Positions 1 to 64,000 of a stretch of DNA of 64,000 nt are shown piece by piece. Both the position numbers and the translations under genes were made by a program. The stretch covers positions 1-64,000 of the forward strand of contig NZ_JAGQBW010000016.1 in assembly GCF_024345835.1 (NCBI RefSeq), read 5' to 3'. Origin of the DNA: Synechococcus sp. HJ21-Hayes (GTDB lineage: Bacteria > Cyanobacteriota > Cyanobacteriia > PCC-6307 > Cyanobiaceae). Every line of letters begins with the position of its first letter. Position 1 is the stretch's first letter. Below the pieces are notes generated by a model that ran no database searches, was not told where the DNA came from, and worked only from the letters and a program-made list of their open reading frames with translations.

Positions 1-1312
1 CCCACTGGATGTTGTTGTCCTCGTCGAAGCGGGCCTTGAGTTCCACCAGGGCCATCACCTGCTTGCCGTTTTCGGCAGCGCGGATCAGGGCCTTGATGAT
101 CGGAGAGTCCTTGGAGACGCGGTAGAGGGTCATCTTGATGGCCAGTACCGAGGCGTCGTCGGCGGCCTGGTTGATGAACTCCTCCACGGAGGTGGCGAAC
201 AGATCGAAGGGGTGATGCAGCAGCACATCGCCCCGGCGCAGCACCGAGAAGATGCTCTCGAATTCTTCGGCTTTGATCGACCCGTCCTCCAGCAGGCTCT
301 TCTGGGCCCTAGCCAGGGCCTTGTGGGTGCGGCCGCGATGGGGTTTGTCCTTGAGGTTCGGCAACGGCACCGCCATCAGGCTCATCAGATCGTCGAGGCC
401 GAGAGGCCCGTTGATCCGGTAGAGGTCGGCCGGTTCCACGGCGGTGCCCTCCAGCAGAAGATCCACCACGGCATCGGGCATCTCATTGGCTACCTCGATG
501 CGCACCACTTCACCGCCCATCCGGCGTTTGCGCAGGCCCTGTTGTAGGGCTTCCATCAGGTCGTCGGCCTCGAGGTCGCGCAGTTCCAAGTCGGCGTCGC
601 GGGTGACGCGGAAGAAGTAGTGGCCCTCGATCTCCATGCCGGGGAACAGCAGGTTGAGGTTGAAGGCCACCACCTGTTCCAGGGGAACCGCCGTGAACAG
701 CGGCGTGGGCTCGTGGTCACTGAGCTCAACCGGCAGCTCCACAAACCGCGGCAGGTTCTTCTGGGGCACCTTCACCCGCGCGAATTGCTGCTGGCCGCTG
801 TCGGGGTCGCGAATCAGTGCGGCGATGTTGAGGCTGAGGTTGCTGATGAAGGGAAAGGGGTGCGCTGGGTCGACGGCCAGCGGCGTGAGTACCGGAAAAA
901 TGGCGTTCTGGAAGTAGTCATCCACCCACTCCTGCTGGCGGTGGTTGAGACGGGCATAGTCCATGAGGTGGACGCCGTGCTCCGCCAGTTGGTGCTTCAG
1001 GTAGAGGCGGTAGTGGGCCTGCTGCTGCTCCAGTAGCGGGTGCAGGCTCTCCCGGATTCTGGCCAGCTGCTGGGTGGGGGTGAGGCCGTCGTCGCTCAGG
1101 GTTTGCACACCGGCTTCTTCTTGTGACTTCAGTGAAGCCACTCGCACCATGAAAAATTCGTCGAGGTTATTGCTAAAGATGGCGCTGAACTTGGCCTGCT
1201 CTAACAACGGCGTGTGTTCACTCAGGGCCTGGGCCAGTACCCGCTGGTTGAAGGCAATCCAGCTCAGCTCTCGGTTGACGTAGTGCTCCGGAGCGACGAC
1301 TGGTTCTGCCAT
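1..1312 (-). CDS. ppk: Polyphosphate kinase, 5' part only (runs off the window)
   Basis: Transfers the gamma-phosphate of ATP to polyphosphate; cytoplasmic or membrane-associated. The frame opens at ATG 1312 and stays open to base 1, so about 437 N-terminal residues are present and the C-terminal catalytic half with its phospho-histidine is missing. The start reads MAEPVVAPEHYVNRELSWIA, then NQRVLAQA and LDEFFMVRVASL, which is the typical PPK1 N domain (NRELSWLxFNxRVLxEA). Near the window edge DDASVLAIKMTLYR and LVELKARFDEDNNI begin the first catalytic domain. It follows the MFS gene on the same strand after 44 bases. The family call is firm; the truncation comes only from the window edge. 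Confidence 0.95.
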   Translation of the reverse strand, partial: MAEPVVAPEHYVNRELSWIAFNQRVLAQALSEHTPLLEQAKFSAIFSNNLDEFFMVRVASLKSQEEAGVQTLSDDGLTPTQQLARIRESLHPLLEQQQAHYRLYLKHQLAEHGVHLMDYARLNHRQQEWVDDYFQNAIFPVLTPLAVDPAHPFPFISNLSLNIAALIRDPDSGQQQFARVKVPQKNLPRFVELPVELSDHEPTPLFTAVPLEQVVAFNLNLLFPGMEIEGHYFFRVTRDADLELRDLEADDLMEALQQGLRKRRMGGEVVRIEVANEMPDAVVDLLLEGTAVEPADLYRINGPLGLDDLMSLMAVPLPNLKDKPHRGRTHKALARAQKSLLEDGSIKAEEFESIFSVLRRGDVLLHHPFDLFATSVEEFINQAADDASVLAIKMTLYRVSKDSPIIKALIRAAENGKQVMALVELKARFDEDNNIQW

Positions 1313-1356
1313 TGATGCCCACCGTGCGCCCTTGGCAAGGTAGCAATCGAGGTCCG

Positions 1357-2646
1357 TCAGTTTGTGTGCTGCTCTGGCTTGACGGCGCTGCCTGGCAGTC
1401 CCCCGGCCACCAGCAGGGCCACGCCCGTGAGCAGCAGGATGCCCAGCCAGAAGGGACTGCGTTGGCCGATCAGGTCGTAAGCCAGGCCGGCCAGGGGTGG
1501 CCCCACAAAGCTGCCCAGGCTCTGCAGCCCCTGGAGGCTGCCCAGGGCCGCACCCTGGCCCGAGGCATCCAGCCGACGGGAGACTAGGGCCCGCAGGCAG
1601 GGGGTGACCAGGCCGGTGCCCATGGCCAGGATCGCTACGGCGCTGAACACCACCGGCTGGGCCGTGCTGATCGTGGCTAGGGGGATCAGCAGGCAGCCGG
1701 CGATCACGAAGCCCAGGCCTGCCAGCGTGAGGCGCCACTCACCGAAGCGCTCCACCAGGGGGCCGATCAGCCCTCCCTGCACCACGGTGGCCACCACGCC
1801 GACCACCAGGAAGGCCATGGTGGCCAGCCCTGGGCCCCAGTTGAAGGCCTGTTTGAAATAGAGCACCAGCACGGCGGTGAAGCCGTTGAAGGCGAGGAAA
1901 AAGAGGAAGAAGGCGGCACACAACCGCCGCACCTGGGGATTGGTGAACACCCGTTGCAGGGCGCTCAGGGGGTTGAGATCCCGCTTGCGGGGCATGGCCC
2001 GGCGCTCCTCCGCCGGATGGGTTTCAGGCAGCAGCGTCAGCACCAGCACCAGGTTGAGCAGGGCAAAACCAGCGGCGGCCCACACCGGCAGGGTCACGTT
2101 CACGCCCGCCAGCAAGCCTCCGAAGGCCGGGCCGAGGATGAAGCCCAGCCCGAAGGCCACGCCGATCAGGCCGAAGGCCTTGGCGCGGTTTTCCGGTGTG
2201 GAGATGTCCGCCAGCACCGCGCCGGCGGTGGCGGCGGTGCCGCCGCTCACCCCATCGATCAACCGCGCGCCGAACAACAGCGCGAGGGGCAGGGCTGTGC
2301 CCGCTGCCCAGGGGATCGCCTCCCAGTTGATGCTCACGGTGATGGCGAACAGGCTGAGCCCCAGCACCGACCCGGCCACGCAGGCGCTGATCACGGGTTT
2401 GCGGCCGAAGCGATCGCTGAGGGCACCGATCAGTGGTGTGAAGGCGAACTGGGCGATGGCGTAGCTACCGGCCAGCAGGCCGAGGGTGCGGCCATTGCTG
2501 GTGAAGCTCGCCAGCAGGAACGGCAGCAGTGGAAACACGATGCTTTCCCCCAGCCGGTCGTTCAGCAGGGTGACGAAGGCGCAGAGGGTCGTGGAGGGGC
2601 GCGAGAGGCGCACGGGCCGGGGCCGCAGATCGCTCCAGTTCAGCAA
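1357..2646 (-). CDS. MFS exporter of the TetA/Bcr type
   Basis: A 429-residue integral membrane protein with about 12 hydrophobic segments. Loop 2-3 carries the MFS signature IGALSDRFGRKPV (about residues 74-86), and helix 5 has the antiporter-like stretch GVAFGLGFILGPAFGG, as in drug:H+ antiporters of the TetA group. A polar loop of about 25 residues (HPAEERRAMPRKRDLNP) separates the two six-helix halves. The substrate cannot be read from sequence. The only start in frame at the 5' end is TTG 2646; a GTG start about 12 codons later is also possible. It is divergent from the UPF0145 gene (64 bases between them). Confidence 0.85.
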   Translation of the reverse strand: MLNWSDLRPRPVRLSRPSTTLCAFVTLLNDRLGESIVFPLLPFLLASFTSNGRTLGLLAGSYAIAQFAFTPLIGALSDRFGRKPVISACVAGSVLGLSLFAITVSINWEAIPWAAGTALPLALLFGARLIDGVSGGTAATAGAVLADISTPENRAKAFGLIGVAFGLGFILGPAFGGLLAGVNVTLPVWAAAGFALLNLVLVLTLLPETHPAEERRAMPRKRDLNPLSALQRVFTNPQVRRLCAAFFLFFLAFNGFTAVLVLYFKQAFNWGPGLATMAFLVVGVVATVVQGGLIGPLVERFGEWRLTLAGLGFVIAGCLLIPLATISTAQPVVFSAVAILAMGTGLVTPCLRALVSRRLDASGQGAALGSLQGLQSLGSFVGPPLAGLAYDLIGQRSPFWLGILLLTGVALLVAGGLPGSAVKPEQHTN

Positions 2647-2710
2647 ATGCCCGGTCCATCGCCCCGGCTAGAACGCCACTAGCGCTTCGCTGGCCCTGCC
2701 GCTGCAGCTG

Positions 2711-3079
2711 ATGTTCGTGACCACCACCTTCACGATTGAGGGCTACGCCATCCACGAGTACAAGGGCATCGTGCGTGGGATCGTGGTGCGCTCGCCAACG
2801 CTGGTGCAGGGATTTCTAGGCAGCCTCAAACAGATTGTCGGCGGACGCATCGGCGCTTACACGCAGATGTGTGAGCAGACCCGTGAAGCTGCCTACAACC
2901 AGATGGTTGAGCACGCCCGGCTTCTGGGGGCGAACGCCATCGTCGGCACGCGCTACGACGGTTCCGACGTCACCAGTGGCAGTGGCGGCGCCACGGAGGT
3001 GCTCTGCTACGGCACGGCGGTGGTGGTGGGGCCTCTTGAACCTGTTCAACCGGCGCGCCCGCCCTATTTGTCGACATGA
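2711..3079 (+). CDS. UPF0145 (YbjQ-like) protein
   Basis: A 122-residue protein with the YbjQ/UPF0145 pattern: an N-terminal strand TTFTIEGYAIHEYKGIVRG, then QMVEHARLLGANAIVGTRYD and a small-residue strand EVLCYGTAVVV. The family forms pentameric beta-rich barrels, and its function is not established. It overlaps the next gene by four bases (ATGA at 3076-3079), so it is probably translationally coupled to the response regulator. Start ATG 2711. The family assignment is good; the role is unknown. Confidence 0.75.
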   Translation: MFVTTTFTIEGYAIHEYKGIVRGIVVRSPTLVQGFLGSLKQIVGGRIGAYTQMCEQTREAAYNQMVEHARLLGANAIVGTRYDGSDVTSGSGGATEVLCYGTAVVVGPLEPVQPARPPYLST

Positions 3080-3792
3080 CCCCCCATGGCGTCGAGCCTG
3101 ATCCCGGGCAATTGCGGGCCTTCACCGGCCAAGTCCATCAGCAGCTTCAGAGTTGGCGATTGCTGATTGCCACTACCCATCGCCCCTACGCCAATCTGCT
3201 GACGATCCGGCTGAGCGAGCTTGATCCTCAGCCGCCGCATCTGCCGCAGCGCTTGTTGGCCGTCTGCGATTCGGCTGCTGCCGTGCGTGAGCAGCTGCCG
3301 GCCGAAGCGGGCGATGTGCTGCTCTTCATCGAAGAGTCCTTGAGCGACGGTTCGGTGCTGCCATTGGTGGAGGCGCTGCAGCGAAGCGTGAACCCACCCA
3401 CCATCCTGATGGCGATGGCTGGCCCCTTGCAGCCGGCTCTGGTTCAGGCCGCCTGGCGGGCGGGGGTGCATGCCCTGGTCTGCAGTGATGACTTCGGCAG
3501 CGGTGAACTCGCCCGCGCTCTGGCCGCCATCAACCAGGGGGTGCGCTACTGCGGTCCAGCCTGCGAGCCTCTGTTGAGCAGCCAGGGGCCCGCAGCCGAC
3601 GCCCTCAGCCGGCGCGAGCTGGAGGTGTTGCCGCTGCTTGCCGAAGGTCTCACCAACCGCCAGATCGCCGCACGGCTTCAGATCGCCGAGGTGACGGCCC
3701 GCGATCATGTGCAGAAGATCCTCCACAAGCTGCAGGTGAGCGATCGGGCCGCAGCTGCTGCGTTGGCGGTGCGCCTGGGCCTGGCGCGCTGA
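3076..3792 (+). CDS. Atypical response regulator, receiver-like domain plus LuxR-type HTH
   Basis: A 238-residue DNA-binding protein. Residues about 27-165 resemble a receiver domain. Residues about 175-235 are a GerE/LuxR HTH (LSRRELEVLPLLAEGLTNRQ, VTARDHVQKILHKLQVSDR). Aligning the segment LLFIEESLSDG with the usual LLLDxxLPDG places Glu86 where the phospho-acceptor Asp should be. The usual Lys of the KDA motif aligns with Ser137 (VCSDD). The receiver is therefore probably not phosphorylated in the usual way, and Glu may mimic phosphorylation. No kinase gene is adjacent. It overlaps the UPF0145 gene by ATGA. Target genes are unknown. Confidence 0.85.
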   Translation: MTPHGVEPDPGQLRAFTGQVHQQLQSWRLLIATTHRPYANLLTIRLSELDPQPPHLPQRLLAVCDSAAAVREQLPAEAGDVLLFIEESLSDGSVLPLVEALQRSVNPPTILMAMAGPLQPALVQAAWRAGVHALVCSDDFGSGELARALAAINQGVRYCGPACEPLLSSQGPAADALSRRELEVLPLLAEGLTNRQIAARLQIAEVTARDHVQKILHKLQVSDRAAAAALAVRLGLAR

Positions 3793-3879
3793 ACAACCCT
3801 TCAGCTGAAGGATGTGCCCGCCCCGGGACTGCAGGCACGGTGTCTCCAGTGAACGGAGACCGGCTCTTTGGAGAACCCT

Positions 3880-6012
3880 GTGACCAACACGCCGATCGTG
3901 GCGGCCTACTTCCCGGAGTGGGGCATCTATGGGCGGGATGTGCAGATCGCCGATGTGCCGGCGGATCGCCTCACTCACCTGATCTATGCCTTTGCCCGCA
4001 TCGGCAGCGATGGGCGGATGGCGCTGTTCGACAGCTATGCCGCCACTGAAAAGCGCTTCACGGATCCGCAGGACGCCGTCGGTGGTGAGGCCGACAGCTG
4101 GTTCTACCCGGCAGAGGATCCCCGCAGCGGCCAGAGCGTCTGGGGCAACTTCAACCAGATCGCCGAACTGAAGGCCCTGCATCCTCACCTGCGCACCAGC
4201 ATCGCGATCGGCGGCTGGACTTTGTCGGGCAACTTCTCAACCAGCCTCGACAGCGCCGCTGAGCGCGAGGTGTTTACCCAGTCCGTGGTCGACTTCCTGC
4301 GCACTTACACCATGTTCGACGGGGTCGATTTCGACTGGGAGTATCCCGGTGGCGGCGGCCTTGAGAGCAACGCCGCCTCGACCGCCGACGGCGCCAACTA
4401 CGTTGCCACCTTGCAGCTGCTGCGCCAGAAGCTTGATGGCCTTGGCGGTGAGCTGGGCCGCCGCTACGAGATCTCGGTGGCCTCGGCTGCCGGGGTCGAC
4501 AAGATCCCCGGCTTTCACTTGAGCGAACTGAAGGAGTTTGTCGACTTCTTCAATGTGATGACCTACGACTTCCACGGCACTTGGGAGGCCTCAACCGGCC
4601 ATCAGGTGCCACTGCGAGGAGATGCGATCGGCTACGACATCAGCACGGCGATTGATCGCTACCTGCAGGCCGGCGTTGATCCTTCGCAGATCGTGCTCGG
4701 TGCTCCCGCTTACACCCGCGCCTGGAAGGGGGTGCAATCCAGTCCAGACGACTACGGCGTGGTTGATTTCGGCTATGGCGACAGTGCCGCCGGGGCTGCC
4801 CCTGGCAGCTTTGAGGCCGGCGTCTATGACTACAAGGATGTGCTGGCCCAGCTGCGTGCCGGCGGTTGGCAATTGATCTGGGACGACAACGCTCAGGCTG
4901 CCTACCTCTGGAATGCAGCGCAGCAGACCTTCAGTTCGTTTGAGACCCCCGCCACGATTGCCCTCAAGAGTGCCTGGGCGCGTGAGAAGGGACTCGGTGG
5001 TGTGATGTTCTGGGACCTCACGAATGACGCGGTCGGTGATCCGGACAGTCTGGTTGAGGCGGCTGCCGACTTCTGGCTGGATGGCCGCAGCTTTGCTGAG
5101 ATTGCTGCCGCGTCAGGGTTGCGCTTTGACGCGATTGTGGGTGGCAATGGTCAGTTTGACCTGGCCGATGTGCTGGAGGATCCGGCTAACGGCGGCCCCG
5201 CACTTCCAGTGGAGCTGCAAACCCAGCCGGTGATTCCCCAGCCGGTGCCGGTGGACCCGCAGTTGCCCGAAAGCCCTGCAGCGACAACGCCTGTGGACAG
5301 CGGTGGCATTGCTGTGGCGCTGCAGCTCAGCAGCCAGTGGAGCGGTGCCTTTGAGGGTCAGCTCCTGCTGACCAACCCCGGTGGGCAAGCCCTCAGCCAG
5401 TGGAGCGTCAGCTTCAACAGCCGTTATGAGTTGCGGGGCCTGTCCGACTTCACCATGCAGCAACGGCGCCAGGCCGATGGCACCTGGCAGGTGACCCTGA
5501 GCCCGCCCAGCTGGGGCACGACCCTGCAGCCGGGTACGACTGCCCGCTCTTACGTGCAGGGCCTGATCCCAGGAGGTGGGCAACTATCCAGCCTCGATGG
5601 AGCTCTGGTGCTGACCGCAGCTGTCACTGAAGCTTCCAGCCAACCGGCCGCAGAGCCAGCACCGATCACCCCGGTCGATCCGATCACCGGTGGCGTTGGT
5701 GCCGGGGTGTCGGCTCCAACGGTCGATGTGCTGGTCGGCAGTGGCGACACGCGACTGCAGGCCCGCGGCGACCAGGCGGAGCAGTTTCGCCTCGGCTACG
5801 CCTGGGGCCGTCAGCTGACGATCGCAGGCTTTGATCCCACCCAGGATCGACTCGATCTGCGGGGCTTCTGGGGCGAAGGTCAACAGGCCCGTGTGCTCGG
5901 CAGTGCCGAGGGCGTGCGCGTTGAGCTGCCTTTCAACCAACAGTGGGTTCTGCTCCCTGGGGTGACCTTGGAGCAGTGGGGAAGCCAGGCGCTGCAGGTC
6001 TGGGCGAGTTGA
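3880..6012 (+). CDS. Modular chitinase: GH18 catalytic domain, CBM2-like domain, C-terminal secretion-type domain
   Basis: A secreted glycosidase, probably hydrolysing chitin. Residues about 1-390 form a GH18 barrel with the DxxDxDxE motif (DGVDFDWEYPG; catalytic Glu154 counted from GTG 3880), the chitinase segment SIAIGGWTLSGNFS and the end motif GGVMFWDLTND. A Pro-rich linker follows. Residues about 475-580 look like a family 2 carbohydrate-binding module (SGAFEGQLLLTNPGGQALSQ, then an SVSF strand). The last 90 residues resemble C-terminal regions of type I secreted proteins (ITIAGFDPTQDRLDLRGF-like). There is no N-terminal signal peptide, which fits type I export. I prefer GTG 3880 because GGAG lies 5 to 9 bases upstream; TTG 3868 is an alternative. 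Confidence 0.9.
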   Translation: MTNTPIVAAYFPEWGIYGRDVQIADVPADRLTHLIYAFARIGSDGRMALFDSYAATEKRFTDPQDAVGGEADSWFYPAEDPRSGQSVWGNFNQIAELKALHPHLRTSIAIGGWTLSGNFSTSLDSAAEREVFTQSVVDFLRTYTMFDGVDFDWEYPGGGGLESNAASTADGANYVATLQLLRQKLDGLGGELGRRYEISVASAAGVDKIPGFHLSELKEFVDFFNVMTYDFHGTWEASTGHQVPLRGDAIGYDISTAIDRYLQAGVDPSQIVLGAPAYTRAWKGVQSSPDDYGVVDFGYGDSAAGAAPGSFEAGVYDYKDVLAQLRAGGWQLIWDDNAQAAYLWNAAQQTFSSFETPATIALKSAWAREKGLGGVMFWDLTNDAVGDPDSLVEAAADFWLDGRSFAEIAAASGLRFDAIVGGNGQFDLADVLEDPANGGPALPVELQTQPVIPQPVPVDPQLPESPAATTPVDSGGIAVALQLSSQWSGAFEGQLLLTNPGGQALSQWSVSFNSRYELRGLSDFTMQQRRQADGTWQVTLSPPSWGTTLQPGTTARSYVQGLIPGGGQLSSLDGALVLTAAVTEASSQPAAEPAPITPVDPITGGVGAGVSAPTVDVLVGSGDTRLQARGDQAEQFRLGYAWGRQLTIAGFDPTQDRLDLRGFWGEGQQARVLGSAEGVRVELPFNQQWVLLPGVTLEQWGSQALQVWAS

Positions 6013-6099
6013 GGAGGGGCTGGAGTCAACCTGGCCGGCCTGTGCTGCAGCAGTTGAAGGCCCAGCCGGCCATGCTGTGGGTCTTCGGATTGGGATGCC

Positions 6100-6579
6100 A
6101 TGGCAGAGCTGACCCATCTCAATGCGGCCGGGCAGGTGCACATGGTTGAGGTGGGCGATCGCCCACCCACCCGCCGTGAGGCCACGGCCGAGGGCTTTCT
6201 GGTGATGCAGCCCGAGGTGCTCGACCTGGTTCTTGAGGGGCGGGCGCCCAAGGGCGACGTTTTGGCGGTGGCCAGGGTGGCGGCGATCCAGGCGGCGAAA
6301 CGCACCTGGGAGTTGATCCCGCTCTGCCATCCGATTGCCCTCAGCGGCGTGGAGGTCACGATTGAGCCCAGTAGCGACGGCAGCACGTTGCGTCTGGAGG
6401 CCAGCGCTCGCACCACCGGCAGCACCGGGGTGGAGATGGAAGCGCTCACTGCCGTGCAGGTGGGGCTGCTCACCCTCTACGACATGCTCAAATCCGCCGA
6501 TCCGGCCATGACGATCGGCCCGGTGCGACTGCTCAGCAAGAGCGGCGGGCGCCATGGCGACTGGCAGCGCCATGACTGA
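6100..6579 (+). CDS. moaC: Cyclic pyranopterin monophosphate synthase MoaC
   Basis: Second step of molybdenum cofactor synthesis: converts the MoaA product (3',8-cyclo-dihydro-GTP) to cyclic pyranopterin monophosphate. At 159 residues it is full length. Family landmarks are [18 protein letters not shown] near the N terminus, [20 protein letters not shown] in the middle (catalytic loop LCHP) and [12 protein letters not shown] followed by [14 protein letters not shown]. It starts at ATG 6100 and overlaps moeA. It is the first gene of the Moco cluster that serves the downstream narB. Confidence 0.97.
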
Positions 6580-7813
6580 GCCCTACGGCCGTGAAGGGCT
6601 GCCGCTGGAGCAGGCCCGGGCGACGATTTTGGAGCACCTGCAGCCGCTGGGCCTGCGGGAGTCGTTGCCCCTGGCTGCCTGCCTGGGGCGCACCACAGGG
6701 GCAGCGGTGCTGGCTCCGGCGGCGGTGCCGGGCTTCCGCGCCTCGATCATGGATGGCTACGCCATTGCTGGTGGGGCCGTTCCCGCCATTGGCACGCGAT
6801 GGAGCCTGGTGGGTGTTTCGGCTGCCGGCACGCCTTACGGTTCGGCCCTCGCGGCGGGCGAAGCGGTGCGCATCCTCACCGGTGCCGTGGTGCCCGAGGG
6901 CAGTGAGCGGGTGCTGCCGCAGGAGCTGGTGGGGGTGGTTGGTGAGGGCGAGGAGCTCGAGCTGTTCCAACCCTGCGGGCCCAACACATGGATTCGTCAC
7001 CCCCAGGAGGAGGCCGCACCGGGCCAGGAGCTGGTGCCCGCGGGTCAACGCCTGGGCGCGGCGGATCTGGGGCGCCTGGCCAGTTGCGGGCTGCAGGAGC
7101 TGGTGGTCACGCGCCGGCCGCGCGTGGGGCTGCTGATCAGCGGTGATGAGTTGCTGCAACCTGGGCTGCAGCGGGGACCAGGCCAGATCTGGGAGAGCAA
7201 CAGCACCTTGTTGTGTGCTCTGCTGCAGCGGTTGGGGTATGTGCTTGCCGAGCAAAGGGTGGTCGTTGACCAGCCGGAGCCGTTGCGCATCGCCCTGCGG
7301 GATCTGGCCCAGAGTTGTGATGTGGTTGTGGGCACAGGCGGGGTGTCCGCCGGCGACAGTGACTGGATCAGGCCGCTCGTGGATGAGCTGGGAGAGGTGC
7401 GGTTCTGGAAGCTGTTCCTCAAACCCGGTCGCCCCTTCGCCTGGGGCCAGCTGGCGGGTGTGCCGTTTTTTGGTCTGCCGGGCAATCCGGTGGCGGCGGC
7501 GATCACGGCGCTGCAGTTGCTCTGGCCGGCGCTGCAGCGGCTCGAGGGGGCTGAGCTGCAGCTGTTACCCCGGCTGAAGGTGCAGCTGGAGGCGCCGTTG
7601 CGCCGTGGTGCCGGCCGGCCTGAGCTGGCCCGGGCCCAGTTGGCGGTGGCGGCTGATGGCGGGCTGTCGGCGCGGGTCGCAGGGTCGCAGGCCTCCTCGC
7701 GGATCGGCTCGCTGCAGGGGGCTGATCTGCTGTTGGAGATCCCGGCGGAACTTGGGAGCCTGGAGGCGGGCACGGAGCTGTGGGCGCAGCTGTTGCGCTT
7801 GCCTGTGTTTTGA
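6572..7813 (+). CDS. moeA: Molybdopterin molybdenumtransferase MoeA
   Basis: Inserts molybdate into adenylylated molybdopterin to give Moco. About 413 residues from ATG 6572, with the four-domain MoeA layout. Landmarks are [13 protein letters not shown] (domain 1), [11 protein letters not shown], the MogA-like domain [13 protein letters not shown] and [13 protein letters not shown], then [30 protein letters not shown] and [16 protein letters not shown] 6554 in the same frame is the other possible start; 6572 gives the N terminus [16 protein letters not shown] that matches the family better and overlaps moaC by 8 bases. Confidence 0.96.
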
Positions 7814-7960
7814 GTGGTGTGGGGCTTTCAGCTGCAACAGATAGTGGTGACCACGTCGTCTGGGCTGGGAAGGCTGAAGCGTTGGTTCTCGCGGTCGAAG
7901 CTCTGCTGCCACCGGCTCTGTTGCCACCGGTCCGTGCAAGAGGTAGCTGAACCTGCAGGT
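7814..7960. other. Intergenic gap between convergent moeA and moaE
   Basis: This 147-base stretch lies between two converging genes. It holds a short direct repeat TGCCACCGG (about 7910 and 7923) and most of a 16-base palindrome that runs into the moaE stop codon. I see no ORF, tRNA or stem with a T-run in it. Confidence 0.5.
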
Positions 7961-7963
7961 TCA
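7948..7963. repeat. Perfect 16-base palindrome over the moaE stop codon
   Basis: TGAACCTGCAGGTTCA reads identically on both strands. Its right end supplies the TGA stop of moaE on the minus strand (7963-7961). As RNA it could fold only with a tight loop, so a dimeric protein-binding site or a weak bidirectional transcription end are both possible. Confidence 0.6.
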
Positions 7964-8413
7964 AAGCGGTGTGTTACCGCTCAGCCACTCGCTGCTGCCA
8001 TCGGTGCGCCACTCGCGTTTCCAGAAGGGGGCGTGGTGTTTGAGCGCCTCCAGTAGTTCCTGGCAGCAGCGCTGGGCGGGTCCGCGGCGGTTGGCGCCGA
8101 TGGCGACCAGCACGATCGCCTCACCTGGGATCACCCGACCGATGCGGTGCTGTACCAGGCAGCTACTCACCCCGTGGCGGTTGCAACAGTTCACAGCGAG
8201 CTGCTCCAGCTGCTGCTCGGTCATGCCTGGGTAGTGCTCGAGCTCCAGGGCCTCTAGGAGGGTGCCATCGGCAGCCGTGTCCCGCACGCGACCAACGAAC
8301 AGGCTTTCAGCGGCGCTTTCGGCGATCCCCAGGCCTTTCAGCTCCGTCTGCCATCGCTCCAGAACCTCCAGGGGTTCGAAGCAGGTGCTGTGGAGATCGA
8401 TCCTGAGCTGCAT
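7961..8413 (-). CDS. moaE: Molybdopterin synthase catalytic subunit MoaE
   Basis: Large subunit of molybdopterin synthase; with MoaD it puts the two dithiolene sulfurs into cPMP. About 150 residues from ATG 8413 (MQLRIDLHSTCF). Landmarks are SLFVGRVRDTAADG, LELEHYPGMTEQQLE, VQHRIGRVIPGEAIVLVAIGA and the C-terminal lysine region LKHHAPFWKREW. A longer frame opens at 8461, but that start would lie inside moaD. ATG 8413 sits 10 bases after the moaD stop, so moaD-moaE are one unit. Confidence 0.95.
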   Translation of the reverse strand: MQLRIDLHSTCFEPLEVLERWQTELKGLGIAESAAESLFVGRVRDTAADGTLLEALELEHYPGMTEQQLEQLAVNCCNRHGVSSCLVQHRIGRVIPGEAIVLVAIGANRRGPAQRCCQELLEALKHHAPFWKREWRTDGSSEWLSGNTPL

Positions 8414-8423
8414 GGTCTTCGCT

Positions 8424-8687
8424 TCAGCCTCCGCTGATCGGCGGCAGGAAAGCGAGCTCATCGCCTGGTTGCAGGGGGGTGTCGGCGTCGGCGAACTGCT
8501 GATTGATGGCTACGCGCACCTGTTGATCGAGCGCGCCTGGCAAATGCAATTTCAACCAGAGCTGACGGGGGGTGAGTACGGAATCAGGTTGGGGGGCTGC
8601 CGGCCACTGCTGCTCAGCCCAGCCCGCCTGCTCGCGCAGCCCGGCGAACAGCAGGATCCGGATCTTCCCCGCAGACAGCCCAGCCAT
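8424..8687 (-). CDS. moaD: Molybdopterin synthase sulfur carrier MoaD
   Basis: Small ubiquitin-fold subunit of molybdopterin synthase. The 87 residues end in the required Gly-Gly tail (LAFLPPISGG), which is thiocarboxylated by MoeB and then donates sulfur inside MoaE. The core KIRILLFAGLREQAG and VAINQQFADADTPLQPGDEL fits MoaD/ThiS. No moeB is visible in this window, so activation must come from elsewhere in the genome. It is divergent from moaB with 68 bases between the start codons. Confidence 0.93.
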   Translation of the reverse strand: MAGLSAGKIRILLFAGLREQAGWAEQQWPAAPQPDSVLTPRQLWLKLHLPGALDQQVRVAINQQFADADTPLQPGDELAFLPPISGG

Positions 8688-8755
8688 GGCAACAACGCTA
8701 ACCAGCCCTGCGCGCGATCCCTTGCGACCATGGCTTCAGCGCCGTTGCCTCCGAT

Positions 8756-9262
8756 TTGAGCCTCGCCATCGCCTTGCTCACGGTGTCTGACACCCGCACC
8801 TTGGCGGATGATCGTTCGGGTGATGCGCTCCAGCAGCGGATCGAAGCCGCCGGCCACCGGCTGGCGGAGCGCCGGATCAGGCGTGATGATCGTTATCAGA
8901 TCCGTGCTGAGCTGAGCCGTTGGATCGCCGATCCCGCCGTGCAGGTGGTGATCACCAGCGGCGGCACCGGCCTCACCGGCCGTGATGGCACCCCTGAGGC
9001 CGTTGCTCCGCTGCTCGATAAAACGATCGAGGGTTTTGGCGAGCTGTTTCGGGTGCTCTCCTTTGAAACGATCGGTACGAGCACTCTCCAGAGCCGCTGC
9101 CTGGCGGGCGTGGCCAATGGCACCGTGATCTTTGTGCTGCCTGGTTCGCTGGATGCCGTGCAGACCGCCTGGGATCGACTGATCTCCGCCCAGCTCGATG
9201 AAGCCACCCGCCCCTGCAACCTGGTGCAGCTGCTGCCGCGGTTCACGGAGCCAGCAGGGTGA
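8756..9262 (+). CDS. moaB: Molybdopterin adenylyltransferase-type protein MoaB/MogA
   Basis: Adenylylates molybdopterin before MoeA inserts molybdenum. 168 residues; landmarks [38 protein letters not shown] and [20 protein letters not shown] are typical of MoaB. The only start in frame is TTG 8756 ([12 protein letters not shown] follows immediately); the nearby ATG 8730 is in another frame. The last four bases GTGA are shared with the start of the HPP gene, so the two are probably co-translated. Confidence 0.93.
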
Positions 9263-9792
9263 GCGGGCTGCGTCGCCTGCACGTGGTGGTTCGGCGTGAA
9301 CGCCGCCGCGGTCGGCGCTATCAGCCCCGCTTTCGGTTCAACCAGATCGGGGTCACGTCGCTGGCGGCGCTCGGCGCGGTGCTGTTCCTGGGCCTGCTCT
9401 CCCTGTGGAGCGGCCAGCTGCTCATCGTGGCGCCGTTGGGTGCTTCTTGCGTGCTGCTGTTTGGCTACCCCGCCAGCCCCCTGGCCCAGCCGCGCAACAT
9501 CGTGCTCGGCAATCTGCTCGGTGCCCTGGTGGGTGTGGCCCTGGTGAGCACCGCCGGGCAAGGGCCTCTGGTGCTGGCCTTGGCCGTGGGCCTCACGATC
9601 CTCATGGGGCAACAGTTGCGTTGCTTGCATCCGCCCGCCGGCGGGATGGCCTTCCTTGCGGTGTATCTGAAGGTGGCCTGGGGCTTTCTGCTGTTTCCGG
9701 TGTTGAGTGGCTCGATGCTTTTGGTGCTGCTGGCCTGGGGCTTCAGCCGCTGGGTGCCTGGTGCATCTCCCTACCCCCGGCATTGGTTGTGA
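9259..9792 (+). CDS. HPP-family membrane protein, candidate nitrite transporter
   Basis: A 177-residue inner-membrane protein with four hydrophobic helices after a basic N terminus ([14 protein letters not shown]). The HPP signature is present: [16 protein letters not shown], preceded by [26 protein letters not shown] proteins of cyanobacteria and plastids have been reported to carry nitrite, so in this nitrate-assimilation setting nitrite transport is a fair inference; nothing in the sequence proves the substrate. It starts at GTG 9259, overlapping the moaB stop, and lies between Moco and molybdate genes. Confidence 0.85.
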
Positions 9793-9837
9793 TCTGCGAT
9801 GGGGCTCATGCCGCGGCTGGCTCCTGCACCGCTCGGT

Positions 9838-11670
9838 TCAAGACTCCAGCCACAGGATGGCCGTCCTTGGGATCACCAGCTCGAGCTCGTTGGCCTGACC
9901 TTGTAGCTGTCGCCATTGCCAGGCTTGTAGTCCCACTTCAATAGCGAAGGCACTTGCGCCGATCTGTACATAGGTGCTGACCTGCAGGCCGCCATGGCTC
10001 ACATTGATCAGCCGGCAGGGATTCACGATCAGCTCGGGGCAAGCCTTCGTGCTGCCGATGGTGCAGAGACGTAGGTCATGGGCCTGCAGGCCAATCCAAT
10101 TCGGAGCGGCTGGGGACGACGGTTGTGCTGCCTTGATCACAAGGCCCCAGGTCTCAGCCAGGCACCGATCGGCGCTCAGCCAGTGGATTGGGCTGAGGTT
10201 CTTGCAGCCCATGAGCTTGGCCACAGCCAGCTGCCGGGGATGGGTAAACAGTTCCTGGGTTTCTCCCTGGCGGATGAGGCGTCCGCCATCGATCACCAGC
10301 AGTTCATCGCTCAGCCGGTGGGCTTCATCGATGTCGTGCGTGACCAACAGGATGGGGGTTCCAGTGCTGCGCTGCAGGCTGTCGACCAAGTGCTGCAATT
10401 GCTGCCGACGGAAACTGTCCTGGGAGTTGAGGGGCTCATCCAACAACAACAACTCGGGCTCGATTGCCAGGGCTCGTGCCAGGGCCACCCGCTGACACTG
10501 GCCTCCTGATAACTGATCTGGAAACAGCCGTGCCTGCCCCTCAAGTCCCACCGCTGCCAGCAGCATCGCCACCCGAGAATGTCGCTGTTCGCGGCTGAGC
10601 TGGCTCAGCCCAAACGCCACATTGGCGGCGACGCAGAGGTGGGGGAAGAGCGCATGTTGCTGAAACACCATGGCGATCCGCCGGTGCTGCGGTGCGACCC
10701 AGACCCCATGGTCGCTATCGCAGAGCAGCCGCTCACCCAGTTGGATGCGGCAGTGTTGCGGCCGCTCAAGCCCGGCGATGCAGCGCAGCAAGAGGGTCTT
10801 GCCGGCCCCAGACGGGCCCAGCACCGCCAACCGTGGCACCTGGCTGCTCCAGCGCACAGTCAGCTCAAAGCTTCCGCGGTGGAGCTGAATGGCCACCTGC
10901 AGAACGGCAGGGGCAGCGGGTTGGGGCGGCCTGAGCGGTTGCGCCGCCACACAGCTTTCCTCCTCCGGATGGATGGCCGAACGCCCGTGCACCACCCTGG
11001 GGGATCGGCGTCGGTTGAGGCCTTCGACCAAGACCAGGCAGCCACCGTTGAGCAGGAGAACCATGGCCGTGAGCCGCCAGGCCTCGGGTAGGGAGCCGTT
11101 TTCGACGGCGCTATAGATCGCGAGGGGCAGCGTCTGTGTACGGCCGGGGATGTTGCCCGCCAGCATCATGGTGGTGCCGAATTCTCCGAGCGCCCGGGCA
11201 ACGCTGAGGCTCAGACCGGCCCATAGGCCAGGGAGGATCAGTGGCAGGGTGACGCGCCGGAGCACCTGCACTGGACTGCAACCCAAGCCCAGGGCCACGG
11301 CCTCGAGGGCTGGGTCGAGTTGTTCGAGGGAGGCCAGGGTGCTGCGGTACATCAACGGGAATGCCACCACGGCAGCGCTGATCACCGTGGCGCCCCAGCT
11401 GAACACCACGGTGATGTCCATCGCCTGCAGGAGCTGCCCGATGGGCCCGTTGGGGCCCAGCAATTGCAGCAACACAAACCCCAATACCGTTGGCGGCAAC
11501 ACCAGCGGTGACAGCAGCAGCAGGTCGGCTAGGGCCCGCCGCCGGCCGTGCCAGCCCCTCACCAGTAGAGCAGCCCCGATTGCCGGAGGGCTCAGCAGGA
11601 GAACCGCCAGGGCTGCTGCTCGCAGCGAGAGCAGCAGCGGGGACCAGAGGGTGTCCACTGCAGGGGGCAT
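9838..11670 (-). CDS. modBC: Fused molybdate ABC transporter ModB-ModC (permease plus ATPase)
   Basis: One 610-residue polypeptide for molybdate uptake. Residues about 10-215 are the ModB permease with the EAA loop EAVALGLGCSPVQVLRRVTL (123-142). Residues about 255-460 are the ModC ATPase: Walker A GPSGAGKT (285-292), Q-loop VFQQHALFPHL, signature LSGGQCQ (387-393) and Walker B LLLLDEP (407-413). The C-terminal 90 residues are a TOBE-like molybdate-binding region. ModB-ModC fusions are known in cyanobacteria. The D-loop reads LNSQD instead of the usual LSALD. modA lies 9 bases upstream on the same strand. Confidence 0.95.
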   Translation of the reverse strand: MPPAVDTLWSPLLLSLRAAALAVLLLSPPAIGAALLVRGWHGRRRALADLLLLSPLVLPPTVLGFVLLQLLGPNGPIGQLLQAMDITVVFSWGATVISAAVVAFPLMYRSTLASLEQLDPALEAVALGLGCSPVQVLRRVTLPLILPGLWAGLSLSVARALGEFGTTMMLAGNIPGRTQTLPLAIYSAVENGSLPEAWRLTAMVLLLNGGCLVLVEGLNRRRSPRVVHGRSAIHPEEESCVAAQPLRPPQPAAPAVLQVAIQLHRGSFELTVRWSSQVPRLAVLGPSGAGKTLLLRCIAGLERPQHCRIQLGERLLCDSDHGVWVAPQHRRIAMVFQQHALFPHLCVAANVAFGLSQLSREQRHSRVAMLLAAVGLEGQARLFPDQLSGGQCQRVALARALAIEPELLLLDEPLNSQDSFRRQQLQHLVDSLQRSTGTPILLVTHDIDEAHRLSDELLVIDGGRLIRQGETQELFTHPRQLAVAKLMGCKNLSPIHWLSADRCLAETWGLVIKAAQPSSPAAPNWIGLQAHDLRLCTIGSTKACPELIVNPCRLINVSHGGLQVSTYVQIGASAFAIEVGLQAWQWRQLQGQANELELVIPRTAILWLES

Positions 11671-11679
11671 GGTGGTGGT

Positions 11680-12504
11680 TCAGCCCCCAGAGGGCAGCGG
11701 TGAAAAGCCGGCGCGCATGAAGGCATTGCGGGCCGCAGGGCTGCTTAACCCTTCGAGATAGACCTTGGCGGCCTTGGGCTGGCGACTGCGTTGGATGACC
11801 GCGCCGTAGTAAAGAATTGGCTGATGACTGGTGGCTGGCGCCGTAGCGGTGATGCGAAGGTTGGCCACGCCAACTACATCACTGCGATACACGAATCCCG
11901 CATCGACGCTGCCACTGGCGACCGCGGCAGCCACGGCGCGCACTGAGCCAAGAGGTACGAGCTTTGGTTGAAGTGTGGTGGTGAGTTTGTAGTACTGCAG
12001 AACCTGGCGGCCGTAATCACCCGCCGGGACCGCGTTGTCACCGATGGCGATGCGGCGAATCCGGGGGCTTGTGAGATCACGGAAGCCGAGCATGCCCCGC
12101 TGGCTGGTGGGCACCACCAGCACCAGTTGGTTGCTGATCAGTTTGCGGCGACTTCCCTTCAGCAGAAGCCCGGCCCGCTCAAGGGCATCCATCTGTTTGC
12201 TGCCGGCCGAGAGGAAGACATCCACTGGTGCCCCCTGCTCGATCTGGCGTTGGAGGATTCCGGAGGCTGACAGGTTGAACTGGGGAGCCGGACCCCGTTG
12301 CCTGCGGGAGAACGACGAGGCTAGGTCCTGCAGAACATTGGTGAGACTGACGGCAGCACTGACCAGTAGGGGTTGCGCAGTTGGGGGGAGCTGTGACAGT
12401 GCCCGGGGTGTGCTGACCAACAGCAACGGCACTCCTGCCAGTGTCAGCACCACGGCCAGGGTTGTGCGGTGGATGGTGTTCAGGGCCGTGGATCTGGGCA
12501 TCAC
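11680..12504 (-). CDS. modA: Molybdate-binding periplasmic protein ModA
   Basis: Captures molybdate in the periplasm for ModBC. 274 residues with an N-terminal hydrophobic export signal (about 15-37, TLAVVLTLAGVPLLLVSTPR, then RALSQ). The mature part has ModA landmarks LVSAAVSLTNVLQDLASSF, NLSASGILQRQIEQGAPVDV, FLSAGSKQMDALERAGLL, RRIAIGDNAVPAGDYGRQVL and VDAGFVYRSDV. The stop is 9 bases before the modBC start, so they form one operon; moaA is 33 bases upstream on the same strand. Confidence 0.95.
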   Translation of the reverse strand: MMPRSTALNTIHRTTLAVVLTLAGVPLLLVSTPRALSQLPPTAQPLLVSAAVSLTNVLQDLASSFSRRQRGPAPQFNLSASGILQRQIEQGAPVDVFLSAGSKQMDALERAGLLLKGSRRKLISNQLVLVVPTSQRGMLGFRDLTSPRIRRIAIGDNAVPAGDYGRQVLQYYKLTTTLQPKLVPLGSVRAVAAAVASGSVDAGFVYRSDVVGVANLRITATAPATSHQPILYYGAVIQRSRQPKAAKVYLEGLSSPAARNAFMRAGFSPLPSGG

Positions 12505-12537
12505 GGCAGGTTCCCAGGGCTGATGGTGGCAGGCAAG

Positions 12538-13548
12538 TTATCCCCCGAGATAAGCCATTTCGGCACGTGCCAAGACGGTTGAGGGAGCCCCAACGACGTT
12601 CCGTCTCTGGTCGCGCTCTTCGCTGTAGCGATCGTCCCGCCGACGCCAAAGGGTTGAAATCGTGTGCTCTAGCTCCGCGGGGTCCACGCCCTGGTGCAGC
12701 CACGGTTTGAGGTCTACTCCGCTCTCGGGTGCGGAAAACAGACAGGTGTAGGCCACGCCATCGGCGGTGACGCGTAGGCGGTTGCAGTCGCCGCAGAAGG
12801 GTTGGCTTACCGAGGCCACCACAGCCACGCAGCCGTTTCCATCGCGGTAGCGCCAGCGGTTGGCGGTGCCGTGTGGCTTGCGGCCGAGGTGCTCCAAGGG
12901 CCAGCGGGCATTGATCTGCTGCACCATCTCGGCGGCGCTCACCACATCGGCCGGGCTCCAACCGTTGCGGTTGCCCACATCCATGTATTCGATCAGCCTG
13001 AGTTCCAGGCCCTGGTTGCGGCAGAGCCCGGCCAACGGCACCACTTGATCGTTGTTGCGGCCGCGCTGGATCACGGCGTTGAGCTTCAGCTGTCCCGCTG
13101 CTGGATCGAAGCCGGCGGCGCGGGCGTGCTCGATCGCCTCAAGCACTGCAGTCAGAGCTCGCTTGCCGGCACGGGCATCCGCTAAGCCCGCCATGCGGGC
13201 CACACTGGCTCCATCCGCTCCATCGAGACTGAGCGTGATGCGATCCAGGCCGGCGGCGCGCAGGGCGTGGGCGCGGCTGGCGCTGAGCAGGGTGCCGTTG
13301 CTGGTGAGGGTGATCTCGCGTAGGCCCTGGGCGCGCAACGGCTGTACGGCGCTGATCAGCGCATCGAGCTGGCTGTGCAGCAGCGGTTCGCCGCCGGTCA
13401 GCCGCAGGCTCTGGGCCCCAAGAGCCACGGCCGCTTGGATCAGCTGCAACCGTTGCTCCAGGTTCAGCAGTCCCGGTGGCTCCTGGCCATCGGGCAGGCA
13501 GTAAGGGCAGGCCAGGTTGCAGCGGGCTGTGAGCGAGAGGCGCAGCAC
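12538..13548 (-). CDS. moaA: GTP 3',8-cyclase MoaA (radical SAM)
   Basis: First step of Moco synthesis. Cluster motif CNLACPYC (Cys10, 14, 17 from GTG 13548), LTGGEPLL, a second-cluster region FCGDCNRLRV with a later TCLF, and the terminal Gly-Gly (MAYLGG). The start is a problem. GTG 13548 gives VLRLSLTARCN and lacks the usual N-terminal strand, yet the codons upstream (DQLQRPLG before VLRLS) fit the family well. No ATG, GTG or TTG occurs between there and the in-frame mobA stop at 13638. A CTG at 13611 could be the true start. Confidence 0.93.
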   Translation of the reverse strand: MLRLSLTARCNLACPYCLPDGQEPPGLLNLEQRLQLIQAAVALGAQSLRLTGGEPLLHSQLDALISAVQPLRAQGLREITLTSNGTLLSASRAHALRAAGLDRITLSLDGADGASVARMAGLADARAGKRALTAVLEAIEHARAAGFDPAAGQLKLNAVIQRGRNNDQVVPLAGLCRNQGLELRLIEYMDVGNRNGWSPADVVSAAEMVQQINARWPLEHLGRKPHGTANRWRYRDGNGCVAVVASVSQPFCGDCNRLRVTADGVAYTCLFSAPESGVDLKPWLHQGVDPAELEHTISTLWRRRDDRYSEERDQRRNVVGAPSTVLARAEMAYLGG

Positions 13549-13635
13549 GCCGAGGGGGCGCTGAAGCTGATCGCGGGGGTGAGCGACGGCCGTCTCTGCA
13601 GCGGAGTCCAGTCTGCTGGCCCGCCCGTGGGCAGC

Positions 13636-14292
13636 TCAGATGTCGTCGGGGCGGTTCAGGTTGCGGATCGTGCGGGCGTCCAGCGTCACGCGGTGGCAGG
13701 GCTGGTGGGTGAGCCAGCTCTGCAGGCGGCGCTCCCCCTGGCCGATTGCGGCGGCCAGGCCATTGCGTTGAGCGGGGCCGCTTGGGTAGAGGCCGAGCAG
13801 GGGCTGCAGACGCTCACCGTCGTGGGCCAGGTGGATGGCCCCAGGGGCGGCCTCAGCTGCGGCCAGCAGGCTTTCCAGCACGGACAGGGTGAGATTGGGC
13901 ATGTCCACCGGGCAGAGCAGCAGCCGTTGGTTGGGGTGGTGTTCCATCAGACGGTGCAGGGCCAGCAAGGGCCCCTCCCAGGGAGACGGCTCGGCCAGGA
14001 CGGTGATAGTGGCTGGTGCAGCTGCCGTGGGTTGCTCAGCGAGCTGCCCAGCCAGGGCCAGGTGCTCTGGCCAGCGGCTCAGGAGCGTGATCGGTGCTCG
14101 CAGCGCGGCCAGCAGCCGCAGCGTGCGCTCTAGCCAGCAGCCGCCTTCGGGGTGGGGGAGCAGCGCTTTGTCTTGGCCCATGCGTCGGCTGGCTCCGCCG
14201 CTGAGCAGGCAGCTACGCAGCGGTGCCGGGCTGGCGCCCTGCGTCACCTCGTTCTGTAGCAACCGCTGCCTGAGTGCATCGGCCTGATCCAT
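13636..14292 (-). CDS. mobA: Molybdenum cofactor guanylyltransferase MobA
   Basis: Attaches GMP to Moco to make the MGD cofactor needed by NarB. From ATG 14292 it is 218 residues; the nucleotide-binding signature [20 protein letters not shown] is near the N terminus and [11 protein letters not shown] carries the metal-binding Asp. Longer frames (to 14370) would overlap cynS, so 14292 is preferred, leaving 37 bases to the divergent cynS start. Its TGA stop (13638-13636) is in the same frame as moaA, with 29 sense codons in between. Confidence 0.92.
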
Positions 14293-14329
14293 AGGGTCCG
14301 CCGATCGATCCGCTCCAGCCTGCAGCGCC

Positions 14330-14785
14330 ATGGCCCTCTCTCCCCTCACTGCCGCCCTGTTGGCCGCCAAGCGCCGCCTTGGGCTCAGCTTCGCCGATCT
14401 CGGCCAGCGCTTGAGGGCCGATGAGGTGTGGGTGGCGAGCCTGATCTATGGCCAGGCCACGGCCACGCCGGAGCAGGCCGAGGCGCTGCTGCAGGCCCTA
14501 GAGCTGGGGGGTAGCGGCGGAGCTGAGCTGCTGGATCAGCTCACCACTTACCCGGTGAAAGGGGCCCTCGATCCGGTGATCCCCACGGATCCGCTGCTCT
14601 ATCGCTTCTACGAAATCCTGCAGGTGTATGGCCTGCCCTTGAAGGATGTGATCCAGGAAAAGTTCGGCGATGGGATTATGTCGGCGATTGATTTCAGCCT
14701 CACCGTGGACCGCCAGGAGGATCCCAAGGGGGATCGGGTGGTGGTGACGATGAACGGCAAGTTCTTGCCTTACCGCACGTGGTGA
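14330..14785 (+). CDS. cynS: Cyanate hydratase (cyanase)
   Basis: Decomposes cyanate with bicarbonate to ammonia and CO2. 151 residues, full length. The catalytic triad is visible at the family spacing: Arg92 and Glu95 in [13 protein letters not shown] and Ser118 in GIMSAIDF (the same 3 and 23 residue steps as R96, E99, S122 of the E. coli enzyme). The N-terminal half is the usual helical HTH-like dimer domain. It overlaps narB by a few bases, so cyanate and nitrate use are expressed together; no cyanate transporter gene (cynABD) is present here. Confidence 0.97.
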
Positions 14786-16956
14786 GCGCCCCTGCGGCAG
14801 CGGCCCTGGCCCAGTGCCCGTACTGCGGTGTGGGTTGCGGCCTGGAGCTCAAGCCGCCCGCGGCGGCAGGCGACCCCCACTGGACAACCCGTGGAGATCG
14901 CCTGCACCCCTCCTCCCTGGGCCAGGTGTGCGTCAAGGGCGCCACCGTGGGTGAAACCCTTCACCACAACAGGCTCACCACCCCGCTGTGGCGGGAGCGC
15001 CGAGACCAACCGTTTCAGCCCATCAGCTGGGAGGCGGCCTTTGAGCAGCTGCTGACGCAGATTCGTCGCACTTTGGCGGACCAGGGTCCGGCTGGCCTGG
15101 CGATCTATGGCTCGGGGCAGTTCCTCACGGAGGACTACTACGTGGCCAACAAGCTGCTCAAGGGTGCCTTGGGCAGCAACAACTTCGATGCGAATTCACG
15201 CCTGTGCATGAGTTCGGCGGTGGCCGGCTATGCCCGCAGCCTCGGCTCCGATGGCCCTCCCTGCTGTTACGACGATCTCGATGCGGCCGACCTGGTGGTG
15301 CTGATTGGCACCAACACGGCTGAGTGCCATCCGGTGTTGTTTCAGCGGCTGCTGAAGCGCAAACGCAAAGACAGACAGGCCTTGCGTCTGGTGGTGGTGG
15401 ATCCCCGGGCTACGGCCACCAGCGATGCCGCTGATCTGCACCTGGCACTCCGCCCCGGCACGGATCTGGTGCTCTTGCACGGCGTGGGCCACCTGTTGTT
15501 GCAGGCCGCGGCGATCAACCAGGGCTTCGTGGCTGCCCACACGCAGGGTTTCGCAGAACTGGCGGCGCTATGGCAGGTCTGGACGCCGCAGCGGGTGAGT
15601 GATCTCTGTGGGATCAGCGAAGCCGATCTGCACCAGCTAGCCCAGTGGTGGGCTGGCTCGGCCGGAGTGCTCAGCCTCTGGTCCATGGGGGTGAACCAGA
15701 GCAGCGAGGGCACCGCCACGGTGGCGGGGATCATCAATCTGCATCTGGTCACCGGTCAGATCGGGAGGAAGGGGGCGGGCCCCTTTTCGCTCACGGGCCA
15801 GCCCAATGCGATGGGGGGGCGTGAGGCCGGTGGCCTAGCCCAGCTGCTGCCGGGCTATCGCGTTGTGGCGAACGCCGAGCACCGCGCCGAGGTGGAGCGG
15901 CACTGGGGCTTCGCTCCCGGTTCAATCGCGGCCGAACCCGGTCTGGCGGTGTGGCAGCAGATCGAGGCGATGGAGCGGGGAGACCTGGGGCTGTGGTGGG
16001 TGGCTGCCACCAATCCCCTGGTGAGCATGCCGTCGCTGGATCGGGTGCGGGCGGCGGTGGCCAATTGCCCGCTGGTGGTGCTGAGTGAGGCCTACGCCGA
16101 TACGGAAACGGCCGAGGTGGCCCATCTGGTGCTGCCGGCGGCCCAGTGGAGTGAGAAGAGCGGCGTGATGACCAACTCCGAGCGCCGCGTCACCCTGTGT
16201 GCTGCCTTCCGGGATCCACCGGGTGAGGCCAGGGCTGACTGGGCGATCTTTGCTGAGCTGGGTCGCCGCCTGGGTTTCGTGGATCAGTTCAGCTACGGCT
16301 CAGCGGCGGAGGTGTACGCGGAGTTCACGGCACTCACGGCCGGCCGGGTGTGTGAAGTGAGCGGCCTCAGCCACGACCTGCTGGCCCAGCACGGTCCCCA
16401 ACAGTGGCCTTTTCCGGCAGGTACGCAGCCCGGTGGTGGCCAAGCGCGCCTCTATGGCGAGGTGTGTGCCTTCCCGGCTGCTCCCGCAGGCCATCGCTTC
16501 CCCACTGGTAACGGTCGGGCCCGCCTGTGGGCTGATCTGCCCCTGGGCTTAGCCGAACCCCCCTGCGACGCCTACCCGCTGGTGCTCACCGTGGGCCGTT
16601 ACCTGGGCCATTGGCACACCATGACGCGCACGGCCCATGTGGCGCGGATTGTGAAACAGCATCCTGAGCCGCTGCTGGAGGTGCATCCCACCGATGGCGA
16701 GCGCCATGGCCTGGTGGATGGCGCCATGGCCCAAGTGAGCTCCCGCCGCGGCTCCGTGACGGCCCGGGTGCAACTCACCGATCGCATTCGGCCGGGCACG
16801 GTGTTCCTGCCGATGCACTGGGGGGCCACCCAGGCCAAGGCCTGTGAAGCCAACCGGCTGATGCATGAGCTGGGCTGCCCCCATTCCAAGCAGCCGGAGT
16901 TGAAGGCCGCTGCCGTCTGGGTTGCGCCTTGGCCCAGGCCAGAGGCGTCCACCTAA
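14779..16956 (+). CDS. narB: Ferredoxin-dependent nitrate reductase
   Basis: Reduces nitrate to nitrite with ferredoxin electrons; carries one [4Fe-4S] cluster and Mo-bisMGD. 725 residues. Cluster ligands are Cys13, Cys16, Cys20 (CPYCGVGC) and Cys51 (GQVCVKG); Cys143 in NSRLCMSS is at the molybdenum ligand position. Further landmarks are [47 protein letters not shown] and the C-terminal MGD-binding region [12 protein letters not shown] with THWGA-like [16 protein letters not shown]. Start GTG 14779 or the adjacent GTG 14782, both inside the end of cynS. Convergent with the CRP-type regulator, 17 bases apart. Confidence 0.97.
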
Positions 16957-16973
16957 CGGGACAGCCTGCCGCC

Positions 16974-17567
16974 TCAGGCCTCCACCAGCAGCGGCGCGAT
17001 GCGCAGGGTCCGCTCGGGCCCGCTGTCCTGCTGGATCAGGCCCGTGTCCCGCCATTTCGAGAGCTGGCGCGTCACCGTGACGCGGGTGTGGCCACTGAGT
17101 TCCGCCAGGTCGGCATGGGTGAATTTCAGGGGCAACTCATACCAGTGGCCGCTGCGTCGACCCAGCCGTTGCACCAGTAGCTGCAGGAGGGCGGCGATGC
17201 GCTGTTCGGCGTCCCCCAGGTGGCGGATCATCAGCAGGGCCACGGTCCAGTCGTTCAGGCTGCTGGCGCCGGCGGGAGGCATGGCCGAGCATCCCGCCAC
17301 CAGCTGGGCAGGGCTCAGGGCCTGCAGGTGCAGCCGGGCGTGGCGCAGCAGGTCGAGGGGGAGATGGTCGCCGGTCTGGAGGAAGCCGAGGGTGATGGGG
17401 TGGGCCTGTAGTGCTTCCTGCTCCGGCCTCGAGATGGCCACGCGGACCAGTCCGGCCGTGATGCTCAGGCAACTGCTCTGCAGCAGCACCCGCTCGTCCA
17501 GCAGCATGGTGTGACCGGCCTTGATCTGCAGGTGGCCTTCGCTCGGTCGCCGCTCAATCGTCGTCAT
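16974..17567 (-). CDS. CRP/FNR-family transcriptional regulator in the nrt operon
   Basis: About 197 residues from ATG 17567 (MTTIERRPSEGHLQIKAG). The N-terminal half fits a degenerate cNMP-binding-type beta barrel (GLVRVAISRPEQEALQAHPI, then TLGFLQTGDHLPLDLLR). The C-terminal winged helix (FTHADLAELSGHTRVTVTRQ) has the CRP/NtcA recognition-helix pattern. It starts 14 bases inside the end of nrtD and is thus the last gene of nrtABCD. It is an NtcA paralogue rather than NtcA itself. Control of nitrate genes is a reasonable guess from location only. The longer frame to 17705 is nrtD in another phase. Confidence 0.85.
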   Translation of the reverse strand: MTTIERRPSEGHLQIKAGHTMLLDERVLLQSSCLSITAGLVRVAISRPEQEALQAHPITLGFLQTGDHLPLDLLRHARLHLQALSPAQLVAGCSAMPPAGASSLNDWTVALLMIRHLGDAEQRIAALLQLLVQRLGRRSGHWYELPLKFTHADLAELSGHTRVTVTRQLSKWRDTGLIQQDSGPERTLRIAPLLVEA

Positions 17568-18405
17568 GGGCAAAACGGCGATAGAGGAAGTCGAGGGCGT
17601 GGTTCCGTAGCTGGGCGTAGCGCGGATCGTTCTGGATCGTCTCGTAGCGGCGCGGGCGCTCGAACGGCACCTCCACGATTTCACCGATGGTCGCGGCTGG
17701 TCCATTGGTCATCATCACCACCCGGTCGGCCAGAAAGAGCGCCTCGTCGATGTCGTGGGTGATCATCAGCACGGTGGGTTTGTATTCCCGCCAGATGGCC
17801 AGCAGTTCCTCCTGTAGCTCCTCCTTGGTGATGGCATCCAGGGCGCCGAAAGGTTCATCCAGAACCAGTACTTCCGGTTGCACTGCCAGGGCACGTGCGA
17901 TGGCGACCCGTTGCCGCATGCCGCCGGAAATTTCCCCGGGCCGTTTGTGGCGGGACTCCAGAAGCCCAACCATCTCCAGGTGATGGTCCACCACTGCGGC
18001 TCTGGCTTGGGCATCCAGCTCGGATCTGGCCGCTTTCACCGCTAACGCAACGTTCTGCTCCACCGTTTTCCAGGGCAGCAGCGAATAGTTCTGGAACACC
18101 ACCATGCGATCGGGACCTGGACCGTCGATGGCTTGGTCCTGCAGGCTCACCCGGCCGCTGGTGGGGCTCAGGAAGCCCGACACCATGTTGAGCAGGGTGC
18201 TCTTGCCGCAGCCGGAGTGGCCGACCACGCAAATGAATTCCCCCTGCGCCACCGTCAGGTTGATGTCCCGCAGGGCTTCGAAGGGGCCGTTTTTGGTGTG
18301 GAACACCTGGCCGACGCCCTCAAAGCGCAGGTAGTTGGGGTTGCGGCTGAGGTCGCGTTCAAAGCGACCGGCTGGCACAGGGGGGCTGGTCATGGCGCTG
18401 GTCAT
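17554..18405 (-). CDS. nrtD: Nitrate ABC transporter ATPase NrtD
   Basis: One of the two ATPases that drive nitrate import. From ATG 18405 it is 283 residues: Walker A GHSGCGKS (62-69), VVFQNYSLLPWKTVEQN, signature ISGGMRQRVAIARAL, Walker B VLVLDEPFGALD, and the NrtD-type C terminus GEIVEVPFERPRRYETIQND. ATG 18405 is one base after the nrtC stop; the frame upstream of it is nrtC read in another phase. ATG 18393 is a second possible start. Confidence 0.96.
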   Translation of the reverse strand: MTSAMTSPPVPAGRFERDLSRNPNYLRFEGVGQVFHTKNGPFEALRDINLTVAQGEFICVVGHSGCGKSTLLNMVSGFLSPTSGRVSLQDQAIDGPGPDRMVVFQNYSLLPWKTVEQNVALAVKAARSELDAQARAAVVDHHLEMVGLLESRHKRPGEISGGMRQRVAIARALAVQPEVLVLDEPFGALDAITKEELQEELLAIWREYKPTVLMITHDIDEALFLADRVVMMTNGPAATIGEIVEVPFERPRRYETIQNDPRYAQLRNHALDFLYRRFAHDDD

Positions 18406-18406
18406 C

Positions 18407-20437
18407 TCAATGAACGGCGAGGGGGCGGTTGGTCTGGCCGCTGGGCACGGGCACAACCGCTTCGGCCGTGCCGCGGTTGAAGGGGAGCTGTTGCAGGTAG
18501 GCGATCGGATTGTCCTGGTCGAAGGCGAGGCCGCAGGCCAGGGGAATCGGCTGCCGTTCGGGCCGCAGGGCTGGCAGGCCGGCCTGCTCCAGGGCGGCGT
18601 TGCAGAGGTCGTTGCGGTACACCTGCCCCAGCAGCTCGAGGCGGTTGCTGGGGAACGGGGTCCAACCCCAGCGGCTGCACTGGGTGAGGATCCAAGCCCC
18701 TTCCGCGCCGTTAGCCACGTGGGCACGATCGCTGTGGTACCGGTTCAAAGGCAGACGCCGACCGGAGGCTGGGCCGGTGCCCAGGTCGAACTGGCGCTGC
18801 AGCGCTAGGGCGGAATCGGTGCCAAGCCATTGGGGCCGGCTCAACAGGCCCACCAGGTAGTCGTGTTGGCCACCGTCCTCGCAGATCTGACCGCCGCGGA
18901 TCAGGCCGCTGCAGACGTCAAGCAGCAGGGATTCGTGTTCGGCGGCCCAGCCTTCGTGGCAGGTGAGCACCTTTTCGGGGTGGTTGCTCCAGATGTCGAG
19001 GTCGGTGGCCAGCACGTCGGCCAGGCCAGCCTCGACCGCCTTGGCCACGCGGTAGCGGCCGGCGATGAATCCATCGATCTCACCCGCCAGCAGGGCGGCC
19101 TGCATGGCCAGCGGCGAGAGGGTGAGGAACTCCACATCTCGATCGGGATCGATGCCACCGCTGGCCAGCCAATGGCGCAGCAGCAGATCTTGCATGCTTC
19201 CCCGTTGGCCGATGGCCAATCGCAGGGGCCATTCACGGCCCTTGAGCCGCTCCGCCAGGGTGGTCAGCGAGTCGATGTTGAGATCCCGGAAGCGGCGTGC
19301 CAGACAGATGGCATTGCCGTTTCGGGTCACCGTCATCGGGGTGATCGCCGGCCAAGCGGGCTGGCCGTGCAGCCCCAGGGCCAGGGCCAGGGGCGCACTG
19401 GCTGAGGTGATCGCCAGGTCGAGTTCGCCGGCCCGCAGCTGCTCTTCCATCTGCTGCCAGCGGTGGAACACCACCGGGATCACCTGCACCTGGCGTTCGC
19501 TGAAGAAGCCCCGCTCCAGCCCCACAGCAAGGGGGGCCACATCCAGGCCCGGCAGGTAGCCGATGCGCACCTTGCGTGGGGCGCTGCCCGCCGTGGTTGG
19601 CACGGGCGTGGGCTCGGCGGGTGTGGCGCTGGTGAGGCTCTGGCGCCGTTGCTTCAGGCGCCTCTGCTGCTGCAGGAAGTTGATCAGCTCAGTGCGCAGC
19701 TTGTAGTAGTCGGGGTGCTCCATCACCTCCAACCGCTGGCGGGGTCGTGGCAGGTTCACCGTCACGATCTGGCCGATGCCTGCGGCCGGGCCGTTGGTGA
19801 GGCACACCACCCGATCGGAGAGCAGCAGGGCTTCATCCACCGAGTGGGTCACCATCACGGTGGTCACACCGGCCTGCTGGCAGATCTGCATCAGCTGCTG
19901 TTGCAGGTTGCCCCGGGTGAGGGCATCGAGGGCGCCGAAGGGTTCATCCAGCAGCAGCAACTTGGGCCGTATCGCCAGGGCGCGGGCGATGGCCACCCGT
20001 TGCTTCATGCCACCGGAGAGTTCCCCCGGCAGCTTGTCGGCCGCGTGGGCCAATCCGACCAGCTCGATGCTGGCGTTGATGCGCTCTTGGCGCTCGGCTT
20101 CACTGGCCTGGCGCATCACGTTGTGCACCGCCAGACCGATGTTCTGGCGAACGGTTTGCCAGGGCAGCAATGAGTAGTTCTGGAACACCACCATCCGATC
20201 CGGGCCCGGATCGGTGACCTGGCGGCCGTCCATCAGGATGCCACCGGTGTTGGCCTGATCCAGGCCCGCCATCAGGTTGAGCAGGGTGGATTTCCCGCAG
20301 CCGGAGTGGCCGATCAGGGAGATGAACTCCCCTTCGGCGATCTGCAGATCGATGTCCTTGAGGGCGACGTACTGCCCGCCCTTGGGCAGCGCAAAGCTGC
20401 GGGTGACGTCATCGACGGTGAGGAAGGCGTTGGCCAT
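18407..20437 (-). CDS. nrtC: Nitrate ABC transporter NrtC, ATPase fused to an NrtA-like domain
   Basis: 676 residues from ATG 20437 (MANAFLTVDDVTR). Residues about 1-260 are an ABC ATPase: Walker A GHSGCGKS (43-50), signature LSGGMKQ (140-146), Walker B LLLLDEPFGALD. After a linker, about 290-676 resemble the binding protein NrtA (KVRIGYLPGLDVAPLAVGLE); in NrtC this domain senses cytoplasmic ammonium or nitrate status and inhibits transport. Start and nrtB stop share one base (TGATG), so translation is coupled. The upstream open frame to 20635 is nrtB sequence in another phase. Confidence 0.96.
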   Translation of the reverse strand: MANAFLTVDDVTRSFALPKGGQYVALKDIDLQIAEGEFISLIGHSGCGKSTLLNLMAGLDQANTGGILMDGRQVTDPGPDRMVVFQNYSLLPWQTVRQNIGLAVHNVMRQASEAERQERINASIELVGLAHAADKLPGELSGGMKQRVAIARALAIRPKLLLLDEPFGALDALTRGNLQQQLMQICQQAGVTTVMVTHSVDEALLLSDRVVCLTNGPAAGIGQIVTVNLPRPRQRLEVMEHPDYYKLRTELINFLQQQRRLKQRRQSLTSATPAEPTPVPTTAGSAPRKVRIGYLPGLDVAPLAVGLERGFFSERQVQVIPVVFHRWQQMEEQLRAGELDLAITSASAPLALALGLHGQPAWPAITPMTVTRNGNAICLARRFRDLNIDSLTTLAERLKGREWPLRLAIGQRGSMQDLLLRHWLASGGIDPDRDVEFLTLSPLAMQAALLAGEIDGFIAGRYRVAKAVEAGLADVLATDLDIWSNHPEKVLTCHEGWAAEHESLLLDVCSGLIRGGQICEDGGQHDYLVGLLSRPQWLGTDSALALQRQFDLGTGPASGRRLPLNRYHSDRAHVANGAEGAWILTQCSRWGWTPFPSNRLELLGQVYRNDLCNAALEQAGLPALRPERQPIPLACGLAFDQDNPIAYLQQLPFNRGTAEAVVPVPSGQTNRPLAVH

Positions 20438-21279
20438 CACTTGCCTCCCTTGGCCACCAGGTTGCCGACGGCAGCCACCAGGCGATCCAGCGCCAGGCCC
20501 ACCAGGCCGATCACCACAATCGCCAGGATGATCTGACTGGTGCTGCTGTCGCCACCAGCGTTGTAGGCGTCCCAGATGAAAAAGCCGATTCCGCCGTCGG
20601 CCTTGAGCATTTCGGCGGCCACGATCGCCAGCCAAGCCAGGCCGATGGCGATCCGCAGGCCCGTGAACACGTAGGGGGCGGTGGCGGGCATCAGGATGTC
20701 GCGCAGGTAGCTGCGCTTCCGCAGCCGCAGCACCCGCGCCACGTTGGTGTAATCCTGCGGGATTTCGTTGATGCCTACGGCCGTGTTGATGATGATCGGC
20801 CAGATGGCGGTGATGAAGATCACGAAGATGGCAGCCGTGTCCGCCTGCTGAAACAGCAGCAGCGAAATCGGCAACCAGGCCAACGGCGGCACGGTGCGAA
20901 GCACCTGGATCAGCGGATCGAAGCCGCGGCGCAGGAAGCGGTTCAGGCCGATCGCCAGGCCGGCGGCGATGCCCACCACCGCCGCCAGGGTGTAGCCCAC
21001 GGCCACCCGCTGCAACGAGATCAGCAGCTGCAGCCCCAGACCCTTGGAGGTGCCGCCGTCATCAAAGAAGGGGTTGATGATGTAGGGGTCCCAGGTCTGA
21101 CTGATCACCTGGATCGGCCCGGGAAATCCCTCCGAGCTGAACTGGGACAGGAATTGCCAGATGGCCAGGGTGAGCCCGATGCATACCACCGGGGCCTTGA
21201 TCTGGCTCACGAGCGGGGAGCGCATCCAGCTCGCCTTGCTGGGGCGCGGGCTGCGGGGGGTGGCGGAAAGGCTGGTCAT
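20437..21279 (-). CDS. nrtB: Nitrate ABC transporter permease NrtB
   Basis: Membrane channel of the nitrate importer. About 280 residues from ATG 21279 (MTSLSATPRSPRPSK) with five to six hydrophobic helices; the ATPase-coupling EAA loop is visible near DYTNVARVLRLRKRSYLRDIL and MPATAPYVFTGLRIAIGLAW. ATG 21318 and TTG 21348 in frame are other possible starts; no good ribosome-binding site distinguishes them. It lies 150 bases after nrtA, beyond a strong hairpin, and overlaps nrtC. Confidence 0.94.
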   Translation of the reverse strand: MTSLSATPRSPRPSKASWMRSPLVSQIKAPVVCIGLTLAIWQFLSQFSSEGFPGPIQVISQTWDPYIINPFFDDGGTSKGLGLQLLISLQRVAVGYTLAAVVGIAAGLAIGLNRFLRRGFDPLIQVLRTVPPLAWLPISLLLFQQADTAAIFVIFITAIWPIIINTAVGINEIPQDYTNVARVLRLRKRSYLRDILMPATAPYVFTGLRIAIGLAWLAIVAAEMLKADGGIGFFIWDAYNAGGDSSTSQIILAIVVIGLVGLALDRLVAAVGNLVAKGGK

Positions 21280-21389
21280 GACGGGACTGCCGCCGCGTTG
21301 GCGGAGAAAGGAGGTCATCGCGGTCCGGGGCTGCCATCGCGGGGGCAACCCAGGCCGTGTTGTTGGTTTCAGGCGTGGGCGAGCTGATC

Positions 21390-21424
21390 AGGGCCCCGGC
21401 GGCGGTGACGCCGGCCGGGGCCCT
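21390..21424 (-). promoter_or_regulatory. Strong hairpin between nrtA and nrtB
   Basis: AGGGCCCCGGC-GGCG and CGCCGGCCGGGGCCCT form a 15-pair GC-rich stem with a single bulged base and the four-base loop GTGA. It begins six bases after the nrtA stop. No T-run follows on the minus strand, so it is more likely an RNA-stabilising or partial-termination element that raises nrtA expression over nrtBCD than a simple terminator. Confidence 0.7.
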
Positions 21425-21429
21425 TGGGC

Positions 21430-22725
21430 TCACTTGAGGGCCTTGATCTTCAGGCCGTTCAGGTAGGCCTGTGGGTTGTTGGCGTCGAACTTGACGCCGT
21501 CGAAGAACACCTCCACGCCGCGGGAGTCGCCGGCCGGGCCATTGCCATACCCGTTGGCCTTAGCGGCGGCGCGCCACAGGTCGCTGCGGTTCACCTTGTT
21601 CACCAGAGCCTTGATGTTGGTGCCTTTGGGCAGATAGCCCCAGCGGATGTCTTCGGTGATGAACCAGGTGTCGTGGCTCTTGTAGGGGAAGGAGGCGTTA
21701 TCGGCCCAGAACTTCATCGAGAGGTTCTTCATCTTGGCCACCTTGCCGTTGCCGAAATCGATGGTGCCCTGCAGGCGGGGCAGGAGATCGTCGGCGTTGG
21801 CTTTCACATACTTGTCTTTGGCGAGCATCTTGGAGAGCTCCACCGTGTTGGCGGGGTTGTCGGCCCACTTCTGGGCCTGCTGCACGGCCATCAGTAGACG
21901 CAGGGTGGCGTTGGGGTTTTTCTTCACCCAGTCGGCCCGCATGGCGAAGGCTTTTTCGGGATGGTCCTTCCAGAGCTGGCCGGTGATCAGGGCGGTGTAG
22001 CCCAGCTTCTTGTTCACCAGGCGCTCGTTCCAGGGCTCACCCACACAGAAGATATCCATGGTGCCCGACTGCATGTTCGCCACCATCTGAGGCGGTGGAA
22101 TCACCACAAGATCGGCCTGCTTGTTGGGATCCACGCCGTTGGCGGCCAGCCAGTAGCGCGTCCACAGGTCGTGGTTGCCGCCTGGGAAGGTCACCGCAGC
22201 TTTGAATTTGTCGCCGGTTTTGTTTTTTTCGGCAACCGCCTTGGCGATGGCCGGGGTTTTGGTGCCGAAGTTGTACTTCTTGAATTCGTTGGAGGCGGAG
22301 ATGGCCTGACCGTTGGTGTTGAGGCGGGCCAGGATGAACATCGGCACCGGCTTCTTGCTCTTGCTGATGGCGCCGGTGGTGAGCAGGTAGGGCATCGGCG
22401 ACAGGATGTGGGCGCCGTCGATGCCGCCCCGGGCGCCGCCCAGCTCCAGGTTGTCGCGGGTCACGGCCCAGGAGGTCTGCTTCTTGAGCTCCACGCCGGT
22501 CATGCCCTGTTTGGCGAAGAAACCCTTCTCCTGGGCCACGATCAGGGGTGCGGCGTCGGTGAGGGCGATGAAGCCCAGCTCCACGCTGGTGGTTTCCGGT
22601 TTGCCAGGAGCGGCCTGGGCGGGGCTGGTGCCCAGCAGGCCGGCGACACCGCCGAACTGAACAACCACGCCGGTGGCGGCGGCCAGGCCGGAGAGCAGTG
22701 CTTTGCGTCGGGTGATGGATGACAT
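21430..22725 (-). CDS. nrtA: Nitrate/nitrite-binding lipoprotein-type protein NrtA
   Basis: High-affinity periplasmic receptor for nitrate and nitrite. 431 residues. The N terminus MSSITRRKALLSGLAAATG carries a twin-arginine-like export signal ending near SPAQAAPG; there is no clear lipobox Cys. Mature landmarks are VELGFIALTDAAPLIVAQEK, GGIDGAHILSPMPYLLT, GGNHDLWTRYWLAANGVDP, MDIFCVGEPWNERLV and DNASFPYKSHDTWFITEDIR. It is the first gene of nrtABCD plus the CRP-type regulator, all on the minus strand, after a 233-base upstream gap. Confidence 0.97.
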   Translation of the reverse strand: MSSITRRKALLSGLAAATGVVVQFGGVAGLLGTSPAQAAPGKPETTSVELGFIALTDAAPLIVAQEKGFFAKQGMTGVELKKQTSWAVTRDNLELGGARGGIDGAHILSPMPYLLTTGAISKSKKPVPMFILARLNTNGQAISASNEFKKYNFGTKTPAIAKAVAEKNKTGDKFKAAVTFPGGNHDLWTRYWLAANGVDPNKQADLVVIPPPQMVANMQSGTMDIFCVGEPWNERLVNKKLGYTALITGQLWKDHPEKAFAMRADWVKKNPNATLRLLMAVQQAQKWADNPANTVELSKMLAKDKYVKANADDLLPRLQGTIDFGNGKVAKMKNLSMKFWADNASFPYKSHDTWFITEDIRWGYLPKGTNIKALVNKVNRSDLWRAAAKANGYGNGPAGDSRGVEVFFDGVKFDANNPQAYLNGLKIKALK

Positions 22726-22958
22726 GAAGATTTGACCCCCATGGGGCCCGTGCGATCAGGTGAGAGCCTCTGCGGCCGCAGGCGGCGCAGGAGCCAAGGC
22801 CTGACCGGCCTCAGAACAACGGGCCGCCGTCAGAGCAAATTCAGTGGTTGGCGCACAAGCTGACCAACGGACATCAAGAGACCACGCCGCGGGCACCCGC
22901 TCCCGTTGCTGTTGTTACGAAATGGCGGCTTGATTCCTCCCTTGGTGCCCAGCCGCAC
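22726..22958. other. nrtA upstream region
   Basis: A 233-base gap between the nitrate-reductase-associated gene and nrtA, both read on the minus strand. It contains one candidate NtcA site (22905-22918) and no other convincing signal; a long GC-rich leader (about 140 bases) would precede nrtA if that site is used. Confidence 0.5.
22905..22918 (-). promoter_or_regulatory. Candidate NtcA site upstream of nrtA
   Basis: On the minus strand GTAACAACAGCAAC fits GTAN8TAC at five of six positions. 23 bases further on, TCTCTT matches TAN3T with one mismatch. It is the only GTN10AC I found in this gap. Nitrate uptake operons are classic NtcA targets, but the match is weak on its own. Confidence 0.4.
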
Positions 22959-23438
22959 CTATCGAGCCTGCGGCGGCAGCAGTTCCGCCAGGGCGGAGTC
23001 CAGATTGTGGTGGTCATGGCCGGGGCGGACCAGCTTGCACAGGGCAAAGCGCTCCAGTTCCCCTAGCTGGGCCCAGCACGCGGCCTCGAGTCGCACCCCC
23101 CGTTGCCCAGCTGCGCGTTCCACCTCCAGGGGAACGCGGCTGGAGTCCTGCCAGGGTTGGTTTTCAGCTGGCGGCAGCGGTTTGGCCTGTCCATCGGCCA
23201 TGGCGGCGGTGCGGGCCAGCAGGTGTTGCTTGAGCCCCTGCAGGGCATCGGGTCCGTCGGGCCAGTCCACCAGTTCCTGCCGCTGTGGTTGCGTGAGTTC
23301 CAGCCAGTGGTTGAGCTTCAGCTTGAGGCCGCTCAGATCCAGTTTGCGGCGAACACACAGGGGGATGCAGCGCCAGGTGCCGATGAAATCGCTCTCGAAT
23401 GCAAAGCAGTGCTGTGCTTGGGGGCCGGGGGCTGGCAT
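22959..23438 (-). CDS. Nitrate reductase-associated protein (NRAP family)
   Basis: 159 residues with the signature of the conserved nitrate-reductase-associated family: FAFESDFIGTWRCIPLCVRR followed by KLDLSGLKLKLNHWLELTQ. The family is confined largely to cyanobacteria and found beside nitrate assimilation genes; its biochemical role is not established. It is soluble, with no signal peptide. It starts at ATG 23438, six bases after the TrpD2-like gene stop, so the two are co-transcribed. Confidence 0.85.
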   Translation of the reverse strand: MPAPGPQAQHCFAFESDFIGTWRCIPLCVRRKLDLSGLKLKLNHWLELTQPQRQELVDWPDGPDALQGLKQHLLARTAAMADGQAKPLPPAENQPWQDSSRVPLEVERAAGQRGVRLEAACWAQLGELERFALCKLVRPGHDHHNLDSALAELLPPQAR

Positions 23439-23444
23439 GGGTCG

Positions 23445-24566
23445 TCAGCAGCCGTGTTGGCCCATGTTGTGCAGCTGGCTGAGCACGGTTCCCGCCTGCA
23501 GCAGCTCCCGGCAGCGTTCCAGGCCGGCGGCCTGGCTGTCGCTGTGGCCCGCCTGCCAGAGGTAGGTGCCGGCATTCCAGATCAGGGCTGTTGCCAGCGG
23601 ACCCTGGCCACCGAGGGCCGCCAGGGCCTGGGCCGCCCAGGTGTCCAGGTCATCCCAGCGGGGGTCATCCCCATAGCAACCGTGGTCCCGGGGGTGCAGG
23701 ATCATGCGCCCATCGCCGCTGGCCGTGGGGCGCCCGGTGACGCAGGCGCGGCTGATGGGCAGGTCGGTGCTGCCCTCCAACCCTTTGATCGTCAGCACCT
23801 CCGTTTCACCGGCCAGCTTCAGGGCCTGCCAGGCGCGCGTTTCTGTGGGGGGGTGCACGAAGCCACTCACCAACAGATGGTCGCCGCGGTGGGGGGTCCA
23901 GAGCAGTTCCAGGCTGGCCAGGGGGGGGCGCTTGCCGATGTCCTCACGAATCGGGATCAGCACTTCCGCGGCGGGGAAGTGGTCGGGCTGATGCACCAGG
24001 GCGAGGTTCCAGCGATCCAGGCTCTCCTGCACCCAGGCAAGGCTGCGGCCGCTGAGCTGCAATCCCAGGGCGGCAAACAGTTCCATGGTGGTGACGCCGT
24101 ACTTCACGGGCATACGCCGGCCCCCCTGCAGCACCACCGGGATGCCGGCGCTGGCCAGCACCAGGGTGGTGAGGGGATAGATCGGAGCCGTGCGGCTGCG
24201 GCCGTCGTAGGGGATGCCGAAGCAGAGGGCGCGGCTGCGGCTGTGCAGTTGCGGCCCCTGCCGGCGGTACACATCCAACATGCCGGTGAGCTCCTGGGGC
24301 TCCGGCCGGCGGATGCGATGGGCGATCAGGAAGGCGCCGATCTGGGCGGGGCTGGCTTCCCCGTTGATCATCATCTCCAGTGCATCGGCCGCCTCCTCGC
24401 GGCTGAGTCCACTGCTGGTGTGCTCGCCGCTGCCCACCTTGCCTAAATAGATGCGGAATCGTTCGCGGCCCGCGGGCTTGGCTGCCGGCGGCGGGAAGGA
24501 CGCTGCGGGAGCCTGCGCAACCATGCGGCCGATGCCACGGCGAGACAGCTGATGATTCTCCGTCAT
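23445..24566 (-). CDS. TrpD2-like protein (anthranilate phosphoribosyltransferase superfamily)
   Basis: 373 residues of the nucleoside-phosphorylase/TrpD fold: an N-terminal helical region GLSREEAADALEMMINGEAS plus AQIGAFLIAHRIRRPEPQEL, then the large domain. The PRPP-binding GTGGD motif of TrpD is replaced by GIPYDGRSRTAPIYP, and the KHGNRA motif by LQGGRRMPVKYGVTT. It is therefore not a tryptophan enzyme; it resembles the TrpD2/YbiB group, of which E. coli YbiB binds nucleic acid. It is divergent from nirA (137 bases) and followed by the NRAP gene, which ties it to nitrite use. Function unknown. Confidence 0.8.
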   Translation of the reverse strand: MTENHQLSRRGIGRMVAQAPAASFPPPAAKPAGRERFRIYLGKVGSGEHTSSGLSREEAADALEMMINGEASPAQIGAFLIAHRIRRPEPQELTGMLDVYRRQGPQLHSRSRALCFGIPYDGRSRTAPIYPLTTLVLASAGIPVVLQGGRRMPVKYGVTTMELFAALGLQLSGRSLAWVQESLDRWNLALVHQPDHFPAAEVLIPIREDIGKRPPLASLELLWTPHRGDHLLVSGFVHPPTETRAWQALKLAGETEVLTIKGLEGSTDLPISRACVTGRPTASGDGRMILHPRDHGCYGDDPRWDDLDTWAAQALAALGGQGPLATALIWNAGTYLWQAGHSDSQAAGLERCRELLQAGTVLSQLHNMGQHGC

Positions 24567-24577
24567 CGACCGTCCGT

Positions 24578-24607
24578 CTCAATCGCCCTCAATCGCCCTC
24601 AATCGCC
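24578..24607. repeat. Three tandem 10-base repeats between the TrpD2-like gene and nirA
   Basis: CTCAATCGCC occurs three times without interruption (24578-24587, 24588-24597, 24598-24607). It lies in the short divergent region, 12 bases from the TrpD2-like start, in the leader of that gene. Confidence 0.8.
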
Positions 24608-24645
24608 TGGGCGCCAGGGCACGGTGCGCCATGTACACCGCATTG

Positions 24646-24659
24646 GTAGTGATTGTGAC
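24646..24659 (+). promoter_or_regulatory. Candidate NtcA site upstream of nirA
   Basis: GTAGTGATTGTGAC matches GTAN8TAC at five of six positions. 23 bases downstream, CACCCT (24683-24688) fits TAN3T with one mismatch, which would place a start site near 24695, close to the nirA ATG at 24704. It could serve the divergent TrpD2-like gene as well, since the box is palindromic. Confidence 0.45.
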
Positions 24660-24703
24660 ACTTTGTCGGTGGGGCCGTTGCGCACCCTGGGTGCCCTTGG
24701 CTG

Positions 24704-26230
24704 ATGGTTGCGATGACTACTGCTCTCAGCAAAATCGAACAGGCCAAGGCTGAGCTGTGCGGCCTGGATCTGGAGCCCCAGTTGGGCCAGTTGGCGGCCC
24801 AGGGCTGGGACAGCCTGGATGAGGCCACCCTCACCATCCGCCTCAAGTGGCTCGGCATCTTTTTTCGCCCGGTGACGCCCGGCCGCTTCATGGTGCGCTT
24901 GCGGCTGCCCAACGGGGTGATCCAGGCCGATCAGTTGGAGGTGCTCGCCGATGCGGTGGATCGCTGTGGCAGCGACGGATCCGCTGACATCACCACCCGT
25001 CAGAACCTGCAGCTGCGGGGGCTGCTGCTGGAGGACATGGCGCCGCTGATGGCCGCGATGGAGGCCGTGGGTCTCACCAGCCGCCAATCGGGCCACGACA
25101 ACCCCCGCAATATCACGGGTAACCCCCTGGCGGGAATCGACCCCGAAGAGTTGCTGGACACCCGGCCGCTGGTGACGGCGATCCAGGAGCGCCTGCTGGC
25201 CGACGATGCCCCACGCAACCTGCCTCGCAAGTTCAATGTGGCGGTGGGGGGTGCTCCGGACAGTTTTCTGCTCCACAACGACCTGGCCTTCCTGCCCGCC
25301 GACTGCGGTGGTGAGCTGGGGTTCACGGTGATGGTGGGGGGCTTCTTCTCCGCCCAGCGCAATGAATTGGCGGTGCCCTTGGGCCTGTGGTTGCGCCCTG
25401 AGCAGCTGCCCAATTTCACCCTGGCCCTGCTGCGCCACTTCGAACAGCACGGCAATCGGGTGGCTCGCAACAAGAGCCGGTTGATGTATCTGATCGATGC
25501 GCTCGGCCTTGAAACCTATCGCCAGGCGGTGCTGGAGGCGTTCGTGGCCCTAGGGGGTGAGGCCTGCCCCCACGATGGTCGCCACCACGTGCACCGAGCC
25601 CCCCGCTCTGGCCTGGGGGTGCAGGTCCAGAAGCAGCCGGGGCTGCATTGGCTGGGCCTGAGCGTGCCGGTGGGGCGCCTGGATGCTGCTGGGATGGCGG
25701 AGCTGGCGCGGCTGGCTCGCCGATATGGCAGCGGTGAACTGCGCTTCACCGAAGCCCAGAACGTGCTGATCCCCGATGTGGCCACTGAGCATCTGGAGGC
25801 CCTGCTGGCGGAGCCGCTGTTGCAGCGGTTCCGCCCGGCTCCCGGTGCGTTGGAGGGGGAGGCCGTGAGTTGTACCGGTAATCGCTATTGCAGCTTTGCC
25901 CTGATTCCCACCAAGACCACGGCCCAGGCGGTGGTGGCCGACTTGGAGCAGCGGCTGGAGTTGCCCCATGCCGTGCGCACCCACTGGACCGGCTGCCCCA
26001 ATGCCTGTGGTCAGCCCTACATGGGTGAGATCGGTCTGATGGGGGCCAAGGCCCGCCATGGGGGCGAGATGGTGGAGGCGGCGAAGATCTTCCTCGGTGG
26101 TTCCATGGGCGCCGATCCCCAGTTGGCAGAACTGCACCACAAGGGTGTGCCCCTCACCCAGCTCGCCGACGTGCTCGAAGACCTGCTGGTGGAGCGCTTT
26201 GGCGCCTGCCGCCGCCCATCGGCGTGTTGA
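24704..26230 (+). CDS. nirA: Ferredoxin-nitrite reductase
   Basis: Reduces nitrite to ammonium with six ferredoxin electrons. 508 residues, with the two repeated siroheme-reductase halves. The [4Fe-4S]/siroheme ligands are Cys390 and Cys396 (SCTGNRYC) and Cys431 and Cys435 (GCPNACGQPYMGEIGLMG); DITTRQNLQLRG and NPRNITGNPLAG are substrate-site segments. There is no C-terminal ferredoxin extension, unlike some cyanobacterial NirA proteins. Start ATG 24704 (ATG 24713 also possible). The CbiX-fusion gene overlaps its end by seven bases. Confidence 0.97.
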   Translation: MVAMTTALSKIEQAKAELCGLDLEPQLGQLAAQGWDSLDEATLTIRLKWLGIFFRPVTPGRFMVRLRLPNGVIQADQLEVLADAVDRCGSDGSADITTRQNLQLRGLLLEDMAPLMAAMEAVGLTSRQSGHDNPRNITGNPLAGIDPEELLDTRPLVTAIQERLLADDAPRNLPRKFNVAVGGAPDSFLLHNDLAFLPADCGGELGFTVMVGGFFSAQRNELAVPLGLWLRPEQLPNFTLALLRHFEQHGNRVARNKSRLMYLIDALGLETYRQAVLEAFVALGGEACPHDGRHHVHRAPRSGLGVQVQKQPGLHWLGLSVPVGRLDAAGMAELARLARRYGSGELRFTEAQNVLIPDVATEHLEALLAEPLLQRFRPAPGALEGEAVSCTGNRYCSFALIPTKTTAQAVVADLEQRLELPHAVRTHWTGCPNACGQPYMGEIGLMGAKARHGGEMVEAAKIFLGGSMGADPQLAELHHKGVPLTQLADVLEDLLVERFGACRRPSAC

Positions 26231-27702
26231 AGCCTTTGCCTGGCAGGGTGGAGGGAGTTGCTGGCCTGGCGCTGCTGAACCAGCCCTGCCCTGATCACAA
26301 CCGTGCTGTGTTGGCGTCTCTCGGCAGCGATGAGCGTTGGCGGCAACTGCAGCGCCTGCGCCGCGCCAGTGGTTCCCTGCAGCCCTGGTTCGAGGCCCTG
26401 GCCCGCGGTGCGCTTGCCCCGGAGCAGGATCTGCTGGCGGCCCTGGTGGGTCGCGTGGATCGCTGCGGAGCCGAACGCTTGATCCAGCTCTGCGGGGCTA
26501 GGTCTGAAGTTTTGCTGGCGGCCCTCCAGCAGGAGCTGCCCACCGCGAGTGCGGCGGGTCGGGAGCCGTGGCTGGAGCCGCTCCTGCAATGGCTGCAGCT
26601 GGCTTCGGCCACGCCGCCCCCGCCCCTCGATTGGCTCACGGTCCTTGGGCTGTTTCGGGATCTGCGGGTGGCCCAGCTGCTGCGCCAGGCCATCGGGCCG
26701 GGAGTGGTAGTCCGGGAGCCTCAGCTGCTGGTGCTGCTTGGCCATCAACGCCAGGCCGGAGATGGGCTGCTGTTGCAGCAGCGGGCCCTGGCCCCTGGTG
26801 CCAGGGCCCAGCGCCTGGCGGCCCTGGAGGGGCTCGCCGTGGGGTTGGGTGTTTGGCCGCGGCGGCCCCTGGTTGGGGCGCTCCGCCAGCTCGCGGCCGA
26901 TCTGGATCCGGAGCTGGCGGCCAAGGCCGTGGATCTGCTGGCCCGGTTGCCGGGTGCTCAGCCGCAGTTGCAACGGCTGCTGTGCCAGCGCCTCGATCCC
27001 GGCGTGGCGGCGCGTGTGCAGCGGCGCCTGCAGGCCACGCCTCTGGTGTTGGTGGTGCATGGGCGGCAGGGGGGGCTGATCCCGGCTGATCTGCAGGAGC
27101 TGGCGGCTGCGGTGCAGCAGCGCCGTGGTGCGCCGGTGCTGCTGCAGGCCCTTACGGCCCCAGCCCCTGAGGGGGATGGGGCCTTCTGGCGGACAGCCCA
27201 GCGGGCCGGTGGCATCAGCCTGGTGCCGCTGTTGTTGCTGCCGGGAGGCCATGTGCGGATCGATGTGCCCGCCATTGCCGCCAGCTGGCGGGTGGCCATG
27301 GCCCCAGTGGGGCCGCTGGCCCTGGAGCGCAGACCGTTCCTGGGAGCCTGGCCTGGCTGGCAGCAGTTGTTGGCTGCGGAACTGCAGCGGTTGGCTGCTG
27401 GTCGTCCCTGTCGCTGGTTGCATCACCCCCTGACGGGGCCCTTGCCTCAGCGCTACCTGAGCCACCTAGGGGCCGTGCTGGCTTGCCCAGGCTTGGCCAC
27501 TCCATACACTGCACAACTCAGCGACCTTGGCCCGCTCGCCCAGGGCCCTGGTGTTCTGGTGCCCCTCACCCTGGCGCCCAATCGACTCAGCGAATCCCTG
27601 GCCCAGGGACTCTGCGGGCCGGGGGTTGATGTTCTCCCACCCCTCCTGCAGCTGCCTGCCGTGCGTCAGTTCCTCATCTCGGCCCTGGAGGCACTGCCAT
27701 GA
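26224..27702 (+). CDS. Fusion: HEAT-like helical domain plus CbiX/SirB-type sirohydrochlorin chelatase
   Basis: 492 residues. About 1-265 are Leu/Ala/Arg-rich helices in a repeat pattern, probably HEAT-like. About 272-492 have both halves of a CbiX chelatase: PLVLVVHGRQGG (His279), VPLLLLPGGHVRIDVPA (His343) and, in the second half, GVLVPLTLAPNRLSES and VLPPLLQLPAV. The two chelatase histidines are in place. Sitting between nirA (seven-base overlap, GTG 26224) and cobA (ATGA overlap), it most likely inserts iron into sirohydrochlorin for NirA. The precorrin-2 dehydrogenase that must act between CobA and it is not in this window. Confidence 0.75.
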   Translation: MLKPLPGRVEGVAGLALLNQPCPDHNRAVLASLGSDERWRQLQRLRRASGSLQPWFEALARGALAPEQDLLAALVGRVDRCGAERLIQLCGARSEVLLAALQQELPTASAAGREPWLEPLLQWLQLASATPPPPLDWLTVLGLFRDLRVAQLLRQAIGPGVVVREPQLLVLLGHQRQAGDGLLLQQRALAPGARAQRLAALEGLAVGLGVWPRRPLVGALRQLAADLDPELAAKAVDLLARLPGAQPQLQRLLCQRLDPGVAARVQRRLQATPLVLVVHGRQGGLIPADLQELAAAVQQRRGAPVLLQALTAPAPEGDGAFWRTAQRAGGISLVPLLLLPGGHVRIDVPAIAASWRVAMAPVGPLALERRPFLGAWPGWQQLLAAELQRLAAGRPCRWLHHPLTGPLPQRYLSHLGAVLACPGLATPYTAQLSDLGPLAQGPGVLVPLTLAPNRLSESLAQGLCGPGVDVLPPLLQLPAVRQFLISALEALP

Positions 27703-28490
27703 CGGACAAGCCCGCGGCGATCGGCAAGGTGTACCTGGTGGGGGCTGGGCCGGGGGATCCCGAACTGCTCACCCTCAAGGCCCATCGGCTGTTGCGGCAG
27801 TGCGATGCCCTCGTGTACGACTCCCTAGTGCCCAAGGCCCTCCTGGATCTGGTGCCGGAACGCTGCGAGCGTCACTTCGTTGGCAAGCGCCGTGGCCACC
27901 ACTCGGTGCCCCAGCCCAGTACCAATGCGGTGCTGGTGGAGCTGGCGACCAGGCATCGCCTGATCGTGCGGTTGAAGGGTGGTGACCCTTTCCTGTTCGG
28001 CCGCGGCGGGGAGGAGGCGGCCCACCTGGTGAACCATGGCGTGGCCGTGGAGGTGGTGCCTGGGGTCACGGCCGGCATCGCTGCGCCGGCCTATGCGGGT
28101 ATTCCCGTGACCCATCGCCGGGCCGGCTCCAGCGTCACCTTCGTGACGGGCCATGAGGAGATCGATAAGCGTCGCCCCGGCGTTGACTGGCAGGGACTGG
28201 CCCGCAGCAGTGATGGGCTGGTGATCTACATGGGGCTGCACAATCTGCGCCGCATCTGTGATGAGCTGATGGCCGGCGGTCTGGCAGCCCAGACCCCGGC
28301 CGCGGTGGTGCAGCAGGGAACGGTGCGGGGGCAGCGCCAGTTGGTGAGCGAGCTGGGCACCTTGGCGGATCAGGTGGAGGCCCAGGCCTTTGCCTCGCCA
28401 TCGATCGTGGTGATCGGCACGGTTGTGAATGAACGGGTAGAGAGCTGCGCACCCGAGCCGGCCGATGCCGAGATGCCGATTCCCTTCTGA
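27699..28490 (+). CDS. cobA: Uroporphyrinogen-III C-methyltransferase (SUMT)
   Basis: Methylates uroporphyrinogen III twice to precorrin-2, the first committed step to siroheme (and cobalamin). 263 residues. SUMT landmarks are YLVGAGPGDPELLTLKAH (SAM loop), VYDSLV, RLKGGDPFLFGRGGEEA, VVPGVTAGIAAPAYAGIPVTHR, SSVTFVTGHE and VIYMGLHNL. ATG 27699 overlaps the preceding stop (ATGA). With the gene before it this forms a siroheme supply unit directly behind nirA. Confidence 0.97.
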   Translation: MTDKPAAIGKVYLVGAGPGDPELLTLKAHRLLRQCDALVYDSLVPKALLDLVPERCERHFVGKRRGHHSVPQPSTNAVLVELATRHRLIVRLKGGDPFLFGRGGEEAAHLVNHGVAVEVVPGVTAGIAAPAYAGIPVTHRRAGSSVTFVTGHEEIDKRRPGVDWQGLARSSDGLVIYMGLHNLRRICDELMAGGLAAQTPAAVVQQGTVRGQRQLVSELGTLADQVEAQAFASPSIVVIGTVVNERVESCAPEPADAEMPIPF

Positions 28491-28684
28491 GCGCCGATCA
28501 ACCACTCGGCAAACTGGTCTGCAATGCCGCGTCTTTCGTAGTCGATCGCACGCCCGCGGCCCTTGGGGCTCGGTTCACTGGGCGCTCCCGATTGCGCCTC
28601 GGCGCAGCTCCCATGGCCGCCGCCCCTCTCCATCAGGATGCATCGCTCCAGGAAAGCCGACGATCTGCGCCGAAGTCGGCGCCA

Positions 28685-29161
28685 ATGTTTGAGTTGATTC
28701 CCTACGAGAAGTTCCGCGATACGCCAGCTGTTCGGTTTTTTGATATCACCGTTGCCGAGTCGAATGCCAGGGATCTGGTGATCCATGCGGGGCCGGCCAT
28801 CAGTCCGCCGGATGAAGAGAAAACCGGCGCCTGGCAGTTCTATCTGCATCCTCACCAGGAGGATAATCTGCTCGCCCTGCATGGAGGGCGTACGTTCTAT
28901 CTGGTGAACTTTGGATGGAATTATCCCTATCACATTGTGCGCTTGGAAACCGGCGGCGATATCCTGCGCATCCCGCCCGGCACCTTCCATCGTTCTGTGT
29001 CTGATCCCGATGGTTCCGTGGTGTTGAACCAGGCGGTGCGGGAGGAGGAGGCCAGCGTGGTGCGTGAATTCCGTGTCTACAACAGTCGGGTGATTCCGCG
29101 CCTGTTTGCCACCACCTTTAAAACGGCGCCACTGCCCAAGCTGCACGGTGTCAGCTGGTGA
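28685..29161 (+). CDS. Cupin-fold protein of unknown function
   Basis: About 158 residues from ATG 28685 (MFELIPYEKFRDTPAV). The middle is a single cupin-like barrel: WQFYLHPHQEDNLLALHGGR, then FYLVNFGW and GGDILRIPPGTFHRSVSDPD. His in YLHPHQED and His in GTFHRS are candidate metal ligands. It is less GC-rich than its neighbours (for example 28900-28960). A longer frame to 28592 exists but is compositionally unlike a protein N terminus. It stands alone after cobA (194-base gap). Function not recognised. Confidence 0.75.
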   Translation: MFELIPYEKFRDTPAVRFFDITVAESNARDLVIHAGPAISPPDEEKTGAWQFYLHPHQEDNLLALHGGRTFYLVNFGWNYPYHIVRLETGGDILRIPPGTFHRSVSDPDGSVVLNQAVREEEASVVREFRVYNSRVIPRLFATTFKTAPLPKLHGVSW

Positions 29162-29182
29162 AACTCCCGTTGCCCCTCCAGA

Positions 29183-29386
29183 TCAGCCCTGGGGGCGGCG
29201 GGGCAGGCCCAGGGTGTTGCGTTCCCCCAGCAGTTCGCACACCGCGTAGGCCGCCGGCAGGTTCGCCACCCGGCGCCATTCGCCGCTGGGATCCGTGCTG
29301 CGGCTCACGACGTAGCCACCGCAGCCATCCCTGGTGATGCGGCAGCCATCGCCTGTGAGGTTGACCAGCTGGAACTGTTCGCCCAT
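29183..29386 (-). CDS. Small conserved-looking protein of unknown function
   Basis: 67 residues from ATG 29386: MGEQFQLVNLTGDGCRITRD then GCGGYVVSRST and AAYAVCELLG. It is acidic and soluble, with two Cys, no signal peptide and no transmembrane segment. It is convergent with the cupin gene (21 bases between stops). A real coding look (good codon use, ATG, no better frame) supports it, but I do not recognise a family. Confidence 0.55.
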   Translation of the reverse strand: MGEQFQLVNLTGDGCRITRDGCGGYVVSRSTDPSGEWRRVANLPAAYAVCELLGERNTLGLPRRPQG

Positions 29387-29522
29387 GGCGGCTGCCCAAT
29401 TAATCCGTTTCTAGATCTTTCGCGCGCCTGGGGAACTGTGTTTTGGACTGACGCAATCAAACGTGAGCCAGCTTGAACAGTTCCTTAAATTTCCCTTGGG
29501 GTCACGGTGATCTCGGCGATGC
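29387..29522. other. AT-richer gap with GAACNGTTC palindromes
   Basis: A 136-base gap between the end of the DUF2126 gene and the start of the 67-residue gene, both on the minus strand. It is AT-richer than its surroundings and probably holds the promoter of the small gene. GAACAGTTC (29475-29483) and, inside the small gene, GAACTGTTC (29372-29380) are near-identical short palindromes; a half match GGAACTGT lies at 29432. Confidence 0.45.
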
Positions 29523-31646
29523 CTAGAGCCGCAGATCCACTGTGCAGCCATGCTCCCCGGCGGCGCGCCAGGGCAAAGCCTGCTCTTTCGGCCGCACGCG
29601 AGCGGCCGCCTCGGTGACGGGTACAAAGCCGGTGCTCTCGTGATCCAGCTGCCAGCAGGCCAGTGGACCGTCGCGATGTTCCTCGGAGGGTTGCAGGTCC
29701 AGCAGCAGTGGCACCTGGGCAGGGATGCAGGGATGGAGGCAGGGGTAGAGCTGCTCCAGTCGGTAACGCACCGCCAGGGGCTGATCGGTCCCGCTGCCCA
29801 GGGGCAGCGGCCGTCCCTGCAGATCCAATCGGTAGTGGCGGCGGAACGCAGGGTTGGCGATCAGCTCAAAGCGCCGCAGGGAGCTATCCACGAAGCGGCT
29901 AGTGCTGCCCCCCTCCACCGGCGTATCGCAGAGCAGCGGCCAGGGTTCGAGGGCCCGGCGAATCTCCAGTTCTGCACCCTTTCCGTCCTGCCACTGCAAC
30001 AGGCTGGGGAAGCGCCAGTGCCAGATCGGCCGGAACAGCTCTGCTTCCAGGGGCAGGTCATCGGCGGCCAGCTCCGCCAGCACGGTCTCCAGGTCGGCCC
30101 AGAGTTGGCTCGGCAGCATGGCGCGGTCGTGCAGGCTGTTCCCCCATGGGCGCAGGGCTTGGGGCCGACACCCAGGATTCAGCAGGTGCACTGCCAGGGC
30201 CCGCCAGAGCAGCGCCACGGAGGTACTCCACTGCTGGTGGGGCATCGTTTCCAGTGCCCGGAATTCGATCAGGCCCTGGCAACCGGCCGTCCAGGCGGGG
30301 TTCCAGAACTTGTCGAGGCTGATTTCGCTGCGGTGGGTGTTGCCACTCTTGTCGGCATGGAGATGGCGCAGGGTTTCGCTGATGGCCACCCGCTGGTCCC
30401 CCGGCGGCAATTGTTCCAGCACCTGGTGGGCTAACTCCAGGTCAAGCCAGGCGGCACTGCCTTCGTCGGGGCGGGGCGCCTGGGAGGCCGGCCCCACGGA
30501 GTTGCCGCTGAAGAGATAGGCAAGGCAGGGATGGTGCTGCCAGTAGCGCAGGATGCCCACCAGCCAGGCTGGCCTGTGGAAGAAGGGGTTGCTGGCCAGG
30601 CTGGGCCCACCCCACAGCAGATGGTTGCCGCCGCCGCTGCCGTCCACCTGGGCTCCGTTCTGTTTCCAGGAGCGCAGTCCCACCGCCTGGCCCGCCAGCT
30701 CCAGCGCTTCCATCCAGTCGGCGTAATCGGCCCAGGTGGAACACACCGGCAGGTTCACCTCCAGCACCCCGGGGTCGGCGGTGAGGCCGAGCACCTGCCA
30801 GGCCCCTTCGATGTCTAGGGGCAGGACGCCACTCAGCTCCGGCTGGCACCAGGGGGCGCTGGCGCTGGCGATCACCTGCAGCAGCCGCTCCAAGGGCTGG
30901 CGGGCCAGGGGAGGCAGAAACAGGGTCCAGCCGCTGGCGTTGAGCTCGAGGGTGAGCACCTGGCGCAGCACCCCCTCCGGGAAATGCTGCAACGGCAGCC
31001 GCAGGCCGGCCGGCCCAGGGGCCCCCAGCAGCACCCGATGCTCCTCCGCCAGGGGCCAGGCTGCCGCCTGCCATTGCTCTTCGAAACAGAGCGGTGCCGC
31101 CCACACCCGCTGCTCCAGCTGCAGGGGATCCCGCAGTTCCAGGGGCTGCAGAGCACAGCCCAGCGCAGCCCCGATGGCCGCCAGCAGGGCCTCCGCCCCC
31201 TCGCAAGGCAACACAGGCCTTGGTTGCCCATCCGCCTGGGGCCAGGCCACCACGGGAGAGCCATCGGCCCCAGTGATCAGCCGCAGGGCCCAGCGGGGAT
31301 TCACCTCGCCGTCGTAGCGCTTGCCCGGGCAGTAGAGCAGCGTGCTGCCCGGCCACACCCGCTGCTCCAGCTCGCGGGCCAGGGCTTTGGCATAGGTGAG
31401 CTTGGTGGGGCCGTCGGCGGCCACGCTCCATTCGGCCCCCTCTGGCTGCTCGGGCACGTAGGTGGGTTCGCCACCGAAGGTGAGGGCTATGCCTGCCTGC
31501 ATCAGGCGCCGTTCCACCTCAGCGGCCGTGCTGCCCAGGTCCTGCTGCGGGTTGGCTGCCAACGGGGATGGGAGGGGGTGAACCACGGCACTGCCGCAGA
31601 TGTGCTGCTGTCCTCTCGCGGCCAGGGCCCCTTCAGCTGCACCCAT
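29523..31646 (-). CDS. DUF2126 protein, partner of the transglutaminase
   Basis: About 707 residues from ATG 31646. Landmarks of DUF2126 are ALTFGGEPTYVPEQPEGAEW, LLYCPGKRYDGEVNPRWALR, LEVNLPVCSTWADYADWMEA, DGSGGGNHLLWGGPSLASNP and LIEFRALETMPHQQWSTSVA. The pattern GGNH...GG near residue 355-375 and the acidic motifs suggest a glutamate-cysteine-ligase-like (peptide ligase) fold, as proposed for this family. It is the last gene of a four-gene unit, 29 bases after the transglutaminase. An earlier start at 31736 would overlap the transglutaminase gene. Substrate unknown. Confidence 0.85.
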   Translation of the reverse strand: MGAAEGALAARGQQHICGSAVVHPLPSPLAANPQQDLGSTAAEVERRLMQAGIALTFGGEPTYVPEQPEGAEWSVAADGPTKLTYAKALARELEQRVWPGSTLLYCPGKRYDGEVNPRWALRLITGADGSPVVAWPQADGQPRPVLPCEGAEALLAAIGAALGCALQPLELRDPLQLEQRVWAAPLCFEEQWQAAAWPLAEEHRVLLGAPGPAGLRLPLQHFPEGVLRQVLTLELNASGWTLFLPPLARQPLERLLQVIASASAPWCQPELSGVLPLDIEGAWQVLGLTADPGVLEVNLPVCSTWADYADWMEALELAGQAVGLRSWKQNGAQVDGSGGGNHLLWGGPSLASNPFFHRPAWLVGILRYWQHHPCLAYLFSGNSVGPASQAPRPDEGSAAWLDLELAHQVLEQLPPGDQRVAISETLRHLHADKSGNTHRSEISLDKFWNPAWTAGCQGLIEFRALETMPHQQWSTSVALLWRALAVHLLNPGCRPQALRPWGNSLHDRAMLPSQLWADLETVLAELAADDLPLEAELFRPIWHWRFPSLLQWQDGKGAELEIRRALEPWPLLCDTPVEGGSTSRFVDSSLRRFELIANPAFRRHYRLDLQGRPLPLGSGTDQPLAVRYRLEQLYPCLHPCIPAQVPLLLDLQPSEEHRDGPLACWQLDHESTGFVPVTEAAARVRPKEQALPWRAAGEHGCTVDLRL

Positions 31647-31675
31647 TGCTACAGGTTTGGATTTGGCCCCGGACT

Positions 31676-32563
31676 TCAGCTGCCCGCCATCACCACCTGG
31701 CTCACCGGATTGAGAATTTCGGCGCTGATCTCCCACTCCAGGGTGCTTTTCACCCCCGGCGGTCCGGAGAAGCTGCCGCTGATGGCGGCGGTGAGGTCGG
31801 ACTTGGATGAGGTGGCCACGGGGATGTAGCGGTCGTCCACGGCCCCCTGGCCGCTGGGATCAAAGCCTCGCCAGCCGGCTCCCTGCAGGTACACCTCGGC
31901 CCAGGCGTGCAGGTCATAGCGCTCCGGTTTCGGCTCCACCAGGTGGTAGCCGCTCACGAAGCGAGCCGGAAGGCCCATGCTGCGACAACACTCGATCATC
32001 AACATCGCCAGGTCGCGGCAGGAGCCCACCCGTTCCTTGAGGGTGCGTCCGGCCGGCCAGGCCGGGCCCACGTGGCGCTGGGTGTATTTCACCCGGTCTT
32101 GGATCATCTCCACAAGCTGTTGCAGGAAGGTGAGGCTGCGCTGGTCGCTGCCCATCAAGGCCTCCTGGGCCAGATCCATGGCGGCAGCGTCGTGCTGGCC
32201 GTTGGGCAACCAGCCCTGCAGGTTGCTGAGCAGATCGGGATTGAGTTTGCCGATGGTTACGGGCAGCCGGGCCATGTCCTGATCCAGGCAGGCCTCGATC
32301 AGTGGTGGGTTGTAGGTCTCCACCTCGGAGCTGGCCACCACGGTCAGGTGGTCGCTTTCACCGAGAAAGCGGGCCCGGGTGATCGTGTCGCCGCCGGCGG
32401 CCAGCAGGTCGTAGAGCTGGCTGGGGTCCGGACTCACCTGCAGCCCGTAGGTGATCAGCCGCTGGAAGCCGTGGGGCCGCGGCCGCAGGCAGAAGCGATG
32501 GGATCCGAGCAGCACCGGCTCGCTGTAGCGGTAGTCGAACCGGTGGATCAGGCGGGCGCGCAT
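31676..32563 (-). CDS. Transglutaminase-like cysteine protease/peptidase-fold protein
   Basis: 295 residues. N-terminal region is the bacterial transglutaminase N domain (RARLIHRFDYRYSEPVLLGS, LRPRPHGFQRL). The catalytic triad is visible: Cys182 in RVGSCRDLAMLMIECC, His219 in YDLHAWAEVYL and Asp235 in GFDPSGQG. Such proteins act on amide bonds. It overlaps the alpha-E gene upstream by 16 bases and precedes the DUF2126 gene. It has no signal peptide, so it acts in the cytoplasm. Confidence 0.93.
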   Translation of the reverse strand: MRARLIHRFDYRYSEPVLLGSHRFCLRPRPHGFQRLITYGLQVSPDPSQLYDLLAAGGDTITRARFLGESDHLTVVASSEVETYNPPLIEACLDQDMARLPVTIGKLNPDLLSNLQGWLPNGQHDAAAMDLAQEALMGSDQRSLTFLQQLVEMIQDRVKYTQRHVGPAWPAGRTLKERVGSCRDLAMLMIECCRSMGLPARFVSGYHLVEPKPERYDLHAWAEVYLQGAGWRGFDPSGQGAVDDRYIPVATSSKSDLTAAISGSFSGPPGVKSTLEWEISAEILNPVSQVVMAGS

Positions 32564-33567
32564 GCCAGGTCGGTGCTTGAGGCGGAGGAGGTTTGGCTGT
32601 TGGGCTCGGCACCGCTGGCGAGGGCCGTGGGCATCACGAAGTAGCGATCGTGAATCAACCCATGCAGGGTATTCAGATCCCCCTGCAGGCCGTCGATGGC
32701 TTCATGCAGTCCGCCGGCCACCAGTTCATCGATGCGGGTGTAGCTCCAGCGAGCCAGCATCAGCCCACTGAGGCATTCCAGGTCGTCTGGGGGGCCAGGG
32801 AGGGCCCGGCCATGCACCACCTGCAGGGTCTCGTTGATGCGCTCCAAGCAGTAGCGCACCGAGCGGGGAAACACCGGATCTAGCAGTAGGAAGGAGGCCA
32901 CCGCCTTGGGGGCGATGATCTGTTGCTGCGACTGGCGAAACATCTGATAAGCGCCGGCACTGCGCAGCAACGAGATCCACTGCAGTTCATCGAGCACGCC
33001 GCCCACTTCTTCGGTGCTGGGCAGCAGCAGGAAGTACTTCACATCGAGGATGCGCGTGGTCTTGTCGGCCCGCTCGATCAGCCGACCGAGGCGGCTGAAC
33101 TGCCAGGAGAGGTCGCGGCTGAGGGTGGCGTCGGTGACGCCATAGAACAGCTGGCAACCACGGCGGATGTCGCGCAGTTGCTCTTGGGGGGGCTGGTCCC
33201 AGAAGCTGTCGCTTTCCAGCAGGGTCCAGTAAAGGCTGTTGATCTGCTCCCACATCTCCGTGGTGATCACATCGCGGATCTGGCGCGCGTTCTCCCTGGC
33301 CCAGGCGATGCAGTTCACAATGCTGCTGGGGTTGTCTTCCGCCCGCACCAGGAACTCCACCACCTGGATGGGGCCGCCATCCGGGTAGAGGGAATCGAAC
33401 AGTTCGCGATCGCCGCTGGCATCGATCAGGGGCAGCCAGGGCTCGGCACTGCCGGGAGGGCAGTCGAGGGCCATGGCTTCACTCACCTCCACGAAGCGGG
33501 AGATGTTCTCCGCCCGCTCCACATACCTGTTGATCCAGTAGAGCGAATCGGCAACGCGGCTCAGCAT
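32548..33567 (-). CDS. Alpha-E domain protein (DUF403)
   Basis: 339 residues, almost entirely helical, with the alpha-E signature MLSRVADSLYWINRYVERAE at the N terminus, ARENARQIRDVITTEMWEQI, and FSRLGRLIERADKTTRILDV in the middle. The family always accompanies a circularly permuted ATP-grasp protein and a transglutaminase, and is proposed to belong to a peptide-synthesis system. It overlaps the ATP-grasp gene by seven bases and the transglutaminase gene by 16. Confidence 0.93.
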   Translation of the reverse strand: MLSRVADSLYWINRYVERAENISRFVEVSEAMALDCPPGSAEPWLPLIDASGDRELFDSLYPDGGPIQVVEFLVRAEDNPSSIVNCIAWARENARQIRDVITTEMWEQINSLYWTLLESDSFWDQPPQEQLRDIRRGCQLFYGVTDATLSRDLSWQFSRLGRLIERADKTTRILDVKYFLLLPSTEEVGGVLDELQWISLLRSAGAYQMFRQSQQQIIAPKAVASFLLLDPVFPRSVRYCLERINETLQVVHGRALPGPPDDLECLSGLMLARWSYTRIDELVAGGLHEAIDGLQGDLNTLHGLIHDRYFVMPTALASGAEPNSQTSSASSTDLACAPA

Positions 33568-35009
33568 GCGGGCACCTCCTGTTCGTCCACAATCCAGGTG
33601 TCCTTGCAGCCACCACCCTGGGAGGAGTTCACCACTAGGGAGCCCCGCTGCAGCGCCACACGTGTAAGTCCTCCGGGACTCACCCAGGCCCCCTTGCCCC
33701 GCAACACATAGGGCCGCAGATCCACGTGGCAGGGATAGAGCTCCCCATCGCTGAGCGATGGCACGGTGGAGAGTTCCAGGGTGGGCTGGGCGATGAAATT
33801 GCGAGGATTGGCCTTGATCTTCTCGGCAAATTCGAGGATCTCGCTCTGGCTGGCGTGGGGGCCGATCAACATGCCGTAGCCACCCGCTTCCGACACCGCC
33901 TTCACCACCAGTTCACTCAGGTGAGCCAGCACGTAGGCCTGCTCGTCGGGCCGTGAGCAGAGATAGGTGGGAACGTTCTCGATGATCGGTTCTTCGCCGA
34001 GGTAGTAACGCACCATCTCTGGCAGGTAGGCATAAATGAGCTTGTCATCGGCCACACCTGTGCCAGGTGCATTGGCGATGGCAACCCGGCCGGCTGCATA
34101 CACCTCCATCAGCCCGCGAACTCCGAGCATGGAATCCCTGCGGAACACGGCGGGGTCCAGGAAGTCGTCGTCGATACGGCGGTAGATCACATCCACGGGC
34201 TCCAGCCCCGCTGTGCTGCGCATCCACACGCGGCCGTCCTGGCAGGCGAGGTCGCGACCCTCCACCAGCTGAATGCCCATCTGCTGGGCCAGGTAGCTGT
34301 GTTCGAAGTAGGCGCTGTTGAACACGCCGGGCGTGAGCAGCACCACCTTGGGGCTGTCGGTCCAGGGGGCCAGGTCCCGCAGGGTCTGCAGCAGATGGGA
34401 TGGATAGTCGTCGATCGGTTGCACCGTGCGCCCGGCGAACAGGCTGGGGAACATGCGCTTCATCACGCGGCGGTTCTCCAGGAAGTAGGCCACGCCCGAA
34501 GGACAGCGCAGGTTGTCCTCCAGCACCCGCCAGGTGCCCGCGCCGTCGCGGATCAGGTCGAGGCCGGAGATGTGGCACCAGCGGCCCAGGGGTGGGGTGA
34601 ACCCCATCAGTTGGGGGCGCCAGCCCTGGGAGGTTTCCAGGTCTTCGCGGGGAATGATGCCGTCTTTGAGGATGCGCTGCTCGCCGTACACGTCGGCGAG
34701 GAAGTGATCAATCGCCTCGAGGCGCTGGATCAGACCGCTCTCCAGGTTTTGCCACTCACCGGTGCGAATCAGCCGCGGTAAGGGGTCAAAGGGCAGGATG
34801 CGTTCGCCGCCCTTTTTGCCGGAATTGTTGAGGCGAAAAGTGGCGCCTAGGCGCTTCAGCAGCATGCCCGAAGCCGCATGGCTGCGGTTCAGCTCATCCA
34901 GGCCTAGGGCCCCCAGGGAGGAGAGCAGGGGTCGTAGCGCGGCCCGGGGTTCATCGCTGGAGCTGAAATACTCGTCGTAGCCCTTATTGGGCCTGTAGTC
35001 CGTGAACAT
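33561..35009 (-). CDS. Circularly permuted type 2 ATP-grasp protein
   Basis: 482 residues, a predicted ATP-dependent carboxylate-amine ligase. Landmarks are FTDYRPNKGYDEYFSSSDEP, GWRPQLMGFTPPLGRWCHIS, WRVLEDNLRCPSGVAYFLEN, VDVIYRRIDDDFLDPAVFRR, VAIANAPGTGVADDKLIYAY and MLIGPHASQSEI, as in the DUF404/DUF407 proteins. It is the first gene of the four-gene unit. The start is ATG 35009, 78 bases from the ureC stop, behind a candidate NtcA box. The acceptor peptide or amine is unknown. Confidence 0.92.
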   Translation of the reverse strand: MFTDYRPNKGYDEYFSSSDEPRAALRPLLSSLGALGLDELNRSHAASGMLLKRLGATFRLNNSGKKGGERILPFDPLPRLIRTGEWQNLESGLIQRLEAIDHFLADVYGEQRILKDGIIPREDLETSQGWRPQLMGFTPPLGRWCHISGLDLIRDGAGTWRVLEDNLRCPSGVAYFLENRRVMKRMFPSLFAGRTVQPIDDYPSHLLQTLRDLAPWTDSPKVVLLTPGVFNSAYFEHSYLAQQMGIQLVEGRDLACQDGRVWMRSTAGLEPVDVIYRRIDDDFLDPAVFRRDSMLGVRGLMEVYAAGRVAIANAPGTGVADDKLIYAYLPEMVRYYLGEEPIIENVPTYLCSRPDEQAYVLAHLSELVVKAVSEAGGYGMLIGPHASQSEILEFAEKIKANPRNFIAQPTLELSTVPSLSDGELYPCHVDLRPYVLRGKGAWVSPGGLTRVALQRGSLVVNSSQGGGCKDTWIVDEQEVPAC

Positions 35010-35057
35010 GACTGGGCTGCGGTGGCGTGATCATGCAGAGCTACAGGGCACCTCTGC

Positions 35058-35071
35058 GTCACCATTGCTAC
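35058..35071 (-). promoter_or_regulatory. Candidate NtcA site upstream of the ATP-grasp operon
   Basis: On the minus strand GTAGCAATGGTGAC has the same GTA-N8-GAC pattern as the nirA candidate. CATGAT follows after 22 bases (one mismatch to TAN3T), giving a possible start site about 15 bases before ATG 35009. Five of six conserved bases; chance matches of this quality are expected now and then. Confidence 0.35.
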
Positions 35072-35087
35072 GGAAGCCGTTGGTGGA

Positions 35088-36800
35088 TCAGAGCAGGAAG
35101 TAGCGCTGGGCCATGGGCAGCACCTCGGCCGGTTCGCAGGTGAGCAGTTCGCCGTCGGCGAACACCTCGTAGGTCTGGGGGTCTACCTCCACTTTGGGCA
35201 GGGCGGTGTTGTTCTTCATCGCCGCCTTGCTGATGCCACCGCGGGTGTTCTGCACCGGCACACACAGCCGCTCTAGCCCGAGCCTGCGGGGCACGTCGTC
35301 CTCCAGGGCTGCCTGACTCACGAACGTGAGGCAGCTGGGCGCCAGGGCTTTGCCGAAGGCCGCAAACATCGGCCTGCCATGCACGGGGCCTGGGGTCGGG
35401 ATCGAGGCGTTGGCATCACCCATCTGAGCCCAGACGATCGAGCCGCCCTTGATCACCAGCTCTGGTTTCACGCCGAAGAACCCCGGCTTCCAGAGCACCA
35501 GATCCGCCAGCTTGCCTACTTCCACCGATCCCACCTGATGGTCGATGCCGTGCACGATCGCCGGGTTGATCGTCACCTTGGCGATGTAGCGCTTGAGGCG
35601 GGTGTTGTCGTTGCGATCTGAGTCGCCCGCGAGGGCGCCCCTTTGCACCTTCATCTTGTGGGCGGTCTGGAAGGTGCGTGTGATCACCTCGCCCACCCGG
35701 CCCATGGCTTGGGAATCGCTGGCGATCAGCGAGAAGGCGCCGATGTCGTGGAGGATGTCCTCGGCGGCGATGGTTTCGCGCCGGATGCGCGATTCGGCAA
35801 AGGCCACGTCTTCCGGGATGCGCGGATCGAGGTGGTGGCACACCATCAGCATGTCGAGGTGCTCCTCGAGGGTGTTGCGCGTGTAGGGCCGGGTGGGGTT
35901 GGTGCTGCTGGGCAGCACGTTGGCCTCGCCGCAGATGCGGATGATGTCCGGTGCGTGGCCCCCGCCGGCCCCCTCGGTGTGGAAGGTGTGGATGGTGCGG
36001 CCACCGATGGCGCGGATCGTGTCTTCCACGAAGCCGGCTTCGTTGAGGGTGTCGGAGTGGATCGCGACCTGGATGTCGAAGCGATCCGCCACGGAGAGGC
36101 AGCAGTCGATCGCGGCTGGGGTGGTGCCCCAGTCCTCGTGGAGCTTGAGGGTGATGGCACCGGCGCGGATCTGTTCCTCGAGCCCTTCAGGTGTGCTGGC
36201 GTTGCCTTTGCCGAAGAAGCCCAGGTTCACCGGGAGGCCCTCGGCGGCCTGCAGCATGCGGGCCATGTGGAAGGCGCCGGGGGTGCAGGTGGTGGCATTG
36301 GAGCCCGTGGCGGGGCCGGTGCCTCCGCCGAGCATCGTGGTGATTCCGCTGGCCAGGGCGGTCTCCACCTGCTGCGGACAGATGAAGTGAATGTGCGTGT
36401 CGATGCCGCCGGCGGTGAGGATATGGCCCTCGCCGGCGATGGCCTCGGTCCCCGGACCTATCACGATGTCGACACCGACCTGGGTGTCGGGGTTGCCCGC
36501 CTTGCCGATGGCACAGATGCGGCCATCGCGGATGCCGATGTCGGCCTTCACGATGCCCCACCAATCCAGGATCAGGGCGTTGGTGATCACCGTGTCCACG
36601 GCGCCATCAGCGCGGGTGGTCTGGGCCTGGCCCATGCCATCGCGGATCACCTTGCCGCCGCCGAACTTCACCTCATCGCCGTAACTGGTGAAATCGCGTT
36701 CCACCTCCAGGATCAGCTCCGTGTCGGCCAGCCGCAGCCGATCGCCGGTGGTGGGGCCGTAGGTCTCGGCGTAAGCGCGGCGGGAGATGCGGTAGGGCAT
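35088..36800 (-). CDS. ureC: Urease alpha subunit
   Basis: Catalytic subunit of the nickel enzyme that hydrolyses urea to ammonia and CO2. 570 residues. The nickel ligands are all present at the family spacing: His136 and His138 (THIHF), carbamylated Lys219 ([10 protein letters not shown]), His248 (VAIHSD), His274 (HTFHTEG) and Asp362 (ASDSQAMG), with the flap Cys321-His322 (MVCHHL). It is the last gene of ureDABC, 44 bases after ureB. Start ATG 36800. Confidence 0.99.
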
Positions 36801-36844
36801 GGGGCGGCGGGGTGTGCAGGTGCGGGGGGCTGGCTGCTGGACGT

Positions 36845-37162
36845 TCAGTCGAGCGGGCCGTTGATCAGGCCGTTGAAGCCGAACACGCGGCGGTCGCCGG
36901 CAAAGGGCACCAGCTGCACCTCGCGGCTGTCGCCGGGCTCGAAGCGGATCGCTGTGCCGGCGGGGATGTCGAGCCGCAGGCCACGGGCCGCCTCACGCTC
37001 AAACGCAAGGGCGCCGTTGGCCTCAAAAAAGTGGAAGTGGGAGCCCACTTGCACGGGCCGGTCGCCTGTGTTGGCCACCAGCAGGGTGGTGACGGGCCGG
37101 CCCGCGTTGAGCTCCAGCTCACCGGGTTCGGGCATCAGTTCACCGGGGATCAGAGGGGCCAT
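36845..37162 (-). CDS. ureB: Urease beta subunit
   Basis: 105 residues with the usual UreB sequence: [59 protein letters not shown] and [12 protein letters not shown]. It is a separate polypeptide, as in most bacteria (three-gene urease). It lies 16 bases downstream of ureA and 44 bases upstream of ureC. Confidence 0.98.
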
Positions 37163-37178
37163 GGCTTGGGTGTGGGGG

Positions 37179-37481
37179 TCAGCGGATCGGGTCGTGCAGG
37201 GTCACGAGCTTGGTGCCATCGGTGAACACCGCCTCGATCTGCACCTCCTGCACCAGCTCCGGCACCCCTTCCATCACTTGGGTGCGGTTGAGCCAGGTGG
37301 TGCCTTCGCTCATCAGCTCCGCCACGGTTTTGCCATCGCGGGCGCCTTCGATCACTAGGAAGCTCAGCCAGGCCACCGCCTCGGGGTGGTTGAGCTTGAT
37401 GCCGCGGTTGAGCCGCCGCTCCGCTAGCAGGGCGGCGGTGACGATCAACAGCTTGTCCTTTTCCTGAGGAGTCAGATGCAT
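37179..37481 (-). CDS. ureA: Urease gamma subunit
   Basis: 100 residues: [20 protein letters not shown], then [20 protein letters not shown], the patch [14 protein letters not shown], and VEIQ-like [20 protein letters not shown]. It is full length and starts the structural-gene block, 36 bases after the ureD stop. Confidence 0.98.
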
Positions 37482-37517
37482 GTCATGACTGTGGCAGGGC
37501 CCAGGGGTGCAGCCAGT

Positions 37518-38471
37518 TCACTGTGAACCGGCAGGGGTCGATGGCACAGCCATGGGTTGGCTGTCCTGCTGCTGCAGGGGTTGCTCCTGGAAGGGCCACA
37601 CCCGCGGCAGCTCCGGTGGGGGCAGGTGCCGCAGTCGACGGGTGTGGTGCCAGATCCGCGTGAACCAGTAGCGAGCCGCCTGGCTGGAAGGCCCCCGGTA
37701 GCGGGCCACCAGGCCCTGCTCGAGGGGGCCGCAGGCCATCTCCCCTTCCAAGCCGCTGCGCTCGGCGCGGCAGGCATCCAGGAGTGCCTCCAGCACCGGC
37801 CGATCCAGGGGCTGTGGCGCTGCCCACACCAGGGAGCCAAACACCGGTTGCCCGGCCAAGCCGTGGCGGCAGGCCAGTGCCTCACCGCCCAGCTCGAGCC
37901 GGTCCACCAGCTCCCAGCGGGGGCCCCCGGCGCCGTGGCGGCGGATCTCCAGCTGCGAGCGCCAGCGGCCCGCTGCGAGCTGTTCGCCGGCGGCGGTGCG
38001 GCCCAGGCGCACCACCTCAGCCCCCAGGAAGCTCGCCTCAGCCGCCAGCTCCACCCGGGCCCGCTGCTCATACAGGCCGCCGGCATAGAGCACCAGCTCC
38101 TGGGGGAGCCACTCCAGGTCGGCGCCGGCAGCCAGTTGGAAGTGGAGTGTTTGCCGCGCCCAGTGTCCGTCCGGCCTGCGGTGCAAGCGGCCCACGGAGC
38201 CATAGGCCTTCTGGGCCGCCACGCTGGTGAGCAGGGCCTGGCTGCCGGCGCCGAGATCGGCGCGCACCAGGAGTTGATCGCCTCCCACCAGCCCGCCGGC
38301 GGTGTGCAGCAGGGGCAATTCCGTGTGGCCACTGGGTTGCTGGAAGGCCCGCTGCAATTTCAGGGGTGAGCTGGCGCCGCCTTGGTGGACGGTGCGGCCG
38401 TTGCTGCGGCTGAAGTGCAGCCAGGCCTCCCCCCGCCAGGCGCTGCTGCTCGGTGTGTCGTGTGGGGCCAT
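37518..38471 (-). CDS. ureD: Urease accessory protein UreD
   Basis: Scaffold that binds the urease apoenzyme and, with UreF and UreG, helps carbamylate the active-site Lys and insert nickel. About 317 residues from ATG 38471 (MAPHDTPSSSAWRGEAWLHF). Landmarks are LPLLHTAGGLVGGDQLLVRA, LLTSVAAQKAYGS, LEWLPQELVLYAGGLYEQRA and TRIWHHTRRLRHL. GTG 38519 would leave no room for a promoter before ureE, so the later ATG is preferred. It heads ureDABC. Confidence 0.93.
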   Translation of the reverse strand: MAPHDTPSSSAWRGEAWLHFSRSNGRTVHQGGASSPLKLQRAFQQPSGHTELPLLHTAGGLVGGDQLLVRADLGAGSQALLTSVAAQKAYGSVGRLHRRPDGHWARQTLHFQLAAGADLEWLPQELVLYAGGLYEQRARVELAAEASFLGAEVVRLGRTAAGEQLAAGRWRSQLEIRRHGAGGPRWELVDRLELGGEALACRHGLAGQPVFGSLVWAAPQPLDRPVLEALLDACRAERSGLEGEMACGPLEQGLVARYRGPSSQAARYWFTRIWHHTRRLRHLPPPELPRVWPFQEQPLQQQDSQPMAVPSTPAGSQ

Positions 38472-38505
38472 GGGCGCATGCTCCGCTCCCCTGGGGCCGC
38501 TTCTC

Positions 38506-38519
38506 GTAGCCATAGGCAC
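38506..38519. promoter_or_regulatory. Weak NtcA-like box between divergent ureD and ureE
   Basis: GTAGCCATAGGCAC is a GTN10AC match with one perfect half-site. GATGGT (22 bases to the right) and GAGCAT (22 bases to the left on the minus strand) each match TAN3T but for one base, so either gene could be served. Resulting transcripts would start very close to the ATGs, which weakens the case. Confidence 0.3.
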
Positions 38520-38554
38520 ACTTCTAGGGCCCCTGGCCCGCGATGGTGCCGTTC

Positions 38555-39058
38555 ATGACTGTTGAGCCTGGCTCCCTCTCGTCAATCGTCCTGGTGGAAC
38601 GGCTGGCCCCAGGAGCCTTGCCGCCGGTGGATTGCCTGCGTTTGCCCCTCAGTGCCGATCAGCGCACTAGTAGCCGCGGCCATCGCCGCAGTGCCTGTGG
38701 CTGCGATCTGGTGCTGCAGCTACCCCGGGGCGCAGCCCTGGAGCCCGGGGAGGTGTTGCTGAGCCACGACGCCAGCGTGGCCGTGCGGGTGGAGGCGGCC
38801 CCGGAGGCCTTGCTCCGGGTGCGCAGTCCGGATCGTTTGGCCCTGCTGCAGGCCGCCTATCACCTGGGCAATCGCCATGTAGCCATGGAGCTCCACGCCG
38901 ACCAGCTGTTGTTGCTCCAAGACAGCGTGCTGGAAGACCTGCTGCGCCAACGGGGCCTCAGCGTGGAGCGGTTGCAGGCCCCCTTCCAGCCTGAGGCCGG
39001 CGCCTATGCGGGACCACCTGCCGGCCATGGCCAGCCTCACCACCACCACAGCCACTGA
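38555..39058 (+). CDS. ureE: Urease accessory protein UreE (nickel carrier)
   Basis: Delivers nickel to the UreG/UreF/UreD complex. About 167 residues from ATG 38555; ATG 38543 in the same frame is also possible. The C-terminal part has the UreE metal-binding segment YHLGNRHVAMELHADQLLLL and ends in a His-rich tail (HGQPHHHHSH), a nickel store. The N-terminal domain is Arg/Ser-rich in the middle (RTSSRGHRRSACGCDL). The last A of its stop is the first base of ureF (TGATG). Confidence 0.9.
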   Translation: MTVEPGSLSSIVLVERLAPGALPPVDCLRLPLSADQRTSSRGHRRSACGCDLVLQLPRGAALEPGEVLLSHDASVAVRVEAAPEALLRVRSPDRLALLQAAYHLGNRHVAMELHADQLLLLQDSVLEDLLRQRGLSVERLQAPFQPEAGAYAGPPAGHGQPHHHHSH

Positions 39059-39765
39059 TGTCCGTGATGTCCGGTGTTGGCTCTGGGGCGGCGGCAGCGC
39101 GCCTGCGCCTGTTTCAACTGGTGAGCCCGGCCCTGCCGGTGGGGGCCTTCAGCTATTCCGAGGGGCTGGAGGTGCTGGTGCAGGCGGGTCGCCTTACCGA
39201 TGCCGCCGGCCTGCACCAGTGGCTCACGGCGGAACTGCAGCGGGGGGCCATTGGGGTGGAAACGGCCTCGCTGGTGCCCCTGGTTGCGCTGCTTGCCCGT
39301 TGCTGTGATGGGGAGGCCCAGGCCATCGCCGCGGTGCTCGATCTCGATGGCTGGTTGTGTGCCCAGCGGGAAGCGGCGGAGGTGCGAGCCCAGCAGCGGC
39401 AGATGGGGCGATCGCTCATCCAGCTGCTGGGGGATCTGGGTTGGCCGTTGCCGGCGGCGTGCTCGGCTCTCAGCTGGCCGGCGGCCTTTGCCTGGGCGGC
39501 CCACTGCCTGGAGCTGCCATCCCCCGCTATCGAGGAGGCTTACCTCTACAGCTGGGTCGCCAATCAGATCAGCGCCGCGGTGCGGCTGGTGCCGTTGGGC
39601 CCCACCGAGGGCCAGCGGCTGCAGTTGCAGTTGGCTCCCTTGCTGGCGGAGCGGGCGGCGCTGCTGGCGGGGTGTGACCCCCAGGAGCTGTGGAGTGGGG
39701 GCGTTGGCGCCGGCCTGGCGCAGTTGCAGCACGCGGAGCTTTACACCCGTTTGTTCCGCAGCTGA
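39058..39765 (+). CDS. ureF: Urease accessory protein UreF
   Basis: Helical assembly factor that couples UreG GTP hydrolysis to nickel insertion. 235 residues with the conserved start LRLFQLVSPALPVGAFSYSE GLE, QMGRSLIQLLGDLG and YSWVANQISAAVRLVPLG. Start ATG 39058 shares a base with the ureE stop; ATG 39067 is an alternative. The usual partner ureG is not next: three ABC transporter genes lie between. Confidence 0.95.
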   Translation: MSVMSGVGSGAAAARLRLFQLVSPALPVGAFSYSEGLEVLVQAGRLTDAAGLHQWLTAELQRGAIGVETASLVPLVALLARCCDGEAQAIAAVLDLDGWLCAQREAAEVRAQQRQMGRSLIQLLGDLGWPLPAACSALSWPAAFAWAAHCLELPSPAIEEAYLYSWVANQISAAVRLVPLGPTEGQRLQLQLAPLLAERAALLAGCDPQELWSGGVGAGLAQLQHAELYTRLFRS

Positions 39766-39819
39766 CGATTGTTCCAGCCTGGCCTGATTCGGGCATGAAA
39801 ACCGCGGCACAATGCGGCC

Positions 39820-40704
39820 ATGCTTTCCATCTGGATCGGTGCCTGCGACCAAGGCCTGGCCTATGCCGGCCTTGCCCTGGGCGTGTACCTCACCCTGCGG
39901 GTTCTCAACTTCGCCGACATCACCGTGGACGGCTCCTTTGCCCTGGGCGGTGGCAGTGCGGCGCTGCTCCTGAGCGACCACGTGGCCCCGCCACTGGCGC
40001 TGCTGGTTCCCATGGCGCTGGGGGCCCTGGCCGGGGCCGTCACCGGCCTCATCCACACCCGGCTCGGGGTGAACGACCTCTTCGCCGGCATCCTCACCAC
40101 CACCGGCCTCTACTCGATCACCCTGCGGCTGATGGGCCGCTCCAACATTCCCCTCACCGATCTGCGGTTGACGATCGACAGCTGGCCCGACCTGGGGCTG
40201 GCTAGTGATGGCCGCTGGCTGCTGGCGCTGCTCCTGGTGGTGGCTGGCCTGATCGGCTTGCTCACCCTGTTGCTGGCCACCGACCTGGGCCTTGCCCTGC
40301 GGGCCCTGGGCAACAACCCGGTGATGGCCCGCTCCAATGGGGTGAGCACGCGCCGCGGTCTCACCCTCGGCATCGCCGCCGCCAATGCTCTGGTGGCCTT
40401 GGCCGGTGCCTTGGTGGCCACTTACCAGGGCTTTGCCGATGTGACCATGGGTCTTGGCTCGCTGATCCTCGGCCTGGGGGCCGTGATCGTGGGGGAATCG
40501 GTGCTGCGTCCTCGCAGCGTGCCGATGGCGCTGCTAGCGGTGGTCCTGGGCTCGGTGCTGTTCCGGGCCATGATCGCCCTGGCTCTACAGCTGGGCATGG
40601 ACCCTGTAGACCTCAAGCTGGCCACGGCCCTGCTGCTCCTCGCCGCCTTGGGGCTGGGCCGGCTACGCATCCCCGGGCTCTCCGATGCGGGAGGCCGCTC
40701 GTGA
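39820..40704 (+). CDS. ABC transporter permease (COG4120 type)
   Basis: 294 residues, about eight hydrophobic segments. The N-terminal LGVYLTLRVLNFADITVDGS and GNNPVMARSNGVSTRRGLTL with AANALVALAGALVATYQGFA and LGLGAVIVGESV place it with the TrpXYZ/ branched-chain-permease-like family. Start ATG 39820, 54 bases after the ureF stop and on the same strand; the ATPase gene overlaps its end (GTGA). Substrate unknown; members of this family elsewhere transport tryptophan or related compounds. Confidence 0.85.
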   Translation: MLSIWIGACDQGLAYAGLALGVYLTLRVLNFADITVDGSFALGGGSAALLLSDHVAPPLALLVPMALGALAGAVTGLIHTRLGVNDLFAGILTTTGLYSITLRLMGRSNIPLTDLRLTIDSWPDLGLASDGRWLLALLLVVAGLIGLLTLLLATDLGLALRALGNNPVMARSNGVSTRRGLTLGIAAANALVALAGALVATYQGFADVTMGLGSLILGLGAVIVGESVLRPRSVPMALLAVVLGSVLFRAMIALALQLGMDPVDLKLATALLLLAALGLGRLRIPGLSDAGGRS

Positions 40705-41504
40705 GCCTGCAGGTTCAACGGTTGCGCTGGGGCCATGCCCAGCCTGGGGGTGGCTGGCGCCAGCTCTTTGACAATTTTGAATTCAGCTGTCCCACCGGTC
40801 AGTTTGTTGTCGTGATCGGCAGCAACGGCTCCGGTAAGTCGACATTGCTCAACCTCGTGGCGGGCACCCTGCAGGCCGATACCGGCTCCGTGCAGCTCGA
40901 GGGGCGTGAGTTGGTGGGGATGCCTGATCATCGCCGCGCCCGCCGGATCGGGCGGGTGATGCAGAACCCCCTGGATGGCACCGCTCCGGGGCTCACGATT
41001 GCTGAAAACCTTCGCCTGGCCGAGTGCCGCCGCCGCTCGCTGTTGTCCCTGCGGGGGCTGGCCGGACTCCATCCCAGTCGCTCGGATCGGCGTCGTTATG
41101 CCGAGCTGTTGGAGGAGCTGGGTCTGCCCCTGGCCGATCGGGTGGACACCCCTGTGGGGCAGCTCTCCGGCGGCCAGCGCCAGACCATCAGCCTGGTGAT
41201 GGCCACCCTCGGCCAACCGCGGTTGCTGCTGCTGGATGAGCACACGGCAGCCCTCGATCCGCGGGCGGAAGCCACGGTGATGGAGCTCACCGATCGCTTG
41301 GTGGCCCGGCTGGGAACCACCACCTTGATGGTGACCCACAGCCTCGAGCAGGCCCTTCGCCACGGCGATCGGCTGGTGATGCTTCAGGCCGGTCAGTTGA
41401 TCGGCGATTGGAACGCGGAGGAGCGGCAACAGTTCACCCCAGCCACGTTGCGGGCCCTCTACGGTTCCGTCACAGTTGGCACCCACAGTTCCGAGTCCCC
41501 ATGA
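40701..41504 (+). CDS. ABC transporter ATPase (COG1101 type)
   Basis: 267 residues with Walker A GSNGSGKS, signature LSGGQRQTISLVMATL, Walker B LLLLDEHTAALDP and H-loop MVTHSLEQAL. The segment DHRRARRIGRVMQNPLDGTA is characteristic of this group, where the usual Walker B-following Pro is His (DEH). It starts at GTG 40701 inside the permease end and its own stop overlaps the binding-protein start (ATGA). Confidence 0.88.
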   Translation: MSLQVQRLRWGHAQPGGGWRQLFDNFEFSCPTGQFVVVIGSNGSGKSTLLNLVAGTLQADTGSVQLEGRELVGMPDHRRARRIGRVMQNPLDGTAPGLTIAENLRLAECRRRSLLSLRGLAGLHPSRSDRRRYAELLEELGLPLADRVDTPVGQLSGGQRQTISLVMATLGQPRLLLLDEHTAALDPRAEATVMELTDRLVARLGTTTLMVTHSLEQALRHGDRLVMLQAGQLIGDWNAEERQQFTPATLRALYGSVTVGTHSSESP

Positions 41505-42514
41505 CCCTTGGGCGGCGTGAGTTCATCGCTTTGATGACAGCTGGCGGGGGTAGCTCTCTCGTTTTGGCGGCCTGCGGCAAGCTCGGTGGCCGGACGGAGC
41601 GCAAGGGGCCATTGATCGGCCTCCTCCAGATGGTGGATGCACCCCCACCGAATCTCACCCGTGAGGGTTTTGAGGCGGCCCTCGCCGATGCGGGCTACCG
41701 CGACGGCAGCACCGTCACCTTCATGCAGAAGGATGCCGCGGGTGAGTTGCCCAACACCACCCTGGTGATGAAGCAGTTCCTCGGCGACCAGGTGGACATG
41801 GTGCTGGCGGTGGGCACGCCGCCGCTGCAGGCCGCCATGAAGGTGTTGCCCGAGTCGGTGCCGGTGATCTTCTGCTACTGCTCCAATCCCTGGGGTGCCG
41901 GTGCTGGTACCCCGCCCGGGGGCGTGGGTCAACACCGCCCCAACGTGGTGGGAACAATCGGCACCAACCCCGTGGGCCGCGAGCTCGACCTGGCCCGGCA
42001 GGTGAATCCCGCCTTGAAGACGGTGGGCCTCATCTACAACCCTGGCGAGCCCAACTCCGAATACGAGGCCGGCATTCTCCAGAAGGAAGCGGATCAGCGC
42101 GGCATCCAGCTCGAAAAGCAGGCGGTGGCCAATTCCGGTGAGGTGTTGCAGGCCGCTCAGGCCCTGGCACAACAGAAGGTGGAGGCCTTCGTGAAGATCG
42201 GTGATTACGCCACCATTCAGGCCTTCAACTCCATCTGCAAGGTGGGGCTCGAGAACAAGATTCCGGTGTACTCCGTGGATCCGCCCGATATTGAGCTGGC
42301 CGGTTGCCTGGGGGTGATCGGATGGAACTATCGCGATGATGGCTATGCCGCGGGCAAGTTGGCCGTGCGGGTGCTCAAGGGTGAGTCGCCGGCGACTATG
42401 CCCTTCGAGCCCCTCACCAAGACCGATCTGCTGGTGAGCCAGGCCACCGCCAAGGCCATCGGGGTGACGCTGCCCCAGGACCTGCTCAAGCAGGCCAACA
42501 AGGTGGTGAGCTGA
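41501..42514 (+). CDS. ABC transporter substrate-binding lipoprotein (COG2984 type)
   Basis: About 337 residues from ATG 41501. The N terminus [20 protein letters not shown] followed by VLAAC carries a twin-arginine-like motif and a lipobox with Cys25. The mature part has the COG2984 pattern: [60 protein letters not shown] and [20 protein letters not shown]. It is translationally coupled to the ATPase (ATGA), and ureG follows after five bases. Ligand not predictable from sequence. Confidence 0.88.
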
Positions 42515-42519
42515 ACGGG

Positions 42520-43125
42520 ATGGGCGGCAGTCGTCTGCGCGTTGGTGTGGCCGGCCCGGTGGGCTCCGGCAAGACCGCCCTGGTGGAGGCTCTCTGCCGC
42601 CGCCTGCGGCAGCGGCTGCAGCTGGCGGTGGTGACCAACGACATCTACACCCAGGAGGATGCCCAGTTCCTCACCCGCGCCGGTGCCCTGGAGCCGGAGC
42701 GCATTCGCGGTGTGGAAACCGGTGGGTGCCCCCATACGGCCATCCGCGAGGACTGCTCGATCAACCGGGCGGCAGTGGAGGACCTGGAGCAGGCCTTCCC
42801 CGGACTCGACCTGGTGCTGGTGGAGAGCGGCGGCGACAACCTGGCGGCCAGCTTCAGCCCGGAGCTGGTGGATCTCTGCATCTATGTGATTGATGTGGCC
42901 GCCGGTGACAAGATTCCCCGTAAGGGCGGGCCTGGTATCACCCGTTCCGACCTGCTGGTGATCAACAAGATCGACCTGGCTCCGATGGTGGGCGCCAGCC
43001 TGGAGGTGATGCAGGGGGATACCGAGCGCATGCGCCCCGGACGCCCCTGGTGCTTCACCAACCTGCACACGGGCGAGGGACTGGATGCCGTGGAGGCCTT
43101 TTTGCTGCAACAGCTGCCGACCTAG
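42520..43125 (+). CDS. ureG: Urease accessory GTPase UreG
   Basis: SIMIBI-class GTPase that delivers nickel during urease maturation. 201 residues: P-loop GPVGSGKT (12-19), the switch/metal segment [14 protein letters not shown] and the nickel-binding CPH motif in [20 protein letters not shown], then [19 protein letters not shown] and INKIDLAP. It starts five bases after the ABC binding-protein stop, so it must be co-transcribed with that transporter. urtA lies 184 bases downstream. Confidence 0.97.
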
Positions 43126-43218
43126 TTGGCATTCGGTAGCGGCGCGCACAGCGGGCGAGGTCGAATCGGATTCGCAAGATTTTTTGGGGAGGCGCCTTTT
43201 TCTTGGGTTCCTCAAACT

Positions 43219-43261
43219 GTTCGTTTCGCTACCAAGTGGCGCCTGGGTGGCTCGATACGGT
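43219..43261 (+). promoter_or_regulatory. NtcA-type promoter of urtABCDE
   Basis: GTTCGTTTCGCTAC (43219-43232) matches GTAN8TAC at five of six positions, and TACGGT (43256-43261) is a perfect TAN3T after 23 bases. This is the standard class II NtcA layout and the best such match in the window. The start site would be near 43268, about 42 bases before the urtA ATG. Another GTN10AC at 43136 (GTAGCGGCGCGCAC) lacks a good -10. Confidence 0.6.
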
Positions 43262-43309
43262 CCGGCTTACCGCTGTTCGGCGGGTGCTCATTTCGTGCTT
43301 TTAGAACCC

Positions 43310-44602
43310 ATGACGTCTCCCTCGATGCGGAAGACCTCGCTGCGGCTGCTGGGCGGGGCTACCGCTCTGGCTACCTCCCTGTCCCTCGTTGCCTGTGGCG
43401 GCGGCGACAAGGCATCAGGAGATTTTGATGGCGAAGTGAAGGTGGGCATCCTTCACTCCCGCTCCGGCACCATGGCCATCTCCGAGAACACGGTGGCCGA
43501 AGCCGAGCTGATGGCCATCGATGAGATCAACGCCAAAGGTGGCGTGAAAATCGACGGCAAGAAGCTGAAGATTGTTCCCGTTGAGGAAGACGGTGCTTCC
43601 GATTGGCCCACCTTTGCTGAAAAGGCCAAGAAACTGATCGATCAGGATCAGGTGGCTGTGGTGTTCGGCGGTTGGACCTCCGCCAGCCGCAAGGCCATGC
43701 TGCCCGTGTTCGAAGCCAAGGATCACTTCCTCTTCTACCCGATTCAATACGAAGGGCAGGAGTGCTCCAAGAACATCTTCTACAGCGGTGCTGCCCCCAA
43801 TCAGCAGGCTGAGCCTGCCGTGGACTGGCTGCTGAAGAACAAGGGCAAGGACTTCTTCCTGGTGGGTTCGGACTACGTGTATCCGCGTACCGCCAACACC
43901 ATCATGAAGGAGCAGCTCAAGGCTTCTGGTGGCAAGGTGGTGGGTGAGGACTACCTGCCCCTCGGTAACACCGAAGTGGCTCCGATCATCGCCAAGATCA
44001 AGCAGGCCCTGCCCAAGGGCGGTGTGATCGTGAACACCCTCAACGGCGATAGCAACGTTGCCTTCTTCAAGCAGATGAAGGCCGCCGGCATCACCCCGGC
44101 TAACGGCTACTCGATCATGAGCTTCTCGATCGCCGAAGAGGAGATCGCCGCCATTGGTCCTGAGTACCTCGAGGGCACCTACGCCGCCTGGAACTACTTC
44201 CAGAGCCTCGACACCCCGGCTTCCAAGAAGTTCACCGCAGACTTCAAGGCCAAGTACGGCGACAAGCGGGTCACCAATGACCCCGCCGAAGCCGCTTACA
44301 TGATGGTGTACCTGTGGGCCGCTGCTGCCGAGAAGGCCAACAGCGTGGACGACAACAAGGTGCGCGAGGCCCTGATCGGCGTGAGCTTCGATGCTCCCGA
44401 AGGCAAGGTGACCGTGCAGCCCAACCACCACGTTGAGAAGCTCGTGCTGATCGGTGAGGTGCAGAAGGACGGCATGTTCAAGATCCTCGAGAACAAGGGC
44501 TTCGTGAAGCCCGTGGCCTGGAACCAGTACGTGCCCGAGACCAAGGGCTACACCTGCGACTGGACCCAGAACCGTCCTGACGCCGGCAAGTACAAGATGT
44601 GA
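43310..44602 (+). CDS. urtA: Urea-binding lipoprotein UrtA
   Basis: Periplasmic urea receptor. 430 residues from ATG 43310 (MTSPSMRKTS). Signal peptide with a lipobox (LSLVAC, Cys29). Landmarks of UrtA/FmdD are VKVGILHSRSGTMAISENTV, VVFGGWTSASRKAMLPVFEA, LFYPIQYEGQECSKNIFYSG, GSDYVYPRTANTIMKEQLKA and VVGEDYLPLGNTEV. Codon use is strongly biased, as expected for a highly expressed gene. The open frame upstream of 43310 is ureG tail and leader. A terminator-like element follows it. Confidence 0.98.
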   Translation: MTSPSMRKTSLRLLGGATALATSLSLVACGGGDKASGDFDGEVKVGILHSRSGTMAISENTVAEAELMAIDEINAKGGVKIDGKKLKIVPVEEDGASDWPTFAEKAKKLIDQDQVAVVFGGWTSASRKAMLPVFEAKDHFLFYPIQYEGQECSKNIFYSGAAPNQQAEPAVDWLLKNKGKDFFLVGSDYVYPRTANTIMKEQLKASGGKVVGEDYLPLGNTEVAPIIAKIKQALPKGGVIVNTLNGDSNVAFFKQMKAAGITPANGYSIMSFSIAEEEIAAIGPEYLEGTYAAWNYFQSLDTPASKKFTADFKAKYGDKRVTNDPAEAAYMMVYLWAAAAEKANSVDDNKVREALIGVSFDAPEGKVTVQPNHHVEKLVLIGEVQKDGMFKILENKGFVKPVAWNQYVPETKGYTCDWTQNRPDAGKYKM

Positions 44603-44612
44603 TCCGGCAGGG

Positions 44613-44683
44613 GCCGGCATTGGGCCGGCTCCATCTCACACCATTGCAGGATTGCTGGGGGGAGAGAAATCTCCCCTCTTTTT
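44613..44683 (+). terminator. Two hairpins, the second a Rho-independent-type terminator, between urtA and urtB
   Basis: GCCGGC pairs with GCCGGC (44613-44618 and 44624-44629, loop ATTGG). Further on GGGGAGA-GAAA-TCTCCCC (44659-44676) is followed by TCTTTTTG. The second is a classic intrinsic terminator, yet urtBCDE follow on the same strand with no obvious promoter of their own, so it probably ends only part of the transcripts and keeps urtA expression above the rest. Confidence 0.8.
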
Positions 44684-44736
44684 GTTCCTGTTGTTTGATC
44701 TTTTTCTTCCTCTTTGCCTGATCCCTGCGGGTCGCG

Positions 44737-45894
44737 ATGGATCTTCTCTACGACACACTGTTCAACGGCCTGGCCATCGGTTCGGTTCTGGTGCTCGCGG
44801 CACTGGGGCTGGCTGTGGTGTTTGGTCTGATGGGTGTCATCAACATGGCCCATGGTGAGTTGATGATGCTCGGCGCCTACACCACCTTTGTGGTGCAGAA
44901 CATTTTCAAGGCTGTGCTGCCGGAAGCTCTGTTCCCGGTGTACATCCTGGTGGCCATTCCCCTGGCCTTCGCCGTGAGTGGCCTCGTGGGCCTGCTGCTC
45001 GAGAAAACCGTGATTCGGCGGCTCTATGGCCGCCCCCTGGAAACCCTGCTGGCGACCTGGGGTGTGAGCCTGATCCTGCAGCAGTTTGTGCGCTCGGTCT
45101 CCAGTGCTTTCGCCATTGGTCTGGTGCTGGCGGTGGTGAGCGGTTTGCTGGTGCCCCGCCTCACCCCGAAGCCGTGGTGGCAGCAGCGCTGGACGCCGCT
45201 GCTGGGCACGGGCAGTTGGATCGTGAGCGGCGTGATCGGCATCGTGGTGGCCTCGCTGTTGGGTGGTCAGCGGGTGTTGGATCAGCCCTGGTTCAGTGCG
45301 CGCAACATCGACGTGACGGCCCCGGTGTGGCTGCGGGGATCCATTGATGTGGGTGCGGTGAACATGCCCGCGGCGCGCCTGTTCATCATTGCGCTCACCG
45401 TGGTGGCGCTCGTGGCCGTGGGCTGGTTCCTGCAAAAGAGTGTCTGGGGGATGCGCATCCGTGCTGTGACCCAGAACCGGCCCATGAGTGATTGCCTTGG
45501 CATTCCCACGGAGAAGGTGGATGCGCTCACCTTCCTGATCGGTTCGGGCCTGGCTGGTGTGGCCGGTGTGGCCGTGACCCTGCTCGGTTCGGTGGGTCCG
45601 AACCTGGGGGGGAATTACATCGTGGATTGCTTCATGGTGGTGGTGCTGGGCGGCGTGGGCAAACTCGCCGGTACCGTGCTGGCGGCCCTGGGTATCGGCG
45701 TGCTCAGCTACATCGTGGGTTCCGGCTCCCTGTTGCTGGTGTGGCCGGCCATGCCGGCTGGTTTGAATGAACTGATCACCTTCTTCGCCACAACCTCGAT
45801 GGCGAAGGTGCTGGTGTTCGCTGTGATTGTGGTGTTTCTGCAGATCAGGCCGGCCGGTCTGTTCCCGCAGAAGGGCCGCATGGTGGAGGCCTGA
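44737..45894 (+). CDS. urtB: Urea ABC transporter permease UrtB
   Basis: 385 residues, LivH-like, with about nine to ten hydrophobic helices. The N-terminal DTLFNGLAIGSVLVLAALGL plus VVFGLMGVINMAHGELMMLG is the family signature, as are GRPLETLLATWGVSLILQQF, NRPMSDCLGIPTEKVDALTF and VVLGGVGKLAGTVLAALGIG. Start ATG 44737, 134 bases after urtA; urtC follows with 3 bases between. Confidence 0.97.
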   Translation: MDLLYDTLFNGLAIGSVLVLAALGLAVVFGLMGVINMAHGELMMLGAYTTFVVQNIFKAVLPEALFPVYILVAIPLAFAVSGLVGLLLEKTVIRRLYGRPLETLLATWGVSLILQQFVRSVSSAFAIGLVLAVVSGLLVPRLTPKPWWQQRWTPLLGTGSWIVSGVIGIVVASLLGGQRVLDQPWFSARNIDVTAPVWLRGSIDVGAVNMPAARLFIIALTVVALVAVGWFLQKSVWGMRIRAVTQNRPMSDCLGIPTEKVDALTFLIGSGLAGVAGVAVTLLGSVGPNLGGNYIVDCFMVVVLGGVGKLAGTVLAALGIGVLSYIVGSGSLLLVWPAMPAGLNELITFFATTSMAKVLVFAVIVVFLQIRPAGLFPQKGRMVEA

Positions 45895-45897
45895 GCC

Positions 45898-47055
45898 ATG
45901 GCCGATCTGCTCTCTTCCCGCAACCTGCGGCGCGCCCTGCCCTGGGTGGTGATCGTGGTGGTGGCCCTGGTGCTGCCGGCGGTGTTGCCGCCCTTTCGCC
46001 TGAATTTGCTGGGTCGTTTCCTGTCGTTGGGCATCGTGGCCCTCGGCATCGACTTGATCTGGGGCTACACCGGCATGCTCAGCCTCGGCCAGGGCATCTT
46101 TTTCGCCCTGGGTGCCTATGCCCTGGGGATGTATCTGCAGCTGAGCTCCCTGGAGCCAGGCCAGTTGCCGGAGTTCTTCTCGCTCTATGGGGTGAAGAGC
46201 TTGCCGGCGTTCTGGCAGCCCTTCACATCGCCGCTGTTCACTGGCTTTGCCATCTGGGTGATTCCAGCCCTGGTGGCTGGCGTGCTCGGCTATCTGGTGT
46301 TTCGCAACCGCATCAAGGGGGTTTACTTCTCGATCCTCACCCAGGCGGCCCTGCTGGTGTTTTTCAACTTCTTCAACGGCCAGCAGAAGTTGATCAACGG
46401 CACCAACGGCCTCAAGACCGATACCGCCCGCCTCTTCGGTGAGCTGGTGGGCAGTGATGCCATGCAGCGTCATCTGTTCTGGCTCACGGTGGTCTTTGTG
46501 ATCGCGGCTTGGTTCCTCTGTCGTTGGCTCACGCGCGGTCGTTTTGGTGATGCACTGGTGGCCATTCGCGACGACGAGCCGCGGCTGCGCTTCACCGGTT
46601 ACAACCCCACGGCCTACAAGACGGTGGTGTTCGCCGTTGCCGGTGCTTTGGCCGGCATCAGCGGCGCCCTCTACACCGTGCAGTCCGGCATTGTGTCGCC
46701 CCAATACATGGCGGTACCCTTCTCGATCGAGATGGTGATCTGGGTGGCGGTGGGTGGCCGCGGCACCCTGATCGGGGCGGTGCTCGGAGCTGTTGTGATC
46801 AACTACGCCAAGTCCCTGGTGAGCGAACAGCTGCCGGAAACCTGGTTGTTCATCCAGGGTGGTCTGTTCCTGCTGGTGGTCACGGCCTTGCCCGATGGCC
46901 TGGTGGGTTGGTGGCGCCAGGGTGGCCCCGGGCGTCTGATCGCCATGGTGGGCTGGCCGCCCAAGGCCGCCACCTATCCGTCGCTGGATCTCGATCCCGA
47001 GGTGCAGGCGGAGCACAGCGATTTCGACACCACACCCCGCGGTGGTGCCTCATGA
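45898..47055 (+). CDS. urtC: Urea ABC transporter permease UrtC
   Basis: 385 residues, LivM-like second permease. Landmarks are LSLGIVALGIDLIWGYTGML, SLGQGIFFALGAYALGMYLQ, GNRIKG-like FRNRIKGVYFSILTQAALLV and IRDDEPRLRFTGYNPTAYK, then VAVGGRGTLIGAVLGAVVIN. The last bases overlap urtD (ATGA). Long hydrophilic tail (about residues 345-385) faces the cytoplasm. Confidence 0.97.
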   Translation: MADLLSSRNLRRALPWVVIVVVALVLPAVLPPFRLNLLGRFLSLGIVALGIDLIWGYTGMLSLGQGIFFALGAYALGMYLQLSSLEPGQLPEFFSLYGVKSLPAFWQPFTSPLFTGFAIWVIPALVAGVLGYLVFRNRIKGVYFSILTQAALLVFFNFFNGQQKLINGTNGLKTDTARLFGELVGSDAMQRHLFWLTVVFVIAAWFLCRWLTRGRFGDALVAIRDDEPRLRFTGYNPTAYKTVVFAVAGALAGISGALYTVQSGIVSPQYMAVPFSIEMVIWVAVGGRGTLIGAVLGAVVINYAKSLVSEQLPETWLFIQGGLFLLVVTALPDGLVGWWRQGGPGRLIAMVGWPPKAATYPSLDLDPEVQAEHSDFDTTPRGGAS

Positions 47056-47822
47056 CGACAGCCCAACCAGCGATGAATCTGCTTGAACTGCGGGGGGTCA
47101 CCGTCAGCTTTGACGGCTTCCTCGCTCTCAACGACCTCAACCTGCAGCTGGCCCCCGGCGAGCTGCGCGCGGTGATTGGTCCCAATGGCGCCGGCAAGAC
47201 CACCTTCCTCGATGTGATCACCGGCAAGGTGCGTCCCACCAAGGGCGATGTGCTGTTCCGCGGAGCCTCCCTCGTGGGCCAGAGCGAGCACCGCATCTCG
47301 CGGCTCGGCATCGGCCGCAAGTTCCAGACCCCCAGGGTGTACCAGAACCTCACCCCCCGCCGGAATCTGGAGCTGGCGGTGCGTGGTCCCCATGGACCGG
47401 CAGCTCTGCTGTTTGGTTCCCTCAGTTCCGATCAACGCGACCGCGTGCAGCACCTGCTCGGGGTGGTGGGTCTGGAGAGCCATGCCAACCAGCTGGCCGG
47501 AGGGTTGTCCCACGGCCAGAAGCAGTGGCTCGAGATCGCCATGCTCGTGGCCCAGGATCCTGAACTGCTGCTGGTGGATGAACCGGTGGCGGGTCTCACC
47601 GACGAGGAAACGGCCCGCACAGGGGAGTTGTTGTGCCAACTGGCCGGTGATCACACGGTGCTGGTGATCGAACACGACATGGACTTCATTCGCGATTTGC
47701 AGTCGCCCGTGACGGTGTTGCATGAGGGCCACGTGCTCTGCGAGGGCTCGATGGATCAGGTGCAGAGCGATCCGCGGGTGATCGAGGTGTATCTCGGCAG
47801 CGAAACCCAGGAGGCCGCATGA
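47052..47822 (+). CDS. urtD: Urea ABC transporter ATPase UrtD
   Basis: 256 residues from ATG 47052 (MTTAQPAMNLLELRGVTVSF). Walker A GPNGAGKT, signature LSHGQKQWLEIAMLV, Walker B LLLVDEPVAGLTDEE; LivG-like. The signature is LSHGQ rather than LSGGQ, which is normal for LivG/UrtD. The upstream frame to 46908 is urtC in another phase. It overlaps urtC and urtE by ATGA. Confidence 0.97.
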   Translation: MTTAQPAMNLLELRGVTVSFDGFLALNDLNLQLAPGELRAVIGPNGAGKTTFLDVITGKVRPTKGDVLFRGASLVGQSEHRISRLGIGRKFQTPRVYQNLTPRRNLELAVRGPHGPAALLFGSLSSDQRDRVQHLLGVVGLESHANQLAGGLSHGQKQWLEIAMLVAQDPELLLVDEPVAGLTDEETARTGELLCQLAGDHTVLVIEHDMDFIRDLQSPVTVLHEGHVLCEGSMDQVQSDPRVIEVYLGSETQEAA

Positions 47823-48532
47823 CCAGCAACCTGCTTGAAGTGCGTGGGCTGAACGTCTTTTACGGCGAGAGTCACATCCTGCGCGACGTTGACATGAGCG
47901 TGCGGCCTGGCCAGATGGTGTGCCTGATCGGGCGCAATGGCGTGGGTAAGACCACCCTGCTCAAGACCGTGATCGGGTTGTTGCGGCAGCGCACTGGATC
48001 GGTGCAGCTGCAGGATCGGGAGTTGTCTGCCATGGCACCGCACCAGCGGGCCCGGGGTGGCATCGGCTATGTGCCCCAGGGGCGGGAGATCATCCCCCAG
48101 CTCACGGTGCGCGAGAACCTGATGCTGGGCATGGAGGCCCTGCCCGGTGGCTTGGCCAGGAATCGCCACATCGACCCGGTGGTGTTCGAGCTCTTCCCCA
48201 TCCTGGAGAAGTTCCTCAATCGCCGGGGCGGCGACCTTTCGGGTGGTCAGCAGCAGCAATTAGCCATTGCTCGGGCCCTCTTGGGCAAGCCCAAGTTGCT
48301 GCTCCTGGATGAACCCACGGAGGGCATTCAGCCCTCCGTGGTGCTCGACATTGAGCGGGCGGTGCGCCGCATCATCGAGACCACCGGCATCAGCGTGTTG
48401 CTGGTGGAGCAACACCTGCATTTCGTGCGCCAGGCCGACTGGTACTACGCGATGCAGAAGGGTGGCGTGGTGGCCAGTGGCCCCACCGGAGAGCTCAGCA
48501 AGGACGTGGTGGATCGTTTCCTCAGCGTTTGA
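47819..48532 (+). CDS. urtE: Urea ABC transporter ATPase UrtE
   Basis: 237 residues, LivF-like. Walker A GRNGVGKT, YVPQGREIIPQLTVRENLML, signature LSGGQQQQLAIARALL and Walker B LLLLDEPTEGIQPSVV. It ends the urt operon and is closed by a strong hairpin before the convergent pabC. Confidence 0.97.
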   Translation: MTSNLLEVRGLNVFYGESHILRDVDMSVRPGQMVCLIGRNGVGKTTLLKTVIGLLRQRTGSVQLQDRELSAMAPHQRARGGIGYVPQGREIIPQLTVRENLMLGMEALPGGLARNRHIDPVVFELFPILEKFLNRRGGDLSGGQQQQLAIARALLGKPKLLLLDEPTEGIQPSVVLDIERAVRRIIETTGISVLLVEQHLHFVRQADWYYAMQKGGVVASGPTGELSKDVVDRFLSV

Positions 48533-48544
48533 GCAACAGGTGGG

Positions 48545-48576
48545 GCTCCGGGGTGTCCCCCAGGGACACCCGGGGC
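48545..48576. terminator. Bidirectional terminator hairpin between urtE and pabC
   Basis: GCTCC-g-GGGTGTCCC and GGGACACCCGGGGC form a 14-pair stem with one bulged G and the loop CCA, in a 57-base gap between two converging genes. There is no long T-run on either side, but the strength and place fit a shared transcription end. Confidence 0.75.
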
Positions 48577-48589
48577 TGGCCGGTTTGGT

Positions 48590-49417
48590 TCAGAGCAGCT
48601 GACGCCAGAAGCCGGCGGGGTCCTGGCAGATGTCCAGGGGCCATCCGTCGAGCAGGTGGATGGGCCGGCAGCTCAGGCTGTTGATCAGCAGCCACTGGTC
48701 ACCGGCTTGGGGCTCAGGCTCGAGCCGCTGTTCACGCGCCAGGCCCAGCTCGAGAGCGCGTTGTCGCATCACCCCCGGCAGGCAACCGCTGGCCAGGGGC
48801 GGCGTTAGCCATTGGCCGGCGCGGCGCACCAGCAGGTTGGCGCTGGTGCCGCAACAGAGTTCGCCGCTGGTGCTGAGCAGCAGAGCCTCATCGGCTCCTG
48901 CCACGCGGGCCTCCTGCCGTGCCTGAATCGCCTGGCCGTAGGCGAAGGTTTTGCACCCGCTCAGGCCACTGGCGGCGTTCCGGCGTTCATGGCGACTCAC
49001 CATCGCGGTGAGGGGCGTGAAGCTGGGGGTGTGGGGTGTGAGCACCAGCCAGAACTGGTGCTGCAGCGGCGGTTCCCCCGGGCCGGGCAGGTCGATGCCG
49101 CGGCTGGCGCTGCCTGGAGCCGCCTGGCCTCGGCTCCAGTTCAGCCGCAGGGCTCCACTGGAGGCGCGGAGCTGGGCCCGCTGCACGGCTTGCTCGATCA
49201 GCGGCAGCAGTTGCTCCTGGGGCGGTGGTGGCGCCATGGCCAGCCGCTGGGCGGCGGCCTGCCAGCGCTGCAGATGCTGCTGGAGCAGGCGGGGCTCGCC
49301 CGCCTCCATCAGAATGGTTTCGAACAGGCCATCGGCCAGCTGCAGGCCGCGGTCGGCCAGGGGTAGGGCCAGCGCGTGCGGGGAGCCCCACTGGCCATCG
49401 ATCCAGGCGATCGCCAT
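48590..49417 (-). CDS. pabC: Aminodeoxychorismate lyase / class IV aminotransferase
   Basis: Releases p-aminobenzoate from aminodeoxychorismate in folate synthesis; PLP-dependent. 275 residues: WIDGQWGSPHALALPLADRG, LQLADGLFETILMEAGEPRL, the PLP Lys in GLSGCKTFAYGQAIQARQEA, and DEALLLSTSGELCCGTSANL. Its neighbour pabB, on the same strand 57 bases upstream, supports pabC over a branched-chain or D-amino acid aminotransferase. Confidence 0.85.
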   Translation of the reverse strand: MAIAWIDGQWGSPHALALPLADRGLQLADGLFETILMEAGEPRLLQQHLQRWQAAAQRLAMAPPPPQEQLLPLIEQAVQRAQLRASSGALRLNWSRGQAAPGSASRGIDLPGPGEPPLQHQFWLVLTPHTPSFTPLTAMVSRHERRNAASGLSGCKTFAYGQAIQARQEARVAGADEALLLSTSGELCCGTSANLLVRRAGQWLTPPLASGCLPGVMRQRALELGLAREQRLEPEPQAGDQWLLINSLSCRPIHLLDGWPLDICQDPAGFWRQLL

Positions 49418-49474
49418 CGGGGATCCGGCCCGCGCGTCTGCCCGTTTTATAGGCCAGATCTTTGGTGCCGATGC

Positions 49475-50794
49475 TCAGCTGAGCGCCTGTAGCAGCGGTT
49501 GCAGCTTCCAGCCCAGCTCGTCGGCTTCGCTGGTGGGATCGGAATCGGCCACGATGCCGCAGCCGGCCTGGGCGCGCAGCTGGCGTCCCTGCAGCATCAC
49601 GCTGCGGATCAGGATGCTGCTGTCGAAGCTGCCGTCCCAGTCCACGCGCAGCAGCGAGCCGCAGTAGGGCCCCCGGGCCACCGGTTCCAGTGCATTGAGG
49701 CGCTGGCAGGCCCGCACCTTGGGGGCTCCGGTGATGGAGCCGCCAGGCCAGCAGGCCCGTAGCAGGCTCGCCCAGCTCTGGTCGTCCCGCAGCTGCCCGG
49801 TCACCACCGAGGTGAGGTGATGCACCTGGGGGTAGCTCTCCAGGCCCACCAGTTGGGGCACCTGAATCGAGCCGGGTACGCACACCCGGCCGAGATCGTT
49901 GCGCAGCAGGTCCACGATCATCACGTTCTCGGCGCGGTCCTTGGCACTGCACACCAGCTCCACGGCCGCATCGGCATCGCTGGCGGGGTTGCTGAACCGG
50001 GGCCGGGTGCCCTTGATCGGCCGGGTTTCCACCTGCCCAGCCGCACTCACCTGCAGAAAACGCTCCGGCGAGGCGGAGATCACTGCTTCGCCGGCGGCGT
50101 CCCCCGCGGCCATCACCAGCCCGGCAAAGGGGGCGGGGCAGTGGTGGCGCAACCGGCGGAACAGGGCCAGGCCATCGGGAGTGTGGTCCAGCTCGGTGTC
50201 ACAGCAGGCGGTGAGGTTGGCCTGGAAGAGATCGCCGTCGGCAATCCACTGGCGGATGCGCGCCACCCCCTGGGCGTAGTGCTGGGGGCTGGTGTGCCAG
50301 TGCCAGCGATCGAGGGGGATGGCTGGGATGGTTGGGTCGTCCAGGGGCCGCGGCTGGGGGATGCTGCCGGCCACCAGGTTCGCCAGCGCGCGGTTGCGGC
50401 CAGAATCCGTGCCCTCCAGCCAGAGCTCCTGGGTTTGCAGGTCGAAGCGCAGCACCGGGTCGTGGCGGGCGAGCCAGAGGCTGGCCATGGCATCCCGTTT
50501 CCAGTGTTCGCCAGGCTCCACCCAGGCGCCTGCCTCGTAGCTGAGCCAGCCCATCCAGTGGCCTGGCGGCAGGGTGGCGAGCCGCTGGAAGGGATCCTCG
50601 GCTCCCGCTTGGCCGGGGAGGCCGCGGCAGCAGATCTGTTCCACGGGGGCCGCCGCCAGGGTGGTGTGGCGGCCCAGGGCGCTGCCATCCCCATCCAGCC
50701 ACACCAGCCCAGCAGGCCCGAAATGATTGGCCAGCAGCTCGGCCACAGCGGCCGGCTCCCGCCAGTCCAGCCGTAGGCGCTCGGGTTGGCTCAC
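49475..50794 (-). CDS. pabB: Aminodeoxychorismate synthase component I (chorismate-binding enzyme)
   Basis: 439 residues from GTG 50794. The chorismate-binding domain is clear: [91 protein letters not shown] and [25 protein letters not shown] is the PabB-type motif. The start codon overlaps the queC stop (GTGA). The glutaminase partner PabA is not in this window. Confidence 0.9.
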
Positions 50795-51504
50795 GCCCCA
50801 GAAGGCCTGTGGCCACTGGCCAGGTCGGGGCGGCCCGCCTCGATCAGCGCGGCATCGCGGATGCGGCAGCTGTCGCACAGGCCGCAGGGCTCTTCCCCAC
50901 CGCTGTAACAGCTCCAGGTGCGGGAAATCGGCACGTCCAGCCGCAGGGCCTCCTGGGCGATCTGGGTTTTGGTCCAATTCACCAGAGGGGCCCACAGCCG
51001 GGCCCCCTGGCCCTCACGACCGGCCTTGGTGGCGAGATCCGCCAGGGTTTGAAAGGCCTCGAGGTAGTCGGGGCGGCAATCGGGGTAGCCGGAGTAATCC
51101 ACGGCATTCACCCCCAGCACCAGCCGCTCGGCACCCCGCGCCTCCGCCAGGCTCAGCCCTAGGGCAATGAACACGGTGTTGCGCCCTGGCACGTAGGTGC
51201 TGGGAATCACGCCCTCCTGGACTCCTTCGGTGGGCACGGCGATCGCGGCATCGGTGAGGGCTGATCCGCCCCAGGCGGCCAGGTTCACCGCGATGGTGTG
51301 ATGCTCCGCCAGGTTCAGGGCGCTGGCCACCGCAGCGGCGGCCAGCAGCTCGCGGCGGTGGCGTTGGCCGTAGTCGAAGGAGAGGCCGATCACCCGGTAG
51401 CCCGCCTCCTGGGCCAGGGCGGCAGCGGTGGCGGAGTCCAGGCCACCCGACAGCAGGGCGATGGCGGTGGGCAAGGGGCTGGATGCGGAGGTCGCCAAGA
51501 CCAT
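50791..51504 (-). CDS. queC: 7-cyano-7-deazaguanine synthase QueC
   Basis: Makes preQ0 from 7-carboxy-7-deazaguanine with ATP and ammonia, in the queuosine pathway. 237 residues from ATG 51504. P-loop [67 protein letters not shown] and the zinc Cys set [17 protein letters not shown]. It follows queE by about 53 bases on the same strand. Confidence 0.97.
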
Positions 51505-51557
51505 GATGCCGAGCTGGCTGGAGTGGCGTGGTGCTGGTGCACTGCCAGCGGTCCGCC

Positions 51558-53875
<2,318 letters not shown>

Positions 53876-53944
53876 TCAATTTACTGGGCGTCTTCCGGGG
53901 CCTACTGAGCCCGGTGGGGCCTGTGGAGGTGAAGGCCATGGGCT

Positions 53945-55054
53945 TCAGCTCTTCTGATCGGTATCGAGGCTGTGCAGGTAGTCGTGCACCTTGCAGCGGC
54001 GCTGGGGCTGCCGCAGCTTGATCAGGGCTCGCGACTCGATCTGGCGCACCCGTTCCCGGGACAGATGCAGACCCTCGCCGATCTGGGCCAGGGTCTGGGG
54101 CGTGTCGTCTTCGAGGCCGTAGCGCAGGCGGATCACCGCCGCCTCGCGGAAGCTGAGCTCCTCCAGCAGGGCCTCCAGGTCGGCGTGGAGCTCGTCGCGG
54201 GTGAGCTGCTGTTCTGGGGTGGCGTGGCCGTCCTCCAGGAGGTCGCCCAGGTCGGTGTCCTGCTCGCGGCCCACTTTGGTGTCGAGCGACACGGAGCGCG
54301 GCACCCGCATCAGGGTGAGCCGCACCATGTCTTCGCTCAGGCCCAGTTCCCTGGCCAGGTCGGCCACGGAGGCGACCCGGCCCTGCTCCGAGGCGATCTG
54401 GCGCTGGGCTTTCTTGATCCGGTTCAGCTTCTCGGTGACATGCACCGGCAGCCGGATCGTGCGGCTCTGGGTGGCGATGGCCCGGGTGATGCCCTGGCGG
54501 ATCCACCAGTAGGCATAGGTGCTGAAGCGGAAGCCGCGGGTGGGGTCGTACTTCTCCACGGCCCGTTCCAGGCCCAGGGTTCCCTCCTGCACCAGATCCA
54601 GCAGTTCCATCCCCCGCTGCTGATACTTCTTGGCCACCGCCACCACCAGCCGCAGGTTTGCCTGGATCATGCGATCGCGGGCTCGGCGGCCCTGGTGCAG
54701 GGCCTGCTTCAGCTCAGCCACGCTGCTGCCGATCCGCTCGGCCCAGGCGTCCTGTCCAGTGCGCAGGGCGGTGCGCAGGTCGGGAACCGTGAGCTCCACC
54801 CGCTCGGCCCACTGCTGCACCGTGGGCCAGTGGCCCAGGTGTGAGGCCAACCGCTGGCGCGCTTCCTCGAGGGTGATCAGCTGGGCTAGGCCAGGGGTGT
54901 CGGCACCCAGGGCCTGGCGTTCCCGCAGCAGGCGTTCGCGGCGCTGCACCAGCCGGGCCAGGGTCAGCTCCTCCTCATGGCTGAGCAGGTCCACCCGGCC
55001 GATGTCCTGCAGGTAGAGCCGCACCAGATCGGTGCTGTGGGTGCCTTTGGGCAT
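53945..55054 (-). CDS. RNA polymerase sigma factor, RpoD-related group 2
   Basis: About 369 residues from ATG 55054 (MPKGTHSTDLVRLYLQDIGR); ATG 55066 is also possible. Region 1.2 is present and region 1.1 is absent, which marks a non-essential group 2 factor. Region 2 reads ANLRLVVAVAKKYQQRGMEL, LVQEGTLGLERAVEKYDPTR and FSTYAYWWIRQGITRAIATQ; region 4.2 reads TLAQIGEGLHLSRERVRQIE. It is monocistronic-looking, 88 bases from pyrG. Which of the cyanobacterial Sig types it is cannot be fixed here. Confidence 0.93.
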   Translation of the reverse strand: MPKGTHSTDLVRLYLQDIGRVDLLSHEEELTLARLVQRRERLLRERQALGADTPGLAQLITLEEARQRLASHLGHWPTVQQWAERVELTVPDLRTALRTGQDAWAERIGSSVAELKQALHQGRRARDRMIQANLRLVVAVAKKYQQRGMELLDLVQEGTLGLERAVEKYDPTRGFRFSTYAYWWIRQGITRAIATQSRTIRLPVHVTEKLNRIKKAQRQIASEQGRVASVADLARELGLSEDMVRLTLMRVPRSVSLDTKVGREQDTDLGDLLEDGHATPEQQLTRDELHADLEALLEELSFREAAVIRLRYGLEDDTPQTLAQIGEGLHLSRERVRQIESRALIKLRQPQRRCKVHDYLHSLDTDQKS

Positions 55055-55153
55055 GGGCGGCACCAACGGTGGGACGCCCCCACCATCCGCATAGTGCTGC
55101 GCGGGGTGGCGAAACCCTGGGTTTCTGTTCGGGTTCAGCCCTCCTCTGGAGGT

Positions 55154-56980
55154 TCAGCCGTCCTCGTCGTCCACCCAGGTGCTGGCCACGTGCAGCTCCT
55201 CCAGTTGCTTGGCCGCCACACCGCCAGGGGCGCCCGTCATCAGGCAACGGGCCTGCTGGGTCTTGGGGAAGGCGATGGTGTCGCGGATCGACTCTTCACC
55301 GGCCAGCAGCATCACGATCCGGTCCACGCCGAAGGCCAGGCCGCCGTGGGGCGGGGCACCCATATCGAGGGCTTCCATCAGGAAGCCGAACTGTTGGTTG
55401 GCCTCCTCCAAGGGCAGGCCGATGGTCTGCAGCACCTGGCGCTGCAGGGCCGAATCGTGGATGCGCAGCGAGCCGCCGCCCAGTTCCAGGCCGTTCAGCA
55501 CCAGGTCGTAGGCCTGGGCGCGGGCCGTGGGCAGGGTGGTGGCCCAGGCGGCTGGATCGGAGCCCAGGTCGTCGGTGTTGGGGGCGCAGAAGGGGTGGTG
55601 CAGGGCCTCGAGGCGGTTTTCGCCGGCGTTGAACTCGAACATCGGGAAATCCACCACCCAGAGGAAGTTCCACTGGTCGTTGTCCCGGTCGGGCTGCACC
55701 AGGCCCAGCTCGCGGGCTAGGAACTGACGCACCCGATCGAGGGCTTTGTTCACCGTGGCGGTGTCGCCGGCGCCGAACAGCAGCAAGGTGCCGGGCTCAG
55801 CACCGGTGCGGGCCAGCAGTTCAGCCTTCGTTTCCTCGGAGAGGTTGTCCTTGATGGCGCCGATCGTGTCGATCTCGCCGCCCTCGCGCACCCGGATGAA
55901 GGCCAGGCCGCCAGCACCGGCCTTCTGGGCCTCGGAAAACACATCGCCGCCGGGCTTGATGCGCACGTTGCTGATGGCGTCGTTGCCACCGGGCACGGCG
56001 ATGCACTTCACCGATCCGCCGGCGGCCACCGCACCGCTGAACACCTTGAAGCCCATGGTGGCGACCAGGTCGCTCACGTTGGTGAGCTCCAGGCCATAGC
56101 GGGTGTCGGGCCGGTCGGTGCCGTAGCGCTCCATGGCCTCATGCCAGGTGAGCCGCGGGAAGGGGCGTGGCAGCTCCACGCCTTTCACGGCCTTCCAGAT
56201 GCTGGCGATCAGGGCTTCGTTGAGCTCCAGGATCTGCTCCTGGCCCATGAAGCTCATCTCGATGTCCAGCTGGGTGAATTCCGGCTGGCGATCGGCCCGC
56301 AGGTCTTCATCCCGGAAGCAGCGGGCCACCTGGTAGTAGCGCTCGATGCCGCCCACCATCAGCAGCTGCTTGAACAGCTGGGGCGACTGGGGCAGGGCGA
56401 ACCACTCGCCGCCGCACACCCGGCTGGGCACCAGATAGTCGCGAGCGCCTTCGGGGGTGGAGCGGGTGAGCACCGGGGTTTCCACCTCGATGAAGCCCTG
56501 GTCCTCCAGGAAGCGGCGGGCCGCCTGGATGGTCTGGGCCCGCAGGCGCAGGTTGCCGTTCATGCGCTCGCGGCGCAGATCGAGGTAGCGGTGGCGCAGC
56601 CGCAGCTCTTCGCGGGTGTTCTCTTCGTCGTGCACCGACACGGGGAAGGGCAGGTTGCCCTTCACGCTGTTGAGCACAGTGATGGCGCTGGCCAGCACCT
56701 CGATGCGGCCGGTGGCCAGCTTGTCGTTGATGGCATCGGCGGGGCGCTCCCGCACCTTGCCCTCCACCTGGACCACCGTCTCATTGCGCAGATGCTCCGC
56801 CACGGCGAACATCTCGGCGCCGTTGTCCGGGTCCACGGTGATCTGCACGGTGCCGCTGCGGTCGCGCAGGTCGATGAAGATCACGCCGCCGTGGTCACGG
56901 CTGCGGTCTACCCAGCCGCAGAGCTGAACGGCCTGGCCGCTGGCGTCGTGGCGCAGGTCGCCGCATCCGTGGCTGCGCAT
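55154..56980 (-). CDS. aspS: Aspartyl-tRNA synthetase
   Basis: 608 residues from ATG 56980 ([20 protein letters not shown]). N-terminal OB fold [20 protein letters not shown], class II motifs [66 protein letters not shown] and [20 protein letters not shown]. The bacterial GAD insertion domain is present. The frame upstream of 56980 (to 57511) is gcvT in another phase. Confidence 0.97.
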
Positions 56981-57039
56981 GCTGGGATCGGGTCTGGGAT
57001 CCGCGATTGTCCCACTCGATGCGCTGGGTCGCGGCGCCA

Positions 57040-58170
57040 TCAGCGCCGATAAAAGGGACGCTTCACCACCCGGGCGGGTTCGGCCTTGCCCCGGATCTCC
57101 ACTGCCAGCTCGGTGCCGGGCTTGGCTAGCGCGGCGGGTACCAGGGCCAGGGCGATGCCGGCCTCCAGGCAGGGCGACCAGCCGCCACTGCTCACCGTGC
57201 CGATCGGTGTGCTTCCTGCGGCGGCCTCTGCGGCCAGCACCGGATAGCCATGGCGTGGGATGGCGCGTCCCTCGAGTTTCAGCCCCACCAGCCGCCGCTG
57301 CACACCTTGCTCCGTTTGCTGCTCCAGCACCGCGCGGCCGATGAATGGATTTGGCATCTCCAGGTGCACCAGCCAGCCCAGCCCCACCTCGAGGGGTGTG
57401 GTGGTCGTGTCCATGTCTGCGCCGTAGAGGTGCATGGCCGCCTCCAGTCGCAGGGTGTCGCGAGCCCCAAGGCCGCAGGGCACCACGCCCTCGGCCAGCA
57501 GCTGGGTCCACAGGGCCAGGCCCGCGTCGCGGGGCAGCAGCAGCTCGAAGCCGTCTTCGCCGGTGTAGCCGGTGCGCCCCACGAAGGCCGTGGCGCCGGC
57601 CAGGTTCAGCTCGCGGTGGCCGAAGCGGGGCAGGCCGCTCAGGTTGGCCCCGCTCAGGACCTCTAGGCGGGCCTGGGCCTCAGGGCCCTGCAGGGCCAGC
57701 AGCACCCCGTCGCCCTTGCGGTCGGCGATGGTGATGCCCTCGGGCTCCAGCTGACTGCGCAGCCAGGCCGTGTCGGTGGCGGCACAGGCCGCATTGATCA
57801 CCAACAGGAGCTGGCCGGTGTTGCCATCGCTGTTGGCCACTTGCCCCTGGTCGTAGACGATCACGTCATCGCGGATGCCGCCCTGGTCGTTGAGCAGCAC
57901 CGTGTAACAGGCCTCGCCGGGGCCGATGCGGAACAGGTCGGTGGGCACCAGGGCCTGCAGGGCATCCTTGGCCCCATCGCCCCGCAGGGTGAGCACGCCC
58001 ATGTGGGAGATGTCGAACACCCCGCAGCCCTGGCGCACCGCCTTGTGTTCCTGCACCAGGCCGCTGAACTGCACGGCCATCTCCCAGCCGGCAAAGGGCA
58101 CCATGCGCCCCCCGGCGGACCTGGCAGCGTCGAACAGGGGGGTGCGCTGCAGCAGCTCAGCAGCGGCCAT
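57040..58170 (-). CDS. gcvT: Aminomethyltransferase (glycine cleavage T protein)
   Basis: 376 residues. Landmarks are [80 protein letters not shown] and [20 protein letters not shown]. Transfers the aminomethyl carbon to tetrahydrofolate in glycine cleavage, part of photorespiration in cyanobacteria. aspS follows after 59 bases; no other gcv gene is nearby. Confidence 0.97.
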
Positions 58171-58373
58171 GGCAACGAGGCAGTGGCTCGGATCCTATGG
58201 AGCGCCGCCGAAAGGTGGGCTTCAACAAGGCGAAGACAACCCGCAGGTTCGGTCCGTCCACTGTCGTGAGGGGGTGGACGTCCTTAGTTTGAGCGCCCCC
58301 GGTTAGGCCCTGGATGGGCACTCGCCCCTGCTGCCGCAGCTGCCGCCACTGCGCCCCTCCCACGGGAGTGGAG
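58171..58373. other. Gap upstream of gcvT
   Basis: A 203-base stretch between divergent gcvT and the small 58-residue ORF. I see no tRNA or repeat. Promoters for both neighbours must lie here, but no clear element stands out. Confidence 0.4.
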
Positions 58374-58550
58374 ATGGGCTGGTGTCAGCTGCGCAAGCTG
58401 CCGATCCATCCCGAACTGGCCTCCGACCTTTGGTGCCAGCACTGGACGGCCCGGCCGCCCCGCCTGCCCGTGATGGGAGAGTCCCCGTGGGTGGAGCCGG
58501 AGGTGCGCAATCACCAGCTGGCGCTGGCGGAGCTGCTGGCGGAGCCCTGA
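58374..58550 (+). CDS. Small hypothetical protein
   Basis: 58 residues from ATG 58374 (MGWCQLRKLPIHPELASDLW), Trp- and Pro-rich, ending QLALAELLAEP. A longer frame to 58314 adds a Cys-rich stretch that looks non-coding. No transmembrane segment. It resembles short conserved proteins of picocyanobacteria only in general character; family not recognised. Confidence 0.45.
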   Translation: MGWCQLRKLPIHPELASDLWCQHWTARPPRLPVMGESPWVEPEVRNHQLALAELLAEP

Positions 58551-58701
58551 TCCCAGCGGTTCAGCCTGGATCGGGCCCTGAATTCTGAAAACAAGTGGAA
58601 GAAATGCCGCATCCATGCGGTTGATGCGCTGCTGCACCGCGTTGGCTGGGCTGGTGGTGCGATGCTTCGTTCCAGAAACAGGGTCATCCGGAGGTGGGTG
58701 A

Positions 58702-59100
58702 TTGGGCGTAGCGCTGGCAGCGGCCACTCCTCTTGAATTGATGGCTGCGCAGGTGGACTGCGAGAGCCTGTCCTTCCCCACGGGAGCCTTGATCTTTTCC
58801 CGCGGCCAGGCGGCTGATGCCATCATCTGCGTGCGCAGGGGCATCGTTGAGGTGGTGAATCGCACTGGCGACAAGCTTTGCTATCGCCCGGGTGAACTGT
58901 TCAGTTACGAGGACATCGTCTGGAAAGACGGCGTGTATCGCAATGAGGCCATTGCGCGCACACCCGTGGAAGTGGTGAGGCTGGATCGCCTGCGCTTCCT
59001 CAACCTGCTCCACAACCACCCCACCCTGGCGGTGCAGTTGATCGGCCAGCAGCACGAACGCCTGCGGGAGCAGCGGGCCAGCGGGACTTGCGCTTATTAG
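58702..59100 (+). CDS. Stand-alone cyclic-nucleotide-binding (CNB) domain protein
   Basis: 132 residues, one CNB-like beta barrel (PTGALIFSRGQAADAIICVR, RGIVEVVNRTGDKLCYRPGE, LFSYEDIVWKDGVYRNEAIA) with a C-terminal helix and no HTH. It lacks the PBC Arg-Ser motif of true cAMP binders. The start codon is TTG 58702, supported by GGAGG seven bases upstream. It is convergent with speB (21 bases). Partner and ligand unknown; it could act with an HTH protein or as a sensor. Confidence 0.75.
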   Translation: MGVALAAATPLELMAAQVDCESLSFPTGALIFSRGQAADAIICVRRGIVEVVNRTGDKLCYRPGELFSYEDIVWKDGVYRNEAIARTPVEVVRLDRLRFLNLLHNHPTLAVQLIGQQHERLREQRASGTCAY

Positions 59101-59121
59101 GGTGCGCTCGCCGAGCGCTGC

Positions 59122-59982
59122 CTAGCGATCCAACAGGAACAGCAGGCTGCGCACCACCTTGGCGGCCAGCACGCTGCTCACGCCTGTGGGATCCAGCTGC
59201 GGTGCCAGTTCCACCACGTCCGCGGCCACCAGGTTGTGGTGGCGCAGCTCCTCCACCAGGGCGGCGAAATCACGCCAGAGGAAGCCGCCCGGCTCCGGAG
59301 TGCCGGTGCCGGCCATCACGGCCGGATCAAACCAATCCAGATCCACGGTGAGATAAAGGGGCTGACCGCGCAGGGGCTTCAGGCTTTCGGCCATCCGCTC
59401 GATCGCCACCAGGCGGCCTGTCTGCCGCAGCTCTGAAAATTCCTCGCGGGTGCCGCTGCGGATGGCGATCTGCAGCAGCTGCTGGCTGGGCAACACCTCC
59501 AGACAGCGGCGCATGGCACAGGCGTGGCTGTGGTGGGTGCCGAGCCACGCATGGCGCAGGTCGGCGTGGGCATCGAGTTGCACCAGCGCCAGATCCGGGT
59601 GCTGGGCCGCCACCGCCGCCACGGCGCCGGAGCTGATCGAGTGCTCGCCGCCCAGCATCAGCGGCTTGAGGCCCAGGGCGAGCACGGCTTCGGTGGCCTG
59701 CTTCACGGCCGCCACCACCGGCTCGGGGGCGCCGAAGGGAATGTCCACGGCCCCCAGATCGGCGATGGCCAGCTCCTCGAGATCCCGATCGAGCTGGGGG
59801 CAGTAGCTCTCCAGGCCGCTGCTCACCTCGCGGATGGCCGCCGGGCCGAAGCGGGTGCCGGGGCGGAAGGAGGTGGTGCCGTCGTAGGGCACGCCGAACA
59901 GGCCCACCCGGCAGCCGACCGGGTCGCGCTGGCTGCCCATGTAGATGGCGCCGTCGGTGTCGAACAGGGAGAGATCGGCCAT
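59122..59982 (-). CDS. speB: Agmatinase / ureohydrolase family protein
   Basis: 286 residues from ATG 59982. Binuclear metal ligands are all visible: His114 (GGEHS), Asp137, His139 and Asp141 (DAHADLR), Asp214 and Asp216 (DLDWFDP). It probably hydrolyses agmatine to putrescine and urea, since speE (next gene upstream, 22 bases) uses putrescine; the ureohydrolase family also includes arginases and guanidine hydrolases, so the substrate is inferred from context. Urea released would feed the urease of this same region. Confidence 0.88.
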   Translation of the reverse strand: MADLSLFDTDGAIYMGSQRDPVGCRVGLFGVPYDGTTSFRPGTRFGPAAIREVSSGLESYCPQLDRDLEELAIADLGAVDIPFGAPEPVVAAVKQATEAVLALGLKPLMLGGEHSISSGAVAAVAAQHPDLALVQLDAHADLRHAWLGTHHSHACAMRRCLEVLPSQQLLQIAIRSGTREEFSELRQTGRLVAIERMAESLKPLRGQPLYLTVDLDWFDPAVMAGTGTPEPGGFLWRDFAALVEELRHHNLVAADVVELAPQLDPTGVSSVLAAKVVRSLLFLLDR

Positions 59983-60004
59983 GGCGGGGTGAGGGTGGAG
60001 GGAA

Positions 60005-60874
60005 TCAGGCGTTGAGGGCGCGCTCGATGCCGGCGGGGATGGCGTCGAAGGCGCCGCGCTGCCAGCGGGGACTCCAGATTTCGGAGCCAGCGACCACGGC
60101 CGCGGCGCGGGCGGGATCCGGTTGCAGGTACCGACGGCCGTCGCTGGCGGCGAACGTCCAGCTCCACCAGCCGCTGGGGTACATGGGCACCCAGCCATAC
60201 ATCGGATCGGCGTGGCCGAACACCTCGCGGATCAGCTTCACCGTGTCGAGGTGCACCTGGCGGAAGGCCTCGGGTGATTCGCTCTGGGTGGCGAACACGC
60301 CGCCGGGCCGCAGGATGCGGCGGCACTGTTCAAAGAAGGCGCGGTTGAACAGGCCCTCAGCCGGGCCAGCCGGGTCGGAGCCGTCCACGATCACCACGTC
60401 GTAGCTGGCGTCCGGGGCACCCGCTGCCCAGGCGATGCCATCGCCCACGGTGAGGTGGAAGCGGGGATCACTCCAGGCGCCGCCGCCGATGGAGGGCAGG
60501 TACTGCTGGCTCCACTCCACCACCAGGCCGTCGATCTCCACCATGTCGAGGTGCTGTACGCCGGCGTGGCGCAGGCATTCGCGCGCGGTGCCGCCATCGC
60601 CGCCGCCGATCACCAGCACCCGCTCGATGCTCGCCGCGCTGCAGAGGGCCGGATGCACGATCGCCTCGTGGTAGTGGCGCTCCTGGCGCTCGGCCGTCAT
60701 CCAGCAGCCATCAAGCAGCAGGCCCTTGCCGTAGCGCGCGCTGTCGATGATCGTGACGCGCTGGAAGGGCGAATCCTGCTCGGCGATCACCGTGCCCTCC
60801 AGGCCGTAGCGCACGCCGTCGAAGATCTCGTCGATCCAGCCGGGGCTGGGGGCTGGGGTGGCGGAGTCGCCCAT
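60005..60874 (-). CDS. speE: Spermidine synthase
   Basis: 289 residues from ATG 60874. Landmarks are [83 protein letters not shown] and [20 protein letters not shown]. Transfers aminopropyl from decarboxylated SAM to putrescine. Operon with speB. The longer frame to 61291 runs antisense through arfB. Confidence 0.95.
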
Positions 60875-60936
60875 GGCACGCAAGCTGGCTCTCTCCAGCC
60901 TTGCGCATCGCCGGTGTGTTGCCCGTGACAGGCTGA

Positions 60937-61407
60937 ATGGACGGAGCAGAGGAGATGGCGGGCGAGCGTCCCACGGCGGATCTGCGGGTGAGCCCGGCGG
61001 TGCTGATTCCGGCGGCGGAGCTGGCCTGGCGCTTTTCGCGATCGTCTGGCCCCGGCGGCCAGAACGTGAACACCACGGATTCGCGGGTGGAGTTGGTGTT
61101 TGATCTGGCGGCTTCGGCGGCTCTGCCGCCGGTGCTGCAGGCGCGGGCGTTGCGGCGGCTGCAGGGGAAGCTGGTGGATGGGACGATCGTGATCGCCGCC
61201 AGCGAGCACCGCTCCCAATGGCAGAACCGGGTGGCGGCCCAGCGGCGCCTGGTGGAGCTGCTGCAGGAGGCGCTCCAGCCGCCACCACCACCGCGGCGGC
61301 CCACCAAGCCCACCCGGGGCTCCAAGGAACGGCGCCTGGCGGCCAAAAAGCAGCGCAGCGCCATCAAGGGCCAGCGCAGCGGCCGGGTTCAGCTGCCGGA
61401 GGATTGA
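60937..61407 (+). CDS. arfB: Alternative ribosome-rescue factor / peptidyl-tRNA hydrolase ArfB
   Basis: 156 residues with the catalytic GGQ at 40-42 ([20 protein letters not shown]) and a basic C-terminal tail ([20 protein letters not shown]) that enters the mRNA channel. Rescues ribosomes stalled without a stop codon. ATG 60955, right behind GAGGAG, is another possible start. It is divergent from speE and convergent with mazG. Confidence 0.94.
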
Positions 61408-61434
61408 GGGGTAGGAGGGTGTTGTTGCGAGGGC

Positions 61435-62298
61435 TCAGCCGCCTCGCCGTTGGGCATCTTCAGCTCTGATGTCGGCCTTGGCCTGCTGCCACAAGCCCTC
61501 CAGTTCGCCGATCGAGCGGCCCCCCAGCTCGCCCCCTAGGGCCGCCTCCACGCGGGAGAAGCGATCGAGGAAGCGGCGGTTGGTGCCGGCCAGGCCGGCT
61601 TCCGGGTCGATGCCGCACCAGCGGGCCACGTTCACCAGGGTGAACAGCAGATCGCCAAGCTCTTCCTGGGCATGGGCCTGGTTGCCGCTGGCCACGGCCT
61701 CCTTGAGCTCATCGAGCTCCTCGTGCACCTTGTCCCACACGCCGGCCATGGTGTCCCACTCAAAGCCGGCCGCGGCGGCCTTCGTGGAGATCGTCATGGC
61801 GCCGGTAAGGGCGGGCTGGCCGCGCACCTTGCTCGCCAGGCGGTCGCTGAGGGGGCTGGCGGAGGCTGGGGCGGCGGATGCGGTGCTGGCTGCCTCGCGT
61901 TCGGCCTGCTCCTGGCCTTTGATCGCCTCCCACACCTCCTTCACGGCGGTGCTGTCGGCTGCCTCGGCGCCGGCGAACACATGCGGGTGGCGTCGTATCA
62001 GTTTGCTGCTGATGCCGCGGCTGATCTCGGTCAGGTCGAAGCGTCCGGCTTCGCTGGCGATCTGGGCGTGCAACATCACCTGCAGCAACAGATCGCCCAG
62101 CTCCTCGCTCAGCTGCTGATCGTTGCCGTGGCGAATGGCATCGGCCACCTCATGGGCCTCCTCCAGCACGTAGGGCACCAGGGAGGCATGGGTTTGCTCC
62201 AGGTCCCAGGGGCAGCCGCCCTCGGGATCCCTTAGGCGGGCCACCACGGCCTTCAGCTCCGCCAGGGCCGCCAGGGTGGGATCGGGAATGGCGCTCAT
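61435..62298 (-). CDS. mazG: Nucleoside triphosphate pyrophosphohydrolase MazG
   Basis: 287 residues from ATG 62298. Two tandem MazG domains: LRDPEGGCPWDLEQTHASLV, LEEAHEVADAIRHGNDQQLS and EELGDLLLQVMLHAQIA in the first; EELDELKEAVASGNQAHAQE and ELGDLLFTLVNVARWCGIDP in the second, each with the EExxE...ExxD metal pattern. Between them is an Ala/Ser-rich insertion (STASAAPASASPLSD). It clears abnormal NTPs and may lower (p)ppGpp. Confidence 0.95.
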   Translation of the reverse strand: MSAIPDPTLAALAELKAVVARLRDPEGGCPWDLEQTHASLVPYVLEEAHEVADAIRHGNDQQLSEELGDLLLQVMLHAQIASEAGRFDLTEISRGISSKLIRRHPHVFAGAEAADSTAVKEVWEAIKGQEQAEREAASTASAAPASASPLSDRLASKVRGQPALTGAMTISTKAAAAGFEWDTMAGVWDKVHEELDELKEAVASGNQAHAQEELGDLLFTLVNVARWCGIDPEAGLAGTNRRFLDRFSRVEAALGGELGGRSIGELEGLWQQAKADIRAEDAQRRGG

Positions 62299-62330
62299 GG
62301 CGGCAGAGCCTTGCGGGCTGGGCTGGCCGG

Positions 62331-62858
62331 TCACCTTCTCACGTTGTGGTGGCGGCGGCGGCTGCGACGCCGCAGCAGGCGCGGGGTTTTGGGCATGGGG
62401 TCACCGTCCTGAAGCAAGTGCAGCCAGGCGCTTGCTTCCAGGCCCACCAGGGCCGTGAGCAGCAAGGGGCGTTGCTGCAGCCAGAGCGTCAGGCCTCTCT
62501 CTTGCAGGGCCCCGAGGGACGGGGCACCCAAGGGGTGTAGCAGCCAGCAGAGCCCCAGGAGCAGGCCCCCCAGGTAGAGCAGGCGCCCCGCCGTGCCGAT
62601 CAACGGCGTGTGGGACAGCAGGGAGCGGTGGCGCAGCAGCCGGCGGTAGGGCCACCACAGCAGCCGCAGCGGCCCCCAGCGGCGGGTGGGATTGGAGCGG
62701 GTATCGAGATCAGGCGAGAGCAGCAGCCCCCCCAGCAGAAAGGCCAGGGTTCCCACGGCGGTTCCCAGCAGGCCCTGCCACGGCCACCACAGCAGACCGA
62801 AGGGCAAGGCCAGTAGCCAGGTGGCCCGGTCGTGATGGCGTCCGCTGGCCATGGACAT
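62331..62858 (-). CDS. DUF2227-like membrane protein (putative metal-dependent hydrolase)
   Basis: 175 residues. The N-terminal SGRHHDRATW, LSPDLDTRSNPTRRWGPLRL and the HRSLLSHTPLIG and WLHLLQDGD motifs give His/Asp clusters typical of the DUF2227/YdjM-type membrane-bound putative hydrolases, with three or four hydrophobic helices and an Arg/His-rich C terminus. It overlaps the mazG open frame end-to-start (mazG ATG at 62298 is 33 bases after). Role unknown. Confidence 0.75.
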   Translation of the reverse strand: MSMASGRHHDRATWLLALPFGLLWWPWQGLLGTAVGTLAFLLGGLLLSPDLDTRSNPTRRWGPLRLLWWPYRRLLRHRSLLSHTPLIGTAGRLLYLGGLLLGLCWLLHPLGAPSLGALQERGLTLWLQQRPLLLTALVGLEASAWLHLLQDGDPMPKTPRLLRRRSRRRHHNVRR

Positions 62859-62891
62859 GCGGGGGCGGTGTGGCTGCAGAATGGCGCAATC

Positions 62892-62963
<72 letters not shown>

Positions 62964-63048
62964 TCCTTCTCACGCGCTGAACATGCGGGCGTGAAGCCTG
63001 ATCAGGTGGGCCCTGGCGGTGATGTTTGAGGGTGTTCGTAGGTGAGCG

Positions 63049-63969
63049 CTATGGCTGATCGAGCTCCTCATGGCTCAGCTGCTCGCTGAGCTGCCACAGT
63101 CGCTGGCGTTGGGCCGCATCGCGGGCGGACGCCGCGAGGCGGCAGCGCACCGGATGGCCCTTGAGGTTCCCGAGGCCACCGGGCCCGAAGAACTCCCCGC
63201 CCTGCACATCCGAGGCGGTGGCGGCATACAGCTGGGGCAGGGCCCCCATGGCCGCGTTCTGGAACAGCGGATCCATCAAGCGGTAGGCGAGTCCTTCCAG
63301 CCGGGAGCCTCGGGCGGCCACGGAGGTGGGCTGCAGGTTGGTGCGGGCCAGGCCCGGATGGGCGGCCACGGACAGCACAGTGCTGCCGCTGGCTTCCAGC
63401 TGCTGTTGCAGCTCCAGTGCCGTCATCACGTTGGCGAGTTTGCTCTGGGCATAGGCGGCCCAGGCGTCGTAGCGCCGTTCCCCCTGCAGGTCGTCGAAGG
63501 TGATGCGGCCGAAGTAGTGCGCACCGGAACTCACGTGCACCACCCGCGCCCCAGCACGTGCCTTCAACAAGGGCAGCAGTGCCTGGGTGAGGGCGAAGTG
63601 GCCCAGGTGATTCACGGCGAATTGCAGCTCATAGCCCTGGCGGCTCAGTTGCCTGGGTGGAGCCATGACCCCGGCGTTGTTGATCAGCAGGTCGAGCTGG
63701 CCGTGGTCCGTGGCCACCTGTTCAGCGGCGCGGGCCACGCTGGCGAGATCGGCCAGATCCATGGCCAACACCTCGATGCCAGCGCTGGCGATCGGCAACA
63801 GGGCCTGGCGAGCCTGCTCGCCCCGCTCGGGATCGCGGCAGGCCAGCAACACCCGGGCGCCCCTGGCGGCGAGGGCGCGGGCTGTTTCCAGGCCCAGGCC
63901 GCTGTTGGCGCCGGTTACCAGGGCTAGGCGCCCGCTCTGGTCGGGGATGTCAGCCTCGGTCCACACCAC
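63049..63969 (-). CDS. Short-chain dehydrogenase/reductase (retinol dehydrogenase/POR-like)
   Basis: 306 residues, start GTG-type or ATG 63969. NAD(P) motif TGANSGLG, LLACRDPERGEQAR (an NADPH-preferring Arg), NNAG in LLINNAGVMAPP, catalytic Ser in VVHVSSGAHYFGR and YxxxK in WAAYAQSKLANVMTALELQQ. The sequence class is that of retinol-dehydrogenase-like and protochlorophyllide-reductase-like SDRs; the substrate is not determined. It is the last gene, with 31 bases to the window end, and is convergent with the tRNA. Confidence 0.9.
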   Translation of the reverse strand: MVWTEADIPDQSGRLALVTGANSGLGLETARALAARGARVLLACRDPERGEQARQALLPIASAGIEVLAMDLADLASVARAAEQVATDHGQLDLLINNAGVMAPPRQLSRQGYELQFAVNHLGHFALTQALLPLLKARAGARVVHVSSGAHYFGRITFDDLQGERRYDAWAAYAQSKLANVMTALELQQQLEASGSTVLSVAAHPGLARTNLQPTSVAARGSRLEGLAYRLMDPLFQNAAMGALPQLYAATASDVQGGEFFGPGGLGNLKGHPVRCRLAASARDAAQRQRLWQLSEQLSHEELDQP

Positions 63970-64000
63970 GGCAGGGCAGCGTCAGTGCTCCCATCGTGTC

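Follow-up and report, generated by a model that had tools for sequence, protein, structure and literature searches.

An ABC importer with an altered binding pocket is conserved between ureF and ureG in the Vulcanococcus group of Cyanobiaceae

A complete three-gene ABC transporter lies between the urease accessory genes ureF and ureG in the window analysed here, a stretch of 64,000 nucleotides from Synechococcus sp. HJ21-Hayes, a genome of the Vulcanococcus group, and this insertion is conserved, not a recent accident. We consider it probable, while well short of certain, that the three genes form an autonomous, self-contained importer of the TrpXYZ type that has been retargeted and has long resided in the urease locus. 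By this account, the binding protein of the Cyanobiaceae would have given up aromatic amino acids for a different small solute, bound in a pocket rich in aromatic residues; this solute would be a small organic compound that may be nitrogen-bearing or cationic. Going by the roles known from the family, the lipoprotein, exported by the Tat route, would bind its solute in the periplasm and the permease would carry it into the cell, powered by the ATPase. In the Vulcanococcus group the module would have settled lastingly between ureF and ureG, and in the Synechococcus lacustris group beside ureG. Its function would not depend on urease; most copies have their own promoter-like box, and expression of ureG may benefit from read-through out of the module. 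No report of an importer inserted between ureF and ureG was found among the titles and abstract openings listed for this system or for its urease and picocyanobacterial setting. According to a survey of 308 cyanobacterial genomes for their urea genes, ureE, ureF and ureG often lie next to one another; Cyanobium is not named in its main text (PMC6737895).

Anatomy and conserved place of the insertion

The open reading frames of the window place six genes in a row on the forward strand: ureE (38543-39058), ureF (39058-39765), a permease of 294 amino acids (39820-40704; BPD_transp_2, Pfam 74.2 bits), an ATPase of 267 amino acids (40701-41504; ABC_tran, Pfam 104.8 bits), a Tat/lipobox substrate-binding protein of 337 amino acids, hereafter SBP (41501-42514; PF04392, ABC_sub_bind, 164.8 bits), and ureG (42520-43125; TIGR00101, 325 bits). 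The permease and ATPase genes overlap by GTGA (40701-40704) and the ATPase and SBP genes by ATGA (41501-41504), and five bases separate the SBP stop from ureG. The Tat-type arginine pair and the lipobox cysteine are present in 24 of 25 aligned SBP rows, the exception being one row that lacks its N terminus (an SBP2, see below, of G339). UreA, UreB, UreC, UreE, UreG and UrtA-E all score above their NCBIfam cut-offs, while UreF has Pfam support only (PF01730, 120 bits; no NCBIfam match). In all these respects, including the overlaps and the presence of the canonical urea importer urtABCDE downstream of ureG (43310-48532, forward strand), the preliminary description of the locus was borne out.

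That description had also taken the three genes for a second system, and they do form a complete importer distinct from UrtABCDE. The two share a locus and a permease family (BPD_transp_2), but UrtABCDE has a binding protein of another family and two permease genes, and it coexists with the ureF/ureG importer without being replaced by it. UrtA is a separate gene, and the only NCBIfam match of the window SBP at E <= 0.001 is TrpX.

One feature that had been singled out as unusual, DEH in place of DEP after Walker B of the ATPase, is indeed present (41235-41243, forward strand). The same residues occur in 35/35 Cyanobiaceae ATPases examined, that of the window included, and in 5/5 distant plasmid-borne relatives from Variovorax, Ilyobacter, Salinivibrio, Rhizobium and Phyllobacterium; DEH therefore marks this ATPase family and, being ordinary for it, is uninformative. 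We thus rejected it as an anomaly.

Conservation of place was examined in 25 genomes of the Vulcanococcus group (g1) and then across the family; many of the genomes are fragmentary and incomplete. A PF04392 protein was found in 18 of the 25 and UreG above 390 bits likewise in 18, with both in 14. The SBP lies beside ureG in 13 of these 14, the two matches being at most 20 bases apart in ten genomes; G004, G020 and G022 have gaps of 63 bases, 0.57 kb and 1.56 kb, respectively. The one that differs is the complete genome G014, where the genes are far apart and the SBP clusters in the tree with stand-alone copies, not with the other genus copies. UreG without an SBP was seen in G003, G008, G018 and G023, an SBP without ureG in G006, G007, G011 and G021, and neither in G010, G013 and G015, although in G010 ureF, permease and ATPase run up to a contig end. 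The order ureF-permease-ATPase-SBP-ureG is found on a single contig in nine genus genomes, with extra sequence before ureG in G020 and G022; the permease of G005 is located on a different contig. The SBP of the window is 98% identical in the nearest named contig. Where the insertion is absent (five genus genomes), the ureF and ureG matches are separated by 39-67 bases.

In a set of 400 Cyanobiaceae genomes, the SBP was matched in 70 and UreG in 298. Three of the 70, all from g18 (G041, G117, G171), carry C-terminal scars just before ureG, and the match in G109 is cut by a contig end. With these four set aside, either the SBP or SBP2, a second, divergent binding protein that is 39-50% identical, lies less than 2 kb from ureG in 34 of the remaining 66 genomes (13 in g1, 4 in g44, 2 in g47 and 15 in g6), and in g44 the SBP is beside ureG in all four genomes. 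A phylum-wide sample yielded matches in 14/386 genomes, 11 of them Cyanobiaceae. When 84,980 species genomes were scanned with the motifs NPWGAGAG and H[RK][PA]NV[VT]GT[IV], 60 loci were recovered, with picocyanobacterial, Aphanothece or other cyanobacterial titles apart from a Microcystis elabens title (G294) and a Bifidobacterium breve bin (G324); no viral copy of the importer was confirmed. A survey of Synechococcus and Cyanobium urease loci had been proposed at the outset. The arrangement proved to be conserved and no recent random rearrangement, in 13 of 14 genus genomes and four of four g44 genomes, with scars in g18.

Other arrangements and independence from urease

The module takes several forms across the family. 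The SBP-ureG side of g44 is as in g1, and ureF is not adjacent in the stretches seen. Three genus genomes (G002, on one contig, G016 and G017) have the order ureF-SBP-ureG, and no orthologue of either the permease or the ATPase was found genome-wide. In g6 and g47, ureF is followed by SBP2, then by convergent genes for an MlaD-domain and an MlaE-like protein, and then by ureG. All 15 g6 cases of SBP2 were mapped, and G294 gave an MlaD-domain match only; as for the name MlaE, the Pfam cut-off was reached by one of the four proteins tested. The 1.5-1.6 kb between SBP2 and ureG had been a candidate for a rearranged permease and ATPase, which was rejected, as these are the opposite-strand MlaD-domain and MlaE-like genes. 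G006 and G007 show ureA followed directly by permease-ATPase-SBP. SBP2 is present there as well, as is the MlaD/MlaE-like pair; these stretches gave no match to ureD, ureE, ureF or ureG. The set of G006 is split over two contigs and its ureA match is broken. Because the ureA-permease junction is common to both genomes and free of N, a real deletion is favoured. Fragments of the MlaD/MlaE-like pair also remain in G020. One parsimonious history would be that a larger ancestral gene set stood at the ureF/ureG junction and suffered differing losses.

Away from urease, 18 of the 19 stretches from g45, g47, g6 and g30 show the module facing an exporter of the ABC type (PF00664 plus ABC_tran); two of these 18 modules are broken, and no urease gene match was found in the stretches. 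The one stretch lacking the exporter is L109, from G127. A distant cyanobacterium, G551 (L219), with a PF04392 protein 3 kb from ureC, was considered as a second case and rejected; we treat it as chance because the canonical amino-acid residues are kept and the stretch has no permease or ATPase match.

The importer is not confined to urease-bearing genomes. Twelve SBP-bearing genomes lack UreG (four in g1, seven in g45, and G372). The seven in g45, out of 14 with an SBP, have no UreG match at E <= 1e-40, and three, each about 99% complete, contain the permease. G011, which is 93% complete, has SBP and permease and neither UreC nor UreG; like G011, G006 and G021 have no UreC and no true UreG match, and G007 retains a piece of UreC. 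The permease was present in all seven UreG-free SBP genomes tested (G006, G007, G011, G021, G103, G162, G176), while all 15 SBP genomes without a permease carry ureG, a pattern that stems from few independent losses and is suggestive only. It had been proposed that the system might bring in a cofactor for urease maturation. The module is kept without ureG in half of the SBP-bearing g45 genomes and without ureD, ureE, ureF and ureG in G006 and G007, and on this evidence the importer is not a urease maturation gene.

Comparison of loci further revealed a -10-like box upstream of the permease, GCACAATGCG (39807-39816, forward strand), with CACAATG ending 5 nt before the permease ATG. With cut or broken permease copies and L141 omitted, 25 of 33 loci have the exact CACAATG in the 40 nt before the permease ATG, and in 22 of the 33 the spacing is the same, against a chance expectation of about 0.0016 per locus. 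The box occurs both inside and outside the urease locus. Among the eight loci without the exact box, four have a variant and four have none, and three of the latter are genus copies in the urease locus. These features fit a candidate promoter of the module's own, in which CACAATG would serve as the -10 element and transcription would start at the ATG, giving a leaderless mRNA. The box is visible only through comparison of loci; a sigma-70 consensus scan of 38300-43500 returned no promoter-like site, and the window contains no exact NtcA site (GTAN8TAC). The claim that ureG is on the same transcript is thus plausible from the five-base spacing, but it is tempered by the conserved promoter-like box of many copies, and in Cyanobium and g47 two opposite-strand genes separate the binding protein from ureG.

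Fold and ligand pocket of the binding protein

An AlphaFold2 model of the SBP, built with 25 family rows, reached a pLDDT of 90, and its best PDB matches were 3lft, 3lkv and 6hni (TM 0.83-0.95, taking the best chain of each). Tryptophan, phenylalanine and tyrosine are reported as the ligands bound in these structures, which hold the amino and acid groups alike (PMC6816091). For TrpX of S. suis, the ligand residues given in PMC9382623 are A127, T108, T129, D152 and N233. We transferred these numbers to 3lft from residue spacing and compared the pockets by sequence columns and predicted fold. In all 25 Cyanobiaceae proteins of the alignment, A127 is replaced by Tyr or Phe, D152 by Gly, Thr or Ser, and N233 by Tyr; the (T/S)DP of TrpX-type proteins has become NP, and Trp appears at two further columns (the SNPW and GW motifs). 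The altered pocket includes the NPWGAGAG motif at residues 129-136 (41885-41908, forward strand), in which N129, P130, W131, A133, G134, A135 and G136 are invariant across the 25 rows. T108 is kept, T129 stays small (Ser, or Ala in two proteins), and the Gln/Tyr specificity site of importer-type copies is still Tyr, so the pocket may retain part of its aromatic-ligand character.

By comparison, A127, D152 and N233 are kept in all three solved proteins, in all six plasmid-borne SBPs from the five plasmid loci, and in the G551 and G597 proteins. The two distant proteins of G412 keep N233, and one of them is also changed at A127; D152 is absent from both, and for this reason D152 alone is not decisive. 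With the amino-acid-holding residues replaced in 25 of 25 proteins, the solute is probably not a plain amino acid, and judging from these columns the Cyanobiaceae branch most likely binds something other than tryptophan, tyrosine or phenylalanine. Several Tyr and Trp residues together with a conserved Asp and His would, at a guess, suit a planar or cationic compound.

The nearest known system is TrpXYZ of Streptococcus (SP1069, PDB 3lft), with which the window SBP shares the PF04392 fold (Foldseek TM 0.83/0.94) at 27% identity. It is of the same three-gene importer type, with a BPD_transp_2 permease and a DEH-type ATPase here too, but the gene order permease-ATPase-SBP of the window differs from that of TrpXYZ, A127, D152 and N233 are replaced, and the SBP scores 151.4 bits against the NCBIfam TrpX equivalog cut-off of 390. 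Streptococcal TrpXYZ has T-box control; an Rfam scan of 37000-44000 gave no match at gathering score, and hence no T-box was found at the window importer. The fold is likewise shared with the phenylalanine-bound VC_1101 (PDB 3lkv) and with the tyrosine-binding lipoprotein CD0873 (PDB 6hni; PMC6816091), and a further likeness to this pair is the specificity-position Tyr of importer-type copies. In contrast to both, the Cyanobiaceae SBPs have lost the amino-acid-holding Asp and Asn and have Trp in their SNPW and GW motifs. By sequence, then, a canonical tryptophan importer does not explain the ureF/ureG system.

Binding proteins without a permease, and competing explanations

In 15 genomes, three of the Vulcanococcus group and 12 of the Cyanobium group, a binding protein lies between ureF and ureG and no permease orthologue was found (at E <= 1e-20, confirmed with PF02653, in G002, G016 and G017; at E <= 1e-10, for the permease only, in the 12 Cyanobium genomes). 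Fourteen of the 15 copies are intact, retain the altered pocket motifs and show purifying selection; that of G294 is counted as broken because its SBP2 match changes frame. In g6, 12 of the 15 genomes with SBP2 at the urease locus have no permease match, the permease is broken or partial in G167 and G339, and it is intact in G213; of the SBP2 copies in those 12 genomes, 11 are intact and all 11 have the NPW motif. In a tree of 56 SBPs, the solo SBPs of G002, G016 and G017 form one clade nested among genus copies that have a permease; a single loss of permease and ATPase, with the SBP retained, is therefore probable. Pairwise omega among the three solo SBPs is 0.12-0.16 (0.01-0.02 for UreG of the same genomes) and among five permease-bearing copies 0.08-0.19; between solo and permease-bearing copies it is 0.20-0.31, which points to a constraint loosened on the way to the solo SBPs. 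Over the 55 pairs of 11 permease-less SBP2 copies, omega is 0.13-0.41 (median 0.32), indicating purifying but fairly loose selection, and a set of five SBP2 proteins, of which two come from genomes where the permease was matched, gave 0.18-0.29. Long branches surround SBP2 in the tree, which makes it a poor guide to the origin of SBP2.

These 15 genomes are not accounted for by a retargeted importer. A different possibility, which we regard as rather doubtful, is that the conserved unit is the binding protein itself, acting either as a second receptor that would add a new solute to the neighbouring UrtBCDE or as a sensor in the periplasm that serves the locus. The BPD_transp_2 permeases found in G002, G016 and G017 comprise UrtB, UrtC and a further adjacent pair, so UrtBC would be the positional candidate partner of the solo SBP. 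Orphan urtA genes of some marine Synechococcus, suggested in PMC8786288 to use other ABC machinery, provide a partial precedent: there too a binding protein is kept without its own permease, although it belongs to another SBP family and lies near phage-associated genes, whereas the solo SBPs lie inside the urease locus.

The most serious competitor, possible if on balance unlikely, holds that the ureF/ureG junction is a permissive landing site and the importer a passenger whose function is unrelated to urease or urea. The varied contents of the junction (permease-ATPase-SBP, the SBP alone, or SBP2 with the convergent MlaD/MlaE-like pair) agree with this, as do the importer's presence elsewhere in four genera and in genomes without ureG, the promoter-like box of many copies, and the looser selection on permease-less than on permease-bearing copies. 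It sits less well with an SBP that remains at the junction though its permease is gone, and that lies directly beside ureG in g44 despite the changed ureF side; such persistence suggests some benefit of place.

That a conventional aromatic amino acid importer lies in the urease locus by chance is improbable. Trp, Tyr or Phe are bound both by the solved relatives recovered by sequence, the only ones, and by the best structural matches (PMC6816091), and two of the five plasmid loci adjoin aromatic catabolism genes, for tyrosine/homogentisate in Variovorax and kynA/kynU in Phyllobacterium, neighbourhoods that fit aromatic amino acid importers as expected; the other three have no such neighbours. 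Yet none of the 25 Cyanobiaceae proteins retains D152 or N233, the TrpX cut-off is far from reached, no T-box is apparent, and no complete pathway for degrading Trp, Tyr or Phe is reported from freshwater picocyanobacteria (PMC11851481). Least probable is an importer of nickel or another cofactor supporting urease maturation, to which only the position among ureE, ureF and ureG points: besides being kept without ureG and where ureD, ureE, ureF and ureG are gone, the system is missing from most ureG-bearing Cyanobiaceae (SBP in 70/400 genomes, UreG in 298/400), and the ligands of its nearest solved relatives are amino acids and no metals.

A retargeted importer in the urease locus thus remains our preferred reading. 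Novel transporters are suggested still to be found in freshwater picocyanobacteria (PMC11851481), and an importer with a pocket unlike that of its solved relatives bears on the uptake of organic compounds by these organisms. If the permease-less copies do feed the urea transporter, an added receptor would be a simple means of broadening what a transporter can import.

Broken and possibly decaying stand-alone importer copies

A copy of the importer that is unlinked to urease genes is present in the complete genome G014, where a TAA falls within the ATPase match (6632-7420 of stretch L093); because of this stop, the copy may be decaying. In two Cyanobium-group genomes, the stand-alone permease and substrate-binding protein (SBP) remain as broken remnants (6424-7769 of L129 in G167 and 5312-6599 of L134 in G339), and both genomes retain SBP2, the second, divergent binding protein, at the urease locus.

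Other arrangements and an SBP in a metagenome bin

The ureF/ureG junction of Cyanobium, genus g47 and some Vulcanococcus-group genomes holds a convergent pair encoding an MlaD-domain protein and an MlaE-like membrane protein, lying either in the gap that separates ureG from the binding protein (SBP or SBP2) or following SBP2 (L126, L116, L117, L092, L099 and L229-L236). No ATPase match accompanies the pair at these junction loci, and in genome G020 the pair is reduced to fragments. Additionally, in a distant cyanobacterium (G551), a PF04392 protein with the canonical amino-acid residues (L219, 7077-8075) is separated by about 3 kb from ureC (10882-12600), and no permease or ATPase matches were observed in that stretch. 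The importer's cyanobacterial SBP was also found in a metagenome bin labelled Bifidobacterium breve (L177, record CALPNT020000026.1), a label that looks wrong.

Divergence of urtABCDE beside ureG

In several lineages (L087, L100-L102 and L126-L135), the adjoining UreG is far closer to that of the window than is the urea importer urtABCDE: identity to the window's proteins is about 90-93% for the adjacent UreG, 70-72% for UrtA and 55-64% for UrtB. The pattern would fit a swap of the urea importer in these lineages, next to a ureG that stayed conserved.
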